Shown here one piece after another: positions 1 through 64,000 of a DNA stretch of 64,000 nt (its first letter is position 1; each line of letters begins with the position of its first letter). The position numbers and the translations under genes were made by a program. The stretch spans positions 1 to 64,000 of the forward strand of contig NZ_LIRJ01000092.1 of NCBI RefSeq assembly GCF_001419745.1, given 5' to 3'. The notes under the pieces were generated by a model. The model made no database searches and was not told where the DNA came from. It saw nothing but the letters and a program-made list of their open reading frames with translations. This stretch comes from Streptomyces silaceus. GTDB taxonomy: Bacteria > Actinomycetota > Actinomycetes > Streptomycetales > Streptomycetaceae.

Positions 1-1
1 C

Positions 2-1333
2 GGCGGGCCCGCCGCCACCGCCTCCGCCCACCCCCTGGGCAACTTCACCGTCAACCAGTACGACGGCCTCGTCGCCACCCCGGGACGGCTGACGCTCGAC
101 CACGTCGAGGACCTCGCCGAGATCCCGGCCGCCCAAGCGGCCCCCCGCATCCGCGAAGCGGGCCTCACCCCCTGGGCCCGCGCCCGCTGCCGCGCCGCCG
201 CCGAGGACACCCGCGTCACCGTGGACGGCCGCCCCGCGAAGCTCACCGCGAGGACCGCGCGGGCCGAACGGAGGCCCGGCCAGGCGGGACTCGACACGCT
301 CCGCGTGGAGTGCGCGTACACCACCCCCCTGCCCCGCGACCGCACCGCCACGGTCACCTTCGACGCCGGCTCCCCCGACCGCCCCGGCTGGCGCGAGACC
401 ACCGCCCGCGGCGACCGCATGACCCTGACCCGCTCCGACGTACCGGAGACCTCCGCGTCGGCACGGCTCACCCGCTACCCGAAGGGATCGCAGTCCCCGG
501 GCACCACGTCCGCCGCCGTGCGGATCCGGCCCGGCGGCCCGGCACTCGCCGACGACGGGCGGACCCCAGAAGGCGCCGCCTCGGTGCTGCCGCGCGGCGC
601 CGACCGCTGGGCCGAGGCCCTGACGGGGCTCGTCGGCCGGCACCCGCTGACCCCGGCCTTCGCCGCCCTCGCCCTGGGCACCGCCCTGCTCCTCGGCGCC
701 CTGCACGCCCTCGCCCCCGGCCACGGCAAGACGCTGATGGCCGCCACCGCCGCCGCCCGCGGCCGGGCCACCGCGCGCGACGTGCTGCCGCTCGCGGGGT
801 CGGTGACGGTCACCCACACCCTGGGCGTCCTCGTCCTCGGACTCCTCGTCAGCGGTGGTTCCGCCGCGGCCCCCTCGGTGGTCGCCTGGCTCGGCGTGGT
901 CAGCGGGCTGCTCGTCACCGGAGCGGGGGTGCTTCTCGTACGGCGGGCGTGGGCGCGAAGGCGGCATCGGCACCACCACGGCCACACTCATCACCACCAC
1001 CCCCCGACCAGCCTCCGCGGCACCCTCTTCCTCGGCTTCGCCGGCGGGCTCGTGCCCAGCCCCTCCGCCGTCGTCGTCCTCGTCGGCGCCGCCGCCCTCG
1101 GCGAGGCCTGGTTCGGGCTGCTGCTCGTGGTGGCGTACGGCGCGGGGCTCGCGCTGACGCTGACGGCCGCCGGGTTCCTCGTCGTCCGCCTGGGCGACAT
1201 CGCGGGGCGCAGGCTCGGGCCGCGGTGGCTGCGGCACCGCACCGGGCGGTTCCTGCCGCTCGGATCGGCCTGCGTGGTGCTCGCCCTCGGGTGCGGATTG
1301 GTGTTCAAGGGGGCCGCAACGGCGCTCGGTTGA
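2..1333 (+). CDS. NicO-type nickel/cobalt transporter, 5' truncated
   Basis: The frame is open from the left edge, so the true start lies outside the window. The first ~190 visible residues form a non-membrane domain beginning HPLGNFTVNQYDGL, as in many actinobacterial Ni/Co permeases of this type. Several membrane segments follow, with the family signature HALAPGHGKTLMAA near 700-745 and a histidine-rich cytoplasmic loop (RRHRHHHGHTHHHHPP, about 957-1007) that would bind metal. The family moves Ni2+ or Co2+ across the membrane, most often outward for the RcnA/NicO branch; direction cannot be read from sequence. The gene ends just before a Ser/Thr kinase on the same strand. The family call is firm and the metal specificity is inference. 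Confidence 0.88.
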   Translation, partial: GGPAATASAHPLGNFTVNQYDGLVATPGRLTLDHVEDLAEIPAAQAAPRIREAGLTPWARARCRAAAEDTRVTVDGRPAKLTARTARAERRPGQAGLDTLRVECAYTTPLPRDRTATVTFDAGSPDRPGWRETTARGDRMTLTRSDVPETSASARLTRYPKGSQSPGTTSAAVRIRPGGPALADDGRTPEGAASVLPRGADRWAEALTGLVGRHPLTPAFAALALGTALLLGALHALAPGHGKTLMAATAAARGRATARDVLPLAGSVTVTHTLGVLVLGLLVSGGSAAAPSVVAWLGVVSGLLVTGAGVLLVRRAWARRRHRHHHGHTHHHHPPTSLRGTLFLGFAGGLVPSPSAVVVLVGAAALGEAWFGLLLVVAYGAGLALTLTAAGFLVVRLGDIAGRRLGPRWLRHRTGRFLPLGSACVVLALGCGLVFKGAATALG

Positions 1334-1376
1334 GCTAGTTTTGTGGAGAATCGCACCGCTGCGGATGGGGGCGCCC

Positions 1377-3056
1377 GTGAGTCAGCCAGAGCGCGTGATC
1401 GCCGGGCGGTACCGCCTCCTCGACCCCCTGGGCGAGGGCGGCATGGGCACCGTCTGGCGGGCCCGTGACGACGTGCTCGGGCGCGAGGTGGCCGTCAAGG
1501 AGGTGCGCGCGCCCGCCGGGCTCCCCGCGGGCGAGGTCGACCGGCTCTACGCCCGCCTGGAGCGCGAGGCCTGGGCCGCCGCCCGCATCCCCCACCGGAA
1601 CGTGGTCACGGTCTACGACGTCGCGATCGAAGGCGGGCGGCCCTGGATCGTGATGGAGATCGTGCGGGGGCTGTCCCTGTCCGACGTGCTGGAGGGCGAG
1701 GGCGCGATGCCGCCGCAGCGCGCCGCCCACATCGGCGCCGAGGTGCTGGCCGCCCTGCGCGCCGCCCACGACGCCGGTGTCCTGCACCGCGACGTCAAGC
1801 CCGGCAACGTCCTCATCGCCAACGACGGCCGGGTCGTCCTCACGGACTTCGGGATCGCCATGGTCGAGGGCAGCTCCGCGCTGACGATGACCGGCGAGGT
1901 CGTCGGCTCGCCCGAATTCCTGGCGCCGGAGCGGGCGTTGGGGCAGCGCCCCGGCCCCGCCTCCGACCTGTGGTCCCTCGGCGTACTGCTGTACGCGGCG
2001 GTGGAGGGCAGTTCGCCGTTCCGCCAGGACACCCCGTTGAGCACCCTGCGCGCGGTCGTGGACGAGGAGTTGCCGCCCGCCCGCAACGCCGGGCCGCTGA
2101 CCCCCGTCATCGAGGGGCTGCTGCGCAAGGACCCGGACGCGCGGATGTCGGCCGCCGACGCCGAGCGCGATCTGCGGACCGTGGCCTCGGGCGGCACCCC
2201 GCGCGTGGAGACCGCCCTGCCCTACACGCCGACGGTCACCGCCGAGCGGCCGACGCCGCCCGCGCCGCTGCCCGTCGCGCCGCCGGTTCCCGCGGCGGGC
2301 ACCGCCGACACGGCCGTGACCCGGCCGGAGCGCCCGCGCCGCGCGGTGGCCGTCCTGGTGGCGGGGCTCGTCGCCCTGGCGCTGGCCATCGGCGGCGTCA
2401 CGTACGCCCTGGTCAACCGCGACGACGGCGGAGGCGGCAGCGGCAGCGGCGGCTCCGGGGACAGCGGCGGCGGTTCCACGGGCGGCGGCACGGGCGGAAG
2501 CAGCGGGTCGAACGGCGGCTCGGGCGGCGGGTCCGACGGCGGCGGGAGCAACGGGGGCGGCTCGTCGAGCGGGGGCAGCGACGGCGGCGGCTCCACGGGC
2601 GGCTCCACGGACGGCAGCACCGACGGCAATGGAGGCGGCGGGAACGGCGGCGGCGGGAAGACCACTCCGCCCGCCCAGACCGTGAAGGTGCACGTGTCCG
2701 GTACGCATACGCAGTACGCGGGCGTCTGTCCGCCGACGGCCGGTCTGGCGCCGTCGTTCACCGCGACGTTCACGGTGGGGCGCGTCCCCACCACCGTGGA
2801 GTACCGCTGGGTGACGGCGTCCGGCGAGCCGAGCGAACCCGGGTGGAAGACGCTGTCGTTCCCGTCGGGCGGGAGCAGGACGCGTCAGGTGAACCACGTG
2901 GAGACGGCGTACGACCAAGGGGGCGGGACGTACGAGAACTCGATCAGCGTGGAGGTGCGCAAGCCGGTGGCCGCCACCTCGAACTCGGTCGCGTACTCGG
3001 TGACGTGCGAGCAGGAGACCCCGACGGGCGGGGGCTCCTACACGCCGTACCAATAG
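1377..3056 (+). CDS. transmembrane Ser/Thr protein kinase (PknB/Hanks type)
   Basis: 559-aa eukaryotic-like kinase. Visible motifs are the glycine loop GEGGMGTV (19-26), the VAVKE lysine (K41), HRDVKPGN (D139), DFG (D157) and a GSPEFLAPE activation segment. A single membrane segment lies near 325-345, followed by a long Gly/Ser linker and a C-terminal extracytoplasmic beta-rich domain with two cysteines. There are no PASTA repeats, so the sensor domain is not of PknB type. The frame is open from TTG 1341, with ATG 1365 also possible; GTG 1377 is chosen because GGGGG lies 5 nt upstream. Convergent with the SGNH hydrolase, 6 nt apart. Substrates are unknown. Confidence 0.92.
   Translation: MSQPERVIAGRYRLLDPLGEGGMGTVWRARDDVLGREVAVKEVRAPAGLPAGEVDRLYARLEREAWAAARIPHRNVVTVYDVAIEGGRPWIVMEIVRGLSLSDVLEGEGAMPPQRAAHIGAEVLAALRAAHDAGVLHRDVKPGNVLIANDGRVVLTDFGIAMVEGSSALTMTGEVVGSPEFLAPERALGQRPGPASDLWSLGVLLYAAVEGSSPFRQDTPLSTLRAVVDEELPPARNAGPLTPVIEGLLRKDPDARMSAADAERDLRTVASGGTPRVETALPYTPTVTAERPTPPAPLPVAPPVPAAGTADTAVTRPERPRRAVAVLVAGLVALALAIGGVTYALVNRDDGGGGSGSGGSGDSGGGSTGGGTGGSSGSNGGSGGGSDGGGSNGGGSSSGGSDGGGSTGGSTDGSTDGNGGGGNGGGGKTTPPAQTVKVHVSGTHTQYAGVCPPTAGLAPSFTATFTVGRVPTTVEYRWVTASGEPSEPGWKTLSFPSGGSRTRQVNHVETAYDQGGGTYENSISVEVRKPVAATSNSVAYSVTCEQETPTGGGSYTPYQ
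2431..2660 (+). repeat. Gly/Ser-rich low-complexity linker in the kinase gene
   Basis: About 75 codons encode almost only Gly and Ser with scattered Asp, Thr and Asn. They join the kinase membrane segment to the outer domain. The DNA is a degenerate array of GGC/GGG/AGC units, so its length is likely to vary between strains by slippage. Confidence 0.8.
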
Positions 3057-3062
3057 GCGGGC

Positions 3063-3884
3063 TCAGGCCGCCGAGGTGAACACCGGGAGGTAGCCGCCGG
3101 ACTGTCCGGCAGCGGTGGGGTGGTAGGACTCTCCGATGTTCAGCCAGTTGACGCTGTGCAGCCAGGCGCTGCCCGAGCAGATCTCGTGCCCGGTGAAGGC
3201 CCCCGTGACATCGCCGAACGTGAAGCCGTGGTCGGCGGCGCGCTTGGCGGTGGCGGAGTTGAGGTGGTCGGCCGCGGAGTTGATGGCGGACCGCTCACGC
3301 TCGGACAGCCCGGTCGTGCAGCTGCCGTTGAGCTTGTAGAAGCGGGGGTAGCCGAGCACCACGACGCGGGCGGAGGGAGCCTTCGCGCGGATCGCGTCGT
3401 ACACCTTGTCGAGGTTGCCGGGGAGTGTCGAGTCGACGTACTTGCGCGCCTCGTCGACCCGCGCGAGGCAGTTGCTCTCGGACTGCAGGACGCAGGTCGT
3501 CATGACGTCGGAGAAGCCGGCGTCGTTGCCTCCGATGGAGAGCGAGACGAGGCCGGTGCCGGAGTTGAGCGGGCCCAGCTGCTTCGACAGGACATCACCC
3601 GTACGAGCACCCGAGCACGCCACGAAATTGAAGCTCGAGGGTGAATGGGCGGCCGCCCACAGGGCCGGGTAGGCGCGGGTGCTGCGCTTGCAGTCGCCGC
3701 TGCCGCTGTCGTAGTTGCCCGCGCCGACACCCGACGAGTAGGAGTCGCCGAGGGCCACATAGCCCGTGGCGGCGGCCCGCTGGTCGGACGACTGGTCGGC
3801 CTGCGCCACTCCCGCCCCGGTCAGGGCGAAGGCGACGGCAAGCAGGAGCGAGAACATGTATGCCGTGATTCGGGACAATCTCAT
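3063..3884 (-). CDS. secreted SGNH/GDSL hydrolase (esterase/lipase)
   Basis: 273 aa with a clear Sec signal peptide ending near ...GVAQA (residue 29). Catalytic features of the SGNH family are present: block I GDSYSSG (Ser48), block III GGND (Asn120) and a C-terminal YHPTAAGQ supplying His. Paired cysteines suit an exported, disulfide-stabilised esterase of the Streptomyces lipase/esterase type. ATG 3884 is chosen over the longer open frame to 4178 because it has GGGAGG 4 nt upstream and starts exactly at the signal peptide. A promoter is proposed about 60 nt upstream. Natural substrate unknown; acyl esters or lipids are likely. Confidence 0.9.
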   Translation of the reverse strand: MRLSRITAYMFSLLLAVAFALTGAGVAQADQSSDQRAAATGYVALGDSYSSGVGAGNYDSGSGDCKRSTRAYPALWAAAHSPSSFNFVACSGARTGDVLSKQLGPLNSGTGLVSLSIGGNDAGFSDVMTTCVLQSESNCLARVDEARKYVDSTLPGNLDKVYDAIRAKAPSARVVVLGYPRFYKLNGSCTTGLSERERSAINSAADHLNSATAKRAADHGFTFGDVTGAFTGHEICSGSAWLHSVNWLNIGESYHPTAAGQSGGYLPVFTSAA

Positions 3885-3943
3885 GCAACCTCCCTTAGCA
3901 GGATTTCTGCCTCGACTGTGGTAGCACGCACCACTGGCCACCG

Positions 3944-3971
3944 ATAGTGTCCATGTCAATGAATTCGTCAA
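3944..3971 (-). promoter_or_regulatory. putative sigma70-like promoter of the SGNH hydrolase
   Basis: Read on the minus strand: TTGACG (3966-3971), a 16-nt spacer, then CACTAT (3944-3949). Transcription would start near 3936, about 50 nt before ATG 3884. The block is AT-rich for this window. Pattern match only. Confidence 0.4.
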
Positions 3972-4118
3972 CAATTCCCTTGCCCGCACAGGGAGTTCAC
4001 CCAACACGGAGGGGGTCGACAGGGAACATCTGCACGCTTCCTGCGCATCTTGACGCGCCGCCCGCGACTGCGCGACATTGAAGCCCGGCATCCGGCGCGC
4101 TGGGGGGCAAAGTCGCCA

Positions 4119-4544
4119 ATGCAGACCATCAGGAGCAAGGTGCTGCCAGGAGACACAGGGCAGCAGACCGGACAGCACCGCGGCAGAGAGTTCTCACCGC
4201 TGCTGGCCGGGGTGGCCGTCGCCGTGGGCGGCGTGGGCGCGATGCTCGCGCTCGTCGATCTGGACTCGCCGCTGCGCGGGCCCTTCACTCTCTTCTTCCT
4301 CCTCGCCGCGCCCGCGGCGGCGATCGGCGCCGCGCTGGGGGCACTGGACCCCTGGGGGCGCGCCGTGGCCGCCGTCTCGGGCGCCGTCGCGGTCGACATC
4401 CTCGTGGCCCAGGGCATGCTCGCCCTGCACGTGTGGTCGATACGAGGCGGAGTCGTCGCCGTCACCGTGCTCAGCGCGCTGTTCCTCCTGCTGACCGTGG
4501 CCCGACGCCCACGCCGCCGTACGGCGAGAAGGTGGACTTCCTGA
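4119..4544 (+). CDS. small integral membrane protein
   Basis: 141 aa. After ~30 polar residues come three or four hydrophobic segments and a very basic C-terminus (ARRPRRRTARRWTS), which places the tail in the cytoplasm. ATG 4119 is preferred to the upstream in-frame start at 4050 because the added residues are arginine-rich and non-conserved-looking; a G-run lies ~11 nt upstream. The stop is one base from the next gene (GTG 4546), so the two are probably co-transcribed. No domain recognised; given the context, an accessory protein of the following polysaccharide genes. Confidence 0.65.
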   Translation: MQTIRSKVLPGDTGQQTGQHRGREFSPLLAGVAVAVGGVGAMLALVDLDSPLRGPFTLFFLLAAPAAAIGAALGALDPWGRAVAAVSGAVAVDILVAQGMLALHVWSIRGGVVAVTVLSALFLLLTVARRPRRRTARRWTS

Positions 4545-4545
4545 C

Positions 4546-5646
4546 GTGAACATCACCGTGCACCGCCCCGGCGACCTCACCTCCGCCGACCGGGCGGCCT
4601 GGACCGCGCTCCAGTCCAAGGCGCATCTGAACGGCTCGCCCGACCTCGCCAACCCCTTCCTGTCACCGGAGTTCGCGCTCGCGACGGGGCAGTGGCGGCG
4701 CGGGGTGCGGATAGCCGTCGCGTACGAGGGCGGCGAGCCGGCCGCGTTCTTCCCGTTCCAGAGATCCGCCACCGGCGTCGGCCGGGCCATCGGTCTCGGC
4801 GTCTCCGACTGCCAGGGTCTGGTGCACGGACCCGGCTTCGCGTGGGACGCCCGGCAGCTGCTGCGGGCCTGCGGGCTCGTGGTGTGGGAGTTCGACCACC
4901 TGGTCGGCGGCCAGGGGCCTTTCGAGACCGGCGCGTCCGGCTCGTTCCCTTCGCCCGTGATGGACATCGACCAGGGATACGACGCCTATCTCGGCCACCT
5001 GCGCGAGCGTTCACCGAAGTTCACCCGGACGACGCTCGCCAAGGACCGCAGACTGGCCCGCGACCACGGCGCGGTGCGCTACGTCCACGACGAGCGCGAC
5101 CCCGAGGTCCTGGCCATCCTGATGGGCTGGAAGTCCGCGCAGTACCGCAGGACGGGGCGCAGCGACCGCTTCGCGCACCCCTGGATATCCCAGCTGGTGC
5201 GCCGGCTCTTCCACACCCGCTCCGACTCGTTCGCCGGGATCCTCTCGGTCCTCTACGTCGCCGACGTGCCGGTCGCCGCGCACTTCGGACTGCGGTCCGA
5301 GCGGGTCCTCGCCTGCTGGTTCCCGGCGTACGACCCGGCGTTCTCGAGGTACTCGCCCGGTCTGGTCCTGCACCTGCGCATGGCCGAGGCCGCCGCCGCC
5401 GAGGGGATCGCGTATCTCGACCTCGGCCGGGGCCAGAAGGCGTACAAGGACTCCCTCAAGACACGCGAACTGAGCGTGTCCGAGGGGTGGGTGGCGCTCC
5501 GCCACCCGGTCGCGTTCGGACACCGGGCGCGGCGCGCCCCGGTCAGGGCGCTGCGGAACACCGTGCAGTCACGGCCGGAATTGTTCGAGCCCGCGGACAG
5601 GCTGCTCAAAAGGGTGGGCCAATTTCGATCACACGGCCGGGAATAA
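4546..5646 (+). CDS. GNAT/FemAB-like acyl or aminoacyl transferase (BioF2-like)
   Basis: 366 aa with the fold pattern of the 'acetyltransferase involved in cellulose biosynthesis' (Acetyltransf_6/CelD-like) family: an N-terminal half with FFPFQR, a TRTTLAKDRRLARDHG helix, and a C-terminal acyl-CoA-site-like segment ending YLDLGRGQKAYKDSLKT, which is diagnostic of this group. Proteins of this family modify sugars or extracellular polysaccharides and sit in exopolysaccharide loci. GTG start; translationally close to the preceding membrane protein. It heads the cluster of glycosyltransferases, deacetylase and flippase downstream. The family is clear and the acceptor sugar unknown. Confidence 0.85.
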   Translation: MNITVHRPGDLTSADRAAWTALQSKAHLNGSPDLANPFLSPEFALATGQWRRGVRIAVAYEGGEPAAFFPFQRSATGVGRAIGLGVSDCQGLVHGPGFAWDARQLLRACGLVVWEFDHLVGGQGPFETGASGSFPSPVMDIDQGYDAYLGHLRERSPKFTRTTLAKDRRLARDHGAVRYVHDERDPEVLAILMGWKSAQYRRTGRSDRFAHPWISQLVRRLFHTRSDSFAGILSVLYVADVPVAAHFGLRSERVLACWFPAYDPAFSRYSPGLVLHLRMAEAAAAEGIAYLDLGRGQKAYKDSLKTRELSVSEGWVALRHPVAFGHRARRAPVRALRNTVQSRPELFEPADRLLKRVGQFRSHGRE

Positions 5647-6008
5647 GGCAGTCCGAATGTGACCTCATAGATGGCCCAAATCATGAAAAAAGTGAGGCCA
5701 CCTTCCAGGTCTTGCCATACAGTCTCAATCATCAATACCGTCGTACATCCACCCGCAACGGTCCATCACGCAATGCGATCTAGGGGAGGGCTCAAGATCG
5801 CGATGGTGCAGTTGCGGGGCGCGGTAGGGGGGTGCCGTGCTCGGTGATCGCTCTTTGACCGAGTCACGTCCCGCGCAATGCCAGCTCACCCGGCATGCAC
5901 GGAGATCTATTTCGTCATGCTCGCGTGAGAACCCCCCTTTCGAACCGGATCAATTACCGGACCGCCCGGGGGCGGGCGGTCCACCGGACGAGAGGGACCA
6001 ACGGACTC
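5647..6008 (+). other. intergenic region upstream of the polysaccharide operon
   Basis: 362 nt without a convincing gene. The left part (5647-5780) is AT-rich for this genome and likely holds promoters or regulator sites. A 14-codon frame at 5802 follows a GGGGAGGG motif but shows no recognised leader-peptide pattern. A strong hairpin lies at 5959-5982, just before the GT2 start. Confidence 0.5.
5959..5982 (+). promoter_or_regulatory. perfect 10-bp hairpin with GGGG loop in the GT2 leader
   Basis: GGACCGCCCG (5959-5968), loop GGGG, CGGGCGGTCC (5973-5982). The stem ends 26 nt before ATG 6009 and close to the likely ribosome site (GAGAGGGA). There is no U-tract, so it is either an operator-like palindrome or an mRNA structure affecting translation of the first glycosyltransferase. 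Confidence 0.55.
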
Positions 6009-6842
6009 ATGAGTTCTTTTGTGCGCCCGGCAGATGCCGGACAGGACCCGTTAGACAACATCTCCAAGAACTACCGTCCGATCTCCACGCACTTGGCCAT
6101 CGCTCCACCCGTGAGCGTCGTGATCCCGGCCATGAACGAGGCGGAGAATCTTCCGTACGTCTTCAAGACACTGCCCGACTGGATCCATGAGGTCGTCCTC
6201 GTGGACGGCAACTCCACCGACGACACGGTGGCCGTGGCCCGCGAGCTGTGGCCGGACGTGAAGGTCGTCCGCCAGCTCGGCAAGGGCAAGGGCGACGCCC
6301 TGATCACCGGCTTCGCCGCGTGCACGGGCGACATCATCGTGATGGTCGACGCGGACGGCTCGGCCGACGGCAGCGAGATCGTCTCCTACGTCTCCGCCCT
6401 CGTCTCGGGCGCCGACTTCGCCAAGGGCTCCCGCTTCGCCAACGGCGGCGGCACGGACGACATGACGCCGATCCGCAAGCTCGGCAACCACGTCCTGTGC
6501 TCCGTGGTCAACGCCAAGTTCGGCGCCCGCTACACCGACCTCTGCTACGGCTACAACGCGTTCTGGCGGCACTGCCTCGACAAGATCGAGCTCGACTGCA
6601 CCGGCTTCGAGGTCGAGACCCTGATGAACATCCGGGTCGTCAAGGCCGGGCTCAAGGTGCAGGAGATCCCCAGCCACGAGTACCTGCGGATCCACGGCAC
6701 CAGCAACCTCAGCGCCGTCCGCGACGGCATCCGCGTCCTGAAGGTGATCCTCACCGAGCGCTCGAACCGCGTCAGGCGCGCCGCACGGCGCAAGGGCGCG
6801 CGGGACCTCCCCTTCCGCACCGGCCAGGGAGAGGTGTCTTGA
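6009..6842 (+). CDS. GT2 family glycosyltransferase (dolichol-phosphate mannosyltransferase-like), contains TTA codon
   Basis: 277 aa. GT-A features are VSVVIPAMNEAENL (35-48), EVVLVDGNSTDDT and the metal-binding VDADGS (DxD at 114-116). It resembles polyprenyl-phosphate sugar transferases, which load a sugar on a lipid carrier at the inner membrane. ATG 6009 is chosen over an upstream in-frame start because GAGAGGGA precedes it and the extension is low quality. Codon 15 (6051-6053) is TTA, the rare leucine codon read by the bldA tRNA in Streptomyces, so translation may be tied to development. The stop overlaps the next TTG start by 4 nt, indicating translational coupling. Confidence 0.88.
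   Translation: MSSFVRPADAGQDPLDNISKNYRPISTHLAIAPPVSVVIPAMNEAENLPYVFKTLPDWIHEVVLVDGNSTDDTVAVARELWPDVKVVRQLGKGKGDALITGFAACTGDIIVMVDADGSADGSEIVSYVSALVSGADFAKGSRFANGGGTDDMTPIRKLGNHVLCSVVNAKFGARYTDLCYGYNAFWRHCLDKIELDCTGFEVETLMNIRVVKAGLKVQEIPSHEYLRIHGTSNLSAVRDGIRVLKVILTERSNRVRRAARRKGARDLPFRTGQGEVS
6051..6053 (+). promoter_or_regulatory. in-frame TTA (bldA-type) leucine codon
   Basis: Codon 15 of the first GT2 gene. In Streptomyces TTA is read only by the bldA-encoded tRNA, which accumulates in developing or ageing mycelium. It is the only in-frame TTA I noticed in the recognised genes of this window. Confidence 0.8.
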
Positions 6843-7864
6843 GCGCGGAGATATCCGTCGTCATCTGCGTGTACACCGAGGACCGCTGGGAGGACATCCT
6901 CGCGGCGGTCTCCTCGGTGCGGGCGCAGTCGCTGGCGGCCGTGGAGACCCTGCTCGTGGTGGACCACAACGCCACGCTCCTGGACCGCCTGGCCAGGGAG
7001 TACAAGGAGACCGAGGACGTGCGGGTGCTCGCCAACGCGGGCCCCCGCGGCCTGTCGGCGGGCCGCAACACCGGGATCGCCGCGTCCCGCGGCGAGATCA
7101 TCGCCTTCCTCGACGACGACGCCGTCGCCGAGCGGGACTGGCTGCGCCACTTCGCCGAGGGGTTCGAGGACCCGCGGGTGCTCGCCGTCGGCGGCCGCAC
7201 CATGCCCGCCTGGGAGTCGGGCCGCCGGCCCGGCTGGTTCCCCGAGGAGTTCGACTGGGTGGTGGGCTGCACCTACCGGGGGCTCCCCCCGGGCCGGGTC
7301 CGCGTCCGCAACGTCCTCGGCGGCAACGCCTCCTTCCGGCGGTCCGCCTTCGACGTGGCGGGCGGCTTCGCCACGGGCATCGGGCGGGACGGCGACAAGC
7401 GTCCGCTGGGCTGCGAGGAGACGGAGTTCTGCATCCGCCTCACCCGCGCCCTGCCGGACGCGGTCCTGCTCATCGACGACCGCTCGGTGATCCACCACCG
7501 GGTGCCGGCGGCGCGGGAGCGCTTCCCCTACTTCCGTACGCGGACGTACGCGGAAGGCCTCTCGAAGGCGCTCGTGGCCCGAAGTGTCGGCGCGGACAAG
7601 GGACTCGAGTCCGAGCGCCGCTACACCACGCGCGTGCTGCCCGCCGGGATCGTCCGCGGCCTGCGGGACGCCGCGCTCGGGCGGCCGGGCGGCGCGGGCC
7701 GGGCCGGCGCCATCGTGGCGGGAGTGGCCGCCGCGGCCGGGGGGTATGTGCTCGGCAGCATCCGTGCGCGCAGGGGAGGCGCCACGTTCTCCGTCGTGGA
7801 GATCGCCGGTCCGGCCCCTGCCGACGACGGCGAGGGCACGGGGGGCGAGGGGGCTGCCGCATGA
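6839..7864 (+). CDS. GT2 family glycosyltransferase
   Basis: 341 aa. The N-terminus SAEISVVICVYTEDRWEDI and metal site FLDDDA (92-94) define a GT-A glycosyltransferase. A later W/H/E-rich section (CEETEFCIRL, EDR-type) matches the acceptor half of EPS-type GT2 enzymes. TTG 6839 follows AGGGAGAGG at good distance and overlaps the previous stop (TTGA). A hydrophobic patch near the C-terminus (VAGVAAAAGGYVLGSI) suggests membrane association. The stop overlaps the deacetylase start (ATGA). It probably adds a sugar to a lipid-linked repeat unit; donor and linkage unknown. Confidence 0.88.
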   Translation: MSAEISVVICVYTEDRWEDILAAVSSVRAQSLAAVETLLVVDHNATLLDRLAREYKETEDVRVLANAGPRGLSAGRNTGIAASRGEIIAFLDDDAVAERDWLRHFAEGFEDPRVLAVGGRTMPAWESGRRPGWFPEEFDWVVGCTYRGLPPGRVRVRNVLGGNASFRRSAFDVAGGFATGIGRDGDKRPLGCEETEFCIRLTRALPDAVLLIDDRSVIHHRVPAARERFPYFRTRTYAEGLSKALVARSVGADKGLESERRYTTRVLPAGIVRGLRDAALGRPGGAGRAGAIVAGVAAAAGGYVLGSIRARRGGATFSVVEIAGPAPADDGEGTGGEGAAA

Positions 7865-8664
7865 GAACGGATCCCGTGCCGATACTCATGTACCACGCGA
7901 TCGCGCACGTGCCGAACGAGGCGACGCACGAGCTCTCGGTGTCGCCCGAGGCCTTCGAGCAGCAGATGGAGGTGCTCGGCGAGCGGGGCTTCACCCCGCT
8001 CACGACCGCCCAACTGGCCGCGCTCTGGCGTGAGTCGGGGAAATCGCTGCCCGAACGGCCGGTACTCATCACCTTCGACGACGGTTACGAAGGCGTGCAC
8101 CGATACGCCCTGCCCGCCCTCGCCCGGCACGGTTTCGTGTCGACCCTGTTCGTCTCCACCGGCTGGCTGCGCGGGGAGTACGACACCGGGGGCGGCCTCG
8201 ACCGCATGCTCGACTGGGACCAGGTGCGCGAACTCGCCGCCGCGGGCACGGAGATCGGCGGGCACAGCCACACCCACCCCGAGCTCGACCAGCTCACCGA
8301 CGACGGGCTCCGGTTCGAGCTGCGGCGCTGCCGCGACATCGTCGCCGACGAGCTGGGCACCCGGCCCGCGTCCTTCGCCTATCCGTACGGCTACTCCAGC
8401 CGCCGGGTGCGCGAGCGGGTGCGCGAGACCGGCTTCACCCAGGCCCTCGCCGTCGGCAACGGCCTGGCCCGCCGCGCCCAGGGCCCGTACGCGCTGCGGC
8501 GGGTCACCGTGCGCCGCGCCACCGAGCCCGAGGAGTTCGAGCGGCTCGTGACGGGCCGCTCGATCGGCCGCAACTTCGCCAGGGACCGCGCCCTCACCAA
8601 GGGGTACGCGATGGTCCGCAGAGCACGACAGGTCCGCCGGAAGGCCATTCGTTCCCGTGTCTGA
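7861..8664 (+). CDS. polysaccharide deacetylase (NodB/CE4 family)
   Basis: 267 aa. The NodB domain shows VPILMYHAI (7-14), TFDDGY (catalytic Asp73, metal Asp74), the metal-binding HSHTH (135-139) and the motif-3 block FAYPYGYSS. The CE4 family removes N-acetyl groups from hexosamine polymers, so the cluster likely makes a partly de-N-acetylated glycan, as in PNAG-type exopolysaccharides. No signal peptide is visible, suggesting action on lipid-linked or cytoplasmic-face intermediates or non-classical placement. The start overlaps the GT2 stop by 4 nt, and the 3' end overlaps the flippase gene by 8 nt. Confidence 0.9.
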   Translation: MRTDPVPILMYHAIAHVPNEATHELSVSPEAFEQQMEVLGERGFTPLTTAQLAALWRESGKSLPERPVLITFDDGYEGVHRYALPALARHGFVSTLFVSTGWLRGEYDTGGGLDRMLDWDQVRELAAAGTEIGGHSHTHPELDQLTDDGLRFELRRCRDIVADELGTRPASFAYPYGYSSRRVRERVRETGFTQALAVGNGLARRAQGPYALRRVTVRRATEPEEFERLVTGRSIGRNFARDRALTKGYAMVRRARQVRRKAIRSRV

Positions 8665-11600
8665 CACGACCACGGCCCAGGCCGATGCCCCTGGGTCCGC
8701 GAGCACCGGACGGTCAGCGACGTCCGGCAAGTCCGGCAGGCCCCGCAGAATGCGCCTGCCGGGTGGGGGCGGCGGCAGCCCGCTGTTCCGCAACGCCTAT
8801 GCCCTGATGCTCAACACGGGCATCTCCGGCGTGCTCGGCGTCGGCTTCTGGCTGGCCGCAGCCCGGTACTACTCGGAGTCGGCGGTCGGCCAGGGCTCGG
8901 CGGCGATCGCGGCGATGAAGCTCCTCGCGGGGCTCACCGCGGTGACGCTGACGGGCGCCCTCGCGCGGTTCATACCGATCGCGGGACGCGCCACCGGAAA
9001 GCTCATCTTCCGCACGTACGCGGGAAGTTCGGTGGCCGTGGCGCTCGCCGCGGTGGTCTTCCTGCTCACGCTCGACCTGTGGGGGCCCTCGTACCGCTTC
9101 CTGCACGGCCCCGTGCACGGGATCGGGTTCATCCTGGCCGTCGTCGCCTGGTCGGTGCTGACCCTCCAGGACGGCGTCCTGACCGGGCTGCGCAACGCGC
9201 TGTGGGTGCCCGTCGGCAACACCGTCTTCTCGGTGGCCAAGCTCGGGCTGCTCATCGCGATGGCCGCGGCGATCCCCACCGCCGGCGTCTTCGTCTCCTG
9301 GGTCGCCTCGATCCTGGTGTCGGTGATCCCGCTCGGCTGGCTGGTCTTCCGGCGGCTCGTGCCGCGCCACGTGCGGGCCACCGACGGCAAGGCGCATCCG
9401 CCGACGCTCCGCGAGATCGGCCGCTTCCTGGCGGGCGACTACACCGGCTCGCTCTTCTCCCTCGCCGTGGTCTATCTCGTCCCGGTGATCGTCGCCTCGC
9501 AGGTCAGCTCGGTCGACAACGCGTACTTCTACATCACGACCACCATCGGCGGCACGATCAACCTCCTCGCCATCAACATGGGCGCCTCCCTGACCGTCGA
9601 GGGGGCGCACGACCCGGCGCTGCTGGCCGCCAACACCCGCTCGGCGCTGCGCCGGATGGCGCTGATCATGCTGCCGGTGTGCGGGATCCTCTTCGTGACC
9701 GCGCCCTTCGTCCTGCGCCTGTTCGGGCAGGGGTACGCGGACGCGGCCACTCCCCTGCTGCGCTGGTTCGCGGTGGGGGCGCTGCTGCGGGTCGTCATGG
9801 AGACGTACTTCGCGGTGCAGCGCGCGCAGAGCAAGACCTCCGGGATCGCCTGGCTCCAGGGCCTGTTGTGCGTCCTGGTCCTCGGGCTGACGCTGATCCT
9901 GCTGCCGCGCATGGGGCTGACGGGCGCGGGCATCGCGGAGATCTCCAGCCTGGCGGTGATCGTGGCCATCGCCGCACCGAAGCTGTACCGGGTGACGCGG
10001 ACGGCGGCCCCGGCCCGGCCGGCCGAGGGGGCCGCGCCGGACGGGGACCTGGCCGACCTGGGGACGCCGGACGCGCCCGCGGAGCAGGTGCGGGCGCGGA
10101 ACTCCGCCGCGGCGGCCGGGGGCGGCGCGGAGGACGGCGCCCCCGGCAAGGGCCGCAAGGAGCATCACGGGCCCGCGTGGGCACTGCGGGAGTCGCTCGA
10201 CTCGGACACCCTCCACCTCGCGGTGCAGCTCGACTTCGACCACCAGGAGCGCAGGCCGGACGTGCGGCCGGGTCCTGGCACGCCCGCCGCCGGGACACCC
10301 GCGGCGCAGAGCGAGGGGGACGACATGGACCACCGGCCGACCTGGGCACTGAGATCCCCGGCCCCCGGACCCTCTTCGTCCGTGTCCGCCGCTCCGGTGG
10401 CCGAGCCGGGGCGGGACGCCTCCGAGCCCGCTCCGGCGGCCGCCGCCCCTCCCGTGGCCCCGCCCGCGGTCCCGGACGCTCCCCCGATGCCCGAGGAGCC
10501 GCCCCGCGCGCAGGAGCCGTCCGCGGCCGGGACGTGCCTGCCCGGGAGGGACCTGCCCGGGGTGGACCTGTCGGGGGTGGACCTTTCCGGAGTGGACCTC
10601 CCCCTCCCCGAACCGGACCTGTCCGGCACGGACCTGCCGGAGAAGGACCTGCCGGAGAAGGACCCGGACACGGGCGACGACCTGCCGGAGGGCTCGCTGG
10701 ACGAGGAGCCCGTCGCCGCCCCGCGCGGGCCGTGGCGCCGCGTCCTCGTCATGGCGCTGCTGCTCGCCGCCGCGCTCGGTCTGTACTGGCTGCCCGCCCT
10801 CGGTCTCGGCGAGACGGACCTGGACGACATGGGCGGCCTCGGGCTGATCTCCGTCCTGCCGCTGCCGACGCTGCTCGGTGCCGCCCTGCTGGTCGTCGTG
10901 TTCGGCGCGCTGCTCTGGATGGACCGGCCGCTCAAGGGCCTGCTCCTGGTGACGCTGCTCGCCACCGTGGTCTCGCTGCACGCGCTGCCCGCCGTCATCG
11001 AGGCCGAACCGCGGTTCGCCACGGCCTGGCAGCACCTGGGCTTCATGGAGTACATCGACCGGACGGGCACCGCGGTGCCCGATCTGGACGCGCGCTGGAG
11101 CTGGCCCGGCTTCTTCGCCGCGGCCACCTTCGTCGCCAAGGCCTGCGGCGTCTCGGACATGACCGAGGTGATCCGCTGGTGGCCCACGCTCATGCAGGTG
11201 CTCTATCTGGCGCCGATGCTGCTGCTCGTGCGCGCGGTGCGGGCGTCCTGGCGCGCCAAGTGGGCGGGCCTGTGGATCTTCGTGCTCAGCGGCTGGGTCG
11301 GCCAGGACTACTTCTCCCCGCAGGGCTTCACGTTCCTGCTCTACATCGCCTTCGTGGCGATCCTGATGGTGTGGTTCCGGGCCCCGCGCATGCTGTGGGC
11401 CAAGCGGCGGCCCGGCGAGACCGAGGTCGAGCCGGCCGGGCGCCGCGAGCGCGCGGTGCTGCTCCTGGTCCTGGTCGGTCTCTTCGCGGCGACGGTCCCC
11501 GCCCACCAGCTGACGCCGTTCGTGATGCTCGGCGTGCTCACGGTGCTCGTCCTGGTCGGCCGCTGTGAGCTGCGCGGCCTGCCGATCCTCTTCGGGGTGC

Positions 11601-12739
11601 TCGTCGTCGTGTGGCTGGGCTTCCTCGCCGAGCCGTACTGGTCGGGCCACTTCGACGAGCTGTTCGGCGGGGTCGGCGGGGTCGGCGGCAATGTGTCCTC
11701 GTCGGTCTCCGGGCGCATCGAGGGCGGCAGTTCGACGCACAAGCTGGTGCTGTACGTGCGGGTGGCGATGGCCGGGGGCGTCCTGGCGTTCGCGTGCTGG
11801 GGCTGGTGGCGGCGCCGCTTCTACAAGTACAGCGAACGCTCGCTGCTGGTGCTGGCCTTCATCCCGTTCATGGGCTTCGCCATGCAGTCGTACGGCGGCG
11901 AGATGGCCCTGCGCGTCTTCATGTTCGCGCTGCCGGGCGCGGCACTGCTCGCCGGGCTCGCGCTGTTCCCGCGGGCGGGCATCACCGTGGAGGAGCGGGA
12001 CCGCGACCGGGTGAGCCTGGCGCCGCTGGCCGCGATGATGGCCGGGCTCGTCCTGGTGGGCGGCTTCCTGGTGGCCCGCTGGGGCAACGAGTCCTTCGAG
12101 CAGATCCGTCCGGGCGAGGTCACCGCCATGGAGTACGTGTACGCGCACGACGACCCGACCGTACGGCTGCTGTGGATGAGCAATGACACGGTGAACAACG
12201 TGACGCCCGCGATGCCGTGGGGCACCCGCGACATGGAGAAGGTGGAGTACGTCCCCACCCTCGCGCCCGCCGACCCGGTCCTGGTGTCGGGCCTGGTGAA
12301 GGCACTCAAGGACGCGGGCCCCAACTCGTATCTGATGATCAACCGCAGCCAGACGACGTATCTCCAGCTGGACGCGGGCTATTCGAGGACGTGGGAGCCG
12401 CGGCTCATCCACAACCTCGACAACCGCCAGGACCTCAAGAAGGTCTTCACGAACGACGACGCGACCCTCTACAGCCTGCGCGAGAAGCCCGACGGCACGG
12501 CCCCGGCGGCCGATCCCGGCCCCGCGGGACCGCAGGTGACGTGGACGCCGTGGTCGGTGGTGGGCGGGCTCGCCGCGATCGCGGTCGTCCTGCTGCTCGC
12601 CACGCGCGAGGTGGTGCGGGTGGCGGCGGCGCCGAGCGTACGGCAGCAGCGGTGGCTGCAGAGCAGCTTCTGGTTCTCGCTGCCGCTGCTCGCGGTGCTG
12701 GTCGCGGCACTGATCCAGCGGTTCGCGACGATGGCGTGA
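8657..12739 (+). CDS. flippase-like (Wzx/MATE superfamily) protein fused to a second large membrane domain
   Basis: 1360 aa. Residues ~40-450 form a polytopic unit resembling polysaccharide-export flippases (RNAYALMLNTGISGVLGVGFWLAA... start). Residues ~450-690 are a polar, Pro/Ala/Asp-rich linker with a 5-residue periodic block xDL[SP]x near 631-675. Residues ~693-1050 and ~1090-1360 hold a further dozen or so hydrophobic segments with an extracytoplasmic stretch near 1150-1260, like membrane glycosyltransferase or polymerase (Wzy-like) proteins. GTG 8657 overlaps the deacetylase gene by 8 nt. Inference: one polypeptide combines export of lipid-linked sugars with polymerisation or transfer. 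The flippase assignment is good; the C-terminal function is open. Confidence 0.82.
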   Translation: MSDTTTAQADAPGSASTGRSATSGKSGRPRRMRLPGGGGGSPLFRNAYALMLNTGISGVLGVGFWLAAARYYSESAVGQGSAAIAAMKLLAGLTAVTLTGALARFIPIAGRATGKLIFRTYAGSSVAVALAAVVFLLTLDLWGPSYRFLHGPVHGIGFILAVVAWSVLTLQDGVLTGLRNALWVPVGNTVFSVAKLGLLIAMAAAIPTAGVFVSWVASILVSVIPLGWLVFRRLVPRHVRATDGKAHPPTLREIGRFLAGDYTGSLFSLAVVYLVPVIVASQVSSVDNAYFYITTTIGGTINLLAINMGASLTVEGAHDPALLAANTRSALRRMALIMLPVCGILFVTAPFVLRLFGQGYADAATPLLRWFAVGALLRVVMETYFAVQRAQSKTSGIAWLQGLLCVLVLGLTLILLPRMGLTGAGIAEISSLAVIVAIAAPKLYRVTRTAAPARPAEGAAPDGDLADLGTPDAPAEQVRARNSAAAAGGGAEDGAPGKGRKEHHGPAWALRESLDSDTLHLAVQLDFDHQERRPDVRPGPGTPAAGTPAAQSEGDDMDHRPTWALRSPAPGPSSSVSAAPVAEPGRDASEPAPAAAAPPVAPPAVPDAPPMPEEPPRAQEPSAAGTCLPGRDLPGVDLSGVDLSGVDLPLPEPDLSGTDLPEKDLPEKDPDTGDDLPEGSLDEEPVAAPRGPWRRVLVMALLLAAALGLYWLPALGLGETDLDDMGGLGLISVLPLPTLLGAALLVVVFGALLWMDRPLKGLLLVTLLATVVSLHALPAVIEAEPRFATAWQHLGFMEYIDRTGTAVPDLDARWSWPGFFAAATFVAKACGVSDMTEVIRWWPTLMQVLYLAPMLLLVRAVRASWRAKWAGLWIFVLSGWVGQDYFSPQGFTFLLYIAFVAILMVWFRAPRMLWAKRRPGETEVEPAGRRERAVLLLVLVGLFAATVPAHQLTPFVMLGVLTVLVLVGRCELRGLPILFGVLVVVWLGFLAEPYWSGHFDELFGGVGGVGGNVSSSVSGRIEGGSSTHKLVLYVRVAMAGGVLAFACWGWWRRRFYKYSERSLLVLAFIPFMGFAMQSYGGEMALRVFMFALPGAALLAGLALFPRAGITVEERDRDRVSLAPLAAMMAGLVLVGGFLVARWGNESFEQIRPGEVTAMEYVYAHDDPTVRLLWMSNDTVNNVTPAMPWGTRDMEKVEYVPTLAPADPVLVSGLVKALKDAGPNSYLMINRSQTTYLQLDAGYSRTWEPRLIHNLDNRQDLKKVFTNDDATLYSLREKPDGTAPAADPGPAGPQVTWTPWSVVGGLAAIAVVLLLATREVVRVAAAPSVRQQRWLQSSFWFSLPLLAVLVAALIQRFATMA
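10543..10674 (+). repeat. period-5 xDL[SP]x peptide repeat in the linker of the membrane fusion
   Basis: Eight Asp-Leu pairs occur at mostly five-residue spacing (RDLPG, VDLSG, VDLSG, VDLPL, then DLSGT, DLPEK, DLPEK). The DNA shows matching near-repeats of GTGGACCT(G/T)TC. The pattern resembles the A(D/N)LXX pentapeptide-repeat consensus but is short. Confidence 0.7.
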
Positions 12740-12790
12740 GGGCCGGGGACCGGGGTGCCCGGCGGGCGCGCGGGTGACGCGGGGCGTGCG

Positions 12791-12827
12791 GAGGTGAAGT
12801 GGGCTACCGCTTGAGCCACTTCACCTC
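12791..12827 (+). terminator. 12-bp perfect inverted repeat over the GH stop codon
   Basis: GAGGTGAAGTGG (12791-12802), 13-nt loop, CCACTTCACCTC (12816-12827). It lies between convergent genes and its right arm encodes the last residues of the glycosidase, so a terminator hairpin is built into the coding end. Confidence 0.6.
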
Positions 12828-14231
12828 ATAGCCCTTCATGTCGAACCGCTGCCCGTCGACCTTCGCGCTGATCGGCCGGTCGAGGGTGTTCACCACGAGG
12901 ACCGCGCGGTCGTCGGCGAGGACGCGGACGTTGGGCCGGTCGTCGGCGGCCACCTGGACCTTCTCGTACGTCGTGCCGGGCCCGAACTCGTTGCCGAACC
13001 GCTCGATGAGGTCCAGCATCGGCAGCGCGGCACCGCCGTCGCCCTGCCGCGTGGAGGTCCACAGACAGCCCGCGCACCCGGCGCCCTTCTTCTTCTGCGG
13101 GTTCCAGTAGAAACCGCTGGTGGCGCCGCCGCGGACCATCGCCATCAGGCCGGAGGCCTGGACGGCCACGCGGTGCGCCTCGGACCAGTCGTCGCGGTTG
13201 TCCTGGCTGTCGCCCGGCTCCACGTAGTACTCGGCCCACCACAGCGGCAGGTCACCGGTCCGCTCGCGCAGCCACTTGCCGACGGCCGTGAACTTGTCGG
13301 TGGCCTTGAACTCGTCGGGGAGCATCTCGTCGTCGACGGTGTAGCTGGAGCCGTCGACGACGACGAAGTCCGCACCCGCCTTGTGCTCGTTCCAGTAGTC
13401 GAAGGCGTCGAGGACCCGCTGGTCCATGCGGCCCCACGGCCCCTTCACCTCCTTGGACACGCCGTCGGTCTGGCGCGGGTCGACGCTGTCCATGACGAGG
13501 TAGGGACCGCCGACCATGATGTCCTTGTTGACCTTCTTGAGCTCCTTGTAGACGAGGTTGTAGAGCTCCGTATACCCCTCGTAGTCCCAGCGGCCCTTGC
13601 CGGTGTTCCAGAAGCCCTTGAACTCGTTCCACACGATGAAGTGGCGTACGTCGGGATAGCGCCTGGCCACCGTCGCGGCGAGCTTCGCGTAGTCCTTGTA
13701 GTGCGCGCGGTCGGGCGCGGTCTCCAGGGACTGCTGGCTCCAGTCGGTGTTGTCCGTGCCGGGCTCGCCGCCCTTCATCCAGTCCGGGGCGCAGCACAGC
13801 GTGACGACCGGGGTGCCGTCGCTCGCCCGGATGAAGTCCATGCGCCGGTCCATGTTGGAGAAGTCGTAGCGCCCCGGGACCGGTTCGGGGTTGCCGGCGC
13901 CCCAGCCCATGATGTGCTGGATCTGCGGGACGGGCCGCCCCTGGTCGGCGAGCTCGGCCTTGACGCGGTCCGTGGCGCTGTCCTCGCCCTCGTCCGCGCT
14001 GTACTGGGTGTGGGTGAAGCCCCAGCCCACCTGGGGCCTGGCGTCACCGGGAGGGACGGCGGGCGTGCCGTGGACCTTGTCGCCGTCGGGGGTGGTGCCC
14101 GCGGTGCTTCCGCCGCTGTCGGGCAGCGCGTTCAGCAGAGTGATCACCAGGGCCACCGCGGCCGCGCCGACGCCGAGCAGGGCGGTGAGACGCCACCGCC
14201 GTGCCTGCGAATTCCACCCATGACGTCCCAT
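12804..14231 (-). CDS. membrane-anchored clan GH-A glycoside hydrolase (GH39-like)
   Basis: 475 aa. A basic N-terminus and one hydrophobic helix (~15-36) form a signal anchor. The domain has GH-A features: acid/base Glu203 in VWNEF and candidate nucleophile Glu334 in WWAEYY, a layout typical of GH39 xylosidase/iduronidase-like enzymes. Cysteines at the C-terminal side suit an exported domain. It would cut or remodel a polysaccharide at the cell surface, and its position next to the EPS genes suggests trimming of that polymer. ATG 14231 has only a weak ribosome site; no better start is seen. The last codons sit in a terminator-like inverted repeat. Confidence 0.82.
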   Translation of the reverse strand: MGRHGWNSQARRWRLTALLGVGAAAVALVITLLNALPDSGGSTAGTTPDGDKVHGTPAVPPGDARPQVGWGFTHTQYSADEGEDSATDRVKAELADQGRPVPQIQHIMGWGAGNPEPVPGRYDFSNMDRRMDFIRASDGTPVVTLCCAPDWMKGGEPGTDNTDWSQQSLETAPDRAHYKDYAKLAATVARRYPDVRHFIVWNEFKGFWNTGKGRWDYEGYTELYNLVYKELKKVNKDIMVGGPYLVMDSVDPRQTDGVSKEVKGPWGRMDQRVLDAFDYWNEHKAGADFVVVDGSSYTVDDEMLPDEFKATDKFTAVGKWLRERTGDLPLWWAEYYVEPGDSQDNRDDWSEAHRVAVQASGLMAMVRGGATSGFYWNPQKKKGAGCAGCLWTSTRQGDGGAALPMLDLIERFGNEFGPGTTYEKVQVAADDRPNVRVLADDRAVLVVNTLDRPISAKVDGQRFDMKGYEVKWLKR

Positions 14232-14369
14232 CAGGGGCAAGAGTATCGGCGGCGGTTGGCGGTAGGACAGGTTCCGTACGACAGGTCTGTAACGGGCCGG
14301 GTGCGGACACAAGGGACGCACCGCGGAAACCGGATGCACGAGGGCGCGTGCGTGCCGGATCATGTCGGC

Positions 14370-15464
14370 ATGTCTGCGAACCCTCACGACGCCCTGCCGA
14401 TCCGGCTCAACGTCGACGACAGCGACTCCCCGTCGGACGTCGTGGACGCGCTGTTCCTCGGCCGCTTCGCGACGGGCGAGCAGCCCTTCTCGCACAGCGC
14501 GAACATCGACCGGGTCAAGTCCGGTTCCACCCTGCTGCCGCCCGGCGCGACGGTCCTGCGCGGGGCGCGCGACGACGACCGCAGCGCGACGCTCGCCGAG
14601 GGCGACGGCTGGACGCTGCTGATCTCCCGCTGGAACCGCGGCGCGGACGTCACGGTGACGGCGACCACCGCCGAGCTCGCCGAGAAGATCCTGAAGCAGG
14701 CCACGGACGGCGCCCAGGACGAGCCCGAGCCCCAGCCGGAGAACGTGACGATGGGGTTCTGGTACGTCTCCCCGCGCCGCGGCCCGCACCGCACCACCCG
14801 GCAGATCTCGGCCGGCACGTGGGACGAGGTCCGGCCCAACTACACGGCGCCGGTGGCCGACGCCATGGACAAGCTGATGAAGACGACGCCGGAGGACATC
14901 TCGGGCCGGCTGCTCCTGCTGCACGGCCCGCCGGGCACGGGCAAGACGTCGGCGCTGCGCACCCTCGCGCGCTCCTGGCGGGACTGGTGCCAGGTGGACT
15001 GCGTCCTGGACCCGGAGCGGCTGTTCAGCGACGTCGGCTATCTGATGGACATCGCGATCGGCGAGGACGACGGCACGGCGAAGGGCCGCTGGCGGCTGCT
15101 GCTCCTGGAGGACTGCGACGAGCTGATCCGCGGCGAGGCGAAGCACACGGCGGGCCAGGCGCTCTCGCGCCTGCTCAACCTCACGGACGGCCTGCTCGGC
15201 CAGGGGCGCAACGTCCTGGTCGGCGTCACGACGAACGAGGACCTGGAGCGCCTGCACCCCGCGGTCGTCCGCCCCGGCCGCTGCCTGGCCCGCATCGAGG
15301 TCGGCGCGCTGACCCGCCCCGAGGCGGTGGAGTGGCTCGGCACGGACGAGGGGGTGGGCCGCGAGGGCGCGACCCTCGCGGAACTCTTCGCTCTCCGCCG
15401 GGGCACGACCCCGACGTCCCTCCCGGACCAGAGGGAGGGCGCGGACGCGGGCCTGTACCTGTAG
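14370..15464 (+). CDS. DUF5925-type AAA ATPase
   Basis: 364 aa. The N-terminal ~150 residues are a family-specific region (IRLNVDDSDSPSDVVDALFLGRF). The AAA core follows, with Walker A GPPGTGKT, Walker B LLLLEDCDE and an arginine-finger-like VVRPGRC segment. ATG 14370 is used; GTG 14352 in the same frame is an alternative. Such single AAA proteins are widespread in Streptomyces with unknown clients and may remodel a protein partner. It is divergent from the glycosidase with a 138-nt shared upstream region. Confidence 0.85.
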   Translation: MSANPHDALPIRLNVDDSDSPSDVVDALFLGRFATGEQPFSHSANIDRVKSGSTLLPPGATVLRGARDDDRSATLAEGDGWTLLISRWNRGADVTVTATTAELAEKILKQATDGAQDEPEPQPENVTMGFWYVSPRRGPHRTTRQISAGTWDEVRPNYTAPVADAMDKLMKTTPEDISGRLLLLHGPPGTGKTSALRTLARSWRDWCQVDCVLDPERLFSDVGYLMDIAIGEDDGTAKGRWRLLLLEDCDELIRGEAKHTAGQALSRLLNLTDGLLGQGRNVLVGVTTNEDLERLHPAVVRPGRCLARIEVGALTRPEAVEWLGTDEGVGREGATLAELFALRRGTTPTSLPDQREGADAGLYL

Positions 15465-15501
15465 CAGCCGCCGTCCGTGCCGCGCCCACGGTGCGGGAGG
15501 C

Positions 15502-15882
15502 CTAGCCGGAGGTCCCGTAGACCGCCCGCAGGGCGTCCCGCACCACCGCGGCCGCGTCCTCCTCGGAGAGCCCGAGCCGCCGCGCCCGCTCGGCGAAGAC
15601 CTGCGCCGCGGCGGCGGCCTCCCGAGCCGCCCCCTCCCCCGCGGCGGCGACGAACGTGCCGTTGCGCCCCCGCGTCTCGACGACCCCGTCGGCCTCCAGC
15701 GCCCGGTACGCCTTCGCCACCGTGTTCGCCGCGAGCCCCAGCGACTCCGCGAGCCCCCGCACCGTCGGCAGCTTGTAGCCGACCGGCAGCGCACCCGACC
15801 GCGCCTGCCCGGCGATCTGGGCCCGCACCTGCTCGTACGGCGCGTCGCCCGCGCCCCCATCGATGTCGATCTTCAAAGTCAC
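15502..15882 (-). CDS. short GntR-family regulator (YtrA-like)
   Basis: 126 aa. A winged helix-turn-helix (APYEQVRAQIAGQARSG...LPTVRGLAESLGLAANTVAKAYRALEADGVVETRGRNG) is followed by only ~50 residues of helix, as in the YtrA subfamily, which usually controls an adjacent ABC or membrane system. GTG 15882 follows GGGAGAA at ~9 nt. It is divergent from the acetyltransferase at 15977, its most likely target here besides itself. Confidence 0.88.
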   Translation of the reverse strand: MTLKIDIDGGAGDAPYEQVRAQIAGQARSGALPVGYKLPTVRGLAESLGLAANTVAKAYRALEADGVVETRGRNGTFVAAAGEGAAREAAAAAQVFAERARRLGLSEEDAAAVVRDALRAVYGTSG

Positions 15883-15976
15883 GAGCCGATTCTCCCGCAC
15901 GCACCCCGCCGAGGGGCCGTGCACCACGGGAAAATGGGAGGCGCCCCCGCTCGCCCCGCGCGTACCGTGCGGCCCC

Positions 15977-16906
15977 ATGACATTGATCGTCCGCGCCCTG
16001 GACCCCGCCACCCCGGCGGACGCCGAGGGCTTCGCCGCCGTCCGCCGCGTCTGCGTACCCGCCATGCTCGCCACCGCGGCCTCGGTCGCCTTCGACCGGG
16101 CGCACGCCCATCCGGACGCGCGGTACGTGCAGTTGATCGCCGAGACGGACGGCGAGATCATCGGCACCGCCCAGGTCGGCATCGCCCACGAGAGCCCCCA
16201 GCCGGGGCAGGGCTTCGCCAACGTGTACGTGCACCCGGAGCGGCGCGGCATCGGCGCCGGTTCGCTGATCCTGCGCACGGCCGAGGAGTACCTCGCGGGC
16301 GAGGGCGCCGACACCGTCTACTCGTGGGTGCTCGACGAGCCCGCGAACCGCGCCTTCGCCGCGGCGCGCGGCTACCGCGCGAGCCGCTCCGCGCACTTCC
16401 TGCGCCTCGACCTCGCCGGGGGCACGCTGCCCCCGCTCCAGGAGCCGCCGGCCGGTGTGGAGCTGGTGAGCGGGTCGGTGTACGCGCGGGACGCGCGCCC
16501 GCTCTTCGCCCTGGACGCGGAGACGGTCGCGGACGAACCGAGCGACGTGGGCGCCGAGCTGACGGACTACGAGCACTGGCTCGCCGAGACCTGGCACCAC
16601 CCGCTGGTGAACCAGGAGCTCACCACCGTGGCCCTGGTGGACGGCCGCCCCGCGGCGTTCAGCCTCGCCCGCACGGACGGCGAGGGCCGCTACGCCTCGG
16701 GCATGACCGGCACCGGCCGGGCGTTCCGCGGCCGGGGTCTGGCCAAGCGCGCCAAGAACGACTCCCTGCACCGGGCCCGCGCGGCCGGCTGCACGGAGGC
16801 GTTCACCGGCAACGACACGGGCAACGCGCCGATGCTGGCGATCAACGAGTGGTTCGGCTACGAGATCTGCGCGACGGAGGTGCGCCATGTCCGCGAACTC
16901 GGCTGA
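15977..16906 (+). CDS. GNAT family N-acetyltransferase (tandem-domain)
   Basis: 309 aa, twice the length of a single GNAT domain. The N-terminal half has an acetyl-CoA loop block (FANVYVHPERRGIGAGSLIL, motif A V..(R/Q)xxGxG/A). The C-terminal half has a weaker copy (GTGRAFRGRGLAKRAKNDSLHRA). The C-terminal AFTGNDTGNAPMLAINEWFGY is typical of the Streptomyces tandem GNATs. It acetylates an amine of unknown identity. ATG 15977 opens at the start of the domain. It overlaps the DUF402 gene by 20 nt. Confidence 0.88.
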   Translation: MTLIVRALDPATPADAEGFAAVRRVCVPAMLATAASVAFDRAHAHPDARYVQLIAETDGEIIGTAQVGIAHESPQPGQGFANVYVHPERRGIGAGSLILRTAEEYLAGEGADTVYSWVLDEPANRAFAAARGYRASRSAHFLRLDLAGGTLPPLQEPPAGVELVSGSVYARDARPLFALDAETVADEPSDVGAELTDYEHWLAETWHHPLVNQELTTVALVDGRPAAFSLARTDGEGRYASGMTGTGRAFRGRGLAKRAKNDSLHRARAAGCTEAFTGNDTGNAPMLAINEWFGYEICATEVRHVRELG

Positions 16907-17384
16907 CGTCACGGCCCCGACCCTGGAGATCCACCTCACCAAGGCGGGCCGCACGAAGATCCGCTACCCGGCGGAGCTGGTGGCCGACGACGGCACGAAG
17001 GTCACCGTCCGCGCCCCCTGGGCGGCCCCCGGCGTCCGCGACTTCGGCTTCGTGCGCTTCGAGCCGGGCGACGTCTTCACCGAGCACTACTGGCGCGACC
17101 GCTGGTACGCGATCAAGGAGGTGTACGCCGCCGACGGCACGCTCAAGGGCTGGTACTGCGACGTGACCCGCCCCGCGGTGCGCGACGGCGCGGTCCTGAC
17201 GGTGGTGGACCTGGACCTCGACCTGTGGTGCTCGGCGGACGGCGAAACCGTACTGCGCCTGGACGAGGACGAGTTCGCGGACAGCGGCCTTTCGGCGACG
17301 GATCCGGAGGCGGCGGTCCGGGCGGGACGGGCCCTGGACGAGCTGGAGGCCCTGGCCCGGGGCGAGGGCCTCGGCACGCTCTGA
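16887..17384 (+). CDS. DUF402 domain protein
   Basis: 165 aa. The DUF402 core is seen as FVRFEPGDVFTEHYWRDRWYAIKEVY followed by GWYCDVTRP and DLDLDLWC. Known family members include FomD, a nucleotide-monophosphate-releasing phosphohydrolase, and ribonuclease-associated proteins; Asp/Glu residues in the C-terminal half could bind metal. It is probably translated with the upstream GNAT gene (20-nt overlap). Substrate unknown. Confidence 0.85.
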   Translation: MSANSADVTAPTLEIHLTKAGRTKIRYPAELVADDGTKVTVRAPWAAPGVRDFGFVRFEPGDVFTEHYWRDRWYAIKEVYAADGTLKGWYCDVTRPAVRDGAVLTVVDLDLDLWCSADGETVLRLDEDEFADSGLSATDPEAAVRAGRALDELEALARGEGLGTL

Positions 17385-17412
17385 CGCCCGGCCCGGACGG
17401 GGACGGGCGGGG

Positions 17413-18936
17413 CTAGCGGGCGACCAGCTCGACCTCGTACCCCTGTCCGTCCTCCAGATAGGCCGCGTACTGCCCCGCGCCGCCCGCGTGGGGGTGGCGG
17501 TCCGGGAAGAGGAGCGTCCAGCCGTGGCCGGGCGCGGCCTCGACGATCCGGTCCAGGGCGGCCCGTCCGGCGACGTGGAACGCCAGGTGGTTCAGGCCGG
17601 GGCGCCGCCGGTCGTGGCCGCCGGGCCGCTGGTCCGGGGAGTGTTCGAGCACGACGTACGCGCTGTCGCGCCGCCAGCTGCGGCCGTGCTCCCAGCGCTG
17701 GTACGGGGCGTGGCCCAGCTCGCCGAGCAGCCACCCCCACGCGCCCTCGGCCGCCGCGAGGTCGGGCACCCACAGCTCCACGTGGTGGACCTCGCCCGTC
17801 CGGGCGGGCGCCAGCGGGACCGGCGCTGCGGTGCGAGCGGCGTCGTACCCGACGGAGTCGCCGTCCGGCTGCCAGTGGACGGTGAACCGCTCCCCCGCGT
17901 GCCAGGCGGTCAGGGCCGCGCGGGCATAGGCCACCATGTCGTGCGGCAGCGCGGACAGCGGGTGCCAGACCAGCTCGGCGCACTTGTGCGGCTCGGCGTT
18001 GACCGGCTCGCCGCCCGCGCCGTGCTCCGCCGAGAAGAACCAGCCCGTGCGCGGCGCCTCGCCGGGGCCGCGGTGCTGGACGACCGCCTCGGCGCGCAGG
18101 TCGTCCGGGGCGAGGTCGATGCCGATCTCCTCGCGGGCCTCGCGGATCATCGCGGCGCGGACGTCCTCGCCGTCCTCCACATGGCCGGAGGGGAGGTTCA
18201 ACAGGCCGTCGCCGTAGCCGGTGTCGGCGCGGCGGGCCAGCAGCACGTCCTCTCCCCTGCGCAGGATCAGATGGACGTCGACGATCTCGCTGTGCCGTGC
18301 TGGGGTCTCGGGCAGGACGCCCACGACGGCGTACCGCTCGTCGTCGACCGGTGCGCCCCACAGCCGAGCGTCCCCCGAGAGCCTCTCGGTGTGGAGGCGG
18401 GCGACGTGCGGGGTCAGGGCGGCGACGAGGCGGGACCGGGGCAGGCCGACCGGCGTGACCGTGCCCCAGACGCCCTCGACGAGGACGAGCCGGCCGCCGG
18501 GGCGCAGCAGCCCGCGCCAGTGCCGCAGCGCGGCCTCGGGGTCGGGCAGGGTCCACAGCACGTGCCGGGCCAGGACGACGTCGAACAGCCGTCCCTGGAC
18601 CGGGGGCCGGCCCGCGTCGCCGACCAGGATCTCGGCGTCCCGGCCCGCGAGCTTCGCGCGGGCCCGCTCCGCCATGCGCGGCGAGAGGTCGACCCCGGTG
18701 ACGCGGTGGCCCCGACCGGCGGCGAGCAGGGCGAGGCTGCCGGTGCCGCACCCCAGGTCGAGCACGTCGGCGGGGGTGTCCGGCAGCCAGTCCCGCAGGC
18801 GGTCGGCCCAGGCCTCGCGGACCTCCGCGTCGCGCAGGCCGTGGTCCGGCTCGTCGTCGAACGTGGCCGCCGCGGCGTCCCAGTCGACCGGTCCGCTGCC
18901 CCGGCCGGCCCGCCCGGTCTCCTTGTCGATCGTCAT
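17413..18936 (-). CDS. three-domain fusion: SAM methyltransferase, Nudix hydrolase, VOC (glyoxalase-like)
   Basis: 507 aa. Residues ~20-205 are a class I methyltransferase (VLDLGCGTGSLALLA motif I, VTGVDLSPRM motif II). Residues ~215-365 are a Nudix domain with an exact Nudix box, starting GHVEDGEDV and ending REAREEIGI. Residues ~385-507 are a VOC domain (VHHVELWVPDLAAAEGAW, LNHLAFHV, metal-type His/Glu pattern ending YEVELVAR). Each domain keeps its signature motifs, so all may be active. I know of no standard pathway using this trio; nucleotide or sugar-nucleotide damage repair is one possibility. ATG 18936; divergent from a small basic ORF. Confidence 0.9.
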   Translation of the reverse strand: MTIDKETGRAGRGSGPVDWDAAAATFDDEPDHGLRDAEVREAWADRLRDWLPDTPADVLDLGCGTGSLALLAAGRGHRVTGVDLSPRMAERARAKLAGRDAEILVGDAGRPPVQGRLFDVVLARHVLWTLPDPEAALRHWRGLLRPGGRLVLVEGVWGTVTPVGLPRSRLVAALTPHVARLHTERLSGDARLWGAPVDDERYAVVGVLPETPARHSEIVDVHLILRRGEDVLLARRADTGYGDGLLNLPSGHVEDGEDVRAAMIREAREEIGIDLAPDDLRAEAVVQHRGPGEAPRTGWFFSAEHGAGGEPVNAEPHKCAELVWHPLSALPHDMVAYARAALTAWHAGERFTVHWQPDGDSVGYDAARTAAPVPLAPARTGEVHHVELWVPDLAAAEGAWGWLLGELGHAPYQRWEHGRSWRRDSAYVVLEHSPDQRPGGHDRRRPGLNHLAFHVAGRAALDRIVEAAPGHGWTLLFPDRHPHAGGAGQYAAYLEDGQGYEVELVAR

Positions 18937-19044
18937 GGCCCGATCGTGGCATCCGGCACTGACAATTCGGCCTTCGGCAGAAAGACGGCCCGAAGAGGTC
19001 TACACCCTCGCTCCAGTGGACATCGGTAGGACAGGGAGGCTGAC

Positions 19045-19173
19045 ATGCGCCGAGTGACCACGCACAAGCCCGTCCGCCGCCGGGCGCGGGAGCGCCAGGA
19101 GGCCGAGGCCGCGCCCCGCGAAAGGACCGAGGTCCGCAGGGACATCCGGCGGACCTGGTGGCCCGACGACTGA
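19045..19173 (+). CDS. 42-aa basic small protein
   Basis: ATG 19045 follows AGGGAGG at 6 nt, an excellent ribosome site. The product is 42 aa: strongly basic at the N-terminus (RRVTTHKPVRRRARERQ), then a mixed-charge helix, ending RRTWWPDD. No membrane segment or cysteine. Codon use matches neighbouring genes. It lies alone between divergent and convergent neighbours. The tryptophan-rich tail suggests a conserved binding end; function unknown. Confidence 0.7.
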   Translation: MRRVTTHKPVRRRARERQEAEAAPRERTEVRRDIRRTWWPDD

Positions 19174-19191
19174 GCGCCGTGCGAGCGGACC

Positions 19192-19231
19192 GGACGCCCG
19201 CGGCCGGGGCCCGACCCGGCGGCCGGGCGTT
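19192..19231 (-). terminator. GC-rich imperfect hairpin between convergent genes
   Basis: An ACGCCCG arm and a matching CGGGCGT arm flank a mostly complementary GGCCGGG/CCCGG core. It is positioned between the small ORF (+) and the GNAT gene (-). Confidence 0.45.
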
Positions 19232-19234
19232 CCG

Positions 19235-19711
19235 TCAGTGGTCCAGGAGCCGCTTGCGGTAGTGCAGACGGTCGTAGGGCCCGTCCACCCGGCGCTCGAC
19301 CGGTTCGTATCCGTAGCGGGGATAGATCTTCTGGTTCTCCCACATCAACGCGTTGGTGTAGAGCGTGACTTCGATGAAGCCGAGCGCACGCGCGTGTGCC
19401 TCCACGAAGGCGAGCAGCCGCCGGCCCACCCCCTGCCCCGCGGCGTCGGGGTGGACGGCGATCGACTCCAGGAGGAGCCGTCCCTCGTACGGACGCGGGA
19501 CGAGCACCAGGAGGCCCGCCACCGGGTCGCCGGTGACGTACACCCGCCCCGCCGCCACGTCCGCCGCGTGGTCGGCCTCCATGGGGGCGGGCACCACGCC
19601 GATGCGTTCGATGTAGTGGTGGTAGGCCGCGTCGGTCACCGCCTTGACGGCGGGGACGTCGGCGGCGGTGGCGAGGCGGATGTCCGCGGGGAGTTCGGCA
19701 GATGCGCTCAT
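19235..19711 (-). CDS. GNAT family N-acetyltransferase
   Basis: 158 aa single GNAT domain. The acetyl-CoA loop is seen in [27 protein letters not shown], followed by [20 protein letters not shown], as in family members that act on small amines. ATG 19711 overlaps the stop of the TctA gene (ATGA), so it is probably the last gene of the tricarboxylate transporter operon. Substrate unknown. Confidence 0.88.
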
Positions 19712-21216
19712 GCCTCCACGTCTACGTCACGCCGGCGGCTCCGCACCACCGCCTTCTTCACCAACGGCCACGCCACGATCAGGACGATGAGGCCATAGAC
19801 CGTCACGGAGAACGGCGTGTCGACGAGCCCGCCGACGCTGCCGTCGCTGATCTGCAGGGCGCGGCGCAGCTGTTGCTCGGCGTTGGGGCCGAGGATGACG
19901 CCGATGACGGCGGGCAGGATCGGCAGTCCGTAGCGCCGCATGCCGAAGCCGATCAGGCCGATGACGAGCAGGATGACGAGGTCGAGCGGCTCGCCGCCGA
20001 CCGCGTACGCGCCGACCGCGGCGAAGAAGAGGATGCCCGCGTAGAGGTAGGGCCGCGGGATGCGCAGGAGCTTCGCCCACACCGGGGCCAGGGGGAGGTT
20101 CAGGGCGAGCAGCAGGAACATGCCGACGAACAGGGACGCGATCAGGCCCCAGACGAGGTCCGGTTCGCGTTCGAAGAGCAGCGGTCCCGGCTGGATGCCG
20201 TACTGCTGGAAGGCGGCGAGCATCACGGCGGCGACGGCGGTCGTGGGCAGGCCGAGGGTGAGCATGGAGACGAGGGTGCCCGCGGCCGACGCGGAGGCGG
20301 CCGACTCGGGGCCCGCGACGCCCTCGATGGCGCCCTTGCCCCACTCGTCCTTGTGCCGGGACAGCCGCTTCTCGGTGACGTACGAGAGGAAGGTCGGGAT
20401 CTCCGCGCCGCCGGCCGGGATCGCGCCGAACGGGAAGCCGATGAAGGGGCCGCGCAGCCAGGACTTCCAGGTGCGCCGCACGTCCTGCCGGCCGAGCCAG
20501 GGGCGGCCGACGGGGATCGCCCGGCCGCTGGTGCGGCGCAGGTGCGCGGCGACCCACAGGGCCTCGCCGATCGCGAAGAGGCCCACGGCGACGATCACCA
20601 CGTCGATGCCGTCGGCGAGTTGGAGCGAGCCGAAGGTGAGGCGCTGCTGGCCGGTCATCTGGTCCAGGCCGACGAGGCCGAGGGTGAGGCCGATCAGGAG
20701 CGAGGCGAGGCCGCGGACGCGGGAGGAGCCGAGCACCGAGGTGACCGCGATGAACGCGAGGACCATGATGGCGAAGTAGTCGGGCGCGCCGATGTCGACG
20801 GCGAGGTCGGCGACGGTCGGCGCGAGCGCGACCAGGAGGAGCGTGCCGATCATGCCGCCCGCGAAGTGGCCGATGGCGGCGGCCGCGAGGGCCTGTGCGC
20901 CGCGGCCCGCCCTGGCCATCGGGTGGCCCTCCATGGCGGCGACGACGGCGGCGCTCTCGCCGGGGGTGTTGAGCAGGATCGAGGTGGTCGAGCCGCCGAA
21001 CATCGCGCCGTAGTAGATGCCCGCGAACATGATGAAGGCGCCGGTCGGTTCGAGTCCGTAGGTCACCGGGAGCAGCAGGGCGACCGCCATCGCGGGGCCG
21101 ATGCCGGGCAGGACGCCGATCGCGGTGCCGAGCAGCACGCCGACCGCGGCCCACAGGAGGTTGACCGGGGTGAGGGCCGTGCCGAAGCCGTCCATCAGGG
21201 AGTTGAAGGCGTCCAT
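19708..21216 (-). CDS. tctA: tripartite tricarboxylate transporter permease, large subunit TctA
   Basis: 502 aa, very hydrophobic, about 11-12 membrane segments. TctA signatures are [22 protein letters not shown] near residue 40 and [22 protein letters not shown], the citrate/tricarboxylate permease block. With TctB and TctC it imports tri- or dicarboxylates using an ion gradient. The start lies one base after the TctB stop. Confidence 0.93.
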
Positions 21217-21217
21217 G

Positions 21218-21751
21218 TCACAGCACTCCCATCAGGGGGCCGCCCGGCAGGGGCACGCCGAGCAGGTTGTTGAAGACTTCGTACGTGACGACGGAGAGCA
21301 CGGCGGCGATGAGCGGGTCGCGGTCGAGGCGGCGGCTGCCGAGCGCGAAGGCCGAGCCCCAGAAGAGCAGGGCTCCGGCGGCGGGGAAGCCGGCCGGTTC
21401 GATGAGGACGGCGGTGGCGAGGAAGACGCCGGCGAGGAGCAGGACCGTGCGCCAGTCGGCCGGTTCGGACAGGTCGACGTCCTCGCCGCCCTCGGCCTCG
21501 CCCCGGCCGCCGCGCAGCACGTCGACGGCGAGCAGGAGGGCGACGACGAGCAGTCCGGCGCCCACGACGACGGGGACGGTCCTGGGGCCGATGGGGCCGC
21601 GCTGGGCGATCTCCACGTCCATGGTGAGGGCGTCGGTGAGGACGAGGACGCCGAGGGCCAGCAGCAGCGCGCAGACGCCGAGTTCGGAGTGCTCGCGCAG
21701 CCAGGAGCGGCGCTCGGGGGCCTCCTGGTCGGGCAGGTCGGTGGTGGTCAC
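21218..21751 (-). CDS. tctB: tripartite tricarboxylate transporter small membrane subunit TctB
   Basis: 177 aa with four hydrophobic segments, the usual TctB architecture. The N-terminus is acidic and cytoplasmic, with [21 protein letters not shown] in the first half. GTG 21751 overlaps the TctC stop (GTGA), and the stop abuts TctA. Together the order TctC-TctB-TctA is classical. Confidence 0.9.
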
Positions 21752-22731
21752 AGCCCGAGCTCCTTCAGTACGGACACGACGCGCCGGTCCTGGGCGGCCA
21801 GGAAGTCGCCGAACTCGTCGCCGGTGAGGAAGGCGTCGTCCCAGCCGTTGGTCCTGAGGGACTTCCGCCACTGGGGCGAGGCGTGCAGCTTCTTGACGAG
21901 GCCGGTGAGCTTGTCGCGTTCGGCGTCGCTGAGTCCGGGCGGGGCGACGATGCCGCGCCAGTTGGTGAAGTCCACGTCGTAGCCGGACTCCTTGAGGGTG
22001 GGGCCGTCCAGGCCGGGCACCCGCTTCGGTCCGGTGACGGCGAGCAGCCTGAGTTCGCCCGACTTGATCTGGTCGAGGTACTCGCCGACCCCGGAGACGC
22101 CGAAGGCGACCTTGCTGCCGAGGATCGAGGCGAGGAGTTCGCCGCCGCCGTCGAAGGGCACGTAGTTCACCTCCTTCGGGGCGATGCCCGCGGCGCGCGC
22201 CATCAGCATCGGCGCGAGGTGGTCGGGCCCGCCGGGCGAGGAGCCGCCGCCGACCGGCAGCTTGCCCGGGTTCTTCTTCCAGGCGTCGACGAGCTGGCCG
22301 ATGGTCTTGTACGGGGAGTTCTTGGCGACCACGACGACGTCCTGCTCCTCGGTGAGCCGGGCGATGGGCGTCGTGTCCGCGAGGGTCTTCGGGGAGTGGT
22401 TGGAGCGGGCGGCGCCGACGACGCCGAGGCCCATGGACATGGCGAGCTTGCCGTTGCCGTGCTCGCCGACGAGGCGGGTGAGGCCGACGGTGCCGCCCGC
22501 GCCGGGCAGGTTGAACACCTCGATGTTGTGGGTGAGTCCGGCGTCCTCGGCGTTCTTGGCGGCGGTGCGGGCGGTGATGTCGTAGCCGCCGCCGGGCGTG
22601 TTGGGGACCATGAGGCGCAGGCCGGGGATCTGGGTGCCGGTCTCGGCGCCGCTGCCCGTGGTGAGCAGCGGCGGCGCCACGAGCACGAGCAGGGCGGCCC
22701 CGAGCAGGGCGAGGGGTGTGCGCAGGCGCAC
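21748..22731 (-). CDS. tctC: tripartite tricarboxylate transporter substrate-binding protein TctC (BugT-like)
   Basis: 327 aa. A signal peptide or membrane anchor covers the first ~30 residues. The Bug fold is clear: VPNTPGGGYDITAR near the mature N-terminus and FNLPGAGGTVGLTRL. GTG 22731 is chosen because AGGTGG precedes it and it starts just before the hydrophobic leader; ATG 22779 is an alternative. There is no lipobox cysteine, so retention may be through an uncleaved anchor. Ligand probably a tri- or dicarboxylate, not determinable here. Confidence 0.9.
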   Translation of the reverse strand: MRLRTPLALLGAALLVLVAPPLLTTGSGAETGTQIPGLRLMVPNTPGGGYDITARTAAKNAEDAGLTHNIEVFNLPGAGGTVGLTRLVGEHGNGKLAMSMGLGVVGAARSNHSPKTLADTTPIARLTEEQDVVVVAKNSPYKTIGQLVDAWKKNPGKLPVGGGSSPGGPDHLAPMLMARAAGIAPKEVNYVPFDGGGELLASILGSKVAFGVSGVGEYLDQIKSGELRLLAVTGPKRVPGLDGPTLKESGYDVDFTNWRGIVAPPGLSDAERDKLTGLVKKLHASPQWRKSLRTNGWDDAFLTGDEFGDFLAAQDRRVVSVLKELGL

Positions 22732-22862
22732 GTGTGCCACCACCTGTCGGTACGTAGTCGGGTGTGAAGTGGCCCACATGTTGCCCGCGCGTTGACGAGC
22801 TGTCTCTCTTCCGGAATCAACGGACGTTGTGGTCGTTGTGGTCGCGCCCATAGCCTGCGGCG

Positions 22863-23549
22863 ATGACAAGGGTGCTGGTCGTGGACGACGACTTCATGGT
22901 CGCCAAGCTGCACAGTCGGTACGTCGCCTCGGTGGACGGATTCACCGTGGTGGGCGTCGCGCACAGCGGCGCCGACGCGGTCGCCGCGGCGGAGCGCCTG
23001 CGCCCCGATCTGCTCCTCCTGGACGTGTATCTGCCCGACATGGACGGCATCGCGGTGCTGCGGGAGCTGCGGGCGGCGGAGGAGCGGGATCCGGCGCGGC
23101 AGCCGGTGGACGCCCTGTTCATCACGGCGGCGCGGGACGCGGAGATCGTCCGGGCGGCGCTGCGGGCGGGCGCCCTGCACTATCTGATCAAACCCTTCAA
23201 CCAGGCTGCCCTGCGGGAGCAGTTGAGGCATGTGGCGGCGCTGCGGGCCCGGCTCGACGGCCTCGACGAGGCGCGCCAGGAGGACGTCGACCAGATCTTC
23301 GGCACCCGCCCGCCGGGCTCCCGCGGGCTCCCGAAGGGCCTCGCGGCGCACACGGCGGAGCTGGTCGAGCAGACCCTGCGCGACCATCCGGGCGGCCTGT
23401 CGGCCTCGGAGTGCGCGCGGGCGGGCTCCCTCTCCCGCGTGAGCGCCCGCCGCTATCTGGAGTTCTTCGTGGAGACCAGGCGCGCCGAGGTGTCGCTGCG
23501 GTACGGCGGGACGGGGCGTCCCGAGCGGCGGTACCGCTGGGTGGGGTGA
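22863..23549 (+). CDS. CitB/DcuR-type response regulator, no partner kinase adjacent
   Basis: 228 aa. The receiver domain has acidic pocket DDD (8-10), phosphoacceptor Asp54 (LLLLDVYLPDMDG) and the conserved Lys in LIKPF. The C-terminal half is the HTH of DcuR/CitB regulators (LSASECARAGSLSRVSARRYLEF). It is divergent from the Tct operon and probably controls it in response to carboxylates. Such regulators normally sit next to a CitA/DcuS-like sensor kinase; none is present on either side. ATG 22863. Confidence 0.9.
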   Translation: MTRVLVVDDDFMVAKLHSRYVASVDGFTVVGVAHSGADAVAAAERLRPDLLLLDVYLPDMDGIAVLRELRAAEERDPARQPVDALFITAARDAEIVRAALRAGALHYLIKPFNQAALREQLRHVAALRARLDGLDEARQEDVDQIFGTRPPGSRGLPKGLAAHTAELVEQTLRDHPGGLSASECARAGSLSRVSARRYLEFFVETRRAEVSLRYGGTGRPERRYRWVG

Positions 23550-23772
23550 GGGCATTTCGGGCACGACCTGAGCGCAGTCCGAAGGCTTCCTTAACCGCAC
23601 CATAAGGATCGCCATCTGCCGCCCTCAGCAGGGGATTTCGCGGATTTCAGGGGCTAGCTTTCTGGTCGCCGGGGCGATGACGAACCGTCGGTGCCGCTGC
23701 TGACCGGGGGGCCGCACCGCCCGTTCGCCATCACCCCGTGTCCCCCTGAACCGCAGCTTGAGGAGAACCCCC

Positions 23773-24777
23773 ATGACCGTTCGCCGCCGCAAGGTCGCCG
23801 CGATCGCCGCCGTCGGCGTGGCCCCGCTCGCCCTGACCGCCCTGTCGGTCGCGCCCGCCGCCGCGCACGGCTCGATGACGGACCCGGTCAGCCGGGTCTC
23901 GGCCTGCTTCCAGGAGGGCCCGGAGTCCCCGACGTCGGCCGCCTGCAAGGCCGCCGTCGCCGCGAGCGGCACGCAGGCCTTCTACGACTGGAACGGCGTG
24001 AACATCGCCAACGCCGCCGGCAAGTCGAAGGAGATCATCCCCGACGGCAAGCTGTGCAGCGCGGGCAACGACAAGTACAAGGGGCTCGACCTGCCGCGCG
24101 CCGACTGGCCGTCCACGAAGCTCGCCGCGGGCAAGCACACGTTCCGCTATAAGGGCACCGCCCCGCACAAGGGCTCCTTCGAGCTGTTCATCACGAAGGA
24201 CTCGTACGACCCGACGAAGCCGCTGAAGTGGTCGGACCTGGAGGAGAAGCCCTTCGTCAAGGTCACCGACCCGAAGATGGAGAACGGCGACTACGTCTTC
24301 GACGGCACGCTGCCCGCCAAGTCGGGCCGCCACCTCGTCTACTCGATCTGGCAGCGCTCGGACTCCCCCGAGGCCTTCTACACCTGCTCCGACGTGGTCT
24401 TCGGCAAGGACACCGGCGGCTCCGGCGCCGCGCCCGCCCCGACGGCCTCCGCCCCCTCCGACGAGGAGATCGCGGCGGGCGCCGACAAGTCCTCCGTCGA
24501 GCACCACGGACACGGCGACTCCGACGCCGGGACGGGCGCCGACGTCACCGAGGCCGCGCCCGCCGAGGAGCCGGCCGGCAACCGGCCCGAGGTGAACGGC
24601 GGCGCCGAGAAGCCGGTCACCGCCGCGGGCGGCGACGCGAACGAGAACCTCGCCGAGACCGGTGGCGACAGCACCACCCCGTACATCGCGATCGGCGGTG
24701 CCGCCGCGCTCGCCGTGGGCGCCGCGGCGATGTTCGCCACGACCCGCCGCCGCGCGGCCGGCCGTCACGGCCGCTGA
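23773..24777 (+). CDS. lytic polysaccharide monooxygenase (AA10) with sortase-like C-terminal anchor
   Basis: 334 aa. A signal peptide ends in PAAA before His32, the N-terminal copper-brace histidine required by AA10 enzymes (AHGSMTDPVSR). The catalytic domain (~32-205) has the usual cysteine pairs, HTFRYKGTAPH (second His region) and a C-terminal Tyr/Phe site. These copper enzymes oxidatively cut chitin or cellulose. A ~85-residue Ala/Glu/Asp linker leads to LAETG (293-297), a hydrophobic helix and an Arg-rich tail. That is the layout of a class E sortase signal, so the enzyme is probably wall-anchored. GAGGAGAA lies 5 nt before ATG 23773. Confidence 0.92.
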   Translation: MTVRRRKVAAIAAVGVAPLALTALSVAPAAAHGSMTDPVSRVSACFQEGPESPTSAACKAAVAASGTQAFYDWNGVNIANAAGKSKEIIPDGKLCSAGNDKYKGLDLPRADWPSTKLAAGKHTFRYKGTAPHKGSFELFITKDSYDPTKPLKWSDLEEKPFVKVTDPKMENGDYVFDGTLPAKSGRHLVYSIWQRSDSPEAFYTCSDVVFGKDTGGSGAAPAPTASAPSDEEIAAGADKSSVEHHGHGDSDAGTGADVTEAAPAEEPAGNRPEVNGGAEKPVTAAGGDANENLAETGGDSTTPYIAIGGAAALAVGAAAMFATTRRRAAGRHGR

Positions 24778-24790
24778 CACCGGCGGACTC

Positions 24791-24830
24791 CGAGGGCCGC
24801 ACTCCCCCTGGCCGGGGAGTGCGGCCCTCG
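24791..24830 (+). terminator. 17-bp perfect bidirectional terminator hairpin
   Basis: CGAGGGCCGCACTCCCC (24791-24807), loop CTGGCC, and the exact reverse complement (24814-24830). It separates the convergent LPMO and lipase genes. There is no U-tract, as is common in Streptomyces. Confidence 0.85.
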
Positions 24831-24841
24831 GGCGTCGTCCG

Positions 24842-25696
24842 CTAGGACAGGCAGGTGCTCGGCGTCGCGTGTTCCGGGTCGAGCGCGTTGGCCACCTCGT
24901 GGTGGGCGACGCGGTCCAGGATCCCGATCGCCACGTGCTCCGAGAGGTCGACCGGGCACAGGTCCTGGAGGGTCACGTTGCGTACGCCGGGGCCCTGGAG
25001 GAACTGGGAGCGGTACGGGGTGACCACCTCGTCGTACTTGGTGGCGATGACGGTGTAGCGCACGCCCGGCACCGTGTCCCCGCCTTCGTTGAGCCGGGTC
25101 AGGAACGTCGACCCGGCCACCTGGTCGGCCAGGCCCGGCGTCTTCGTGGTCAGCAGGTCCTCGACGCCGGGGAAGTACGGCAGCAGCTTGGTCAGGCCGA
25201 GCAGCGTGGTGCCGTGGTTGTCGGGCGCGAGGCCGACGAGGGCGTTCACCTTGGCGGCGCCGCCGAGGAACTTGAGGTAGTGGCGGGGCATCATGCCGCC
25301 CTGGGAGTGGCCGACGAGGTCGACCTCCTTGGCGCCCGACGCGGCGAGCACCTTGTCGACGAAGCCGTCGAGCTGCTCGGCCGACTTGTCGATGGGGCCG
25401 AGCCCGTGGAAGAACGGCACGCCGTCCAGCTGCCCGTAGTCCAGGGAGTAGACGCAGTAGCCGCGCGCGACCAGATAGGGCGCGAGGACCAGCCAGTTGT
25501 CGACGGAGTTCCCGAACGTGCCGTGCACGAGGACGACCGGGCGGGGGTGGGCGGCGGACGGCTTGCAGTCGTAGTCGTTCCAGCCCCTCGACGTCGAGGC
25601 CGGTGTCGCGGCCGTGGCCGTGGGGGTGAGGGTGAGCGCGCCCGTGACGAGCAGGGCGGCGGCGAGCGCGTGCAGCGCTCGTCTCCAGGGCAGCAT
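24842..25696 (-). CDS. secreted alpha/beta-hydrolase lipase
   Basis: 284 aa with a signal peptide (~1-31, ending TATAA). Catalytic features are oxyanion-region VVLVHGTFGNS, nucleophile elbow GHSQGG and a C-terminal SEHVAIG His. This matches Streptomyces extracellular class-2-type lipases acting on triacylglycerols or esters. Cysteine pairs fit export. ATG 25696 follows AAGGAGATC at good spacing. It lies downstream of no other gene in the same direction within 180 nt except the polymerase pair, so it is probably monocistronic. Confidence 0.9.
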   Translation of the reverse strand: MLPWRRALHALAAALLVTGALTLTPTATAATPASTSRGWNDYDCKPSAAHPRPVVLVHGTFGNSVDNWLVLAPYLVARGYCVYSLDYGQLDGVPFFHGLGPIDKSAEQLDGFVDKVLAASGAKEVDLVGHSQGGMMPRHYLKFLGGAAKVNALVGLAPDNHGTTLLGLTKLLPYFPGVEDLLTTKTPGLADQVAGSTFLTRLNEGGDTVPGVRYTVIATKYDEVVTPYRSQFLQGPGVRNVTLQDLCPVDLSEHVAIGILDRVAHHEVANALDPEHATPSTCLS

Positions 25697-25879
25697 CGTG
25701 TGATCTCCTTGCGGCTCAAGGGAGTTGCGATGACGACAGCCCGTGATCCGGATCACCAGGATGTTGCGCTCACGCCAAATTACGCGCCAGTAGTAGAGGA
25801 GTGAAGTTGCGCGTCAGGAAAAACTTCCAGCGATCACTGGCACGGTCGTAGCCGGCGCTCCCGGCCCGTCGCCAGCGCG

Positions 25880-26899
25880 TCACGCCGCCAGCGTCCCCGG
25901 CACGATCGCGCCGGGCCCGAACTTCGCCCGCGCCCGGTCGGCGACCTCCTCGATCCGGCGGGCCTTGTCGTCCGCCGGATCGAACGTCAGCTGGTGGGCG
26001 GCGCGTCCGGCGGGGCCGAGCCCCTCGGCGCGCAGGGCGAGAGCGCGCACCCGGGCCCGCTGCAGCCCGAGCGCCTCGTACATGCGGTACGCGGCCGCGG
26101 TCAGGGCGGTGGAGTGCGCGGTCGGCTCGGGCAGCGCCCGGGTCCGGGTGGTCGTGCTGCGGTCCGCGTAGCGCACGGTCAGGGTCAGCGAGCGGCACAC
26201 CTGGCCCTGGCCGCGCATCCCGGCACCCAGTTCCTCGGCGCAGGAGAGCAGGGCGCGGCGGTGCCGGAAGGGGTCCAGTTCGTCGCGGGGGAAGGACTGT
26301 TCGGCGGAGAGGGAGCGCGCGGCGGCGTTCGGTGCGACCCGGGCGCGGTCGACGCCCCGCGCCTTCTCGCTCAGCTCGCGGCCCGCGCGGGCGCCGACGA
26401 GCCGCTGGAGGGTGGACAGCGGGGCGGCGGCGACCTTGTCCAGGGAGTCGAGGCCGTACGCGCACAGGGTGCGGGCGGTGGCGCGGCCGATGCCGGGCAG
26501 CTCGCCGACGGGCCGCCCGGCGAGGAACTCCCGTGCGCCGTCCGGGCCTTCGGGCACCGCGCGGGTCACGCCCGGGGCGGCGCCGCGCGCGGCCATCCGG
26601 GCGAGCATCGGTCCGGGTCCCGCGCCGATCGCGCAGTCCACGCCGTACCGGGCGAGCGCCCGCACCCGGATCAGCGCGGCCAGCTCGACGGCGCCGCGCC
26701 CGAAGTACCGCCGCGCGCCGCGCACGTCGACGAGCGCCGCGTCGGGCGGCAGCGCCTCGACCGTCGGGCTGAACTCCTGGAGCAGCCCGATCAGCCGGGG
26801 CAGGAGCGCCTCGTACATGGGGGGCAGCAGGAACCGTACGTAGAGCGTGTCCGCCCCACGGGCGTCGGCCGCCCCGCTGCCCTCGGTCGCCTCGCTCAT
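25880..26899 (-). CDS. ImuB-like Y-family DNA polymerase homologue lacking catalytic acids
   Basis: 339 aa with Y-family architecture: N-terminal palm remnants, a helix-hairpin-helix thumb (GELPGIGRATARTLCAYGLDSL) and a little finger domain (ERELDPF..RRALLS...CRSLTLTVRYADRS). The metal-binding motif I, normally an HVDMDAFFA-type segment, is replaced by TLYVRFLLPP, and the DE pair of motif III is replaced by LPPDAALVDV. It is therefore probably non-catalytic, as in ImuB, and serves to recruit DnaE2 to the beta clamp. ATG 26899 overlaps the dnaE2 stop (ATGA). Confidence 0.85.
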   Translation of the reverse strand: MSEATEGSGAADARGADTLYVRFLLPPMYEALLPRLIGLLQEFSPTVEALPPDAALVDVRGARRYFGRGAVELAALIRVRALARYGVDCAIGAGPGPMLARMAARGAAPGVTRAVPEGPDGAREFLAGRPVGELPGIGRATARTLCAYGLDSLDKVAAAPLSTLQRLVGARAGRELSEKARGVDRARVAPNAAARSLSAEQSFPRDELDPFRHRRALLSCAEELGAGMRGQGQVCRSLTLTVRYADRSTTTRTRALPEPTAHSTALTAAAYRMYEALGLQRARVRALALRAEGLGPAGRAAHQLTFDPADDKARRIEEVADRARAKFGPGAIVPGTLAA

Positions 26900-29800
26900 C
26901 CCGCACTCCCCGGGCTCTGATGCCACAACTTCCGTGTCGCCGACGCGCCTTCGCCCGCCGGACGCAGATCCGCCCAGGGGTGCATCTCGTACCCCGTGGA
27001 CATGCGGATGCGCCGCCCGCCCGCCGGGTCCCGCTCCGCCTCGGGGGCGGGACCCGGCTCCGGTTCGGCCAGGCGCCGCGCCACCGCGTCGAGGCCGCCC
27101 TCCTTGCGCAGCTCCACCAGCTCCGCGAGGTTCCACGCCGCCGCGCCGACCACGCTGAGGCTGCGCGGCCCGCGGCGCTGCACCACGCCGCGTACGAGCA
27201 GCAGCCAGGAGTGGAAGACGGTGTGCGCGCACCGCTCGTGGGCGTCGTCGAAGAAGGCCAGGTCGACCAGGCCGGTGCCGTCGTCCAGGGTGGTGAAGAT
27301 GACGCGCTTGCCGGAGCGGATCGGCGGGGTCTGCGTGGCGGCCTTGGCGCCCGCCACCAGGACGGTCGCGCCGTGCTCGGCCTCGCGCAGGCGCCGCGCG
27401 CCGAGCACGCCGAGCTCCGCGAGGAACTCCTCGTGGTCGCCCATGAGATGGCGGGAGGAGTCCATGCCGAGGACGCCGAGTTCGGCGCTGAGCCGCTCCG
27501 CGTCGTCGAGGTCGGGCAGCCCGGCGGGCGCCGTCCGCCGCCCGCCCGCCAGCGGCAGCTGTCCGCCGGCCGCGCCGCGCGCCCCGCGCCGCAGCTCGGC
27601 CAGGTGCAGCTGGAGGTCGCGGCGGTTGGCGCCGAACGCGTCGAGCGCGCCGACCTGCGCGAGCCGCTGCGCGACCGGCTTCGAGGGCCTGGCCCGCTCC
27701 CAGAAGTCGACGAGCGAGGCGTAGGGCTGCCCGTCGGCGATCCGCGCGGACTCGGCCTCGCTGACGCCGTGCACGTCGCAGAGCGCGAGCCGCAGCCCCC
27801 ACCGGTCCGGAGCACCCCCAGAACCAGACACCAGTTCGATACGGTGAGCGACCGCCGACCGGTTCACGTCCAGCGGCAGGATCGGCACCCCGCGCCGCCG
27901 CGCGTCCGCGAGCAGCAGCCGCTTCGGGTACATCCCGGGGTCGTGCGTGAGCAACCCGGCGTAGAAGGCGGCCGGGTGATGGGCCTTCAGCCACGCCGAC
28001 TGGTACGTCGGGACGGCGAAGGCCACCGCGTGCGCCTTGCAGAAGCCGTACGAGCCGAAGGCCTCGACGATCTCCCAGGTGCGGGCGATCGTCTCCGCGT
28101 CGTACCCGCGGGCCGCCGCGTGCTGCGCGAACCAGAAGCGGATCCGCCCCTGCGACTCGGGGTCGGAGAGCCCGCGCCGCACCCGGTCGGCCTCGTCGCG
28201 TCCGCAGCCGGTCATGATGTCCACGATCTCGATGATCTGCTCGTGGAAGACGACGACTCCGTAGGTGTCCTTCAGCGGCTCCGCGAGGTCGGGGTGCGGG
28301 TAGCGGACGGGCGCGCGGCCGTGCCGGGCCTCGATGAAGGGGCGCACCATGTCGGCGGCCACGGGCCCGGGGCGGAACAGCGAGATGTCGACCACCAGGT
28401 CGTGGAAGGTCGCCGGCTGGAGCCGCCCGACCAGGTCCCGCTGCCCGGGCGACTCGATCTGGAAACAGCCCAGCGTCTCGGCGGACTTGATCAGCCGGTA
28501 CGTCGCCGGATCGCCCGGCGGCACCTGGCGCGGGTCGTCGAGGTCCACGGCGGTGCCCGTGGCCCGCTCGACCTCCGCCACCGCGTGCGCCATCGCCGAC
28601 TGCATCCGCACGCCGAGCACGTCCAGCTTGAGCAGACCGAGGTCCTCGACGTCCTCCTTGTCGAACTGCGACATGGGGAAGCCCTCGCCGCTGGTCGGCA
28701 TCACGGGCGTACGGGCGAGCAGCGAGGCGTCGGAGAGCAGCACCCCGCACGGGTGCATGGCGACGCCGCGCGGCAGCGCGTCGAGCGCCTCGACCAGCTC
28801 CCACAGCCGGTCGCGGTCCCCCAGCTCCTCGGCGATGGAACGCAGTTCGGGCAGCTCCTCCATCGCCGCGCGGGCGTCGCGCGCGCGGATGTGCGGGAAG
28901 GCCTTGGCGATCCGGTCGATGTCGGCCGGGTCCATGGACAGGGCGGCGCCGACGTCGCGCACGGCGTGGCGGACCCGGTAGGTCTCGGGCATGGCGACCG
29001 TGGCGACCCGCTCGGTGCCGAAGCGGCCGATGATCGCGCGGTAGACCTCGAGACGGCGGGCCGACTCGACGTCGACGTCGATGTCGGGGAGCACGGACCG
29101 CCGCTTGGACAGGAACCGCTCCATGAGCAGCCCGTGCTCGACGGGGTCGGCGTGCGCGATGCCGATGAGGTGGTTGACGAGCGACCCCGCGCCGGAGCCG
29201 CGCGCCGCGACCCGGATGCCCAGGTCGCGTACGTCGTCGACCACTTGGGCCACGGTGAGGAAGTAGGAGGCGAATCCGTGGTGCGCGATGATGTCCAGCT
29301 CGCGGTGCATGCGCTCCCAGTACGCGCGGGCCCCGGGCGCGCGGTCGTAGCCGCGCAGCACCATGCCCGCCGCCGCCCGCGAGGCGAGCACGCGCTGCGC
29401 GGTGCGGCGCCCGGCGCCGACCAGGCGCGGCTCGGGGAAGTGCACGGTCCCGATGCCGATGTCGTCCTCGGCGTCGACGAGGCACTCCTCGGCGGCCGTC
29501 CGGGTCTGTTCGAGCAGCCGGTGGGCGGTGTCGCGGCGGAAGCCCGCGGACTCCACGACGCGCTCGGCGACGCGGAGCATGTCGTCCGCGCCCTTCAACC
29601 ACCGTTCGCCGCCGTCGAGTTCCTTGGTCGGGTCGACGGGGACGAGGCGGCGGGCGGCGTCCAGGACGTCGGCGACGGGCCCCTGGCCGGGGTCGGCGTA
29701 GCGCACGGCGTTGCTCAGGACGGGACGTACGCCCTGCTCGGCGGCGAAGCCGACGGTGCGCGCGGCCAGGCGCAGCGAGCCGGGGCCGGTGCCCGCGCGG

Positions 29801-30351
29801 CCGTGCCAGACGGACTCCAGGCGCAGCGCGTCACCGTAGCGTTCGCGCCAGGGGGCGAGGAGGCGGGCGGCCCGGTCGGGGCGGCCCGCGGCGAGCGCGC
29901 GGCCCACGTCGGAGGCGGGGCCGAGCAGCACGGTCAGACCCTCGCCGTGGCTCTCCTCCCACGGCAGGACGGGCTGCCCCTCGCCGGTGCGGTGGGCGGC
30001 GGTGACCAGGCGGCAGAGCGTGGCCCAGCCGGTGGCGCCGTCCCGGGCGAGGAAGGTCACGCGCGGGGTCGACTCGTCGATGAAGGCACCGCCGCGCACG
30101 GGGGCGCGGCGCCGCTCGCCCGGGGCCGGGGCGGGCTCCCCCACCGCGAGCTCGGCCCCGAACAGCGGCCGCACCCCCGCCTTCGCGCAGGCCTTGGCGA
30201 AGCGGACGGCGCCCGCGAGGGTGTCCCGGTCGGTGAGCGCGAGGGCGTCCATGCCCCGTTCGGCGGCGCGCTCGGCGAGCCGCTCCGGGTGCGAGGCGCC
30301 GTACCGCAGGGAGAACCCGGAGACGGTGTGCAGATGCGTGAACCCGGGCAC
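26896..30351 (-). CDS. dnaE2: error-prone DNA polymerase III alpha DnaE2
   Basis: 1151 aa. The N-terminal PHP domain starts FTHLHTVSGFSLRYG (H-x-H motif). The catalytic palm contains PDIDVDVES (about residues 421-429), and fingers and helix-hairpin-helix regions follow. The length (~1150) and lack of the C-terminal tau-binding region fit DnaE2 rather than replicative DnaE1. It performs SOS-induced mutagenic translesion synthesis with an ImuB partner. GTG 30351 is used because AGGAGG lies 5 nt upstream. A LexA-type box lies 67 bp upstream. The co-transcribed Y-family-like gene overlaps by 4 nt. Confidence 0.93.
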   Translation of the reverse strand: MPGFTHLHTVSGFSLRYGASHPERLAERAAERGMDALALTDRDTLAGAVRFAKACAKAGVRPLFGAELAVGEPAPAPGERRRAPVRGGAFIDESTPRVTFLARDGATGWATLCRLVTAAHRTGEGQPVLPWEESHGEGLTVLLGPASDVGRALAAGRPDRAARLLAPWRERYGDALRLESVWHGRAGTGPGSLRLAARTVGFAAEQGVRPVLSNAVRYADPGQGPVADVLDAARRLVPVDPTKELDGGERWLKGADDMLRVAERVVESAGFRRDTAHRLLEQTRTAAEECLVDAEDDIGIGTVHFPEPRLVGAGRRTAQRVLASRAAAGMVLRGYDRAPGARAYWERMHRELDIIAHHGFASYFLTVAQVVDDVRDLGIRVAARGSGAGSLVNHLIGIAHADPVEHGLLMERFLSKRRSVLPDIDVDVESARRLEVYRAIIGRFGTERVATVAMPETYRVRHAVRDVGAALSMDPADIDRIAKAFPHIRARDARAAMEELPELRSIAEELGDRDRLWELVEALDALPRGVAMHPCGVLLSDASLLARTPVMPTSGEGFPMSQFDKEDVEDLGLLKLDVLGVRMQSAMAHAVAEVERATGTAVDLDDPRQVPPGDPATYRLIKSAETLGCFQIESPGQRDLVGRLQPATFHDLVVDISLFRPGPVAADMVRPFIEARHGRAPVRYPHPDLAEPLKDTYGVVVFHEQIIEIVDIMTGCGRDEADRVRRGLSDPESQGRIRFWFAQHAAARGYDAETIARTWEIVEAFGSYGFCKAHAVAFAVPTYQSAWLKAHHPAAFYAGLLTHDPGMYPKRLLLADARRRGVPILPLDVNRSAVAHRIELVSGSGGAPDRWGLRLALCDVHGVSEAESARIADGQPYASLVDFWERARPSKPVAQRLAQVGALDAFGANRRDLQLHLAELRRGARGAAGGQLPLAGGRRTAPAGLPDLDDAERLSAELGVLGMDSSRHLMGDHEEFLAELGVLGARRLREAEHGATVLVAGAKAATQTPPIRSGKRVIFTTLDDGTGLVDLAFFDDAHERCAHTVFHSWLLLVRGVVQRRGPRSLSVVGAAAWNLAELVELRKEGGLDAVARRLAEPEPGPAPEAERDPAGGRRIRMSTGYEMHPWADLRPAGEGASATRKLWHQSPGSAG

Positions 30352-30417
30352 ACGCACCTCCTGTAACCCTGAACCGATCCGACCTCGTATCCCCCTGCCC
30401 TCCACCATAGACCAGTT

Positions 30418-30433
30418 TCGAACTTACGTACGA
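30418..30433 (-). promoter_or_regulatory. LexA-type SOS box upstream of dnaE2
   Basis: TCGAACTTACGTACGA (palindromic) matches the actinobacterial SOS box TCGAAC-N4-GTTCGA with one mismatch. It lies between dnaE2 (67 bp to GTG) and the divergent membrane gene at 30539, so it may also touch that promoter. A GTTCGA half-site follows at about 30441-30446. Confidence 0.7.
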
Positions 30434-30538
30434 CACGAATGTTCGATTAACTGGCCGGGGGCGCCCTCACCCCTCCCCTGTCGTCCGTTCGGCCCATCCC
30501 ACCTGCGGAAACGCCCCGGGCCCCGGAGCGTGGGGGGC

Positions 30539-31588
30539 ATGAGGTTCGCCGACGAATTGAAGAGCGCCGTCACCCCGCGAGCAGCCCTGCTCGTCATCGG
30601 CGTACTCGCCCTGCAGCTGTTGTTCATCGCCTCCTACGTAGGGGCCCTGCACAACCCGAAGCCGAGGGACGTGGCCTTCGGAGTGGTCGCCCCCGGACCC
30701 GCGGCCGAGCAGACCGCCGACCGGCTCAAGAAGCTCCCCGGCGAACCGCTCGACCCCCGGGTGATCGAGAACGAGGGCGTCGCCCGCCACAAGATCATGA
30801 CCAGGGACATCGACGGCGCCCTGGTCGTCGACCCGCAGGGCACGACCGACACCCTCCTGGTCGCCTCCGGCGGCGGCACCGCCCTCTCCCGGACCCTGGT
30901 GGAGCTCACCGCCAAGGTCGAGGGGGCCGAGAAGCGCGCGGTGAAGACCGTCGACGTGGCCCCGGCCTCGAAGCAGGACTTCAACGGCCTCTCGTCGTTC
31001 TACCTGGTCGTCGGCTGGTGCGTCGGCGGCTACCTGTGCGCATCGATCCTCGCGATCAGCGCGGGCTCCCGGGCCGCCAACGTGCCGCGCGCGGTGATCA
31101 GGCTCGGCACCATGGCGCTCTACTCGATCGTCGGCGGACTCGGCGGCGCGGTCATCATCGGGCCGATCCTCGGCGCCCTGCCCGGCAGCATCATGGGCCT
31201 GTGGGGGCTCGGCGCCCTGGTGATCTTCGGGGTCGGCGCGATCACGCTCGCCCTGCAGGCCCTCACCGGCATCGTGGGCATCGGCCTGGCCGTCCTCCTC
31301 ATCGTCATCGGCGGCAACCCGAGCGCGGGCGGCGCCTTCCCGCTGCCGATGCTGCCGCCCTTCTGGGAGGCCATCGGGCCCTGGCTGCCGCCGGGCGCGG
31401 GCACCTGGGTCGCCCGCTCCATCGCGTACTTCGAGGGGAACGCGGTCACCGGGCCGCTGCTGGTCCTGGCCGGCTGGGCGGTCCTCGGCGTCGCCGTCAC
31501 CATCGCCCTGTCGGCCCGGCACAGGAACAAGAACAACAGCGGCTCGATCGACCTGACCGCCGGCGGCTTCGGCAAGGGCATCGCGTGA
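30539..31588 (+). CDS. DUF3533/YhgE-type multispanning membrane protein
   Basis: 349 aa. One N-terminal membrane helix (ALLVIGVLALQLLFIASYVGAL) is followed by a ~130-residue extracytoplasmic domain and then five or so membrane segments. That is the layout of ABC-2-like YhgE/Pip-type proteins. Such proteins appear in membrane transport or phage-infection contexts; there is no ATPase beside it. ATG 30539 follows GGGGGG. The stop overlaps the next gene (GTGA). Exact function unknown. Confidence 0.75.
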   Translation: MRFADELKSAVTPRAALLVIGVLALQLLFIASYVGALHNPKPRDVAFGVVAPGPAAEQTADRLKKLPGEPLDPRVIENEGVARHKIMTRDIDGALVVDPQGTTDTLLVASGGGTALSRTLVELTAKVEGAEKRAVKTVDVAPASKQDFNGLSSFYLVVGWCVGGYLCASILAISAGSRAANVPRAVIRLGTMALYSIVGGLGGAVIIGPILGALPGSIMGLWGLGALVIFGVGAITLALQALTGIVGIGLAVLLIVIGGNPSAGGAFPLPMLPPFWEAIGPWLPPGAGTWVARSIAYFEGNAVTGPLLVLAGWAVLGVAVTIALSARHRNKNNSGSIDLTAGGFGKGIA

Positions 31589-32247
31589 ACTTCCCGCACC
31601 GCTCCGGGCCGGCGGCCCAGGCGGTCTCCGTCAAACGGATGGAGCCCACGGCGCAGGCCCAGCTGGGTCCGCTCGGACTCACCGGCTTCATCGTCGTCAC
31701 GATGATCGCCACCGGCATCGACGCGGGCGTCTTCCCCGAGAAGCTCCTGCACTCGGTCGTGCCCCTGGTCGGCTTCTTCATCGGCGGGCTCGCGCAACTG
31801 CTCGCCGGGCTCTTCCAGGCGCAGCGCGGCGACACCTGGCACGCGACGGTCTTCGGCGGCTTCGGGCTCTTCTGGATGGCGAAGGCGCTGATGCTGCTGT
31901 GGGTGCTGCCCGGCCTCGATCCGTCGCTGCGCGGCGACACGATGGGCCTGTTCACCCTGCCCTGGGTGTTCGTGGTCTTCGTGCTGTGGCTGGCGAGCTT
32001 CCGCATCCATCTGGCGCTGCTGCTGACCTTCACCTGCGTACTCGTCGTGTTCGTGGCGATGACCTGCAACGGCTTCACGGGCGCGGTCGGCTGGAACCGC
32101 GTCGCCGGCTGGTTCGGGCTCGGCGCGACCGCCGGGGCGCTCTACCTGCTCGCCGGCCAGGTGATGGCGTCCACGTGGGGCCGCCCGGTCCTGCCGATGG
32201 GCCGCTTCCTCGCGCCGGACGCGCCGGACGTCCAGCCGGAGACGTGA
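31585..32247 (+). CDS. GPR1/FUN34/YaaH (SatP-like) acetate/succinate transporter
   Basis: 220 aa with six membrane segments. The family signature is divergent here: LGPLGLTGF near residue 27 instead of NPAPxGLxxF, followed by GFFIGGLAQLLAGLFQ, FGGFGLFWMAKA and the C-terminal GWFGLGAT. SatP proteins take up acetate or succinate by proton symport. GTG 31585 overlaps the preceding stop. An acetate transporter ~1.3 kb upstream of the convergent adhE gene is notable because adhE consumes acetyl-CoA. Confidence 0.82.
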   Translation: MNFPHRSGPAAQAVSVKRMEPTAQAQLGPLGLTGFIVVTMIATGIDAGVFPEKLLHSVVPLVGFFIGGLAQLLAGLFQAQRGDTWHATVFGGFGLFWMAKALMLLWVLPGLDPSLRGDTMGLFTLPWVFVVFVLWLASFRIHLALLLTFTCVLVVFVAMTCNGFTGAVGWNRVAGWFGLGATAGALYLLAGQVMASTWGRPVLPMGRFLAPDAPDVQPET

Positions 32248-32314
32248 GCGCCGAGGACATCGGCGCCGGACGGTACGCGGTCGATTGTCAGACCCGGGTG
32301 CGAGGCTGAAACGC

Positions 32315-33463
32315 ATGATCCGCACACTCGCCGTCGAGAACTACCGCTCCCTGCGCAAACTGATCGTCCCCCTGGACCGGCTGAACGTGGTCACGGGCGC
32401 GAACGGCACGGGCAAGTCCAGCCTGTACCGCGCCCTGCGCCTGCTCGCCGACTCCGCCACGGGCGGCGCGGTCGCGGCACTGGCCCGCGAGGGCGGCCTG
32501 CCGTCCGCGATGTGGGCGGGCGAGCGCACGGCGGAGCCGGCCGGCCTCAAGCTGGGCTTCGCCGGGGACGAGTTCGGGTACGCGGTGGACTTCGGCGTCC
32601 CCCAGAGCAGCGGCGCGGGCCCCGGCGGCGCCCGCTCCATGTTCGCCCTCGACCCCGAGATCAAGCGCGAGTCCACCTGGGCCGGGCCCGTGCTGCGGAC
32701 CGCCGCGCTGCTCTGCGACCGCGCGGGCCCCGCCGTGCGCACCCGCACGGCCGACGGCGGCTGGCACCGCTCCCAGGGCATCCGTCCGTACGACAGCATG
32801 CTCAGCGAGTTCGCCGACCCCCAGCTCGCCCCCGACCTGCTGCGGCTGCGCGAGCTGATCCGCTCCTGGCGGTTCTACGACCACGTGCGCACCGACGCCG
32901 ACGCGCCCGCCCGCGCCGCCCGCATCGGCACCCGCACCCCGGTCCTCGCCCACGACGGCGCCGACCTGGCGGCGGCCCTGCAGACCATCCGCGAGATCGG
33001 TGACGACCAGGCGCTCGACGAGGCCGTGGCGGACGCCTTCCCGGGCAGCCGCGTCCGCGTCGTCGACAACGGCGGGCGGTTCGAGCTCCAGCTGCACCAG
33101 CGCGGTCTGCTGCGCCCCCTCGGCCCGGCCGAGCTGTCCGACGGGACGCTGCGCTATCTGCTGTGGACGGCCGCGCTGCTCACCCCGCGCCCGCCGTCCC
33201 TCCTGGTCCTGAACGAGCCGGAGACGAGCCTGCACCCCGACCTCCTGCGCCCGCTGGCGGACCTGATCGTCACGGCGACGAAGGACACGCAGGTCGTCCT
33301 GGTGACCCACGCCCACCCGCTCGCCGAGGCCGTGGCCAAGGGAGCGGCCCGCCACCGTGTCGACGTCAACTCCATAGAACTGCTCAAGGAGTCGGGTCGG
33401 ACGACGGTGGCGGGCCGGGAGAGCCTCCTGGACGAACCGCTCTGGTACTGGCCCAAGCGGTGA
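32315..33463 (+). CDS. RecF/SMC-like AAA ATPase (AAA_21 type)
   Basis: 382 aa. The N-terminus IRTLAVENYRSLRKL and Walker A GANGTGKSSL are typical of RecF/OLD-like ATPases. A C-terminal signature LSDGTLRYLLWTAALL and Walker B LLVLNEPETSLHPDLL with H-loop THAHPL complete an ABC-type head. There is no TOPRIM domain, so it is not a full OLD nuclease. These stand-alone proteins are common in Streptomyces; role unknown. ATG 32315 has a weak ribosome site. Confidence 0.85.
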   Translation: MIRTLAVENYRSLRKLIVPLDRLNVVTGANGTGKSSLYRALRLLADSATGGAVAALAREGGLPSAMWAGERTAEPAGLKLGFAGDEFGYAVDFGVPQSSGAGPGGARSMFALDPEIKRESTWAGPVLRTAALLCDRAGPAVRTRTADGGWHRSQGIRPYDSMLSEFADPQLAPDLLRLRELIRSWRFYDHVRTDADAPARAARIGTRTPVLAHDGADLAAALQTIREIGDDQALDEAVADAFPGSRVRVVDNGGRFELQLHQRGLLRPLGPAELSDGTLRYLLWTAALLTPRPPSLLVLNEPETSLHPDLLRPLADLIVTATKDTQVVLVTHAHPLAEAVAKGAARHRVDVNSIELLKESGRTTVAGRESLLDEPLWYWPKR

Positions 33464-33520
33464 GTCCGGACCCGCGGCTCGTCAGTGGCCGGTCGCGCTC
33501 ACGCGGCGGAGCCGCTCAGG

Positions 33521-36136
33521 TCACTGCCCCGCGTCCTTCCGGGGCTCGCCGTAGTACGCCTGCCGCATGAGCTGCTGCATCTCGTCGATCATCGGCATAC
33601 GGGGGTTGGCCGGCGCGCACTGGTCGGCGTACGCGTTCATCGCCTGCTGCGGCAGAGCCTCCAGGAAGGCCGCCTCGTCGACGCCCTCCTCCTGGAAGGA
33701 CGCGGGAATCCCGCACTTGGCGCGCAGCTCCTCCACCGCACGGGCATAGGACTCCACTCCCTCCTCGGGCGTCGCGGCCGGCAGGCCCAGCATGCGGGCG
33801 ATCTCCTGGAACCGCTCCGGCGCCCGGTAGACCTCGGCCTTCGGCCACGGCGTCGCCTTGCCGGAGACCGTGCCGTTGTGCCGGATGACGTGCGGCAGGA
33901 GCAGCGCGTTGGTGCGGCCGTGGGCGACGTGGAACGTGTTGCCGAGGGTGTGCGCCATGGCGTGCACCAGGCCGAGGAAGGCGTTGGCGAAGGCCATGCC
34001 CGCGACCGTCGAGGCGTTGTGCATCTTCTCGCGCGCCTCGGGGTCCTTCGCGCCGTTCACGACGCACCGCTCCAGGTTCTCGAAGATGAGCTTGATGGCC
34101 TGGAGGCAGAGCCCGTCGGTGTAGTCGTTCGCGTAGGCGGAGACATACGCCTCGGTGGCGTGGGTCAGCGCGTCGAAGCCGGAGTCGGCGGTGACGGTCG
34201 CCGGCAGCCCCATCGGCAGGACCGGGTCGACGATCGCGACGTTCGGGGTGAGCGCGTAGTCGGCGAGGGGGTACTTCTGCGCGGCCTCCGGGTCGGAGAT
34301 GACGGCGAAGGGGGTGACCTCCGAGCCGGTGCCCGAGGTGGTCGGGACGGCCACCATCTGCGCCTTCTTGCCGAGCCCGGGGAACGTGAAGGCCCGCTTG
34401 CGGATGTCGAAGAACTTCTCCTTGGTGTCGGCGAACTCGACCTCCGGGTGCTCGTACATCAGCCACATGATCTTGGCCGCGTCCATCGGCGAGCCGCCGC
34501 CGAGGCCGATGATCGTGTCCGGCCGGAAGTCCCGCATCCGCGCCGCGCCGGCACGGACGGTGGCGAGCTCCGGGTTGGGCTCGACGTCGTCGATGACCTG
34601 GACGGTGACGGCCTCGGGGCGGGCCGCGAGGATGTCGGTGACGCGGGCGACGAACCCGAGCTCCGACATCGTCTTGTCCGTCACGATCGAGACCCGCTTG
34701 ATGCCGTCCATCTCGCCGAGGTAGCGCAGCGAGTTGCGCTCGAAGTAGATCTTCGGCGGGACCTTGAACCACTGCATGTTGTTGTTGCGCCGTCCGATCC
34801 GCTTGATGTTGACCAGGTTGACCGCGGAGACGTTGTTCGACACCGAGTTGTGTCCGTACGAGCCGCAGCCGAGGGTGAGCGAGGGGAGGAAGGAGTTGTA
34901 GACGTCGCCGATGCCGCCGAAGGTGGACGGGGCGTTGACGATGACCCGGACCGCCTTGACGCGCCTGCCGAACTCCTCGGCGAGCTCCTCGTCCTCGGTG
35001 TGGATGGCGGCACTGTGCCCGAGTCCGTGGAACTCGACCATCTGCGCGGCCAGTTCGAGGCCCCGCTCGGTGCTGTCGGCCTTCAGGGCGGCCAGGATCG
35101 GGGAGAGCTTCTCGCCGGTGAGCGGCTCGCCCACGCCGACCTCCGCGCACTCGGCGACGATGACCGAGGTGCCCTCGGGGACCTCGAAGCCGGCCTCCTC
35201 GGCGATCCACCGGGGCGACTTGCCGACGACGGCGGCGTTCAGCTTGGCGCCCGCGCAGTTGTTGGCGAAGGCGGTCGTGCCGAAGACGAACTCCTCCAGC
35301 TTGGTCTTCTCGGCCGCCGTGACGACGTACGCGCCGAGCCGCTGGAACTCCTCGAGCGCCTCCTCGTAGATCTCCTCGTCGAGGATGACGGCCTGCTCGG
35401 AGGCGCAGATCATGCCGTTGTCGAAGGCCTTGGAGAGCACGATGTCGTGCACGGCCCGCTTCAGCTTGCCGCTGCGGGTGACGTAGGCGGGCACGTTGCC
35501 CGCGCCGACGCCGAGCGCGGGCTTGCCGCAGGAGTAGGCGGCCTTCACCATCGCGTTGCCGCCGGTGGCGAGGATCGTGGAGACGCCCTCGTGGTTCATG
35601 AGGAGGCCGGTCGCCTCCATCGAGGGCTCCTCGACCCACTGCACGCAGTTCTCGGGTGCGCCGGCCTCGATCGCGGCGTCCCGGACGATCCGGGCGGCCT
35701 CGGCCGAGCACTTCTGGGCGCTCGGGTGGAAGGCGAAGACGATCGGGTTGCGGGTCTTCAGGGCGATGAGCGCCTTGAAGATCGTGGTCGAGGTCGGGTT
35801 GGTCACCGGGGTCATCGCGCAGACGACGCCGACCGGTTCGGCGATCTCGGTGATGCCGTTCAGCTCGTCGCGGGAGATGACGCCCGCGGTCTTCAGGCCG
35901 CGCATCGAGTTGACGACGTGCTCGCACGCGAAGAGGTTCTTGACGGCCTTGTCCTCGAAGAGGCCGCGCCCGGTCTCCTCGACCGCCTGCCGCGCGAGCT
36001 CACCGTGGTGGCTCAGCGCGGCGAGGGAGGCCTTCTTGACGATGTGGTCGACCTGCTCCTGGTCGTACGACTGGAACCGCTCGAGCGCCGCGAGGGCCCC
36101 CCGCACGAGTCCGTCCACCATCTCCTTGGCCTGCAT
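33521..36136 (-). CDS. adhE: bifunctional acetaldehyde-CoA/alcohol dehydrogenase AdhE
   Basis: 871 aa. The N-terminal aldehyde dehydrogenase half has its catalytic Cys at about residue 244 (NGMICASEQ). The C-terminal iron-dependent alcohol dehydrogenase half has GGGSPMDAAK and Fe-ligand histidines in FDALTHATEAYVSA and HAMAHTLGNTFHVAHGRTN. Together they convert acetyl-CoA to ethanol with 2 NADH, recycling NAD+ in oxygen limitation. It is full length compared with E. coli AdhE (~890 aa). AAGGAG lies 8 nt before ATG 36136. A perfect Rex-type operator is upstream. Unusual for a respiratory actinomycete. Confidence 0.95.
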   Translation of the reverse strand: MQAKEMVDGLVRGALAALERFQSYDQEQVDHIVKKASLAALSHHGELARQAVEETGRGLFEDKAVKNLFACEHVVNSMRGLKTAGVISRDELNGITEIAEPVGVVCAMTPVTNPTSTTIFKALIALKTRNPIVFAFHPSAQKCSAEAARIVRDAAIEAGAPENCVQWVEEPSMEATGLLMNHEGVSTILATGGNAMVKAAYSCGKPALGVGAGNVPAYVTRSGKLKRAVHDIVLSKAFDNGMICASEQAVILDEEIYEEALEEFQRLGAYVVTAAEKTKLEEFVFGTTAFANNCAGAKLNAAVVGKSPRWIAEEAGFEVPEGTSVIVAECAEVGVGEPLTGEKLSPILAALKADSTERGLELAAQMVEFHGLGHSAAIHTEDEELAEEFGRRVKAVRVIVNAPSTFGGIGDVYNSFLPSLTLGCGSYGHNSVSNNVSAVNLVNIKRIGRRNNNMQWFKVPPKIYFERNSLRYLGEMDGIKRVSIVTDKTMSELGFVARVTDILAARPEAVTVQVIDDVEPNPELATVRAGAARMRDFRPDTIIGLGGGSPMDAAKIMWLMYEHPEVEFADTKEKFFDIRKRAFTFPGLGKKAQMVAVPTTSGTGSEVTPFAVISDPEAAQKYPLADYALTPNVAIVDPVLPMGLPATVTADSGFDALTHATEAYVSAYANDYTDGLCLQAIKLIFENLERCVVNGAKDPEAREKMHNASTVAGMAFANAFLGLVHAMAHTLGNTFHVAHGRTNALLLPHVIRHNGTVSGKATPWPKAEVYRAPERFQEIARMLGLPAATPEEGVESYARAVEELRAKCGIPASFQEEGVDEAAFLEALPQQAMNAYADQCAPANPRMPMIDEMQQLMRQAYYGEPRKDAGQ

Positions 36137-36293
36137 GGCAGGTACTCCTTCTCCGAGACCTTTTCTCTACACCTCCGATTCCACACCTTTACGCCGCTCC
36201 CGCCCGGCCGAAAAGGACCCCAACCTCCGGGTAAAAGGTCCCGCCGAAGCATCTCCCCCCTCAGGGAAACCCATTCCGACCTGCGCAAACCTG

Positions 36294-36311
36294 AAGGGAC
36301 TTTGGACCCTT
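36294..36311 (-). promoter_or_regulatory. DosR/OsdR-like palindrome upstream of adhE
   Basis: AAGGGACTTTGGACCCTT contains one perfect DosR half-box (GGGACT, i.e. AGTCCC on the other strand) and a degenerate partner. It sits 6 bp from the Rex-type operator. A second looser copy (GGGTAAAAGGTCCC) lies at 36229-36242. Pattern resemblance only. Confidence 0.45.
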
Positions 36312-36317
36312 GCGCGC

Positions 36318-36335
36318 TTGTGAAAGTTTTCACAA
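36318..36335 (-). promoter_or_regulatory. perfect Rex-type redox operator
   Basis: TTGTGAAAGTTTTCACAA: both 7-bp half-sites match the Rex consensus TTGTGAA-N4-TTCACAA exactly. It is centred about 190 bp before the adhE start and faces only adhE (the neighbouring protease ends at 36397). Rex represses when NADH is low and releases at high NADH, so adhE would turn on under reductive stress. Confidence 0.8.
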
Positions 36336-36349
36336 GGAATCCGGAAAAA

Positions 36350-36377
36350 GCCCCGCCCCCATTTCAGGGGGCGGGGC
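36350..36377 (-). terminator. intrinsic terminator of the protease gene
   Basis: An 11-bp G/C stem (GCCCCGCCCCC paired with GGGGGCGGGGC) has a 6-nt loop. Read on the minus strand it is followed by CTTTTTCC, a proper U-tract. It insulates the protease from adhE. Confidence 0.85.
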
Positions 36378-36396
36378 CCAAACCCTCAGGACGAGG

Positions 36397-37476
36397 TCAG
36401 CCGATTTCCGCGCCGTAGGCCGACAGGGCCTCCGGCACCGGCTGGAAGAACGTCTCGCCGCCGGACGAGCAGTCGCCGCTGCCGCCCGAGGTGAGACCCA
36501 GCGCCGTGTCGTCGGCGAAGAGCGCGCCGCCGCTGTCGCCGGGCTCCGCGCAGACCGTGGTCTGGATCAGACCGTCGACCTGGCCCTCCTGGTAGTTCAC
36601 CGTGGCGTCGAGCGCGGTGACCTCACCGTCGTGGACCTGCGTGGTGCTGCCGCTGCGCGTGACCTTCTGGCCGACCGTGGCGTCCCCGGCCTTGCTGATC
36701 GCCTGGGTGCCGCCGTAGAGGTTGACCTCGCTGGGGTGCGGGGTGTCGGCCGTGTACTTCACGATGGCGTAGTCGTTGCCCGGGAAGCTCGACTCCTCCG
36801 TGGCGCCGATCTCCTGGCCGCCCTGCGCGTCGGACCAGCTCTTGACCGCGTTGCCGCAGTGGCCCGCCGTCAGGAAGTACGGCTCGCCGCCCTTGACGAC
36901 GTTGAAGCCGAGCGAGCAGCGCGAGCCGCTCCCCCAGATCGCGTCGCCGCCGGCGATGAAGGCCTTGTACTCGCCCTTGCTCCGCTTGAGCTCGGCCTTG
37001 CCGCCGAGGCTCTTCACGATCGAGGCGACCTTGTCGAGCTTCGCGCCCTTGACCGTGCGGTCGGCCGTCACGACGACCTTGTTGGAGGCGGGGTCCATGG
37101 CCCACGAGGTGCCGGGGACGGCCGCCTTGTCGTCCAGCGTCGCGCGGGCGGTCTTCAGCTCCGCCAGGGAGTTCTCGACGATTCTGGCCTTGCCGCCCGC
37201 CGACTCGACGGCTTCCGCGGCACTCTGGTTCAGCACGTTCACGACGAGGCTCTTCGCCTTGGCGTCGTAGTACGTGCCCGCGGCGTCCGCGCCCAGCTCC
37301 TTGCCCAGGGACGAGGCGAGCTTTCCGGCCTTGGCCACCGAGAGGGTGTCCGGCGTGGGCTCGGGGGAGTTCTCGCTCGCGTTCGCAGTCTGGAAGGTGA
37401 TTCCCGCGGCGACCAGCGCGGCGATGCCCGCGCCTGCCACGGCGGCACGCCGCTTGGGTATGCGTCGGTGCTTCAA
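36397..37476 (-). CDS. secreted chymotrypsin-like protease with alpha-lytic pro-domain (streptogrisin family)
   Basis: 359 aa: signal peptide (~1-33), pro-region (~34-173), and a mature S1 protease of ~186 aa starting IAGGDAIWG (Ile174). The catalytic triad is in TAGHC, NDYAIVKY and GDSGG. Disulfide cysteines are in the streptogrisin pattern. The pro-region acts as an intramolecular chaperone in this family. TTG 37476 follows AGGAGG by 9 nt. It shares the fold with the second protease at 38783 but the pro-regions differ in length. Extracellular protein degradation. Confidence 0.93.
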   Translation of the reverse strand: MKHRRIPKRRAAVAGAGIAALVAAGITFQTANASENSPEPTPDTLSVAKAGKLASSLGKELGADAAGTYYDAKAKSLVVNVLNQSAAEAVESAGGKARIVENSLAELKTARATLDDKAAVPGTSWAMDPASNKVVVTADRTVKGAKLDKVASIVKSLGGKAELKRSKGEYKAFIAGGDAIWGSGSRCSLGFNVVKGGEPYFLTAGHCGNAVKSWSDAQGGQEIGATEESSFPGNDYAIVKYTADTPHPSEVNLYGGTQAISKAGDATVGQKVTRSGSTTQVHDGEVTALDATVNYQEGQVDGLIQTTVCAEPGDSGGALFADDTALGLTSGGSGDCSSGGETFFQPVPEALSAYGAEIG

Positions 37477-37755
37477 AACTCACGACCTCCTGTGGGGGGA
37501 TCGACCCGTCCGGTGTGGGGTCCCGACGGGCCGCAGGGCTTGCGCGGCACGGAGTTGCCACGCTGAAAAAGCCGCGTCCATGCCAATTGGCCTCGCCCAC
37601 TATCCCGATGCCTTCCGGTCGCACACAAGGTCTACTTCAGGACGTGCGCACGGCAACGGCCGTACGCCCCCGGCGCGTTGGGCGAGCAGGATCTGGCCAC
37701 GTCGGTTCCCGGTGCAAACACCGCGTGCAAGGGGACGGTCGCCGGCGGGTGAGGA

Positions 37756-38637
37756 CTAGTCCTGTCCGGTTCTCGACCCTCCGTGGGCGTTGTTCTCTCC
37801 GACTTCCGCGTTCGCCGCTCCGGAATCCGGCAGCTTCGCGGGCCCCGGAACCGCCCCGTCCGGCTGCTGCGGCAGGGCCTGCTGCGCCCGCTCCAGGAAG
37901 CGGAGCAGCTCCACGGGGAAGGGCAGCACGAGGGTGGAGTTCTTCTCGGCGGCGACGGCCACCACCGTCTGCAGAAGACGGAGCTGGAGCGCCGCCGGTT
38001 CCTCCGCCATGCCCTTGGCGGCCTCCGCGAGCTTCTTGGAGGCCTGGAGTTCGGCGTCGGCGTTGATGACCCGGGCCCGGCGCTCCCGGTCGGCCTCGGC
38101 CTGCCGCGCCATCGAGCGCTTCATGGTCTCCGGCAGCGAGACGTCCTTGATCTCGACCCGGTCGATCTGCACGCCCCAGCCGATGGCCGGGCTGTCGATC
38201 ATCAGCTCCAGGCCCTGGTTCAGCTTCTCCCGGTTGGACAGCAGATCGTCCAGGTCGCTCTTGCCGATGATCGAGCGCAGCGACGTCTGCGCCATCTGCG
38301 AGACCGCGAAGCGGTAGTCCTCGACCTGCATCACCGCGTCGGCCGGATCGATCACCTTGAAGTAGATGACGGCGTCCACCCGCACGGTGACGTTGTCGCG
38401 CGTGATGCCGTCCTGTGCGGGCACGGGCATCGTCACGATCTGCATGTTCACTTTGCGGAGCCGGTCGACCATGGGCACGATCATCGTGAACCCCGGCCCG
38501 CGCACCGCGCGTTGCAGCCGCCCGAGGCGCAGGATCACACCCCGCTCGTACTGCTTGATGACGCGCGCCGCCGCCATCACATAGACCGCTCCGACGGACC
38601 CGACGACCAGTCCCGCCGTCACCAGCTCCTCGACCAT
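37756..38637 (-). CDS. SPFH/band 7 (stomatin-like) membrane protein
   Basis: 293 aa. One N-terminal membrane helix (LVTAGLVVGSVGAVYVMAAARV) precedes a band-7 domain (VIKQYERGVILRLGRLQ, FTMIVPMVDRLRKVNMQI). A helical coiled-coil region follows (QAEADRERRARVINADAELQASKKLAEAAK) with a short Pro-rich tail. SPFH proteins scaffold membrane microdomains and often partner with NfeD or FtsH proteases; neither is adjacent. ATG 38637 follows GGGGGG. Sits between two secreted proteases. Confidence 0.92.
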   Translation of the reverse strand: MVEELVTAGLVVGSVGAVYVMAAARVIKQYERGVILRLGRLQRAVRGPGFTMIVPMVDRLRKVNMQIVTMPVPAQDGITRDNVTVRVDAVIYFKVIDPADAVMQVEDYRFAVSQMAQTSLRSIIGKSDLDDLLSNREKLNQGLELMIDSPAIGWGVQIDRVEIKDVSLPETMKRSMARQAEADRERRARVINADAELQASKKLAEAAKGMAEEPAALQLRLLQTVVAVAAEKNSTLVLPFPVELLRFLERAQQALPQQPDGAVPGPAKLPDSGAANAEVGENNAHGGSRTGQD

Positions 38638-38710
38638 GCCGGCCCCCCAGGGTCCGAATTGGGCGTGTTGGGCGTCCACTTCGAAGGTAGTCGCCCGCCC
38701 TGGACAGCGC

Positions 38711-38741
38711 GAGCCCCCGCCCGGAAGCCGGGCGGGGGCTC
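38711..38741 (-). terminator. 14-bp perfect hairpin downstream of the streptogrisin gene
   Basis: GAGCCCCCGCCCGG, loop AAG, and its reverse complement. It terminates the protease transcript before the SPFH gene. A second hairpin (GCCGGCCGGG/CCCGGCCGGC, 38752-38772) sits just beside it, closer to the protease stop. Confidence 0.8.
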
Positions 38742-38782
38742 ATGCCGCTGTGCCGGCCGGGACCCGGCCGGCGTGCGGTGTC

Positions 38783-39688
38783 TCAGTAGACGCTGACGTT
38801 GTACGCGCGCAGCGCCTCGGTGACCGGCTGGAAGAACGTCGTGCCGCCCGACGAGCAGTTGCCGCTGCCGCCGGAGGTCAGGCCGAGCGCCGTGGAACCG
38901 GAGTACAGCGGGCCGCCGCTGTCGCCGGGCTCGGCGCAGACCGTGGTCTTGATCATGCCGTAGACGACGTCGCCGCCGCCGTAGTTGACGGTCTGGTTGA
39001 GCGCGGTGACCCGGCCGCTGTGCGTACCGGTCGTCGAGCCGCGCCGGGTCACGTTCTGCCCGACGGTGGGGTCGGCGGCGCCCGTGATGTCCTGGCTGCC
39101 CACGGTGCCGGACTTGGTGACGGAGTTGTTCGTGTAGCGCACGATGCCGTAGTCGTTGGTCGGGAAGCTGGAGCCCGACGTGGTGCCGAGCACGGTGGTC
39201 TTCGCCGAGTTGGACCACCAGGTGCCCGCGCCGTCGGTGCAGTGGCCCGCGGTCAGGAAGTAGTAGGCGCCCGCGCTGTTGCGGACGTTGAAGCCGAGGG
39301 AACAGCGCCAGCTGTCGGCGTAGATGGCGTCGCCGCCGGAGATGTACTTCTGGAACTTCCCGGGCGTGCGCTGGATCTTCAGTGCGCCGGCGTTGGCCCC
39401 CGCCGCCTTCTTGAGCTTGGCGATCTCGGCCTTGGAGACCGTGCTGTCGGCGGTGACGACGAGTCGCTTGGTCTTCGGGTCGATGCCCCAGGCGGTGCCC
39501 GCGACATCGGCGCCGAGCACGGCGTCGTCGGCCTGCCGCAGCTGGGCCGCGCTGAACGTCGCCACGCTGTCCTGCGCGTTCGCCGCGGGCACGACGAGCG
39601 CTCCGGCGGCGACGAGACCAGTGGCCACGGCGAGCAGTCGGGTGCGTCTCGCGGTGTCGCTGTGGGGGATGGTGCGCTTGATCCTCAC
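38783..39688 (-). CDS. streptogrisin B-like secreted serine protease
   Basis: 301 aa: signal peptide (~1-38), pro-region (~39-115), and mature 186-aa enzyme starting ISGGDAIYA (Ile116). The mature part is close to S. griseus protease B as I remember it ([53 protein letters not shown]). The triad is His149, the Asp in NDYG, and the Ser in GDSGG. GTG 39688 follows GGGAGG. It degrades proteins outside the cell; such enzymes are often development-regulated. Confidence 0.94.
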
Positions 39689-39871
39689 GTTTGTTCCTCC
39701 CGAGGGAAGTCAGTGGACCCTTGTGGGTTGAGGGCCCGTGAGGCGCAGCCAAAGAGCAGGCAGGATTCCGGATACGCCGTGCTCCTGACAAGCGCTGCTC
39801 GGGAGTATTAGGGGGCGAGTACGAGCCGCACAAGAGCACCTTTCGGCCGTCGACCGAATACACGTCGACCG

Positions 39872-39910
39872 GCCCCGGTGGGTTCCGTACCTGTCGTACG
39901 CCACCGGGGC
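39872..39910 (-). terminator. nested hairpin downstream of the sulfur-type operon
   Basis: Outer stem GCCCCGGTGG/CCACCGGGGC with an inner CGTAC/GTACG stem. It lies between the last gene of the operon (stop 39954) and the protease promoter region. Confidence 0.65.
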
Positions 39911-39953
39911 TCGGGTTTTCGGCTGTGGTGCCGAGGTCCGACCGTCTGACGAA

Positions 39954-40769
39954 TCAGCGGTCGAGAAGGTTCCGTTCTCCCGCCGCGATCTCCGTCGCCA
40001 GCGTGTTGCCGGGCGGCGGGAAGGGGCAGAGGAAGTGGTCGGCGAAGGCGCAGGGCGGCAGCAGCGCGCGGTTGAAGTCGACCGCGGTGCGGCCCTCGGC
40101 GTCGGGCGCGGCGGGCCGCAGGAAGCGGAACCGGTGACTGGAGACGCCACTGGTGCCGTCGGCGAAGACGGCCCACAGCGAACCGTCCGCCTCGACGGCC
40201 GCCTGGAGCGTGTGCTCGACTCCCCCGAGCCGGAAGGAGAGTTCACCGCCGAGGCCGAGGCCGCGCTCCTTGCCGTCCGCGTTGCCGACGGTGACGGTGC
40301 GCTTCTCGTCGTACGGGGTGAAGCGTCCGGGCACCGCCCAGCGCTCGTCGTACGCGGTGGCCTCGATGCCCTTGAAGGCGCGACGCGCGGCGGAGTCCGG
40401 GTCGAAGTCGCGCACCGCCCACAGGCCTTCGCGCCGGATGACGACGAGCCGGCGCGCGCCGAGGACGACGCGGGCCTCCTCGACGAGGAGGGTGTCCGGG
40501 CCGAGGCGGACCTCTCCGGTCAGGGGCAGGCCGTCGACGGTCAGGCCGTCGGCGGGCTCCGCGGTGAGGACGACCGCGTCGGGGGTCGCCGTCCACCGCC
40601 CGGGAATCCCCGGAAGGTGCCCGTCCGGGTGGTCGGCGAGCCAGTGGGTGCCCTTGAGGGCGAGTGAGCCGTAGGGCGCCGACTCCGTCGCCGTGCGCTC
40701 CTCGTGCCACTGCTTCCAGTCCTGCGCGGCGTCGGTGTCCGGGCCGGCGCCGTCGTTCTCGGTGCTCAT
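39954..40769 (-). CDS. DUF1684 protein
   Basis: 271 aa cytoplasmic protein with DUF1684 hallmarks: WKQWHEERTATESAPYGSLALKGTHWL at the N-terminus and DFNRALLPPCAFADHFLCPFPPPGNTL near the end. The family contains invariant Cys and His residues and is of unknown function. It starts 5 nt after the LLM monooxygenase gene, so it belongs to the operon. Linkage to the flavin monooxygenases suggests a role in handling the oxidised product; this is inference. Confidence 0.85.
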   Translation of the reverse strand: MSTENDGAGPDTDAAQDWKQWHEERTATESAPYGSLALKGTHWLADHPDGHLPGIPGRWTATPDAVVLTAEPADGLTVDGLPLTGEVRLGPDTLLVEEARVVLGARRLVVIRREGLWAVRDFDPDSAARRAFKGIEATAYDERWAVPGRFTPYDEKRTVTVGNADGKERGLGLGGELSFRLGGVEHTLQAAVEADGSLWAVFADGTSGVSSHRFRFLRPAAPDAEGRTAVDFNRALLPPCAFADHFLCPFPPPGNTLATEIAAGERNLLDR

Positions 40770-40774
40770 GGTGA

Positions 40775-42076
40775 TCAGTCCTTCCCTGCGGGCTCACGCA
40801 GCCCGAGATGTGAGCGCAGCGTCGTGCCCTCGTATTCCGTGCGGTACACGCCGCGCTCCTGGAGCAGCGGCACCACCTTCTCGACGAACTCGTCGAGCCC
40901 GCCGGGGGTCAGGTGCGGCACGAGGATGAAGCCGTCGGCGGCCTCGGTGCGCACGGACTCCGCGAGTTCGGCGGCGACCGCGTCCGGGGTGCCGACGAAG
41001 GACTGGCGGGCCGTGGTCTCGACGACGGTCTGGCGGATGGAGAGCCCCTTGGCCTCGGACAGCGCGCGCCACTTGGCGGCGACGGCGAAGGGGTCGGCGA
41101 TCCGGACCCGGCCCTGGACCAGCTCCGAGTCCGGGACCGGGTCGATGTCGGGCAGCGGCCCGTCCGGGTCGTACGCGGACAGGTCCACGCCCCACACCTG
41201 CTCCAGGGCGAGGAGCGCGTTCTGCGGGGACACCTGCGCGCGGCGGATCCCGGCGGCCTTCTCCTGGGCCTCGGCCGCGGTGTCGCCGAGGACGTAGGTG
41301 ACCCCGGGCATGATCTTCAGGTCGTCGGCGGACCGCCCGTACGCGGCGAGGCGGCCCTTGACGTCGGCGTAGAAGGCGCGGCCCGCCTCGGGCGTGCCGT
41401 GCCGGGTGAAGATGACGTCGGCGGCCGACGCGGCGAACTCCCGGCCCTCCGAGGAGTCCCCCGCCTGGATCACGACGGGGTGGCCCTGCGGGGAACGCGG
41501 CACGGGGAACTCGCCCTCGATCGCGAAGTGCTCGCCGTGGTGCGTGAAGCCGCGCTGCCGTCCGTCGGGCGTCCAGGAGTCCCACAGCTCGCGCGCGGTG
41601 GCGAGGAACTCGGCGGCGCGGGTGTAACGGTCGGCGCGGTCGAGGTAGCCGCCGCGCCGGAAGTTCTCGCCGGTGAAGGCGTCGGAGGTGGTGACGACGT
41701 TCCAGGCGGCGCGGCCCGCGCTGAGGTGGTCGAGCGAGGCGAACCTGCGGGCCAGCTCGAAGGGTTCGTTGAAGGTCGCGTTGACGGTGCCCGCGAGGCC
41801 GAGCCGCTCGGTCACGGCGGCGAGCGCGGTCAGGACGGTGAGCGACTCGGGCCGCCCGACGACGTCCAGGTCGTGGATGCGGCCCTTGTGCTCGCGCAGC
41901 CGCAGCCCCTCGGCGAGGAAGAAGAAGTCGAACAGGCCGCGTTCGGCGGTGCGGGCGAGGTGCGTGAAGGACGCGAAGTCGATGTGGGAGCCGGACCCCG
42001 GGTCGGACCAGACGGTGGTGTTGTTGACGCCGGGGAAGTGGGCGGCCAGGTGCACCTGTTTGGGTCGCTGTGTCAT
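40775..42076 (-). CDS. LLM-class FMN-dependent monooxygenase (NtaA/SnaA/DszA family)
   Basis: 433 aa, the long form of bacterial luciferase-like monooxygenases. Features are HLAAHFPGVNNTTVW, HIDFASFTHLARTAERGLFDFFFLAEGL, AWNVVTTSDAFTGENFRRGG (FMN site region) and HPVVIQAGDS. The family uses reduced FMN from a separate reductase to oxidise C-N or C-S bonds of NTA, EDTA, dibenzothiophene sulfone or alkyl sulfones. ATG 42076 overlaps the next upstream gene's stop (ATGA). The ABC genes point to organosulfur breakdown, though amine substrates remain possible. Confidence 0.9.
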   Translation of the reverse strand: MTQRPKQVHLAAHFPGVNNTTVWSDPGSGSHIDFASFTHLARTAERGLFDFFFLAEGLRLREHKGRIHDLDVVGRPESLTVLTALAAVTERLGLAGTVNATFNEPFELARRFASLDHLSAGRAAWNVVTTSDAFTGENFRRGGYLDRADRYTRAAEFLATARELWDSWTPDGRQRGFTHHGEHFAIEGEFPVPRSPQGHPVVIQAGDSSEGREFAASAADVIFTRHGTPEAGRAFYADVKGRLAAYGRSADDLKIMPGVTYVLGDTAAEAQEKAAGIRRAQVSPQNALLALEQVWGVDLSAYDPDGPLPDIDPVPDSELVQGRVRIADPFAVAAKWRALSEAKGLSIRQTVVETTARQSFVGTPDAVAAELAESVRTEAADGFILVPHLTPGGLDEFVEKVVPLLQERGVYRTEYEGTTLRSHLGLREPAGKD

Positions 42077-43155
42077 GAGGACTCCCCCGCGAGCGCGGCG
42101 TATCGGTTGACGGGCCGGGCGAGCCCCAGGTGCTCCCTGAGCGTGCTGCCCGGGTAGAAGGTGCGGAACAGCCCGCGGTGCTGGAGCAGCGCGACGGTGC
42201 CGTTGACGAGCCGCTCCAGGTCGCGGCGCGGTTCGACGGGCGTGAGGTGGAAGCCGTCGACGGCTCCCGCGCCGTGCCAGGCGGCGATCAGTTCGGCCAG
42301 GTCGACGGGCCCGCCCCGGTAGGAGGGCCCCTCGGCGGTGGGCAGCGGTCCCCCGCCGTGCCCCGGTTCGGCGGCGCACTCGCCGCCGCCGAGGTCGACG
42401 ACGAGGGCGGCGAACACCCGCAGCGTCCGCGGGTCGCGCCCGTACCGCGCGGCGAGGCCCCGCAGTTCGGCGCGCGCGGCGTCGGCCCGGTCGGCGGAGG
42501 CGACGCGCACCAGGGCGACGTCCGCGTACCGGGCGGCGGTCTCGCGGGCCTGCGGGGCGGTCGCGTCGACGACGACCACGGGGTGGCCCTGCGGCGGCCG
42601 GGGCACGATGGAGGGCCCGCGCACCGAGAAGTCACGCCCCTGGAAGTCGACGTAGTGCAGCTTGTCCCGGTCGATGAAGCGGCCGGTCGCCACGTCCCGT
42701 ATCTCCGCGTCGTCCTCCCAGCTGTCCCACAGCCGCCGGGCCACGTCGGCGACCTCGCCGGCCTCGCGCCACAGCTCCTCGCGGGGCGCCGCGCGGCGCC
42801 GCCCGAAGAGCCGGGCCTCGGCCTCGGTCGCGGACACGTCGACGCCCCAGCCGGCCCGGCCGTGGCTGACCCAGTCGAGGGTCGCCAGGGAGGCCTGCAC
42901 GTGGAACGGCTCGGTGTGCGTGGTCGTGACGGTCGGCACGAGGCCGACGCGGCCGGTGCGGGGCGCGATCCGCGCGGCCACGCCGAGCGCGTCGAGCCCG
43001 GCCCGCGCGAAGGAGTCGCCCAGCGTCACGAAGTCCAGGGCCCCCTGCTCGGCGAGGAGCGCGAGCTCGGCGTAGGGAGCGGCTTCGTAGGTCTCGGGCA
43101 GGTCGATGGCGGCGGCGAGGTGGAGCGGGCCGCGCCCGGTGGGTGCGGTGGTCAT
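42073..43155 (-). CDS. second LLM-class FMN-dependent monooxygenase
   Basis: 360 aa with the same fold as its neighbour but shorter and divergent: LHLAAAIDLPETYEAAPYAELALLAEQGALDFVTLGDS, GWGVDVSATEAEARLFGRRRA, HPVVVVDATAPQARETAARYADVALV and the C-terminal FRTFYPGSTLREHLGL shared with its partner's end. The pair could act in sequence on one substrate or be specialised. ATG 43155. Only 28 nt separates it from the substrate-binding gene upstream. Confidence 0.88.
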   Translation of the reverse strand: MTTAPTGRGPLHLAAAIDLPETYEAAPYAELALLAEQGALDFVTLGDSFARAGLDALGVAARIAPRTGRVGLVPTVTTTHTEPFHVQASLATLDWVSHGRAGWGVDVSATEAEARLFGRRRAAPREELWREAGEVADVARRLWDSWEDDAEIRDVATGRFIDRDKLHYVDFQGRDFSVRGPSIVPRPPQGHPVVVVDATAPQARETAARYADVALVRVASADRADAARAELRGLAARYGRDPRTLRVFAALVVDLGGGECAAEPGHGGGPLPTAEGPSYRGGPVDLAELIAAWHGAGAVDGFHLTPVEPRRDLERLVNGTVALLQHRGLFRTFYPGSTLREHLGLARPVNRYAALAGESS

Positions 43156-43183
43156 CGGCTGAACCTTTCTGCTGAGGGCACGG

Positions 43184-44158
43184 CTACGGCTTGGGCAGGC
43201 CCGGCGGATTGATCTCGGACTTCTTCACGGCCTCGCCGGACAGCCCCCACCGCTTGAGGACCTTCGCGTAACTGCCGTCCTTGATCGCGTGGTCGATCGC
43301 CGCGGCGTAGGCGTCGACGAGCCCGCTCCCCTTCTTCGTGGTCGCGGCGATCTCCCCCTGGAGCGAGTCGCCCCCGCCCGAGAGCGATCCCGCGACCTCG
43401 CTCTGGCCCGCGGAGGCCACGTGGTACGAGACCGCGGGGCTCGGCCCGAGGTAGGCGTCGATGCGCCCGGACTGGAGGGCGAGGTAGTAGTCGGAGTCCT
43501 TCTGGAAGTACTTGATGTCGACCGGCTCGCGCCCGGCCTTCTCGTTGCGCCTGCTCCAGTCGACGAGGATCTTCTCCTGGTTGGTGCCGGAGGAGACCGC
43601 GACGGCCTTGCCGGCCACGTCCTTCGGCCCCTTCACCGTCCAGCCGGCGCCCTTCTTCACCTCGAAGGCGATGTTGTCGAGCCGGTAGGTCGCGAAGTCG
43701 TACTTCTCCTTGCGCTCCTCGGTCACCGTGACGTTGCCGAAGACACCGTCGAACTTCCCGCTGTCCAGGCCGACGAAGAGGTTCTCCCAGGAGACCTCCT
43801 CGAACACCGGCTTGAGGCCGAGGGTGTCGGCGACGAGGACCGCGAGGTCGACCTCGGAGCCGATGCGGGTCTTGTCGTCGGTGGCGTAGAAGCCGAGCGG
43901 CGCGGTCGAGTCGGCGCCGCCGCCGAGCCGCAGCGTGCCGCGCTTTCTCACGTCCTCGGGCACGAGGGCGGCGATCGAGTCGACCTTCTTGCCGCGCACG
44001 CGGTTCTGGTCGGGTCCGATGTTGATGGAGCCGACCTTCTTGACGCCGGGGCGGCCGCCGCCGGTCGCGGCGTCGCTGTCGCCGCCGCAGGCGCTGAGCA
44101 GGGGCGCGGCGGCCAGGGCGGCGACGGCGAAGGTGAGGGCGGTGCGTCGGGATGGCAT
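43184..44158 (-). CDS. ABC substrate-binding lipoprotein (amino-acid/sulfur family 3)
   Basis: 324 aa. Lipoprotein signal peptide with lipobox LLSACGG. The SBP_bac_3 fold is shown by RKRGTLRLGGGADSTAPLGFYATDDKTRIGSEVDLAVLVADTLGLK and DGVFGNVTVTEERKEKYDFATY. This group binds polar amino acids, cystine or taurine-like compounds. AGGAGCC precedes ATG 44158. It sits beside its ATPase and permease genes and resembles the divergent binding protein at 48995, giving the cassette two receptors. Confidence 0.9.
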   Translation of the reverse strand: MPSRRTALTFAVAALAAAPLLSACGGDSDAATGGGRPGVKKVGSINIGPDQNRVRGKKVDSIAALVPEDVRKRGTLRLGGGADSTAPLGFYATDDKTRIGSEVDLAVLVADTLGLKPVFEEVSWENLFVGLDSGKFDGVFGNVTVTEERKEKYDFATYRLDNIAFEVKKGAGWTVKGPKDVAGKAVAVSSGTNQEKILVDWSRRNEKAGREPVDIKYFQKDSDYYLALQSGRIDAYLGPSPAVSYHVASAGQSEVAGSLSGGGDSLQGEIAATTKKGSGLVDAYAAAIDHAIKDGSYAKVLKRWGLSGEAVKKSEINPPGLPKP

Positions 44159-44168
44159 GCGGGGGCTC

Positions 44169-44981
44169 CTAGAGGACCTTGGAGAGGAAGGCGCGGGTGC
44201 GCTCGTGCCGGGGGGCGTCGAGTACGTCGGCGGGGGCGCCCCGCTCGACGACGCGGCCGTCGTCCATGAAGACGACGGTGTCGGCCACCTCGCGGGCGAA
44301 GCCGATCTCATGGGTGACGACGATCATCGTGGTGCCCTGGCGCGCCAGGTCCTTGATGACGTCGAGGACCTCGCCGACCAGCTCCGGGTCGAGCGCGGAG
44401 GTCGGCTCGTCGAAGAGGAGCAGCTTCGGCTCCAGGGCGAGGGCGCGGGCGATGGCGACGCGCTGCTGCTGTCCGCCGGAGAGCTGCTTGGGGTAGGCGT
44501 CGGCCTTGTCGGCGAGCCCGACCCTCGCGAGCAGCGCCTCGGCGCTCGCCACGGCCTGCCTGCGGGGCCGCTTCAGCGCGGAGACCGGCGCCTCGACGAT
44601 GTTCTCCAGGACCGTCAGATGCGGGAAGAGGTTGAAGTTCTGGAAGACGAAGCCGATGTGGGTGCGCTGCTTGAGGACGTCCCGCTCGCGCAGCTCGTAC
44701 AGCTTGCCCGCCCGTCCCCCACCACCGCCCTTGCCGGGGGCCCTTCGGGCCGACGCCTTGTCTCCACGCCGGTAGCCGACGAGCTCGCCGTCGACGCTGA
44801 CCCAGCCCCCGTCGACCTTCTCCAGGTGGTTGATGGTGCGCAGCAGCGTGGACTTGCCGGAGCCGGAGGGGCCGAGGACGACGGTGACCTCGCCCGCGGC
44901 GACCTCCAGGTCGACTCCCTTCAGCACCTCCAGGGAGCCGAAGGACTTGCGGACGGAACGGAGTTCGACCATGGCGCTCAT
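44169..44981 (-). CDS. amino-acid-type ABC transporter ATP-binding protein
   Basis: 270 aa. Walker A GPSGSGKST, Q-loop FQNFNLFPH, signature LSGGQQQR, Walker B LLLFDEPTS and the H-loop THE. The family is the polar amino acid (GlnQ/HisP) group. An unusual Gly/Arg-rich insertion (GDKASARRAPGKGGGGGRAGK) lies between Walker A and the Q-loop. ATG 44981 overlaps the permease stop (ATGA). Confidence 0.92.
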   Translation of the reverse strand: MSAMVELRSVRKSFGSLEVLKGVDLEVAAGEVTVVLGPSGSGKSTLLRTINHLEKVDGGWVSVDGELVGYRRGDKASARRAPGKGGGGGRAGKLYELRERDVLKQRTHIGFVFQNFNLFPHLTVLENIVEAPVSALKRPRRQAVASAEALLARVGLADKADAYPKQLSGGQQQRVAIARALALEPKLLLFDEPTSALDPELVGEVLDVIKDLARQGTTMIVVTHEIGFAREVADTVVFMDDGRVVERGAPADVLDAPRHERTRAFLSKVL

Positions 44982-45871
44982 CGCGTGGCCCCCTTGGAGA
45001 AGTGACGTTCGACGTAGTGCTGGAGGACGGAGAGCGCGCTGGTCAGGAGGATGTACCAGACGGTGGCGACCATCAGGAGCGGCACGACCCGGCCGTTGCG
45101 GCCGTAGATGACCTGCACTTGGTAGAAGAGTTCGCCGATCGCCATGACGGAGACGATCGAGGTGCCCTTGAAGAGGGAGATGATCTCGTTGGCCGCGTTG
45201 GGCAGGATCGACCGCATCGCCTGCGGGAGCACGATCCTGCGCACCTGCCGCAGTTTGGGGATGCCGAGCGCGGCGGCGGCCTCCAGCTGCCCGCTGTCGA
45301 CGGCCGCGACACCGGCGCGCACGATCTCCGCGGCGTACGCGGCCTGGTGCAGTGCCAGACCGAGGACGGCCGCGCTCATCGCGCCGACGAGCCCCATGGT
45401 GTCGAAGGAGAAGAAGCCGGGCCCGAACGGGATGCCGAACTGCAGCTCCTTGTAGAGGTAGGCGAGGTTGAACCAGAACAGCAGCTGCACGATGAGCGGG
45501 ATCGAGCGGAACGCCCAGATGTAGGCGAAGGCCACCGACTTCAGGAACGGGCTCGCCGAGAGCCGCATGAAGGCGAGGACGACACCGAGCGCGAAGCCGA
45601 GCGCCGTGCCGTAGAAGGTGAGCTGGAGGGTGATCCAGACCGCCTTGAGGATGACGTCGGCGGTGAAGAACTCCGCGAACACCTCCCACTCCCAGGCGGG
45701 GTTGGTGACGAGTCCGTGCGCGAACTGCGCGATCAGGACGGCGGTCGCGGCGACGGCGGCCCACCGCCAGGGGTGGCGTACGGGTACGACCGTGAACCCG
45801 TCGAGGTCGTCGGCCGCCGGCGGCGCGGCCCGGTCGCCCTTGCTGACGGGCGGATCACTGGTCAGGGACAT
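44978..45871 (-). CDS. amino-acid-type ABC transporter permease
   Basis: 297 aa. Five or six membrane helices and a HisM/GlnP-type permease domain with the EAA-like loop EAAAALGIPKLRQVRRIVLPQAMRSILP. ATG 45871 lies just inside the end of the FAD-protein gene (17-nt overlap). It pairs with the second permease at 47633 or works as a homodimer. Confidence 0.92.
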   Translation of the reverse strand: MSLTSDPPVSKGDRAAPPAADDLDGFTVVPVRHPWRWAAVAATAVLIAQFAHGLVTNPAWEWEVFAEFFTADVILKAVWITLQLTFYGTALGFALGVVLAFMRLSASPFLKSVAFAYIWAFRSIPLIVQLLFWFNLAYLYKELQFGIPFGPGFFSFDTMGLVGAMSAAVLGLALHQAAYAAEIVRAGVAAVDSGQLEAAAALGIPKLRQVRRIVLPQAMRSILPNAANEIISLFKGTSIVSVMAIGELFYQVQVIYGRNGRVVPLLMVATVWYILLTSALSVLQHYVERHFSKGATR

Positions 45872-47636
45872 GGGTTCCTCGGGTCGTGGAGGTGCGCAGG
45901 AAGTCGAGGACGGCGCGTGCGGTGGCGTCGTTCTGCCGGAAGGTGGGGCTGTTGGTCCGCGGCCGGGTGAACGCACCGGCGCCGCGCGCGTCGGTGTGCG
46001 GGCCGAGCGCGAAGCGGCGCGGATGCGGCACGCCCGCCCGGTCGAGGATCCGTCCGTCGGCGGGGTCGACGGCGAGGAGTCCGGCCGGCGTCTCGCCGAC
46101 GCCCTCGGCATGCAGGGCGCGCAGCAGCGGGTCGCGGGCGCGGGCCAGGGTGGGCTGCGGCAGCCGGGCCTCGACGAGCGCGCGGGCCTCGGTGACGTGG
46201 CCGGGCAGGGTGGGGCTCTGGGCGCGGAACACCCCGTCCTCGGCGCTCACCCGGACGTCCGCGCCGAGGAACCGCACGATCCCGGCGCGCGAGAGGGCGA
46301 GGAGCTGCCGCAGCCGGGGGCCGGGCGGGCCGGACGCGAGGTAGCTGAAGAAGCCGTGCCACCAGTCGCCCGGGTCGCCGAGCCGCACCAACTGGCCGTA
46401 GACGGAGAGGAGTCCGAGGAACACGGCGAGGTCGGGGCTGTGCCCGGGGTCGTGGCGGCGGGCGAGGTCGTCGGTGATGTAGCCGCGCAGCCCGTCCTGC
46501 AGCGCCTCGTAGGAGGTGTGGCCCACCCCGGAGAGGGGGTGGTCGAGGGCGGTGAGGTCGAGCCGGTCGGCGGGGTCGGGCACGGCGGAGGCGACGAGGG
46601 CGTCCAGTTCGGGGCTGCCGGGCGCGCAGGCCTCGTACTTCTCGTCGAAGTCCGCCCAGGCGATGCGGGTGCGCCCGGGGTGGGCGGTGAAGAGACGGTG
46701 GTAGTGGGCGAAGCCGAGTTCCTTCTCGATGAGCGGCCACACGTCGCGCCGGAAGTCGTGTCCGCCGGGCCGGGCGAGGAGCGCGTCGACCTCGGCGGGG
46801 CCCAGGTAGCGGGGCAGCGGCGGCCGTTCGCCCGTCCAGTCGTAGCCGATCTTCGAGTGGTAGGGGACGCCGCGCCGCGAGCCGACGTGGAGGACGGGCT
46901 CGCGCCCCGAGGGGTGGTAGGTGTCGCCCTCATACCGTCCGCCGCGGCCCTCGGTGAGCAGCACCATCAGGTCGACGAAGGCGAGGCCGAAGCCGCGCAC
47001 GAGGACGGGTTCGCCGGGCGCGAGGCGCGAGAGGTCGCTGTCGGCGGTGAAGTCCGGCGGCAGGTGCACCAGCCCGTTGCGCTCGGCGTACGCGGCCAAC
47101 TCGGTCTGCTCGTCGTCGAGTTCGGCGTCCAGGTGCCCCTGGAGCAGGAGGACGAGGTCGGCGGCTATCGGTTCGTCGAGGCCTTCGACGAACACGTCCT
47201 GACGGGTGTCGTGCCCACCGGTGACGCGCAGCGCCCTGCGCGGGTGGTGGTGGACGGTGATGCCCTCGGGCAGGGCGGCCACGGCCTGTTCGTACACCCA
47301 GCGCATGTAGGCGCTCTGCTCGTGGCGGCTGAGGAAGTCCCGGCCGTCGCGTCCGCTCCACTCGTGCAGCGCGGGGCCCGGCACGACCGGGCCCGTCAGC
47401 TCCACCGTCTCGTCGGTGAACATGGTGACGTCCTGGGCCTGCGAGTTCATCCAGAGCAGCGGCGACTGGTCGGCCCGCCAGACGCGCCCGCCGCCCGGCG
47501 GGTGCGGGTCGACGAGGTGGATGTCGAGGCCGTCGACGTCCGAACCCTCGTACAGCTCGGGCGCGTTGGCGGCGATGCGTTCCAGGATGCCGGTGCCGCG
47601 CGGGCCCGCTCCCACGAACACCAGGGAGCGCCTCAT
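45855..47636 (-). CDS. FAD/NAD(P)-binding oxidoreductase
   Basis: 593 aa. A Rossmann start LVFVGAGPRGTGILERI and the NAD_binding_9 type block PPGGGRVWR, LLWMNSQAQDVTMFTD near residues 45-75. Such proteins are FAD-dependent hydroxylases or reductases of loosely defined function, seen in sulfur and siderophore loci. It is placed between two permease genes with overlaps on both sides, so it is part of the operon. It may supply a hydroxylation or reducing step for the LLM monooxygenases. ATG 47636. Confidence 0.85.
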   Translation of the reverse strand: MRRSLVFVGAGPRGTGILERIAANAPELYEGSDVDGLDIHLVDPHPPGGGRVWRADQSPLLWMNSQAQDVTMFTDETVELTGPVVPGPALHEWSGRDGRDFLSRHEQSAYMRWVYEQAVAALPEGITVHHHPRRALRVTGGHDTRQDVFVEGLDEPIAADLVLLLQGHLDAELDDEQTELAAYAERNGLVHLPPDFTADSDLSRLAPGEPVLVRGFGLAFVDLMVLLTEGRGGRYEGDTYHPSGREPVLHVGSRRGVPYHSKIGYDWTGERPPLPRYLGPAEVDALLARPGGHDFRRDVWPLIEKELGFAHYHRLFTAHPGRTRIAWADFDEKYEACAPGSPELDALVASAVPDPADRLDLTALDHPLSGVGHTSYEALQDGLRGYITDDLARRHDPGHSPDLAVFLGLLSVYGQLVRLGDPGDWWHGFFSYLASGPPGPRLRQLLALSRAGIVRFLGADVRVSAEDGVFRAQSPTLPGHVTEARALVEARLPQPTLARARDPLLRALHAEGVGETPAGLLAVDPADGRILDRAGVPHPRRFALGPHTDARGAGAFTRPRTNSPTFRQNDATARAVLDFLRTSTTRGTHVPDQ

Positions 47637-48508
47637 CGGGCACGCTCCGAACCGCGGGCGTAGTGCCGCTCGACGTAGTACTGGCCGACGCTGAGCACCG
47701 AGGTGACCACGACGTACCAGATGGTGGCGACCATCAGCAGCGGGATGACCTGGTAGGTGCGGTGGTAGACGAGCTGCACGGAGTAGAGCAGGTCCTGCAC
47801 GGCGATGACGGAGACGATCGAGGTGCCCTTGAGCGTGCCGATGAGCATGTTCCCGGCCGGCGGCACGATGGACCGCATGGCCTGCGGCAGCACGATCCGC
47901 CGCCACCTGCGCCACCGTCCGAGGCCGAGCGACTGCGCGGCCTCGATCTGCCCGCGGTCGACGGAGAGGATTCCGCCGCGCACCACCTCGGCGGCGTACG
48001 CGGCCTCGTGCAGCGTGAGGCCGATGACGGCGATGGTGACGGGTCCGAGCAGATCGACCGTCTTCACGCCGAACAGCTGCGGGTAGAGCGCCCCGATGTT
48101 GAACCAGAACAGCAGCTGCACCAGGATCGGCATCGACCTGAAGAACCAGATGTATCCCCAACTGACCGCTCTCAGAACGGGGTTGGCGGACAGGCGGCCG
48201 ATGGCGAGCAGCGCACCGAGCGCGAAGCCGAGCGCCATGACGACGGCGGTCAGCCAGAGCGTGAGCCACAGGCCGCGCAGGACGGACGCCGTGGTGAAGT
48301 AGTCGGCGACGACGTCCCACTGGAACGCCCCGTTGCGGACGACGGACGTGGCGGCCAGCGCGAGCAGCACCAGGACGACGGCGGCCGCCGTCCACTGGCC
48401 CAGGCGCGGCCGGGGCACAATGCGCGGGGTGTCGTCGGGCGCGGCGGGGCCGGCGGGATCCGGGGACGGCGGAGAGGTCTCGACTTTGGCGAGGGTGTCG
48501 GAGGACAT
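47633..48508 (-). CDS. second amino-acid-type ABC transporter permease
   Basis: 291 aa. An N-terminal cytoplasmic Pro-rich tail is followed by a HisM/GlnP-type permease domain (RGLWLTLWLTAVVMALGFALGALLAIGRLS, EAAQSLGLGRWRRWRRIVLPQAMRSIVPP). It is the first gene of the operon running to 39954. It resembles the permease at 44978 over its whole length, so a duplication or heterodimer is likely. A GGAG ribosome site precedes ATG 48508. Confidence 0.92.
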   Translation of the reverse strand: MSSDTLAKVETSPPSPDPAGPAAPDDTPRIVPRPRLGQWTAAAVVLVLLALAATSVVRNGAFQWDVVADYFTTASVLRGLWLTLWLTAVVMALGFALGALLAIGRLSANPVLRAVSWGYIWFFRSMPILVQLLFWFNIGALYPQLFGVKTVDLLGPVTIAVIGLTLHEAAYAAEVVRGGILSVDRGQIEAAQSLGLGRWRRWRRIVLPQAMRSIVPPAGNMLIGTLKGTSIVSVIAVQDLLYSVQLVYHRTYQVIPLLMVATIWYVVVTSVLSVGQYYVERHYARGSERAR

Positions 48509-48590
48509 GCGGAAGGCTCCGTGGATGCAGAAGCTCGAACACGGGTGGTGCCTTCACATGGACCGAGCCCCTCAGCACGATCCGCCCCCG

Positions 48591-48621
48591 AGATTACGGG
48601 GCGCTTCACCTGAACTGTCAA
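48591..48621 (-). promoter_or_regulatory. putative promoter of the permease-first operon
   Basis: Read on the minus strand: TTGACA (48616-48621) and TAATCT (48591-48596) with a long 19-nt spacer. The -35 is perfect and the spacing is suboptimal. About 80 nt to the ATG at 48508. Confidence 0.4.
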
Positions 48622-48657
48622 GGGTGTCCAGGATATGAGCGTTACGTCTCACGGCAG

Positions 48658-48686
48658 TTGACGCGGAAACGGATGCCTGCTCCACT
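48658..48686 (+). promoter_or_regulatory. putative promoter giving a leaderless leader-peptide mRNA
   Basis: TTGACG (48658-48663), 17-nt spacer, TCCACT (48681-48686). The expected start, 7 nt after the -10, is position 48693, exactly the A of the leader-peptide ATG. Confidence 0.45.
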
Positions 48687-48692
48687 TGGCCC

Positions 48693-48764
48693 ATGCATCC
48701 GCAGCAGTGGCTGGTCACGCGCTCCCACATCGACTTCGGTCGAGTGTGGTCGGCGTCTTGTTGA
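48693..48764 (+). CDS. 23-aa cysteine-type leader peptide
   Basis: The peptide ends TRSHIDFGRVWSASC. This matches the Streptomyces 'putative leader peptide' pattern (basic residue, H-[IV]-D, R, then a terminal Cys) found before sulfur-assimilation genes. There is no ribosome site; the predicted transcription start coincides with the ATG, so it is likely leaderless. Ribosome pausing at the Cys codon (759-761 of 48 kb) when Cys-tRNA is low would control the downstream binding protein (48995). Confidence 0.75.
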   Translation: MHPQQWLVTRSHIDFGRVWSASC

Positions 48765-48905
48765 TGTCCTCCTGAGCCGACCCCCTGCGATCGCCGTGCC
48801 CTGAGCCCCGTCGGGCCCCCTGGGGGATTCGGCTTCTGCGCGCCTTCCTGTGTTCTCGCCGCCATCGCCCCCGCGCGGGCGGCGACCCCGCCTTCACACG
48901 CGTAC

Positions 48906-48934
48906 GCCACCGCTCCCCCGTCGCGAGCGGTGGC
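48906..48934 (+). promoter_or_regulatory. candidate attenuator/anti-attenuator hairpin
   Basis: GCCACCGCTC (48906-48915), 9-nt loop, GAGCGGTGGC (48925-48934): a perfect 10-bp stem between the leader peptide and the binding-protein gene. A folding competitor would be expected nearer the leader stop. Confidence 0.5.
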
Positions 48935-48994
48935 ACACCCCTCCCCTCGCACGTCCGCTTCGCCCTGCCCTGCCGAGCTGGAGAACGTCACGCC

Positions 48995-49954
48995 ATGAGC
49001 ACGCCCTCGCAGTCCCGCCGTATCCCGGCGGCCTTCGCCCTGATCACCGCCGCCACCCTCGCGCTGACCGCGTGCGGCTCCGGTGGCGCCGCGGGCACCG
49101 CGGGCGGTGCGGCCCCCGCCGGCAAGAGCGCCAGGATCCCGACCGCCGACGTGGTGTCCTCCGTCAAGAAGAGCCCGGCCGCGGCCGGCCTGCTGCCCGC
49201 GGACGTGCGCGAGCGCGGCACCCTCGACGTCGCCGCCTCCGTCGGCGGCACCCCGCCCGGCGCGCTCTACCTGGAGGACGGCAGGACGATCGTCGGCCAG
49301 GACATCGACTTCGCGGACGCCGTGGCCAAGGTCCTCGGCCTGAAGCTGAAGCGGGAGGCCGCGAGCTTCGAGGCGATCCTGCCGGCCCTGGGCAGCGGCA
49401 AGTACGACCTGGGCACGGGCAACTTCGGGGTGACCGACGAGCGCCGCAGGACCATCGACTTCGTGACGTACATCAACGACGGCCAGGGCTTCGCCGTCCG
49501 CAAGGACAGCAAGCTGAAGAAGGTCACCGACTTCGAGCAGCTGTGCGGACTGAACGTGGCGACCGGCGCGGGCACCACCTTCGAGGTCACGCTGGAGGAC
49601 AACAAGCACGTCTGCGAGGAGGCGGGCAAGAAGCCCTACAGCGTGAAGACGTACGCCGAGCAGGGCGCGATCTGGGCCGCGCTGCAGCAGGGCCGCGCGG
49701 ACGCGGTGATGTCCACGATCAACGGCCTTCGCTACGCCGTGAAGCAGCAGGAGGGCCTGAAGTTCCTCGGCGAGTACCACCGGCTCGACGTCGGCTTCGC
49801 CTTCAAGAAGGGCACGAAGCTGGCCCCCGCCTTCCGGGCCGCGGTCGACCAGCTGATCAAGGACGGGACGTACGACCGCATCCTGAAGAAGTGGGGGACG
49901 CAGGGTTCGGCGATCGAGAAGTCGCAGATCTCCCCGCCGGAGATCAAGGACTGA
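48995..49954 (+). CDS. ABC substrate-binding lipoprotein, second receptor of the cassette
   Basis: 319 aa. Lipobox LALTACGSG. SBP_bac_3 fold with VRERGTLDVAASVGGTPPGALYLEDGRTIVGQDIDFADAVAKVLGLKLKRE and DLGTGNFGVTDERRRTIDFVTY. Two cysteines (LCGLNV, HVCEEAG) are in disulfide-compatible positions. It is the only gene after the leader peptide, divergent from the permease/monooxygenase operon, and would share its permease and ATPase. Ligand probably a sulfur-containing compound such as cystine or a sulfonate. Confidence 0.9.
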   Translation: MSTPSQSRRIPAAFALITAATLALTACGSGGAAGTAGGAAPAGKSARIPTADVVSSVKKSPAAAGLLPADVRERGTLDVAASVGGTPPGALYLEDGRTIVGQDIDFADAVAKVLGLKLKREAASFEAILPALGSGKYDLGTGNFGVTDERRRTIDFVTYINDGQGFAVRKDSKLKKVTDFEQLCGLNVATGAGTTFEVTLEDNKHVCEEAGKKPYSVKTYAEQGAIWAALQQGRADAVMSTINGLRYAVKQQEGLKFLGEYHRLDVGFAFKKGTKLAPAFRAAVDQLIKDGTYDRILKKWGTQGSAIEKSQISPPEIKD

Positions 49955-49996
49955 CCCCGCGTCACCCCGGCCGACGCCCCGCGCGCCCCCGGACCG

Positions 49997-51331
49997 CTAG
50001 AGGCCGCAGTCGCAGCAGGAGCAGCACTCGCAGATGCCGCAGCAGCCGCAGTCGCAGTCGCAGTTCGTGCAGCAGCCCTCGCGCTTCTTGCGGGACCAGG
50101 GGCCCTCGTAGTGGTCGGCGCAGCACATCTTGCAGGTGCAGCACAGGCCGATGGCGACGGCGCACCCGGCCCAGAAGCCGCGCTTGCCGGGCTTCGGCGG
50201 CTGCGGCCCGAAGTCGGGACCGCCGCCGAAGCCGCCGGGCCCCCCGGAGCCACCGGAGCCGCCCGGACCGCCGGGCCCCTGGGGCCCGGCCGGACCACCG
50301 GGCACACCGCCTCCGTACGGATTGCCGCCTCCGTACGGATTCTGCGGGCCGTACGGACCACTGGAGGGGTGTCCGTACGGCCCGCCCTGCTGCGGGGCGC
50401 CGTACGCGCCGCCCTGCTGCGGCGGTCCGAAGGAGCCGTCCTGATGCGCCGTCACCTGATGTGTGTGCCCGCAGCCGTCGGTCCCGAAGGCCCGGTCGAC
50501 CGACCGGCCCAGCTCGTGCGCGAGCAGCATGTGGGCCAGCTTGCCGTCGGTGAACTCGGCGTCCCGCAGTGCGAGGCGGATGCCGTGCAGCGCGTCGTCG
50601 GCGAGGCGCCGCGCCTCGGTCAGGGACGTGCCGGTCGCGGTGAGCGGGTTCCACGCGCCCGACGCGGCGTCGGCCTCCTTGTCCTCCACGGCGTCGAGCA
50701 GGTGCGCGAGGCGGCCGAAGAGCCGGCCGGCCTCGGCGAGCGGCTGCGCGTTGCCGGGGCGGCCGGCGAGCACGGCGGTGTGCGCGAAGGCCGCGGCGGT
50801 CGCGGTCTCGGTCGGCTCGGTGACCGCGAGCAGCGAGGTGCCGGGGCCCGCCAAGGCCTCGATGCCGGCCTGCCGTTCGACGGCGTCGACCAGGACCGCC
50901 GTGTCGAAGCCCACATCGGCGCCGGTCCGCGCGCCCGCCTTGTCCCAGCTGCGGGCCACCCGCCGGGCCGCGACGGCCACTGGCCTGCGCGCCAGGAGCC
51001 CGTCCCCGTCGACGACATGGTCGCGGACCTTCGCCGAGGCGAGGACCAGCGAGACGGCCGCGGCGAGCCGCGCGCCCTCGCCCCGCGCCACGGACGCCGT
51101 CCGCATCCCGCGCAGCGGACAGGGCCCCGCGGTGCGCCGCCAGCCGGTCGAGCGCTCGGCCTGAGCCTCCGTCAGAACCGAGATGATGAGCCCGTCGTAG
51201 TTGGTGACGACCCGGGCGAACTGCCCGTGGTCACCGCGCAGCGCGAGACAGAGCCCGCACAGATGGGCCATCCACTGCGTCTTGAGGCCCTCCCCGAGAC
51301 GATGGCTGCAGGGCCTGACGATTCCGAACAA
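49997..51331 (-). CDS. DUF5685 protein with Cys-rich C-terminus
   Basis: 444 aa. The N-terminal DUF5685 region starts FGIVRPCSHRLGEGLKTQWMAHLCGLCLALRGDHG (CxxC-type), followed by ~250 helical residues. A Pro/Gly/Gln-rich low-complexity stretch (~295-390) and a tail with 19 cysteines in the last ~56 residues follow, many as CC or CxC. The cysteine density suggests metal binding or heavy disulfide or palmitoyl-like modification. TTG 51331 is used because GGGGGAG precedes it by 5 nt. Function unknown. Confidence 0.8.
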   Translation of the reverse strand: MFGIVRPCSHRLGEGLKTQWMAHLCGLCLALRGDHGQFARVVTNYDGLIISVLTEAQAERSTGWRRTAGPCPLRGMRTASVARGEGARLAAAVSLVLASAKVRDHVVDGDGLLARRPVAVAARRVARSWDKAGARTGADVGFDTAVLVDAVERQAGIEALAGPGTSLLAVTEPTETATAAAFAHTAVLAGRPGNAQPLAEAGRLFGRLAHLLDAVEDKEADAASGAWNPLTATGTSLTEARRLADDALHGIRLALRDAEFTDGKLAHMLLAHELGRSVDRAFGTDGCGHTHQVTAHQDGSFGPPQQGGAYGAPQQGGPYGHPSSGPYGPQNPYGGGNPYGGGVPGGPAGPQGPGGPGGSGGSGGPGGFGGGPDFGPQPPKPGKRGFWAGCAVAIGLCCTCKMCCADHYEGPWSRKKREGCCTNCDCDCGCCGICECCSCCDCGL

Positions 51332-51621
51332 GACGACTCCCCCGAGAAGCCCGAAGCGATCAACCCGGGCATCGTAGCGAGGGCCCCGTTCACCCGGACG
51401 CACCGACCGTCACCCATACGCCGTGAAGAATCATATTTCACTCTCCGTCAGCAGCCGTACACGGCAAGACCCTTGAAGCGCAACGTGCGTCGGCGTGTTG
51501 ACTCTGCACCAGTACCGTCACGAAAACCCCGCGCGGCGACTATCCACTTGGCGCACCATCCGCATCATGGACGACGATAGGGATGCGGAACTCAGGGAAA
51601 CCGCGGTGAGAGGAGGCGTCC

Positions 51622-52071
51622 ATGGGATCGGTGCGCAAGGCGAGTGCCTGGCTTGGCCTCGTCGACGACAACAATGACGAGCGTTACTACGACGACGGCT
51701 ACGACGACGACCGGACCGAGGGGCCCGACCAGCCGGAGGCCTGGGTCACCGACCCGCGTGTGCGGGTGGCGACCGAGGCGGCCGAGGAGCAGGGCCAGCG
51801 GATCGGGACCGTGACCCCGGACAGCTTCCGGGACGCGCGCGGCATCGGCGAGCTCTTCCGGGACGGTGTCCCGGTCATCATGAACCTCACGTCCATGGAG
51901 CCCACCGACGCCAAGCGCGTGGTCGACTTCGCGGCCGGCCTGACCTTCGGCCTGCGCGGCTCGATCGAGCGCGTGGCGACGCGGGTCTTCCTGCTCACGC
52001 CCGCCGACACGCAGATCGTCAACGGCGAGGCCGCGAGCCGGCCGGCGGACGGCTTCTTCAACCAGAGCTAG
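51622..52071 (+). CDS. cell division protein SepF (SepF-like paralogue)
   Basis: 149 aa. An amphipathic N-terminus ([12 protein letters not shown]), an acidic linker rich in Asp/Tyr, and the SepF core ([68 protein letters not shown]). SepF anchors FtsZ to the membrane. Here there is no ftsZ, ylmD/E or divIVA nearby, so this is one of the extra SepF-like proteins that Streptomyces carries for sporulation septation. AGAGGAGG before ATG 51622 is a strong ribosome site. Confidence 0.92.
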
Positions 52072-52086
52072 GGGCAGGGCCGCTCA

Positions 52087-52106
52087 CCGGAGCCGGCCGG
52101 CTCCGG
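52087..52106 (+). terminator. 20-bp perfect palindrome between convergent genes
   Basis: CCGGAGCCGGCCGGCTCCGG, downstream of the SepF-like gene and of the acyl-CoA dehydrogenase gene. It serves both strands. Confidence 0.7.
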
Positions 52107-52123
52107 GGTCGCCCCCGGACCGG

Positions 52124-53320
52124 TCACCGGAAGGCGTCGAGACCGGTGAGCGCCTTGCCCAGTACGAGCTGATGCATCTCGACGGTGCCCTCGTAGGTGA
52201 GCACCGACTCGAGGTTCGTCGCGTGCCGCATGACGGGGTACTCCAGCGAGATCCCGTTGGCGCCCAGGATGGTCCTGGACGTGCGGCAGATCTCGATCGC
52301 CTCTCGTACGTTGTTGAGCTTGCCGAAGCTGACCTGCTCGGGACGGAGCCTGCCCGCGTCCAGGCGCCGCCCGAGGTGGTGGGCGAGCAGGATGCCCTTG
52401 TGCAGCTCGACCGCCATGTCGGCGAGCTTGGCCTGGGTGAGCTGGAAGCCGCCGATGGGCCGGCCGAACTGCTCACGGGTCTTCGCGTACTCCACGGCCG
52501 CCTCGAAGGAGGACCGGGCCGCGCCCATGGCACCCCAGACGATGCCGTAGCGGGCGTGGGAGAGACAGCTGAGCGGGCCCTTGAGGCCGACGACCCCGGG
52601 CAGCACCGCGTCCGCGGGCAGCCGCACCTCGTCCATCACCAGTTCGCTGGTGACGCTCGCGCGCAGCGACCACTTGTGCCTGATCTCGGGCGCGGAGAAG
52701 CCGGGGCCGTCCGTCGGCACGACGAAGCCGCGGATCCCCTCGTCGGTCTGCGCCCAGACGACGGCGACACCGGCCACCGAGCCGTTGGTGATCCACATCT
52801 TGCGCCCGGTGAGCACCCAGTCGGTGCCGTCCTTCTTGGCGTGCGTGCGCATGGACGCGGGGTCGGAGCCGTGGTCGGGCTCGGTGAGGCCGAAGCAGCC
52901 GATGATCTCGCCGGCGGCCATGCCGGGCAGCCACCGCTGCTTCTGCTCCTCGGAGCCGAACCTCCAGATCGCGTACATGGCCAGGGAGCCCTGCACGGAG
53001 ACGAGCGAGCGGATGCCGGAGTCGGCGGCCTCCAGCTCCAGGCAGGCGAGGCCGTACTGCACGGAGCTGGCGCCGGCGCAGCCGTAGCCCTCCAGGGACA
53101 TGCCGAGCGCCCCGAGGGAGCCGAGCTCGCGGGCCAGCTCGCGGATGCCGGGCAGCTCGCCCTTCTCGTACCAGTCGGCGATGTGCGGCAGGACCCGGTC
53201 CGTGGCCCAGGTGCGGACGGTGTCGCGGATCGCGAGGTCCTCGGGGTCGAGGAGGTCGTCGATGCCGAGGGGGTCGGCGGGGTCGAAGGGCGGGAGCGGT
53301 GTGCGGGCGCTTGCGGACAT
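52124..53320 (-). CDS. acyl-CoA dehydrogenase, glutaryl-CoA dehydrogenase-like
   Basis: 398 aa. The FAD-dependent fold has IRSLVSVQGSLAMYAIWRFGSEEQKQRWLP, GCFGLTEPDHGSDP and the catalytic Glu in YEGTVEMHQLVLG. The IRSLVSVQGSL segment and the C-terminal YEGT are characteristic of glutaryl-CoA dehydrogenases. That would oxidise and decarboxylate glutaryl-CoA from lysine or tryptophan breakdown. GGAGG precedes ATG 53320, and an inverted repeat sits just upstream. Confidence 0.9.
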   Translation of the reverse strand: MSASARTPLPPFDPADPLGIDDLLDPEDLAIRDTVRTWATDRVLPHIADWYEKGELPGIRELARELGSLGALGMSLEGYGCAGASSVQYGLACLELEAADSGIRSLVSVQGSLAMYAIWRFGSEEQKQRWLPGMAAGEIIGCFGLTEPDHGSDPASMRTHAKKDGTDWVLTGRKMWITNGSVAGVAVVWAQTDEGIRGFVVPTDGPGFSAPEIRHKWSLRASVTSELVMDEVRLPADAVLPGVVGLKGPLSCLSHARYGIVWGAMGAARSSFEAAVEYAKTREQFGRPIGGFQLTQAKLADMAVELHKGILLAHHLGRRLDAGRLRPEQVSFGKLNNVREAIEICRTSRTILGANGISLEYPVMRHATNLESVLTYEGTVEMHQLVLGKALTGLDAFR

Positions 53321-53341
53321 GCGGGGCCTCCGGCGACGCAA

Positions 53342-53358
53342 AACTAGCAGTGGTAGTT
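53342..53358 (-). promoter_or_regulatory. inverted repeat AACTA-N7-TAGTT upstream of the acyl-CoA dehydrogenase
   Basis: AACTAGCAGTGGTAGTT, ending 21 nt from ATG 53320, in the place where a TetR-type repressor of fatty-acid or amino-acid catabolism would bind. The sequence is AT-rich relative to surroundings. Confidence 0.5.
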
Positions 53359-53489
53359 AGCTACGGCTCGCGCTGACGTTACGACGCAGTGTCCCGCACG
53401 TCCAGAGCGGCTCGGGCCCCGTCAGCGGTGCGGGAATCGCGCGACCGGCCACCGAGCGCCCGTCCCCGAAGGACGCGGCCGCCGAAGGC

Positions 53490-55121
53490 TCAGACGTCGG
53501 CGGACGAGGCGGCACCGACCCCGGCCGGGTCCCTGGGGGCGGGCACCCCCGTCTCGGCCCGCGCCGCGGGCGCCCCGCACTCCATGGCCCGCGGCAGCCG
53601 CAGCGCCGCGAGGGCCCCGATGAGCAGCAGCCCCGCGCTGACCAGCAGGGTCACGTGCAGCCCGTGCACGAAGGCGTTCCGCGCCGCGGCCCGCAGGGCG
53701 TCGCCCGCCTCCCCGCCGAGCCGCGAGGCGACCCCGTACGCCTCGCCGAGCGAGTGGCTCGCCGCGGCGCTGTCCGCCGCGGGGACACCCCGCACCGAGG
53801 AGAGCCCCGGCGCGTACGCCGCGTTCATGACGCTGCCGAGCAGCGCGATGCCGATGCCGGCGCCCAGCTGGTAGGAGGTCTCGCCGATCGCGGCGGCGCC
53901 GCCCGCCTGCGCCTGCGGCGCCTCGCTGAGCATCGACTCGTACGCGCCGAAGAGCGTGGTCTCCAGGCCGAAGCCGAGCAGCACGAAGCCGACGAGGAGC
54001 AGCGTGTCGTTGGCGTGCCCGCCCATGCCGGTGAGCAGCACCACGGCGGCGGCGGTCACGCAGAAGCCGGCGCAGACCATCGCGCGCGGGCCGAAGCGGC
54101 TCAGCATCTTCGACCCGGCGAGGCCGGCGGCCATCGCGGCGATGGTGAGGGGCAGCAGGCGCAGGCCCGTCTCCAGCGGGGAGAGGCCGAGGACGAGCTG
54201 GAGGTACTGCGCGGCGATCAGCTCCAGGCCCACCAGGGCGAGCATGGCGAGGACGATGCAGCCGACCGACGTGCTGAACGCGGGCCGCGCGAACATCGAC
54301 AGGTCGACCAGGGGGTGCGCGCGCCGCCGCTGCCTGCGGACGAAGCCGACGAGCAGGGCGCCGCCCACGGCCAGCGAGATCAGGGTCGTGGGGCCGAGCG
54401 GCGCCTCGCCGCCGCCGAGCCGCTTCACGCCGAGCACGAGTCCGAAGAGTCCGGCGGCCGCCATGAGCGCGCCGACGACGTCCCACGGTCCGTCGCGCTC
54501 GCCGGTCGACTCGGGCAGCAGCCAGCGCCCGACGGGCAGGCTGACCAGCATCAGCGGGATGTTTATGAGGAAGACCGAGCCCCACCAGAAGTGCTCCAGG
54601 AGGAACCCGCCGAGCAGCGGCCCGACCGCGGCGCCCACGGCGGCCACCGCGCTCCAGATGCCGATGGCCAGCGCCCGCTCGCGCCGGTCGGGGAAGACCT
54701 GGCGCAGGATCGACAGCGTCGCGGGCATGATCATCGCGCCGCCGACGCCGAGCAGCGCGCGGGCCGCGATCAGGACCTGCGCGTTGTCCGCGAGGGCCGC
54801 GACGGCCGAGGCGACGCCGAAGAGGGCGTAGCCGAGGAGGAGGACGCGGCGGCGGCCGACGCGGTCGCCGAGCGTGCCGAAGAGGATGAGGAGCGAGGCG
54901 CAGACCAGTGGATAGATGTCGACGATCCACAGCAGTTCGATCGCGCCGGGCCTCAGGTCCTCGGTGACCGCGGGCACCGCGACGTGCAGCACGGTGGCGT
55001 CGACGGCGACGAGCAGCAGGCTGACGCAGAGGACGACGAGCACGACCCAGCGGTTGGCCCCGGCACCGGCCCCGGATCCCCGACGGCCCTGCGATGCTGC
55101 GGCCGTGGTCGTCCCGGACAT
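53490..55121 (-). CDS. MFS transporter, DHA2 (EmrB/QacA) drug efflux family
   Basis: 543 aa, 14 hydrophobic segments. DHA2 motifs are LLVAVDATVLHVAVPAV (motif D1-like), LLWIVDIYPLVCASLLILFGTLGDRVGRRRVLL (motif A) and ALLGVGGAMIMPATLSIL (motif C). It exports lipophilic drugs or cations by proton antiport. ATG 55121 is at the start of the basic N-tail. Divergent from a mannosyltransferase gene; no TetR gene next to it in this window. Confidence 0.92.
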   Translation of the reverse strand: MSGTTTAAASQGRRGSGAGAGANRWVVLVVLCVSLLLVAVDATVLHVAVPAVTEDLRPGAIELLWIVDIYPLVCASLLILFGTLGDRVGRRRVLLLGYALFGVASAVAALADNAQVLIAARALLGVGGAMIMPATLSILRQVFPDRRERALAIGIWSAVAAVGAAVGPLLGGFLLEHFWWGSVFLINIPLMLVSLPVGRWLLPESTGERDGPWDVVGALMAAAGLFGLVLGVKRLGGGEAPLGPTTLISLAVGGALLVGFVRRQRRRAHPLVDLSMFARPAFSTSVGCIVLAMLALVGLELIAAQYLQLVLGLSPLETGLRLLPLTIAAMAAGLAGSKMLSRFGPRAMVCAGFCVTAAAVVLLTGMGGHANDTLLLVGFVLLGFGLETTLFGAYESMLSEAPQAQAGGAAAIGETSYQLGAGIGIALLGSVMNAAYAPGLSSVRGVPAADSAAASHSLGEAYGVASRLGGEAGDALRAAARNAFVHGLHVTLLVSAGLLLIGALAALRLPRAMECGAPAARAETGVPAPRDPAGVGAASSADV

Positions 55122-55350
55122 GTGCGTACCTCCCAGTGATCCCTCGCATCGGCGGCCTGCGGGATGTGAACTCCCTGCTCGGGCGGCGCAGACAAGGCGA
55201 GTGAGCCGTCAGAGTACGCGAGTTCACGCCTGGGGCGCGTGGCGGACCTCTCATGGTTGCGCGGATGCGGTGTGGTGTATGCCACGCCCCCGTCCTTCGT
55301 CCACGCCCCGGGCGGGCGTCCGGTTCCCCCGACGCCCGATAATCGAGTGC

Positions 55351-56499
55351 GTGACCGATCTTGATCAACATCTCCCGCCGGGCCGGGCGGCTCACGCGCT
55401 GCGCCGCGCGGCGCCCGCGCTCCTCGTGTACGCCGGGGTGCGCGCGCTGGGCCTCGCCGTGCTCGCGGTGTGGGGCGCGGTGGCGGGCAAGAGCCCGCAC
55501 ACGCTGCTGTCCGCCCGCTGGGACTCGCTCTGGTACACCCGCGTCGCCGAGCACGGCTACGGCTGGGAAGTGACGCTGCCGGACGGCAGCGTCCACTCGA
55601 ACCTCGCCTTCTTCCCGTTGCTGCCCTGGCTGGAGCGGCTCGTCTCGGCCGTCAGTCCGCTGTCGTACGCGGACGCGGGTCTGGTGGTGAGCTGGCTGGC
55701 GTCGCTGTGCGCGGCGGCGGGGATCTTCGCGGTCGCCGACCACGTGTACGGGCGCCGGGCCGGGGTCTGCGCGGTCGCGCTGTGGGCGGTGCTGCCGGTC
55801 GGCATCGTGCAGTCGATGGCGTACAGCGAGTCGCTGTTCACGGCGCTGGCGGCCTGGTCGCTGTACGCGGTGCTGCGGGAGCGCTGGGTGACGGCGGGTC
55901 TGCTCGCCTCCTTCGCCGGGCTGACGCGGCCGGTCGGCGCCGCGGTGGTCGCCGCGATCTGGGTGACGGCGGCCGTGCGGATGCACCGCGACCGGCGGGC
56001 CGACCCGCGCATGCTCCTCGGGGTGGTGCTGGCCCCGCTCGGCGCCGCGGGCTATGTGCTCTGGGTGGGCCACCGCACCGGCGGCGGCCTGTTCGGCTAT
56101 CTCGACGTCCAGGCGGGCTGGGGCAACGGCTTCGACTTCGGCTATGCCTTCGTGCGGTTCATCGGGGAGAAGTTCACCTCCCTCCCCGGTGCCCTGGCGG
56201 GCCTCGGGCTCATCGTCGGCGTCGCCCTGGTCATCTGGCTGTACGTGCTCGGCGTACGGCAGAAGCAGCCGCTGTCACTGCTCGTCTACTGCGGGATCGT
56301 CGTCGCGCTCGCGCTCTGCGCGGCCGGCTACTTCGGCTCGAAGCCACGGCTCCTGCTGCCCGCCTTCCCGCTCCTGCTGCCCCTCGCGGTGGCGCTCGCC
56401 CGGCTGCGTACGTCCAGGTCGGCGCTGGTCCTGGGGGGTGTGGCCGTGGTGAGCGCGGTGTACGGGGCGTTCTGGCTGCACGGCTCGGGCCCACCGTGA
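55351..56499 (+). CDS. PIG-V-like membrane mannosyltransferase
   Basis: 382 aa with about eight to nine membrane helices. The first luminal loop has ARWDSLWYTRVAEHGYGW, and FFPLLPWLERL and MAYSESLFTALAAWSLYA follow; these are signatures of the PIG-V/GT76-like group (Mannosyltransferase_2). It would add mannose from a polyprenyl-phosphate donor on the outer face of the membrane, for glycoproteins or lipoglycans. GTG 55351 is chosen as the first in-frame start of the conserved part. Confidence 0.85.
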   Translation: MTDLDQHLPPGRAAHALRRAAPALLVYAGVRALGLAVLAVWGAVAGKSPHTLLSARWDSLWYTRVAEHGYGWEVTLPDGSVHSNLAFFPLLPWLERLVSAVSPLSYADAGLVVSWLASLCAAAGIFAVADHVYGRRAGVCAVALWAVLPVGIVQSMAYSESLFTALAAWSLYAVLRERWVTAGLLASFAGLTRPVGAAVVAAIWVTAAVRMHRDRRADPRMLLGVVLAPLGAAGYVLWVGHRTGGGLFGYLDVQAGWGNGFDFGYAFVRFIGEKFTSLPGALAGLGLIVGVALVIWLYVLGVRQKQPLSLLVYCGIVVALALCAAGYFGSKPRLLLPAFPLLLPLAVALARLRTSRSALVLGGVAVVSAVYGAFWLHGSGPP

Positions 56500-56746
56500 T
56501 CACGTCATGATCATTTCTGCGCCCCCGGTGATCGGGCGGGAAATTCCGCACCAGGCCCCGGTGAACGAATTGATAAGGGCCATAAAACGCCATCGGAAAT
56601 GATCAACGAATTGAGTAAGGAGCGGACCGCGAAATAGGGAATCCCGGGGAATAAACTCCGGGTTGAGATCAATCCCACATCACATCGTCATCACAAAGCC
56701 ACTGATTCGGCCTAGTGCCGCACTCACTCGCTGTAACGTCGATTGG

Positions 56747-57781
56747 GTGCGTACCGAACGAAACCTCACCCGTCTTGACCGGGTCTTCGCCCGGCTGGAC
56801 CGTGAGCCGGAACGACCGGCCCACCTCGATGTGCCGAGGATGAGCCGGCACAGAGTCGTGCTCTTCAGCGCGACCCTGGCCTTCTACCTGGCCATTGTCG
56901 TCGCCGTGCTGGTCACGTCGTGGCTGGTCCGGTTCGACTGGCAGGTCATGTTCTTCCGGCCCTATCAGCAGTGGCCGGAGATCCACGCCTTCCTCGACTA
57001 CTGGGTCGTCCTCGGCCAGCGCGGCCCCACGGCCGTCATGGTCGCGGCCTGGCTCGGCTGGCGCTCCTGGCGGCAGCACACGCTGCGCCCGCTCCTGATG
57101 TTCGGCGCGGCGCTGCTGCTCCTCAACGTGACCGTCGGCGCCGCCAAGCTCGGCATGGGCCGCCTCGGCCCGCACTACGCCACCACGATCGGCTCGAACG
57201 AGATGTGGCTGGGCGGCGATATATTCCCCTCCGGCCACACTGCCAACGCCGTCGTGACCTGGGGAATCCTGGCCTACCTCGCCTCGACCCCGCGCACCCG
57301 CCGCTATCTGTCGGCGCTGTCCGCGGTGGTCTCCCTCAGCGTCGGCCTCACCACGGTCTACCTCGGCACGCACTGGCTGAGCGACGTCTTCCTCGGCTGG
57401 GCCGCGGGGCTGCTCATCCTGCTCGCGCTGCCCTGGTTCGAGCCGCTGATCGCCCGCGTCGAGGCCACGATCTTCAGCCTCCGCGAGGCCTGGCGCGCCC
57501 GCCGCACCGGCATCGTCCCGGCGCCCGAGCCGGTCGCGGTCCCGGCTCCGCTCGGCGCCCCCGCGATGGTCCAGCAGCGCCCGGCCGGGGAGGGCGACGC
57601 GCCCGCCCGCGAGCCGGTCGGCGTCACCCGCGCCACGCGCCCCGGCGCCCGTCTCGCGCCGGGTCCGCACACGGCCCGCTCCGAGCGGAGCCCGGTCACC
57701 CCGGCCGGCAGCCGCAGGCCGCCGCACTCCGACCGCGTGCCGCGCGGCACCACGTCGGCCCGCCCGGTGGCGGGCGGCTGA
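56747..57781 (+). CDS. PAP2-family membrane phosphatase with Pro/Arg tail
   Basis: 344 aa. The PAP2 motifs are KLGMGRLGPH, PSGHTANAVVTWG and TVYLGTHWLSDVFLGW. Six membrane helices precede a ~110-residue Pro/Ala/Arg-rich, likely disordered C-terminus. These enzymes remove phosphate from lipid phosphates or undecaprenyl-pyrophosphate, which fits the nearby lipid-linked glycan genes. GTG 56747 has no ribosome site but a TAACGT -10-like hexamer ends 7 nt upstream, so a leaderless start is possible. Confidence 0.87.
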   Translation: MRTERNLTRLDRVFARLDREPERPAHLDVPRMSRHRVVLFSATLAFYLAIVVAVLVTSWLVRFDWQVMFFRPYQQWPEIHAFLDYWVVLGQRGPTAVMVAAWLGWRSWRQHTLRPLLMFGAALLLLNVTVGAAKLGMGRLGPHYATTIGSNEMWLGGDIFPSGHTANAVVTWGILAYLASTPRTRRYLSALSAVVSLSVGLTTVYLGTHWLSDVFLGWAAGLLILLALPWFEPLIARVEATIFSLREAWRARRTGIVPAPEPVAVPAPLGAPAMVQQRPAGEGDAPAREPVGVTRATRPGARLAPGPHTARSERSPVTPAGSRRPPHSDRVPRGTTSARPVAGG

Positions 57782-57827
57782 CCCACGAACGGCGGGGGCC
57801 GGTACGCACAGCCCATCCCCCGCACCC

Positions 57828-57865
57828 CGAAGGCCCCGGCTCCTCATCGGAAGCCGGGGCCTTCG
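57828..57865 (+). terminator. 14-bp perfect hairpin between PAP2 and I78 genes
   Basis: CGAAGGCCCCGGCT, 10-nt loop, AGCCGGGGCCTTCG. It lies between the two convergent genes. Confidence 0.75.
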
Positions 57866-57893
57866 TCATGGTCATGGGCCGGACGGACGCCGC

Positions 57894-58109
57894 TCAGCCC
57901 TTCCAGCAGCGCTTCACGACGCCTTCGTCGACCTCGAAGTTGAGCCGCCCCGCGAGGTACTCCATGGTGATGATCGCGCCCGGCGGCAGCGACCTGACGG
58001 TGGACCAGCCGCGCTCGTGCGCCCGCTGTTCGGCGCCCTCGGCGCGCAGGCCGACATAGCCTTCGGGGCTGTCCTGGGGCTCGGTGGGAGGGGTGGGAAT
58101 AGGTGCCAT
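57894..58109 (-). CDS. I78-family peptidase inhibitor
   Basis: 71 aa. The C-terminal GAIITMEYLAGRLNFEVDEGVVKRCWKG is the I78 inhibitor core (…T.EY...RLN...D..), which blocks subtilisin-like serine proteases in this family. It has no signal peptide, so it works inside or is released by lysis. ATG 58109 is chosen over the upstream GTG 58118 because a TAACGT hexamer (58117-58122 on the complement) sits exactly 7 nt before it, a leaderless arrangement. Confidence 0.82.
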   Translation of the reverse strand: MAPIPTPPTEPQDSPEGYVGLRAEGAEQRAHERGWSTVRSLPPGAIITMEYLAGRLNFEVDEGVVKRCWKG

Positions 58110-58557
58110 GGCCGCCACGTTAGGCGGCGCGGCAGCGGCGGGGAAGGCCGGGGCCGCACACCATGCGTCACTGATACCTCTCGGGTCACGCTTTTGTCAC
58201 AGGATCACGACGTGCGTTTCGGCCGAACTCCGTCACACGTACGGGCGGTTCCGTACTTGTGATGACGTAATTCAGAGGTGCCTGAACAGCACTTCACAGG
58301 GGTCTCCGCGCTCACCGCAATACCGCTCTCCGAATATCGGAGCGACCTCTTTACGAACCCTCCGCATTTCCGAATCCCGGCGGCTCCGGGGGATGTGACG
58401 CCGCATAGGGAATTCATGGTTCCGGCACGGCGGCTCCGTGCCGCGCGGCGCGGAGCCGCGTACGCCCCCTGTCGGAGTCGGGGCGACGCGAGCATCATGG
58501 CGTGAGCTTCGAGCAGGCTTCGGGCACGCCCAGGACGCGATGGCGAAGGGGCAAGCG
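58110..58557 (+). other. intergenic region upstream of ctaD
   Basis: 448 nt, with local AT-rich patches and several TCACA/TGTGA-like words, but no full Rex-type palindrome. A 9-bp hairpin (GCGGCTCCG/CGGAGCCGC, 58430-58459) precedes the gene. A 29-codon frame at 58416-58505 is possible but unsupported. Likely the regulated promoter region of ctaD. Confidence 0.5.
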
Positions 58558-60267
58558 ATGGGGACCGAGACGGTGCGGGCGACGGAGCGACCGGCGCACG
58601 AGCGGCGGCCCGGCCGGGTGCTCGTGGACTGGCTGACCACCACGGACCACAAGAAGATCGGTCACCTCTACCTGATCACGTCGTTCCTCTTCTTCCTCGC
58701 GGCCGGCCTGATGGCCCTGATGATGCGCGCCGAGCTGGCCCGCCCCGGGCTCCAGCTGCTGACCAACGAGCAGTTCAACCAGGCCTTCACCATGCACGGC
58801 ACGATCATGCTGCTGCTCTTCGCGACGCCGACGTTCGCCGGGTTCGCCAACGAGATCATGCCGCTGCAGATCGGCTCGCCCGACGTGGCCTTCCCGCGGC
58901 TGAACATGCTGTCGTATTGGCTGTTCCTCTTCGGCGGCCTGATGGTGCTCGGCTCGCTGCTCGTGCCGAGCGGGCCCGCCGCCTTCGGCTGGTTCGCGTA
59001 CGCGCCGCTCAACAGCATCGACCGGTCGCCGGGCATCGGCGCCGACCTGTGGATCATGGGGCTCGCGCTCTCCGGCTTCGGCACGATCCTCGGCTCGGTG
59101 AACTTCCTGACGACCATCATCGGGATGCGCGCGCCCGGCATGACGATGTTCCGGATGCCGATCTTCACCTGGAACGTGCTGTTCACCTCGATCCTCGTGC
59201 TGATCGCCTTCCCCGTGCTGGCGGCGGCGCTGCTGGTCCTGGAGGCGGACCGGCGGTTCGGCTCGGTGGTCTTCGAGGCGGAGTTCGGCGGGGCGCTCTT
59301 GTGGCAGCACCTCTTCTGGTTCTTCGGGCATCCCGAGGTCTACATCATCGCTCTGCCGTTCTTCGGCATCATCACGGAGATCATCCCGGTCTTCAGCCGG
59401 AAGCCGATCTTCGGCTACATGCCGCTGGTCGGCGCGACGATGGCCATCACCGGCCTGTCCGTGGTCGTGTGGGCGCACCACATGTTCGCCACGGGCGCGG
59501 TGCTGCTGCCCTTCTTCTCCTTCGTGTCCTTCCTCATCGCGGTCCCCACGGGCGTGAAGTTCTTCAACTGGACGGGCACGATGCTCAGGGGCTCGCTGTC
59601 CTTCGAGACCCCCATGCTGTGGGCGGTCGGCTTCCTGGTGAGCTTCCTCTTCGGCGGCCTGACCGGCGTCATCCTGGCCTCGCCACCGCTCGACTTCCAC
59701 GTCACCGACACGTACTTCGTCGTCGCGCACTTCCACTACGTCGTGTTCGGCACCGTCGTCTTCGCGACCTTCGGCGGCTTCTCCTTCTGGTGGCCGAAGC
59801 TGACGGGCAAGATGCTCGACGAGCGGCTCGGCAAGATCCAGTTCTGGACGCTCTTCGTGGGCTTCCACACCACCTTCCTCGTCCAGCACTGGCTGGGCGC
59901 CGAGGGCATGCCGCGCCGCTACGCCGACTACCTGGCGGCCGACGGCTTCACGGTCCTCAACACCATCTCGACCATCGGGGCGTTCCTGCTCGGCCTGTCC
60001 ACGCTGCCGTTCCTCTACAACATCTGGAAGACCGCGAAGTACGGCGAGAAGGTCGACGTCGACGACCCCTGGGGCTTCGGCCGCTCCCTGGAGTGGGCCA
60101 CCTCCTGCCCGCCGCCCCGGCACAACTTCGTCACGCTGCCCCGGATCCGCTCGGAGTCCCCGGCGTTCGACCTGCACCATCCCGAGTACGCGGCGTACGC
60201 GGCGCGGGCCGGGCAACCGGTTCCGCCGGATCCGCAGACCGAACACCCCGGTCCAGGGCCCGGCTGA
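58558..60267 (+). CDS. ctaD: cytochrome c oxidase subunit I (aa3 type)
   Basis: 569 aa, 12 membrane segments. Heme ligands and CuB ligands are seen in [30 protein letters not shown] and VVAHFHYV. It is the proton-pumping core of complex IV. ctaC, ctaE and heme O synthase genes are absent here, so this is probably an extra copy in addition to the main cta operon. ATG 58558 follows AAGGGG at 7 nt; ATG 58540 in the same frame is an alternative. Its 3' end overlaps the convergent WYL gene by 137 nt. Confidence 0.93.
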
Positions 60268-61207
60268 GGAGGTCCCGCGCCGACCTGATCCGGTCGGCGA
60301 GCTCCGCGGGCTCGACGATCTCGAACTCGAAGCCCATGAACATCACGTGGAAGACCATCACGTCCAGCGTCGCCGCCCCCGTGCGCAGCAGACAGGTCCC
60401 GGCGCTCTCGGCGTCCAGGGTGCCGTCGGACGGGGTGATCCGCTCGGCCGCCTCCTCCAGCGGCACCAGCAGGCGGACCACGGCCTGGGCGGCGTACGCG
60501 CGGGTGGAGACGCCCCGGGAGACGTACGCGGCGAGATCCTCGGCGGGCGGGGTGCGCGGCGCGAAGCGCGGTCCGTGCGGCGGCCGGGGTTCGATGCGGT
60601 CCGCGCGGAACGTGCGCCAGTCGTCGCGGTCCAGGTCCCAGGCCACGAGGTACCAGCGGCGCTCGGTGCACACCAGGCGGTGCGGCTCGACGGTCCTGCG
60701 GGTCGAACTGCCCTCGTGGTCCCGGTAGTCGAAGCGCAGCCGCTCCGCGTCACGGCACAGGTGGGCCAGTTCGGTGAGCACCGCGGCGTCGACGCCCTCG
60801 CGGCGCGGGGTGCGCAGCATCGGCACGGTGAAGGCGTTCAGGGCGCCGACGCGGCGCCGCAGCCGGCCGGGCAGCACCTGTTCGAGCTTGGTCAGGGCGC
60901 GGACCGAGGACTCGCCGATGCCCTCGACGCCCTGCCCCGCGGCGGTGCGCAGGCCGACGGCGACGGCGACCGCCTCGTCGTCGTCCAGGAGCAGCGGCGG
61001 CAGCTCGGCCCCCGCGCCGAGCTGGTAGCCGCCCCCGGTACCGGGGCTCGCGTTGACGGGATAGCCGAGCTCACGCAGCCGGTCCACGTCGCGGCGGACC
61101 GTGCGCGGGGTGACGCCGAGCCGCTCGGCGAGGTCCGCGCCGGACCAGTCGCGGTGGGCCTGCAACAGGGAGAGCAGGCGGAGCAGTCGTGCCGATGTCT
61201 CCAACAT
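60131..61207 (-). CDS. WYL-domain HTH regulator (DeoR/YafY-like)
   Basis: 358 aa. N-terminal HTH ([41 protein letters not shown]) and a central WYL domain ([23 protein letters not shown]). The last ~45 residues are Pro/Arg/Ala/Gly-rich and lie antisense to the end of ctaD. The alternative is that an early stop or sequencing frameshift makes this tail spurious. ATG 61207 (MLETSARLL) is the conserved start of the family. Ligand unknown; WYL proteins respond to nucleotides or nucleic acids. Confidence 0.88.
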
Positions 61208-61252
61208 GGACGTGATTGTGCCGGTGATCGAGGACAGCCACTGTCCTCGGTG

Positions 61253-62179
61253 TCAGCTCTGTATGCCGGACCCCGCCCCGTCGGACTCCTCCTCGGCCCC
61301 GGACGCCGCGGACTCCCGCTCGGCGCGCGCCTCGCGGACGCGGACGGCCAGGTCGTTGTCGTTGGTGTAGTACGGGCCCGCCTCGACCGCGCCATGGGCG
61401 GCCGTCACGAACCGCGCCGCCGGGTAGGTGAAGATCGTCTTCTTGTCCGGGATGTCGTCCAGGAGGCGGGCCAGGCGCACCCGCGGCCCGTTCTCCCCCG
61501 CCGGGCGCAGCCACAGGTCCCAGGGCCCGGGGCCGCTGTCGGCGAGCAGTCCGTGCCGCACCCCGAAGGTGAACCGCGGCCCCTCGACGATGACGTCGGA
61601 CCGGTGGACGAGGTCCGGCTCGGCGCGCCGGACGGCCTCGGCGTACGCGGCGTCGGTGAGCGCGGTGCCGTAGAGGCGGCCGTGCACGGTCATGGCGGCG
61701 TCGGCGAGCTCGATCTGCCCGGCCTCGGCGTGCGGCGCGCGCAGCCAGCTGCGCACGGAGAGGTTGCCCTGCTTCGTCGCGTACGGAATGCGCACCGCGA
61801 CATGGCCGCGGCTGCCGCTGGGGGCGCGGTCGACCAGCGAGCGCAGGTCGTTCACGCCCGGCATCAGGCGGTGCGGCTCGCCGCCCGCGACCTGGACGTA
61901 GGCGTTCCAGCGGCCCTCGGCGAGCTCGACGCTGCTGGGCAGCGCGGCGCGCAGCCGGCCGTCCGCCGACGGGGACAGCGGCAGGCGCACCTCGTCGTCG
62001 GACTCGCGCCGGCGCAGCAGCAGATAGGCCGCGTCCCGCAGGCCCGGCTCCCCCGTGTCGGTGACGTCGAAGGTGAGTCCGCCTGCGGAGTCGGCGATGC
62101 AGTCGGCGCGTGGCGCCGTCGCCGTCTCCTGGTCGTCCCCGGCGTGCGACGCCGCCTGCGAGGTGGCCAAGGCCGTCAT
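61253..62179 (-). CDS. conserved protein of glycosyltransferase operon
   Basis: 308 aa, cytoplasmic, mostly beta-strand-like composition with short motifs (GGLTFDVTDTGEPGLRDAAYLLLRRRES, VRIPYATKQGNLSVRSWLRAPHAEAGQIELADAAMTVHGRLYG). No domain recognised. ATG 62179 overlaps the GT4 stop (ATGA), so the two are translated together. It is probably a modifying or partner enzyme for the glycan made by the GT4 enzyme. Confidence 0.7.
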   Translation of the reverse strand: MTALATSQAASHAGDDQETATAPRADCIADSAGGLTFDVTDTGEPGLRDAAYLLLRRRESDDEVRLPLSPSADGRLRAALPSSVELAEGRWNAYVQVAGGEPHRLMPGVNDLRSLVDRAPSGSRGHVAVRIPYATKQGNLSVRSWLRAPHAEAGQIELADAAMTVHGRLYGTALTDAAYAEAVRRAEPDLVHRSDVIVEGPRFTFGVRHGLLADSGPGPWDLWLRPAGENGPRVRLARLLDDIPDKKTIFTYPAARFVTAAHGAVEAGPYYTNDNDLAVRVREARAERESAASGAEEESDGAGSGIQS

Positions 62180-63438
62180 GCGGTCGATCCCTTCGTCTGG
62201 ACGCGGCCGAGGTCCCGCACGGCGTACGCGCCCCCGAGCAGCGCGCCGCGCGTGCGGTGGAGGGAGCCGCGCATCCTGCCCCCCAGCGAGGTCCCGCGGG
62301 CGAGCATCCCGGAGAACATCGCGTCGTAGCGCTCGGCGATGCGTTCCGGGTCGAAGCGCTCGGAGTCCTGGAGCGCCGCGCCCGCCATCCGCTGCCGGAG
62401 CGAGTCGTTGTTGATCAGTTCGAGCAGCCCGCCGGCGATGGCGTCGGGGTTGCCCACCTCGACGAGGCGCCCGTCGACACCGTTGTCGATGATCTCGCCG
62501 GGCCCGTGCGGGCAGTCGGTGGCGACCACCGGGAGACCGCAGCGCATCGCCTCGACGATCGTCATGCCGAAGGACTCCAGGCTGGAGGTGACGGCGGCGA
62601 TGGAGCCCTTGGCCCACTCGGGCTCGATGGGGTGGGCCGGGCCCATCAGGAAGACGTGGTTGTAGAGGCCGAGCTCGTCGATCAGCGCGCGCAGCTTGTC
62701 CTTCTGCTTGCCGCCGCCGTAGATCCGCAGCCGCCAGTCGGGGCGCTCGCGCCGCACCTTGTCGAAGGCCCTGATCAGCAGGTCGTACCGCTTGACGGGG
62801 GCGAGCCTGCCGGCCGCCACGACCCACTTGTGGGAGCCGTCGGCCGGCTCGATGCCGGGCGCGGGCACGGGGTTGGGCACGGCTTGTACGTGTACGCCGG
62901 GCAACCGCATCTTGCGTTGGTAGGCGCGGGCGTCGGCCTCGGTCGTCGTGGTCAGGACGTCGAGGCGGGGGTAGACGCTGCGCAGCTGGCGGCGCAGTTC
63001 CCTGGAGTGGCTGTCGAGCGTGAGGTGTTCCTGGCCCACCCGCAGGGGGCCGCGCCGGGTCTGGCGGGCGATGTGCACGTTGAGACCGGGGCGGGTGCCG
63101 ACGACGACGTCCGCGTCCAGGGCCGCGAGGTGGTCGGCGATGCGCCGGTCGGTCAGGGCGCTGTACTGGTCGTAGCGGCCCTCGGCGTCGGGGAAGGTGC
63201 GGGCGGGGCGGAGGTGGTCGGGGTCCTCGCCCTCGTATCCCGCGGTCCCCTTGCGCAGGTCGACGAGGTGGCTGAGCCGGACGCGCGGGTCGGGCGCGAA
63301 CACGGGCTCGTCACGGTGCCGGAAGACCGAGACGACCTCGACGTCATGCTGCTGGGCCAGCGTGTTCGCCAGGTTGTACGTCGTCCGGATCGTCCCTCCG
63401 ATTCCGTACGCGTTGTGAATCAGGAAAGAGATGTGCAT
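62176..63438 (-). CDS. GT4-family glycosyltransferase
   Basis: 420 aa. GT-B fold: ISFLIHNAYGIGGTIRTTYNLA at the start, AVPNPVPAPGIEPADGSHKWVVAAGRLAPVKRYDLLIRAF, and the donor-phosphate E-x7-E element SLESFGMTIVEAMRCGLPVVATDCPHGPGEII. A short extra C-terminal basic region (GSLHRTRGALLGG) is present. It transfers a sugar from a nucleotide donor to a cell-surface glycan. ATG 63438 follows GGGGAC. First gene of a two-gene unit. Confidence 0.9.
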   Translation of the reverse strand: MHISFLIHNAYGIGGTIRTTYNLANTLAQQHDVEVVSVFRHRDEPVFAPDPRVRLSHLVDLRKGTAGYEGEDPDHLRPARTFPDAEGRYDQYSALTDRRIADHLAALDADVVVGTRPGLNVHIARQTRRGPLRVGQEHLTLDSHSRELRRQLRSVYPRLDVLTTTTEADARAYQRKMRLPGVHVQAVPNPVPAPGIEPADGSHKWVVAAGRLAPVKRYDLLIRAFDKVRRERPDWRLRIYGGGKQKDKLRALIDELGLYNHVFLMGPAHPIEPEWAKGSIAAVTSSLESFGMTIVEAMRCGLPVVATDCPHGPGEIIDNGVDGRLVEVGNPDAIAGGLLELINNDSLRQRMAGAALQDSERFDPERIAERYDAMFSGMLARGTSLGGRMRGSLHRTRGALLGGAYAVRDLGRVQTKGSTA

Positions 63439-63601
63439 GCGTCCCCGTATTCCGCGCTTCCGTGCGGACAGTCCCCCTCGTCCGCCTACCGATGGGTTAG
63501 ACGGGGATTCCTGGCCAAGGGTTGGGTTTCATCATCATCCTGTTCCACAACGGATGCCTGATCGGTAGCAGCGAAGGGGAACCTTTTCGCGCTCCCGCGC
63601 A

Positions 63602-64000
63602 TCAAGGCCGGTAGGAGAGCTGGGGGACGACGAAGCAGTTGTCGTCCATGTCCCCGCCCCGGGTGACCCAGCCCTTGCCGTCCTGCCAGCGTGCCACCGA
63701 CACACACGTCCTGCGGGTGGCGGGCGGCTTCGCCCGGTGCTCGAAGGTCACCGGCAGCAGCAGCCCGCGCGCGTCGTACGGCTCGCCGCGGTTCATGAAG
63801 CGGTCGACGCACGCGCGCGTGATGCCGCCGCCTCCCTCGGCGCAGGACGTCGCGGCGTCCGTGAACCACATGGCGGCGGCCCAGCCCTCCAGCTGCCACT
63901 GGGACAGGTCCTCGTGCCCCTTCATGGCGGCGCGGAACTCGCGCACGGCCGGGTGGCCGGTGTCCTCGTAGTTGCGGCTCGACCCGGTGGCCCACAGGGC
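63602..64000 (-). CDS. ABC substrate-binding protein (Peripla_BP_6 type), C-terminal part
   Basis: The frame enters from the right edge, so the start is outside the window. The visible 132 residues contain SSRNYEDTGHPAVREFRAAMK, QWQLEGWAAAMWFTDAATSCAEGGGG and VDRFMNRGEPYDARGLLLPVTFEHRAKPPA. This is like the C-terminal lobe of branched-chain amino acid or amide binding proteins, which are tethered by lipid and deliver ligand to an ABC permease. Cysteines suggest a disulfide. Ligand unknown. Confidence 0.75.
   Translation of the reverse strand, partial: ALWATGSSRNYEDTGHPAVREFRAAMKGHEDLSQWQLEGWAAAMWFTDAATSCAEGGGGITRACVDRFMNRGEPYDARGLLLPVTFEHRAKPPATRRTCVSVARWQDGKGWVTRGGDMDDNCFVVPQLSYRP

Follow-up and report, generated by a model that had tools for sequence, protein, structure and literature searches.

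A stretch of 64,000 nt from Streptomyces silaceus, here called the window, carries a transporter and oxygenase cassette back-to-back with a cysteine-ending leader peptide. The question is which compound this cassette takes up and oxidizes, and what a FAD protein does between its two permeases. The cluster is probably, if with modest confidence, a Streptomyces version of S-substituted-cysteine salvage, i.e. a cysteine-repressed salvage of S-substituted (N-acetyl)cysteine.

Organization of the locus

Eight tightly packed genes run leftward from 48508 to 39954 (Table 1). Gene order, strand and spacing agree with the original prediction, and the divergent second binding protein behind a cysteine leader was recovered as well. 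All nine gene families were confirmed by Pfam. Overlaps are of 4 bp (P1/FAD, P2/ATPase, LLM_A/LLM_B) or 17 bp (FAD/P2). No match to Rfam was found in the whole window at gathering thresholds.

Table 1. Features of the S. silaceus locus, in positions of the window.
Feature	Position	Strand	Evidence
P1, amino-acid-type ABC permease (PF00528), leads leftward operon	47633-48508	-	Pfam
FAD protein (PF13454), class B flavin monooxygenase relative	45855-47636	-	Pfam, PDB homology, alignment
P2, amino-acid-type ABC permease	44978-45871	-	Pfam, NCBIfam
ABC ATPase	44169-44981	-	Pfam, NCBIfam
SBP1, binding lipoprotein (PF00497), lipobox LSAC	43184-44158	-	Pfam, NCBIfam
LLM_A, short LLM subunit, 360 aa	42073-43155	-	Pfam, NCBIfam
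LLM_B, NtaA/DmoA-family FMN monooxygenase, 433 aa	40775-42076	-	Pfam, NCBIfam, PDB
DUF1684 protein, final operon gene	39954-40769	-	Pfam
SBP2, second binding lipoprotein (PF00497), divergent	48995-49954	+	Pfam, NCBIfam
Cys-ending 23-aa leader peptide ORF	48693-48764	+	ORF call, NF042936, alignment
Promoter-like TTGACA N19 TAATCT, leftward operon	48591-48621	-	Sequence and 18-locus alignment; conserved in relatives
Promoter-like TTGACG N17 TCCACT	48658-48686	+	Sequence and 18-locus alignment
Imperfect palindrome TGAGCGTTACGTCTCA between both promoters	48636-48651		18-locus alignment

Leader peptide and its regulon

The leader ORF, MHPQQWLVTRSHIDFGRVWSASC*, has one Cys codon, located immediately 5' of the stop codon. 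It scores 23.5 bits (E 3e-5) against NCBIfam NF042936 (Ms4527A Cys-rich leader), where the curated cut-off of 45 is not reached. It is not a chance ORF, since it was found at all 64 relative loci of the window branch. These loci are the 64 of 80 retrieved relatives that have more than 21 kb of sequence; because the FAD protein was the query that picked them, each has it by selection, and they are related by descent. From the rightward promoter-like element, transcription would start on or beside the ATG of the leader, and a leaderless mRNA is predicted. Leaderless Cys-rich leader peptides of the Ms4527A type were reportedly described in mycobacteria by Canestrari et al. in 2020. As far as the available description of these leaders goes, the window copy shares with them the short ORF, a promoter setting the start at the ATG, a late Cys codon and sulfur genes downstream, but differs in its score below the NF042936 cut-off, its single Cys codon and its own conserved core, HIDFGRVWS.

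When 40 chosen whole genomes were scanned with the leader DNA core, 39 matches were obtained (none with the reversed control), and all 39 are at loci of this pathway. They precede the SsuD-like LLM gene at 18 sites, SBP2 at 7 and LLM_A-LLM_B at 3, and 11 stand back-to-back with the FAD gene; two of the 18 are from genome G141, whose copies were matched over residues 128-364 only. Thus, 28 of the 39 precede likely sulfur-acquisition genes. The other 11 leaders are orphans opposite the FAD gene with no pathway gene directly downstream, which counts against salvage. A related leader pattern matches only twice in the window genome, at this leader and at one directly before the SsuD-like LLM gene. 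Among 25 distinct copies of the latter (c11) with at least 70% identity, 19 have the leader within 600 bp; the six without it also speak against salvage. The sulfur reading of the cluster is strengthened by this regulon, and the placement of all 39 matches at pathway loci argues for salvage of S-substituted cysteine.

Of the 18 aligned loci, most keep the half-sites of the palindrome TGAGCGTTACGTCTCA, a possible operator. As the operator of a regulon it was rejected, because with two mismatches allowed 10 matches were found versus 7 in the reversed control. A hairpin masking the ribosome site of the P1/FAD mRNA was left unproven: RNAalifold gave nine pairs, none with a compensatory change, on the 18 sequences without L047 and L055, where the motif does not show.

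Transporter

P1 and SBP2 are both present in 39 of the 64 loci and both absent in 25, and they are never split. The receptors pair strictly with the permeases, SBP2 with P1 and SBP1 with P2, and the system would consist of two transporter halves with one common ATPase. In NCBIfam, all ABC parts score under the cystine TcyJLN equivalog cut-offs. The best model of the ATPase is TcyN (L-cystine; 312 against a cut-off of 406) and that of P2 a cystine permease (144 against 300), and for SBP1 the cystine model is second best (106 against 312), which favors the salvage reading. Against it, the best model of P1 is an ectoine permease, and those of SBP2 are StpK7 and Lys/Arg/Orn.

FAD protein

Residues 4-577 of the FAD protein align with residues 4-596 of L-aspartate N-hydroxylase (PDB 8cp2; E 3.4e-90), so the homology is full-length, and no other PDB relative matches it with an E of 1 or below. 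Arg13, Trp51 and Asn62 are kept in the window protein and in loci L039-L069 and L071 according to a multiple alignment; Arg577 and Arg593 of the aspartate enzyme are also kept in the window. The aspartate/sulfate site (Arg266, Arg276, Arg409, Arg412, Asn413, Arg416) reads K P L Y G V in the window in the multiple alignment and K P S G Q R in the pairwise alignment with 8cp2. Both alignments show a change at the first five residues but disagree on Arg416, which is Val in the multiple alignment and faces the conserved window Arg418 in the pairwise one. Since the alignment of this helix may be off by one or two residues, only five of the six losses can be taken as firm. The positive control L078 reads R R R R D R in the multiple alignment. 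A structure model of the protein (12 sequences, mean pLDDT 50) was set aside.

An aspartate N-hydroxylase proper is ruled out by the pocket residues, and judged from its sequence the protein is probably a class B monooxygenase with a substrate other than aspartate. The aspartate contacts Arg13 and Arg577 are kept and most carboxylate/sulfate-site residues are changed, which would suit an amino acid whose side chain is not acidic. The idea that this protein supplies reduced flavin was not borne out, as its homolog is a single-component NADPH-dependent amino-acid N-hydroxylase and no reductase family is matched in Pfam or NCBIfam; its only PDB relative being a single-component monooxygenase, a flavin reductase is ruled out. 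Compared with the aspartate enzyme as far as its source presents it (FzmM/CreE; Streptomyces sp. V2, 8cp2, PMC10404684), the window protein is homologous over its full length and shares the five kept residues but differs in the five replaced ones, in having no adjoining lyase and in its sulfur-regulon context. The nitrosuccinate lyase (CreD/FzmL, PcaB-like) is absent among the nine window genes. The homolog on a S. camelliae plasmid (CreE-type, 36% identity) adjoins a PcaB-like lyase, and a nitronate monooxygenase is near that of Parageobacillus; the Parageobacillus and Arthrobacter plasmid homologs sit outside LLM clusters.

Insertion of the FAD gene between the permeases, as originally described, is consistent with an optional part beside P1, since P1 stands opposite the leader without a FAD gene in L152, L153 and L155, where it may have been gained or lost. 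The FAD gene is also kept in six loci whose LLM genes are lost or broken (L039, L042, L047, L050, L051, L055), contrary to what salvage would suggest; FAD was the criterion for selecting these loci, however, and an LLM_B homolog is present elsewhere in all six genomes.

LLM proteins and functions elsewhere in the genome

LLM_B passes the cut-off of TIGR03860 (NtaA/DmoA; 405.3 bits versus 279.7) and LLM_A, with 233.6 bits, falls short of it. The best PDB match of LLM_B is YtnJ (1.5e-81), presumably the same protein as CmoJ, and this likeness supports salvage. The position of BdsA Arg159 is Leu in 74/83 LLM_A and Arg in 63/70 LLM_B, and that of Tyr160 is Trp (61/83) or Phe (8/83) in LLM_A and Tyr (64/70) in LLM_B, in a sequence set that includes paralogs and some strains twice. 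LLM_A lacks the FMN-binding residues that LLM_B retains, and for this reason the two look like one heterodimer with flavin on LLM_B only, in the style of LuxAB. The two flavin monooxygenases originally proposed are more likely one flavin-binding subunit and one non-flavin partner. The pair resembles the heterodimeric LLM oxidoreductase NtfO1-NtfO2 (PDB 7e36, PMC8027225) in being an adjacent short and FMN-competent pair; the latter, in the portion of its description available, acts on a polyketide. LLM_B is intact in 40 of the 64 loci, and LLM_A in 39 of these 40. Against strict pairing, LLM_A covers at least 85% in 13 of the 24 loci without intact LLM_B, although several of these ORFs are shortened to about 300 aa (L180, L184, L207). 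LLM_B orthologs of at least 74% identity were found in 14 of 32 genomes with a FAD protein at least 50% identical by tblastn, and in none of 28 others (20 without a FAD match, 8 with a more distant one); this confinement favors salvage.

A model of the DUF1684 protein (mean pLDDT 79.9) matches six chains at E 0.001 or better, all uncharacterized haloarchaeal proteins. Its function is not given by these matches, and a role in the pathway is presumed. Six PF01613 reductases and two M20 proteins that pass the TIGR01891 cut-off are encoded on other contigs of the window genome; a deacetylase, if any, could be elsewhere in the genome, e.g. one of these M20 proteins. Mca is also encoded in the genome (494 bits). 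In actinomycetes, Mca converts mycothiol conjugates to N-acetylcysteine conjugates, as given in the portion of PMC4267739 available, so a cluster without an acetyltransferase could still receive an N-acetylated substrate.

Related loci and comparison with Bacillus

Salvage clusters of Bacillus carry an amino-acid ABC transporter and are under control of a repressor, CymR, whereas control by the Cys leader is proposed for the window. The scm (yxe), ytn (Cmo) and yha clusters of Bacillus subtilis serve salvage of S-modified cysteine by oxidative C-S cleavage with an LLM-type monooxygenase, according to the available parts of PMC12757645 and PMC10863075. The window is alike in combining such a monooxygenase with an amino-acid-type ABC transporter, and its relatives add a GNAT and a flavin reductase. 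A GNAT, an M20 deacetylase and a CmoO-type (TIGR03558) LLM are all missing from its own cluster, which weighs against salvage; relative to Bacillus, it adds DUF1684, a second LLM subunit that lacks FMN residues, and the FAD enzyme with its likeness to aspartate N-hydroxylase.

In L158, from another genus, the orthologous FAD-P1 pair faces leader-SsuD-like LLM-GNAT-SBP2-P2-ATPase-SBP1-LLM_A-LLM_B. This resembles the acetyltransferase-monooxygenase logic of the Bacillus clusters, as far as PMC12757645 presents it, and supports salvage. So does the association of FAD, transporter and LLM genes in L253 (another family; FAD, P2, ATPase, SBP1, DUF1684, LLM_A, LLM_B) and L254, where a GNAT-FAD operon with overlapping genes faces P2-ATPase-SBP1-LLM. 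A GNAT is also present in L152 and L167, and FMN or flavin reductases adjoin LLM genes in relatives.

Discussion

Uptake and oxidation of organosulfur under cysteine-type control, as first proposed, is supported by the leader regulon, by the cystine models of ATPase and P2 (below cut-offs), and by the likeness of LLM_B to YtnJ. When cysteine is short, the ribosome on the leader peptide would stall at the terminal Cys codon and raise expression of SBP2 and, under the same leader elsewhere in the genome, of the SsuD-like LLM gene; the back-to-back operon from P1 to DUF1684 would provide the remaining functions. SBP2-P1 and SBP1-P2 with one ATPase would import a conjugate of cysteine or of N-acetylcysteine (a mercapturate). 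This would be oxygenated, most likely at sulfur (cf. CmoO of Bacillus), by the FAD enzyme, acting as a class B monooxygenase that is self-contained and NADPH-dependent. The LLM heterodimer, using FMNH2 from an unlinked reductase, would then cleave the C-S bond and release (N-acetyl)cysteine for reuse.

In another reading of the same cluster, the FAD enzyme would treat the sulfur amino acid taken up as its relatives treat aspartate, by N-hydroxylation of the amino group. The resulting hydroxylamine, oxime or nitroso compound would lose its sulfur substituent by elimination or be acetylated by a GNAT, and the thiol or sulfonate would pass to the LLMs. Hydroxylamines are acetylated in siderophore synthesis, and the GNAT-FAD overlap in L254 is reminiscent of it. 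The likeness to aspartate N-hydroxylase, which extends to Arg13, Trp51 and Asn62, and other homologs beside a nitrosuccinate-lyase-like gene or near nitronate monooxygenase, point the same way. Nevertheless, this route is considered unlikely, as the nine genes include no CreD/FzmL-like lyase and at least five of the six site residues are changed; moreover, we know of no sulfur acquisition by N-oxidation. A related proposal, made tentatively, is that the FAD protein founds an aspartate N-hydroxylase lineage recruited to primary sulfur nutrition, oxygenating S-substituted (N-acetyl)cysteine, possibly at nitrogen; N-oxidation would then expel sulfur by PLP-independent elimination. The LLM heterodimer with its single flavin would act next, and the whole would belong to a single cysteine-leader regulon. 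The characterized relatives nearest to the FAD protein oxidize nitrogen, not sulfur, in the available part of PMC10404684, which tells against salvage by S-oxygenation.

Sulfonates or other non-amino-acid organosulfur compounds seem improbable substrates. LLM_B and the SsuD-like LLM would then desulfonate the compound taken up by the transporter, e.g. a cysteate- or taurine-like zwitterion. The best models of the co-regulated product are alkanesulfonate and dimethylsulfone monooxygenases (SsuD/SfnG-like, both below cut-offs), and the L067 ortholog has alkanesulfonate monooxygenases as its best PDB matches, but the transporter parts belong to polar-amino-acid families, not SsuABC or TauABC, and the GNAT of relatives has no evident role in desulfonation. 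It is very improbable that the cluster is an accessory to a natural-product or detoxification pathway, with incidental leader control and a FAD protein making an N-oxidized building block. Distant FAD homologs (L074-L076, 40-42% identity, and the S. camelliae plasmid) do lie beside biosynthesis-type genes, e.g. KAS III-like, type III polyketide synthase and condensation-domain genes, but L074-L076 differ from the window branch at pocket positions, the leader accompanies that branch in every locus sampled, and no biosynthetic gene is among the flanking genes identified at 36-53 kb. Among the matches listed from open-licence PMC literature, none concerned the cluster, the leader core in Streptomyces or the FAD branch, which is weak evidence of absence.

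To our knowledge, recovery of cysteine from N-acetylcysteine conjugates in actinomycetes is largely open. Such conjugates are formed after toxic electrophiles and antibiotics have been trapped by mycothiol, and the cluster offers named candidate enzymes for this recovery. Relatives of nitrosuccinate-forming enzymes, discussed for natural-product pathways in the part of the source available, are here in apparently ordinary nutrition. The changed substrate pocket of the FAD enzyme is directly testable, and the leader motif gives a genome-wide handle on the regulon.

Locus layout and promoter region

All eight leftward genes, the divergent leader and the second binding protein of the original prediction were borne out at the coordinates claimed, and a family profile search upheld every family assignment of the cassette genes. 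Gene overlaps within the leftward operon are 4, 17, 4, and 4 bp, and the remaining junctions are short gaps. The leader ORF encodes 23 aa with a single Cys codon before the stop. In the sequence and in an 18-locus alignment, TTGACG-N17-TCCACT lies 5' of the leader, 6 bases ahead of its ATG, a spacing as in leaderless transcripts. On the opposite strand, TTGACA-N19-TAATCT is directed at the operon beginning with permease gene P1, and a 16-bp imperfect palindrome separates the two promoters in the same alignment. The conserved stretch 5' of P1 might form a fold that covers the ribosome site on the P1/FAD mRNA; no compensatory changes were seen in it in the alignment of relatives.

Coordinates of features in the window and in relatives' loci
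Feature	Sequence	Position	Strand	Remark
P1, FAD, P2, ATPase, SBP1, LLM_A, LLM_B, DUF1684	window	48508-39954	-	leftward operon, genes in this order
P1 5' region	window	48509-48575	-	conserved GTGAAGGC...CCGTG...CACGGAGCCTTC stretch
Leader	window	48693-48764	+	
SBP2	window	48995-49954	+	second binding lipoprotein
Cys-rich product gene	window	49997-51403	-	convergent with SBP2; C-terminus extremely Cys-rich (CTNCDCDCGCCGICECCSCCDC)
Secreted protein group	window	36397-39688	-	two alpha-lytic-protease-like secreted proteins
SPFH/band 7-like protein	window	37756-38679	-	enclosed by the two secreted proteins
LLM_A-DUF1684 ORF	L199	11945-13753		single 602-aa ORF, LLM_B missing
LLM_A2-LLM_B2 cluster	L165	7418-12919		paralogous cluster
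FAD homolog run	L286	7989-12237		Parageobacillus plasmid

Among the flanking genes, the type with the Cys-rich product recurs as a neighbour in 12/40 loci (gene cluster c12). The families of the secreted protein group were assigned via relatives in clusters c6 and c14.

Leader regulon

The leader-core pattern matches the window's own genome twice, at the window leader and at the C290 copy directly 5' of an SsuD-like LLM gene (c11); the reversed control gave no match. Forty whole genomes were also scanned with a 24-base version, 32 of them from the 40 source genomes of loci L039-L078 and eight without a FAD match. The scan gave 39 matches in 30 genomes (reversed control 0): 18 before c11, seven before SBP2, three before LLM_A-LLM_B, and the other 11 back-to-back with the FAD gene, SBP2 being missing. 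When placed by coordinates, none of the 39 lay away from pathway loci. The leader marks out a regulon. The deduplicated fetched loci agree with this pattern and contain 43 leader sites (19 c11, 9 SBP2, 4 LLM_A, 11 with none of these downstream, all 11 opposite FAD), but these loci were picked around pathway genes, and the unbiased figure is therefore that of the 40-genome scan. The core Gly codon is GGT in 39/39 matches, although the pattern also permitted C or G, suggesting that the core is constrained at the nucleic-acid level as well as in the peptide; the C290 copy has GGC.

Orphan leaders opposite FAD (L039, L041-L043, L046, L048-L051, L054, and L055, from several genera) have the Cys peptide and promoters intact, yet neither SBP2 nor another pathway gene directly 3'.

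Transporter modules

Module counts were taken over 64 of 80 fetched relatives, those with more than 21 kb of sequence. P1 and SBP2 occur together in 39/64, are both absent from 25, and are never split (Fisher 2e-18); for P2 and SBP1 the counts are 7, 57, and 0 (Fisher 2e-9), these p values overstating independence because the loci share descent. No association was found between P1 and P2 across the 64 relatives (p 0.23). Every receptor likely has its own permease, with one ATPase serving both pairs. In the FAD-less L153 and L155, P1 stands opposite leader-c11-SBP2-ATPase, and in L152, also without FAD, opposite a fuller set including GNAT acetyltransferase, P2, SBP1, FMN reductase, LLM_A, and LLM_B; FAD is thus an optional part.

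LLM pair

At 405 bits, LLM_B belongs to TIGR03860. Its nearest PDB entry is YtnJ, the protein now named CmoJ. According to the available portion of PMC10863075, CmoJ cleaves N-acetyl-S-alkylcysteine sulfoxides. LLM_A is shorter, and its alignment with BdsA falls into two separate stretches. Mutation of BdsA Val137, Arg159, or Tyr160 abolishes activity (PMC5819316, in excerpt). LLM_B retains these residues in 66/70, 63/70, and 64/70 sequences, respectively, while LLM_A has Asp or Glu at 137 in 61/83, Leu at 159 in 74/83, and Trp or Phe at 160 in 69/83; both sets include paralogs and some strains twice. Pairwise alignment with BdsA places Glu, Leu at 159-160 of LLM_A instead of Leu, Trp, and Arg-Tyr is gone either way. 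The pair resembles NtfO1-NtfO2, in which, in the accessible text of PMC8027225, a lid-less partner pairs with an FMN-binding one. Of the 40 loci with an intact LLM_B, 39 also have LLM_A intact, and in one LLM_A is split into overlapping pieces.

The single LLM_A-DUF1684 ORF of L199 is an apparent natural deletion fusion. Paralogous LLM_A2-LLM_B2 clusters (L165 and similar loci among L152-L169 and L255) also bear a CE1758-like LLM, an MsnO8-type (TIGR03558) LLM, and one flavin reductase gene. In L165, L168, and L255, LLM_A2 lies behind another type of Cys leader (RRHIDLQR..ALC).

FAD protein and its distribution

The sole PDB relative of the FAD protein is the L-aspartate N-hydroxylase of Streptomyces sp. 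V2 (8cp2, E 3.4e-90), whose residues were compared as named in the part of PMC10404684 available. In the multiple alignment, the window protein retains Arg13, Trp51, Asn62, Arg577, and Arg593, but has K, P, L, Y, G, and V in place of Arg266, Arg276, Arg409, Arg412, Asn413, and Arg416. Arg at 276, 409, 412, or 416 is absent throughout L039-L069 and L071 in this alignment, and the distant homolog L078, as positive control, has R, R, R, R, D, and R at the six sites. Pairwise alignment with 8cp2 gives K, P, S, G, Q, and R; as the two alignments differ, five losses are firm, and conserved Arg418 may match Arg416. Even with the weaker Arg416 claim, the predicted pocket is unlike that of the aspartate enzyme. 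Given the homology to 8cp2 and the changed pocket residues, family-type catalysis is predicted and aspartate is an unlikely substrate. By the family mechanism, the enzyme should be self-sufficient with FAD and NADPH, forming a C4a-hydroperoxide. The enzyme may oxidise either S or N; FMOs of the same class act on both (PMC7347517, in the section available).

A named-genome scan found at least 584 encoded relatives. The best 80 of these are all labelled Streptomyces except Kitasatospora aureofaciens and an Actinobacteria bacterium, and S. atriruber is the closest among the matches listed (88% identity). Of 296 genomes sampled evenly across the phylum, six carry a FAD match with E 1e-90 or better; five belong to the window's genus, counting its own genome, and the sixth to another family. 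Some relative at E 0.001 occurs in 128/150 genomes of the window's family, many being a different branch of about 40% identity. In L253, from another family, FAD faces P2-ATPase-SBP1-DUF1684-LLM_A-LLM_B, and in L254 a GNAT-FAD operon faces P2-ATPase-SBP1 and one LLM gene; the gene association extends beyond Streptomyces. On L286, genes for an MFS transporter and a nitronate monooxygenase stand in the same run as the homolog (30.7% identity), a hint of N-oxidation chemistry beyond the actinomycetes.

Relation to known salvage systems

The Bacillus scm, ytn, and yha clusters, as far as described in the accessible part of PMC12757645, unite acetyltransferase, monooxygenase, and deacetylase. L158 and L152 have the acetyltransferase and LLM parts in common with these clusters and carry the transporter in addition; the window cluster has neither the acetyltransferase nor the deacetylase of that description. 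In actinomycetes, mycothiol S-conjugate amidase gives N-acetylcysteine conjugates (PMC4267739, in excerpt), and it is encoded in the window's genome (494 bits, cut-off 277), so supply of a pre-acetylated substrate is plausible. For Rhodococcus on dibenzothiophene, the sulfur-related protein table in the available part of PMC8557817 lists an NtaA-type protein labelled ScmK and cystine-transporter-like proteins, cystine transport proteins being reportedly enriched; this case is a general precedent. Sulfur salvage is well supported as a reading by regulon and gene content, its chemistry being putative, and what sets the cluster apart is a FAD protein whose branch within the aspartate N-hydroxylase family is uncharacterised.
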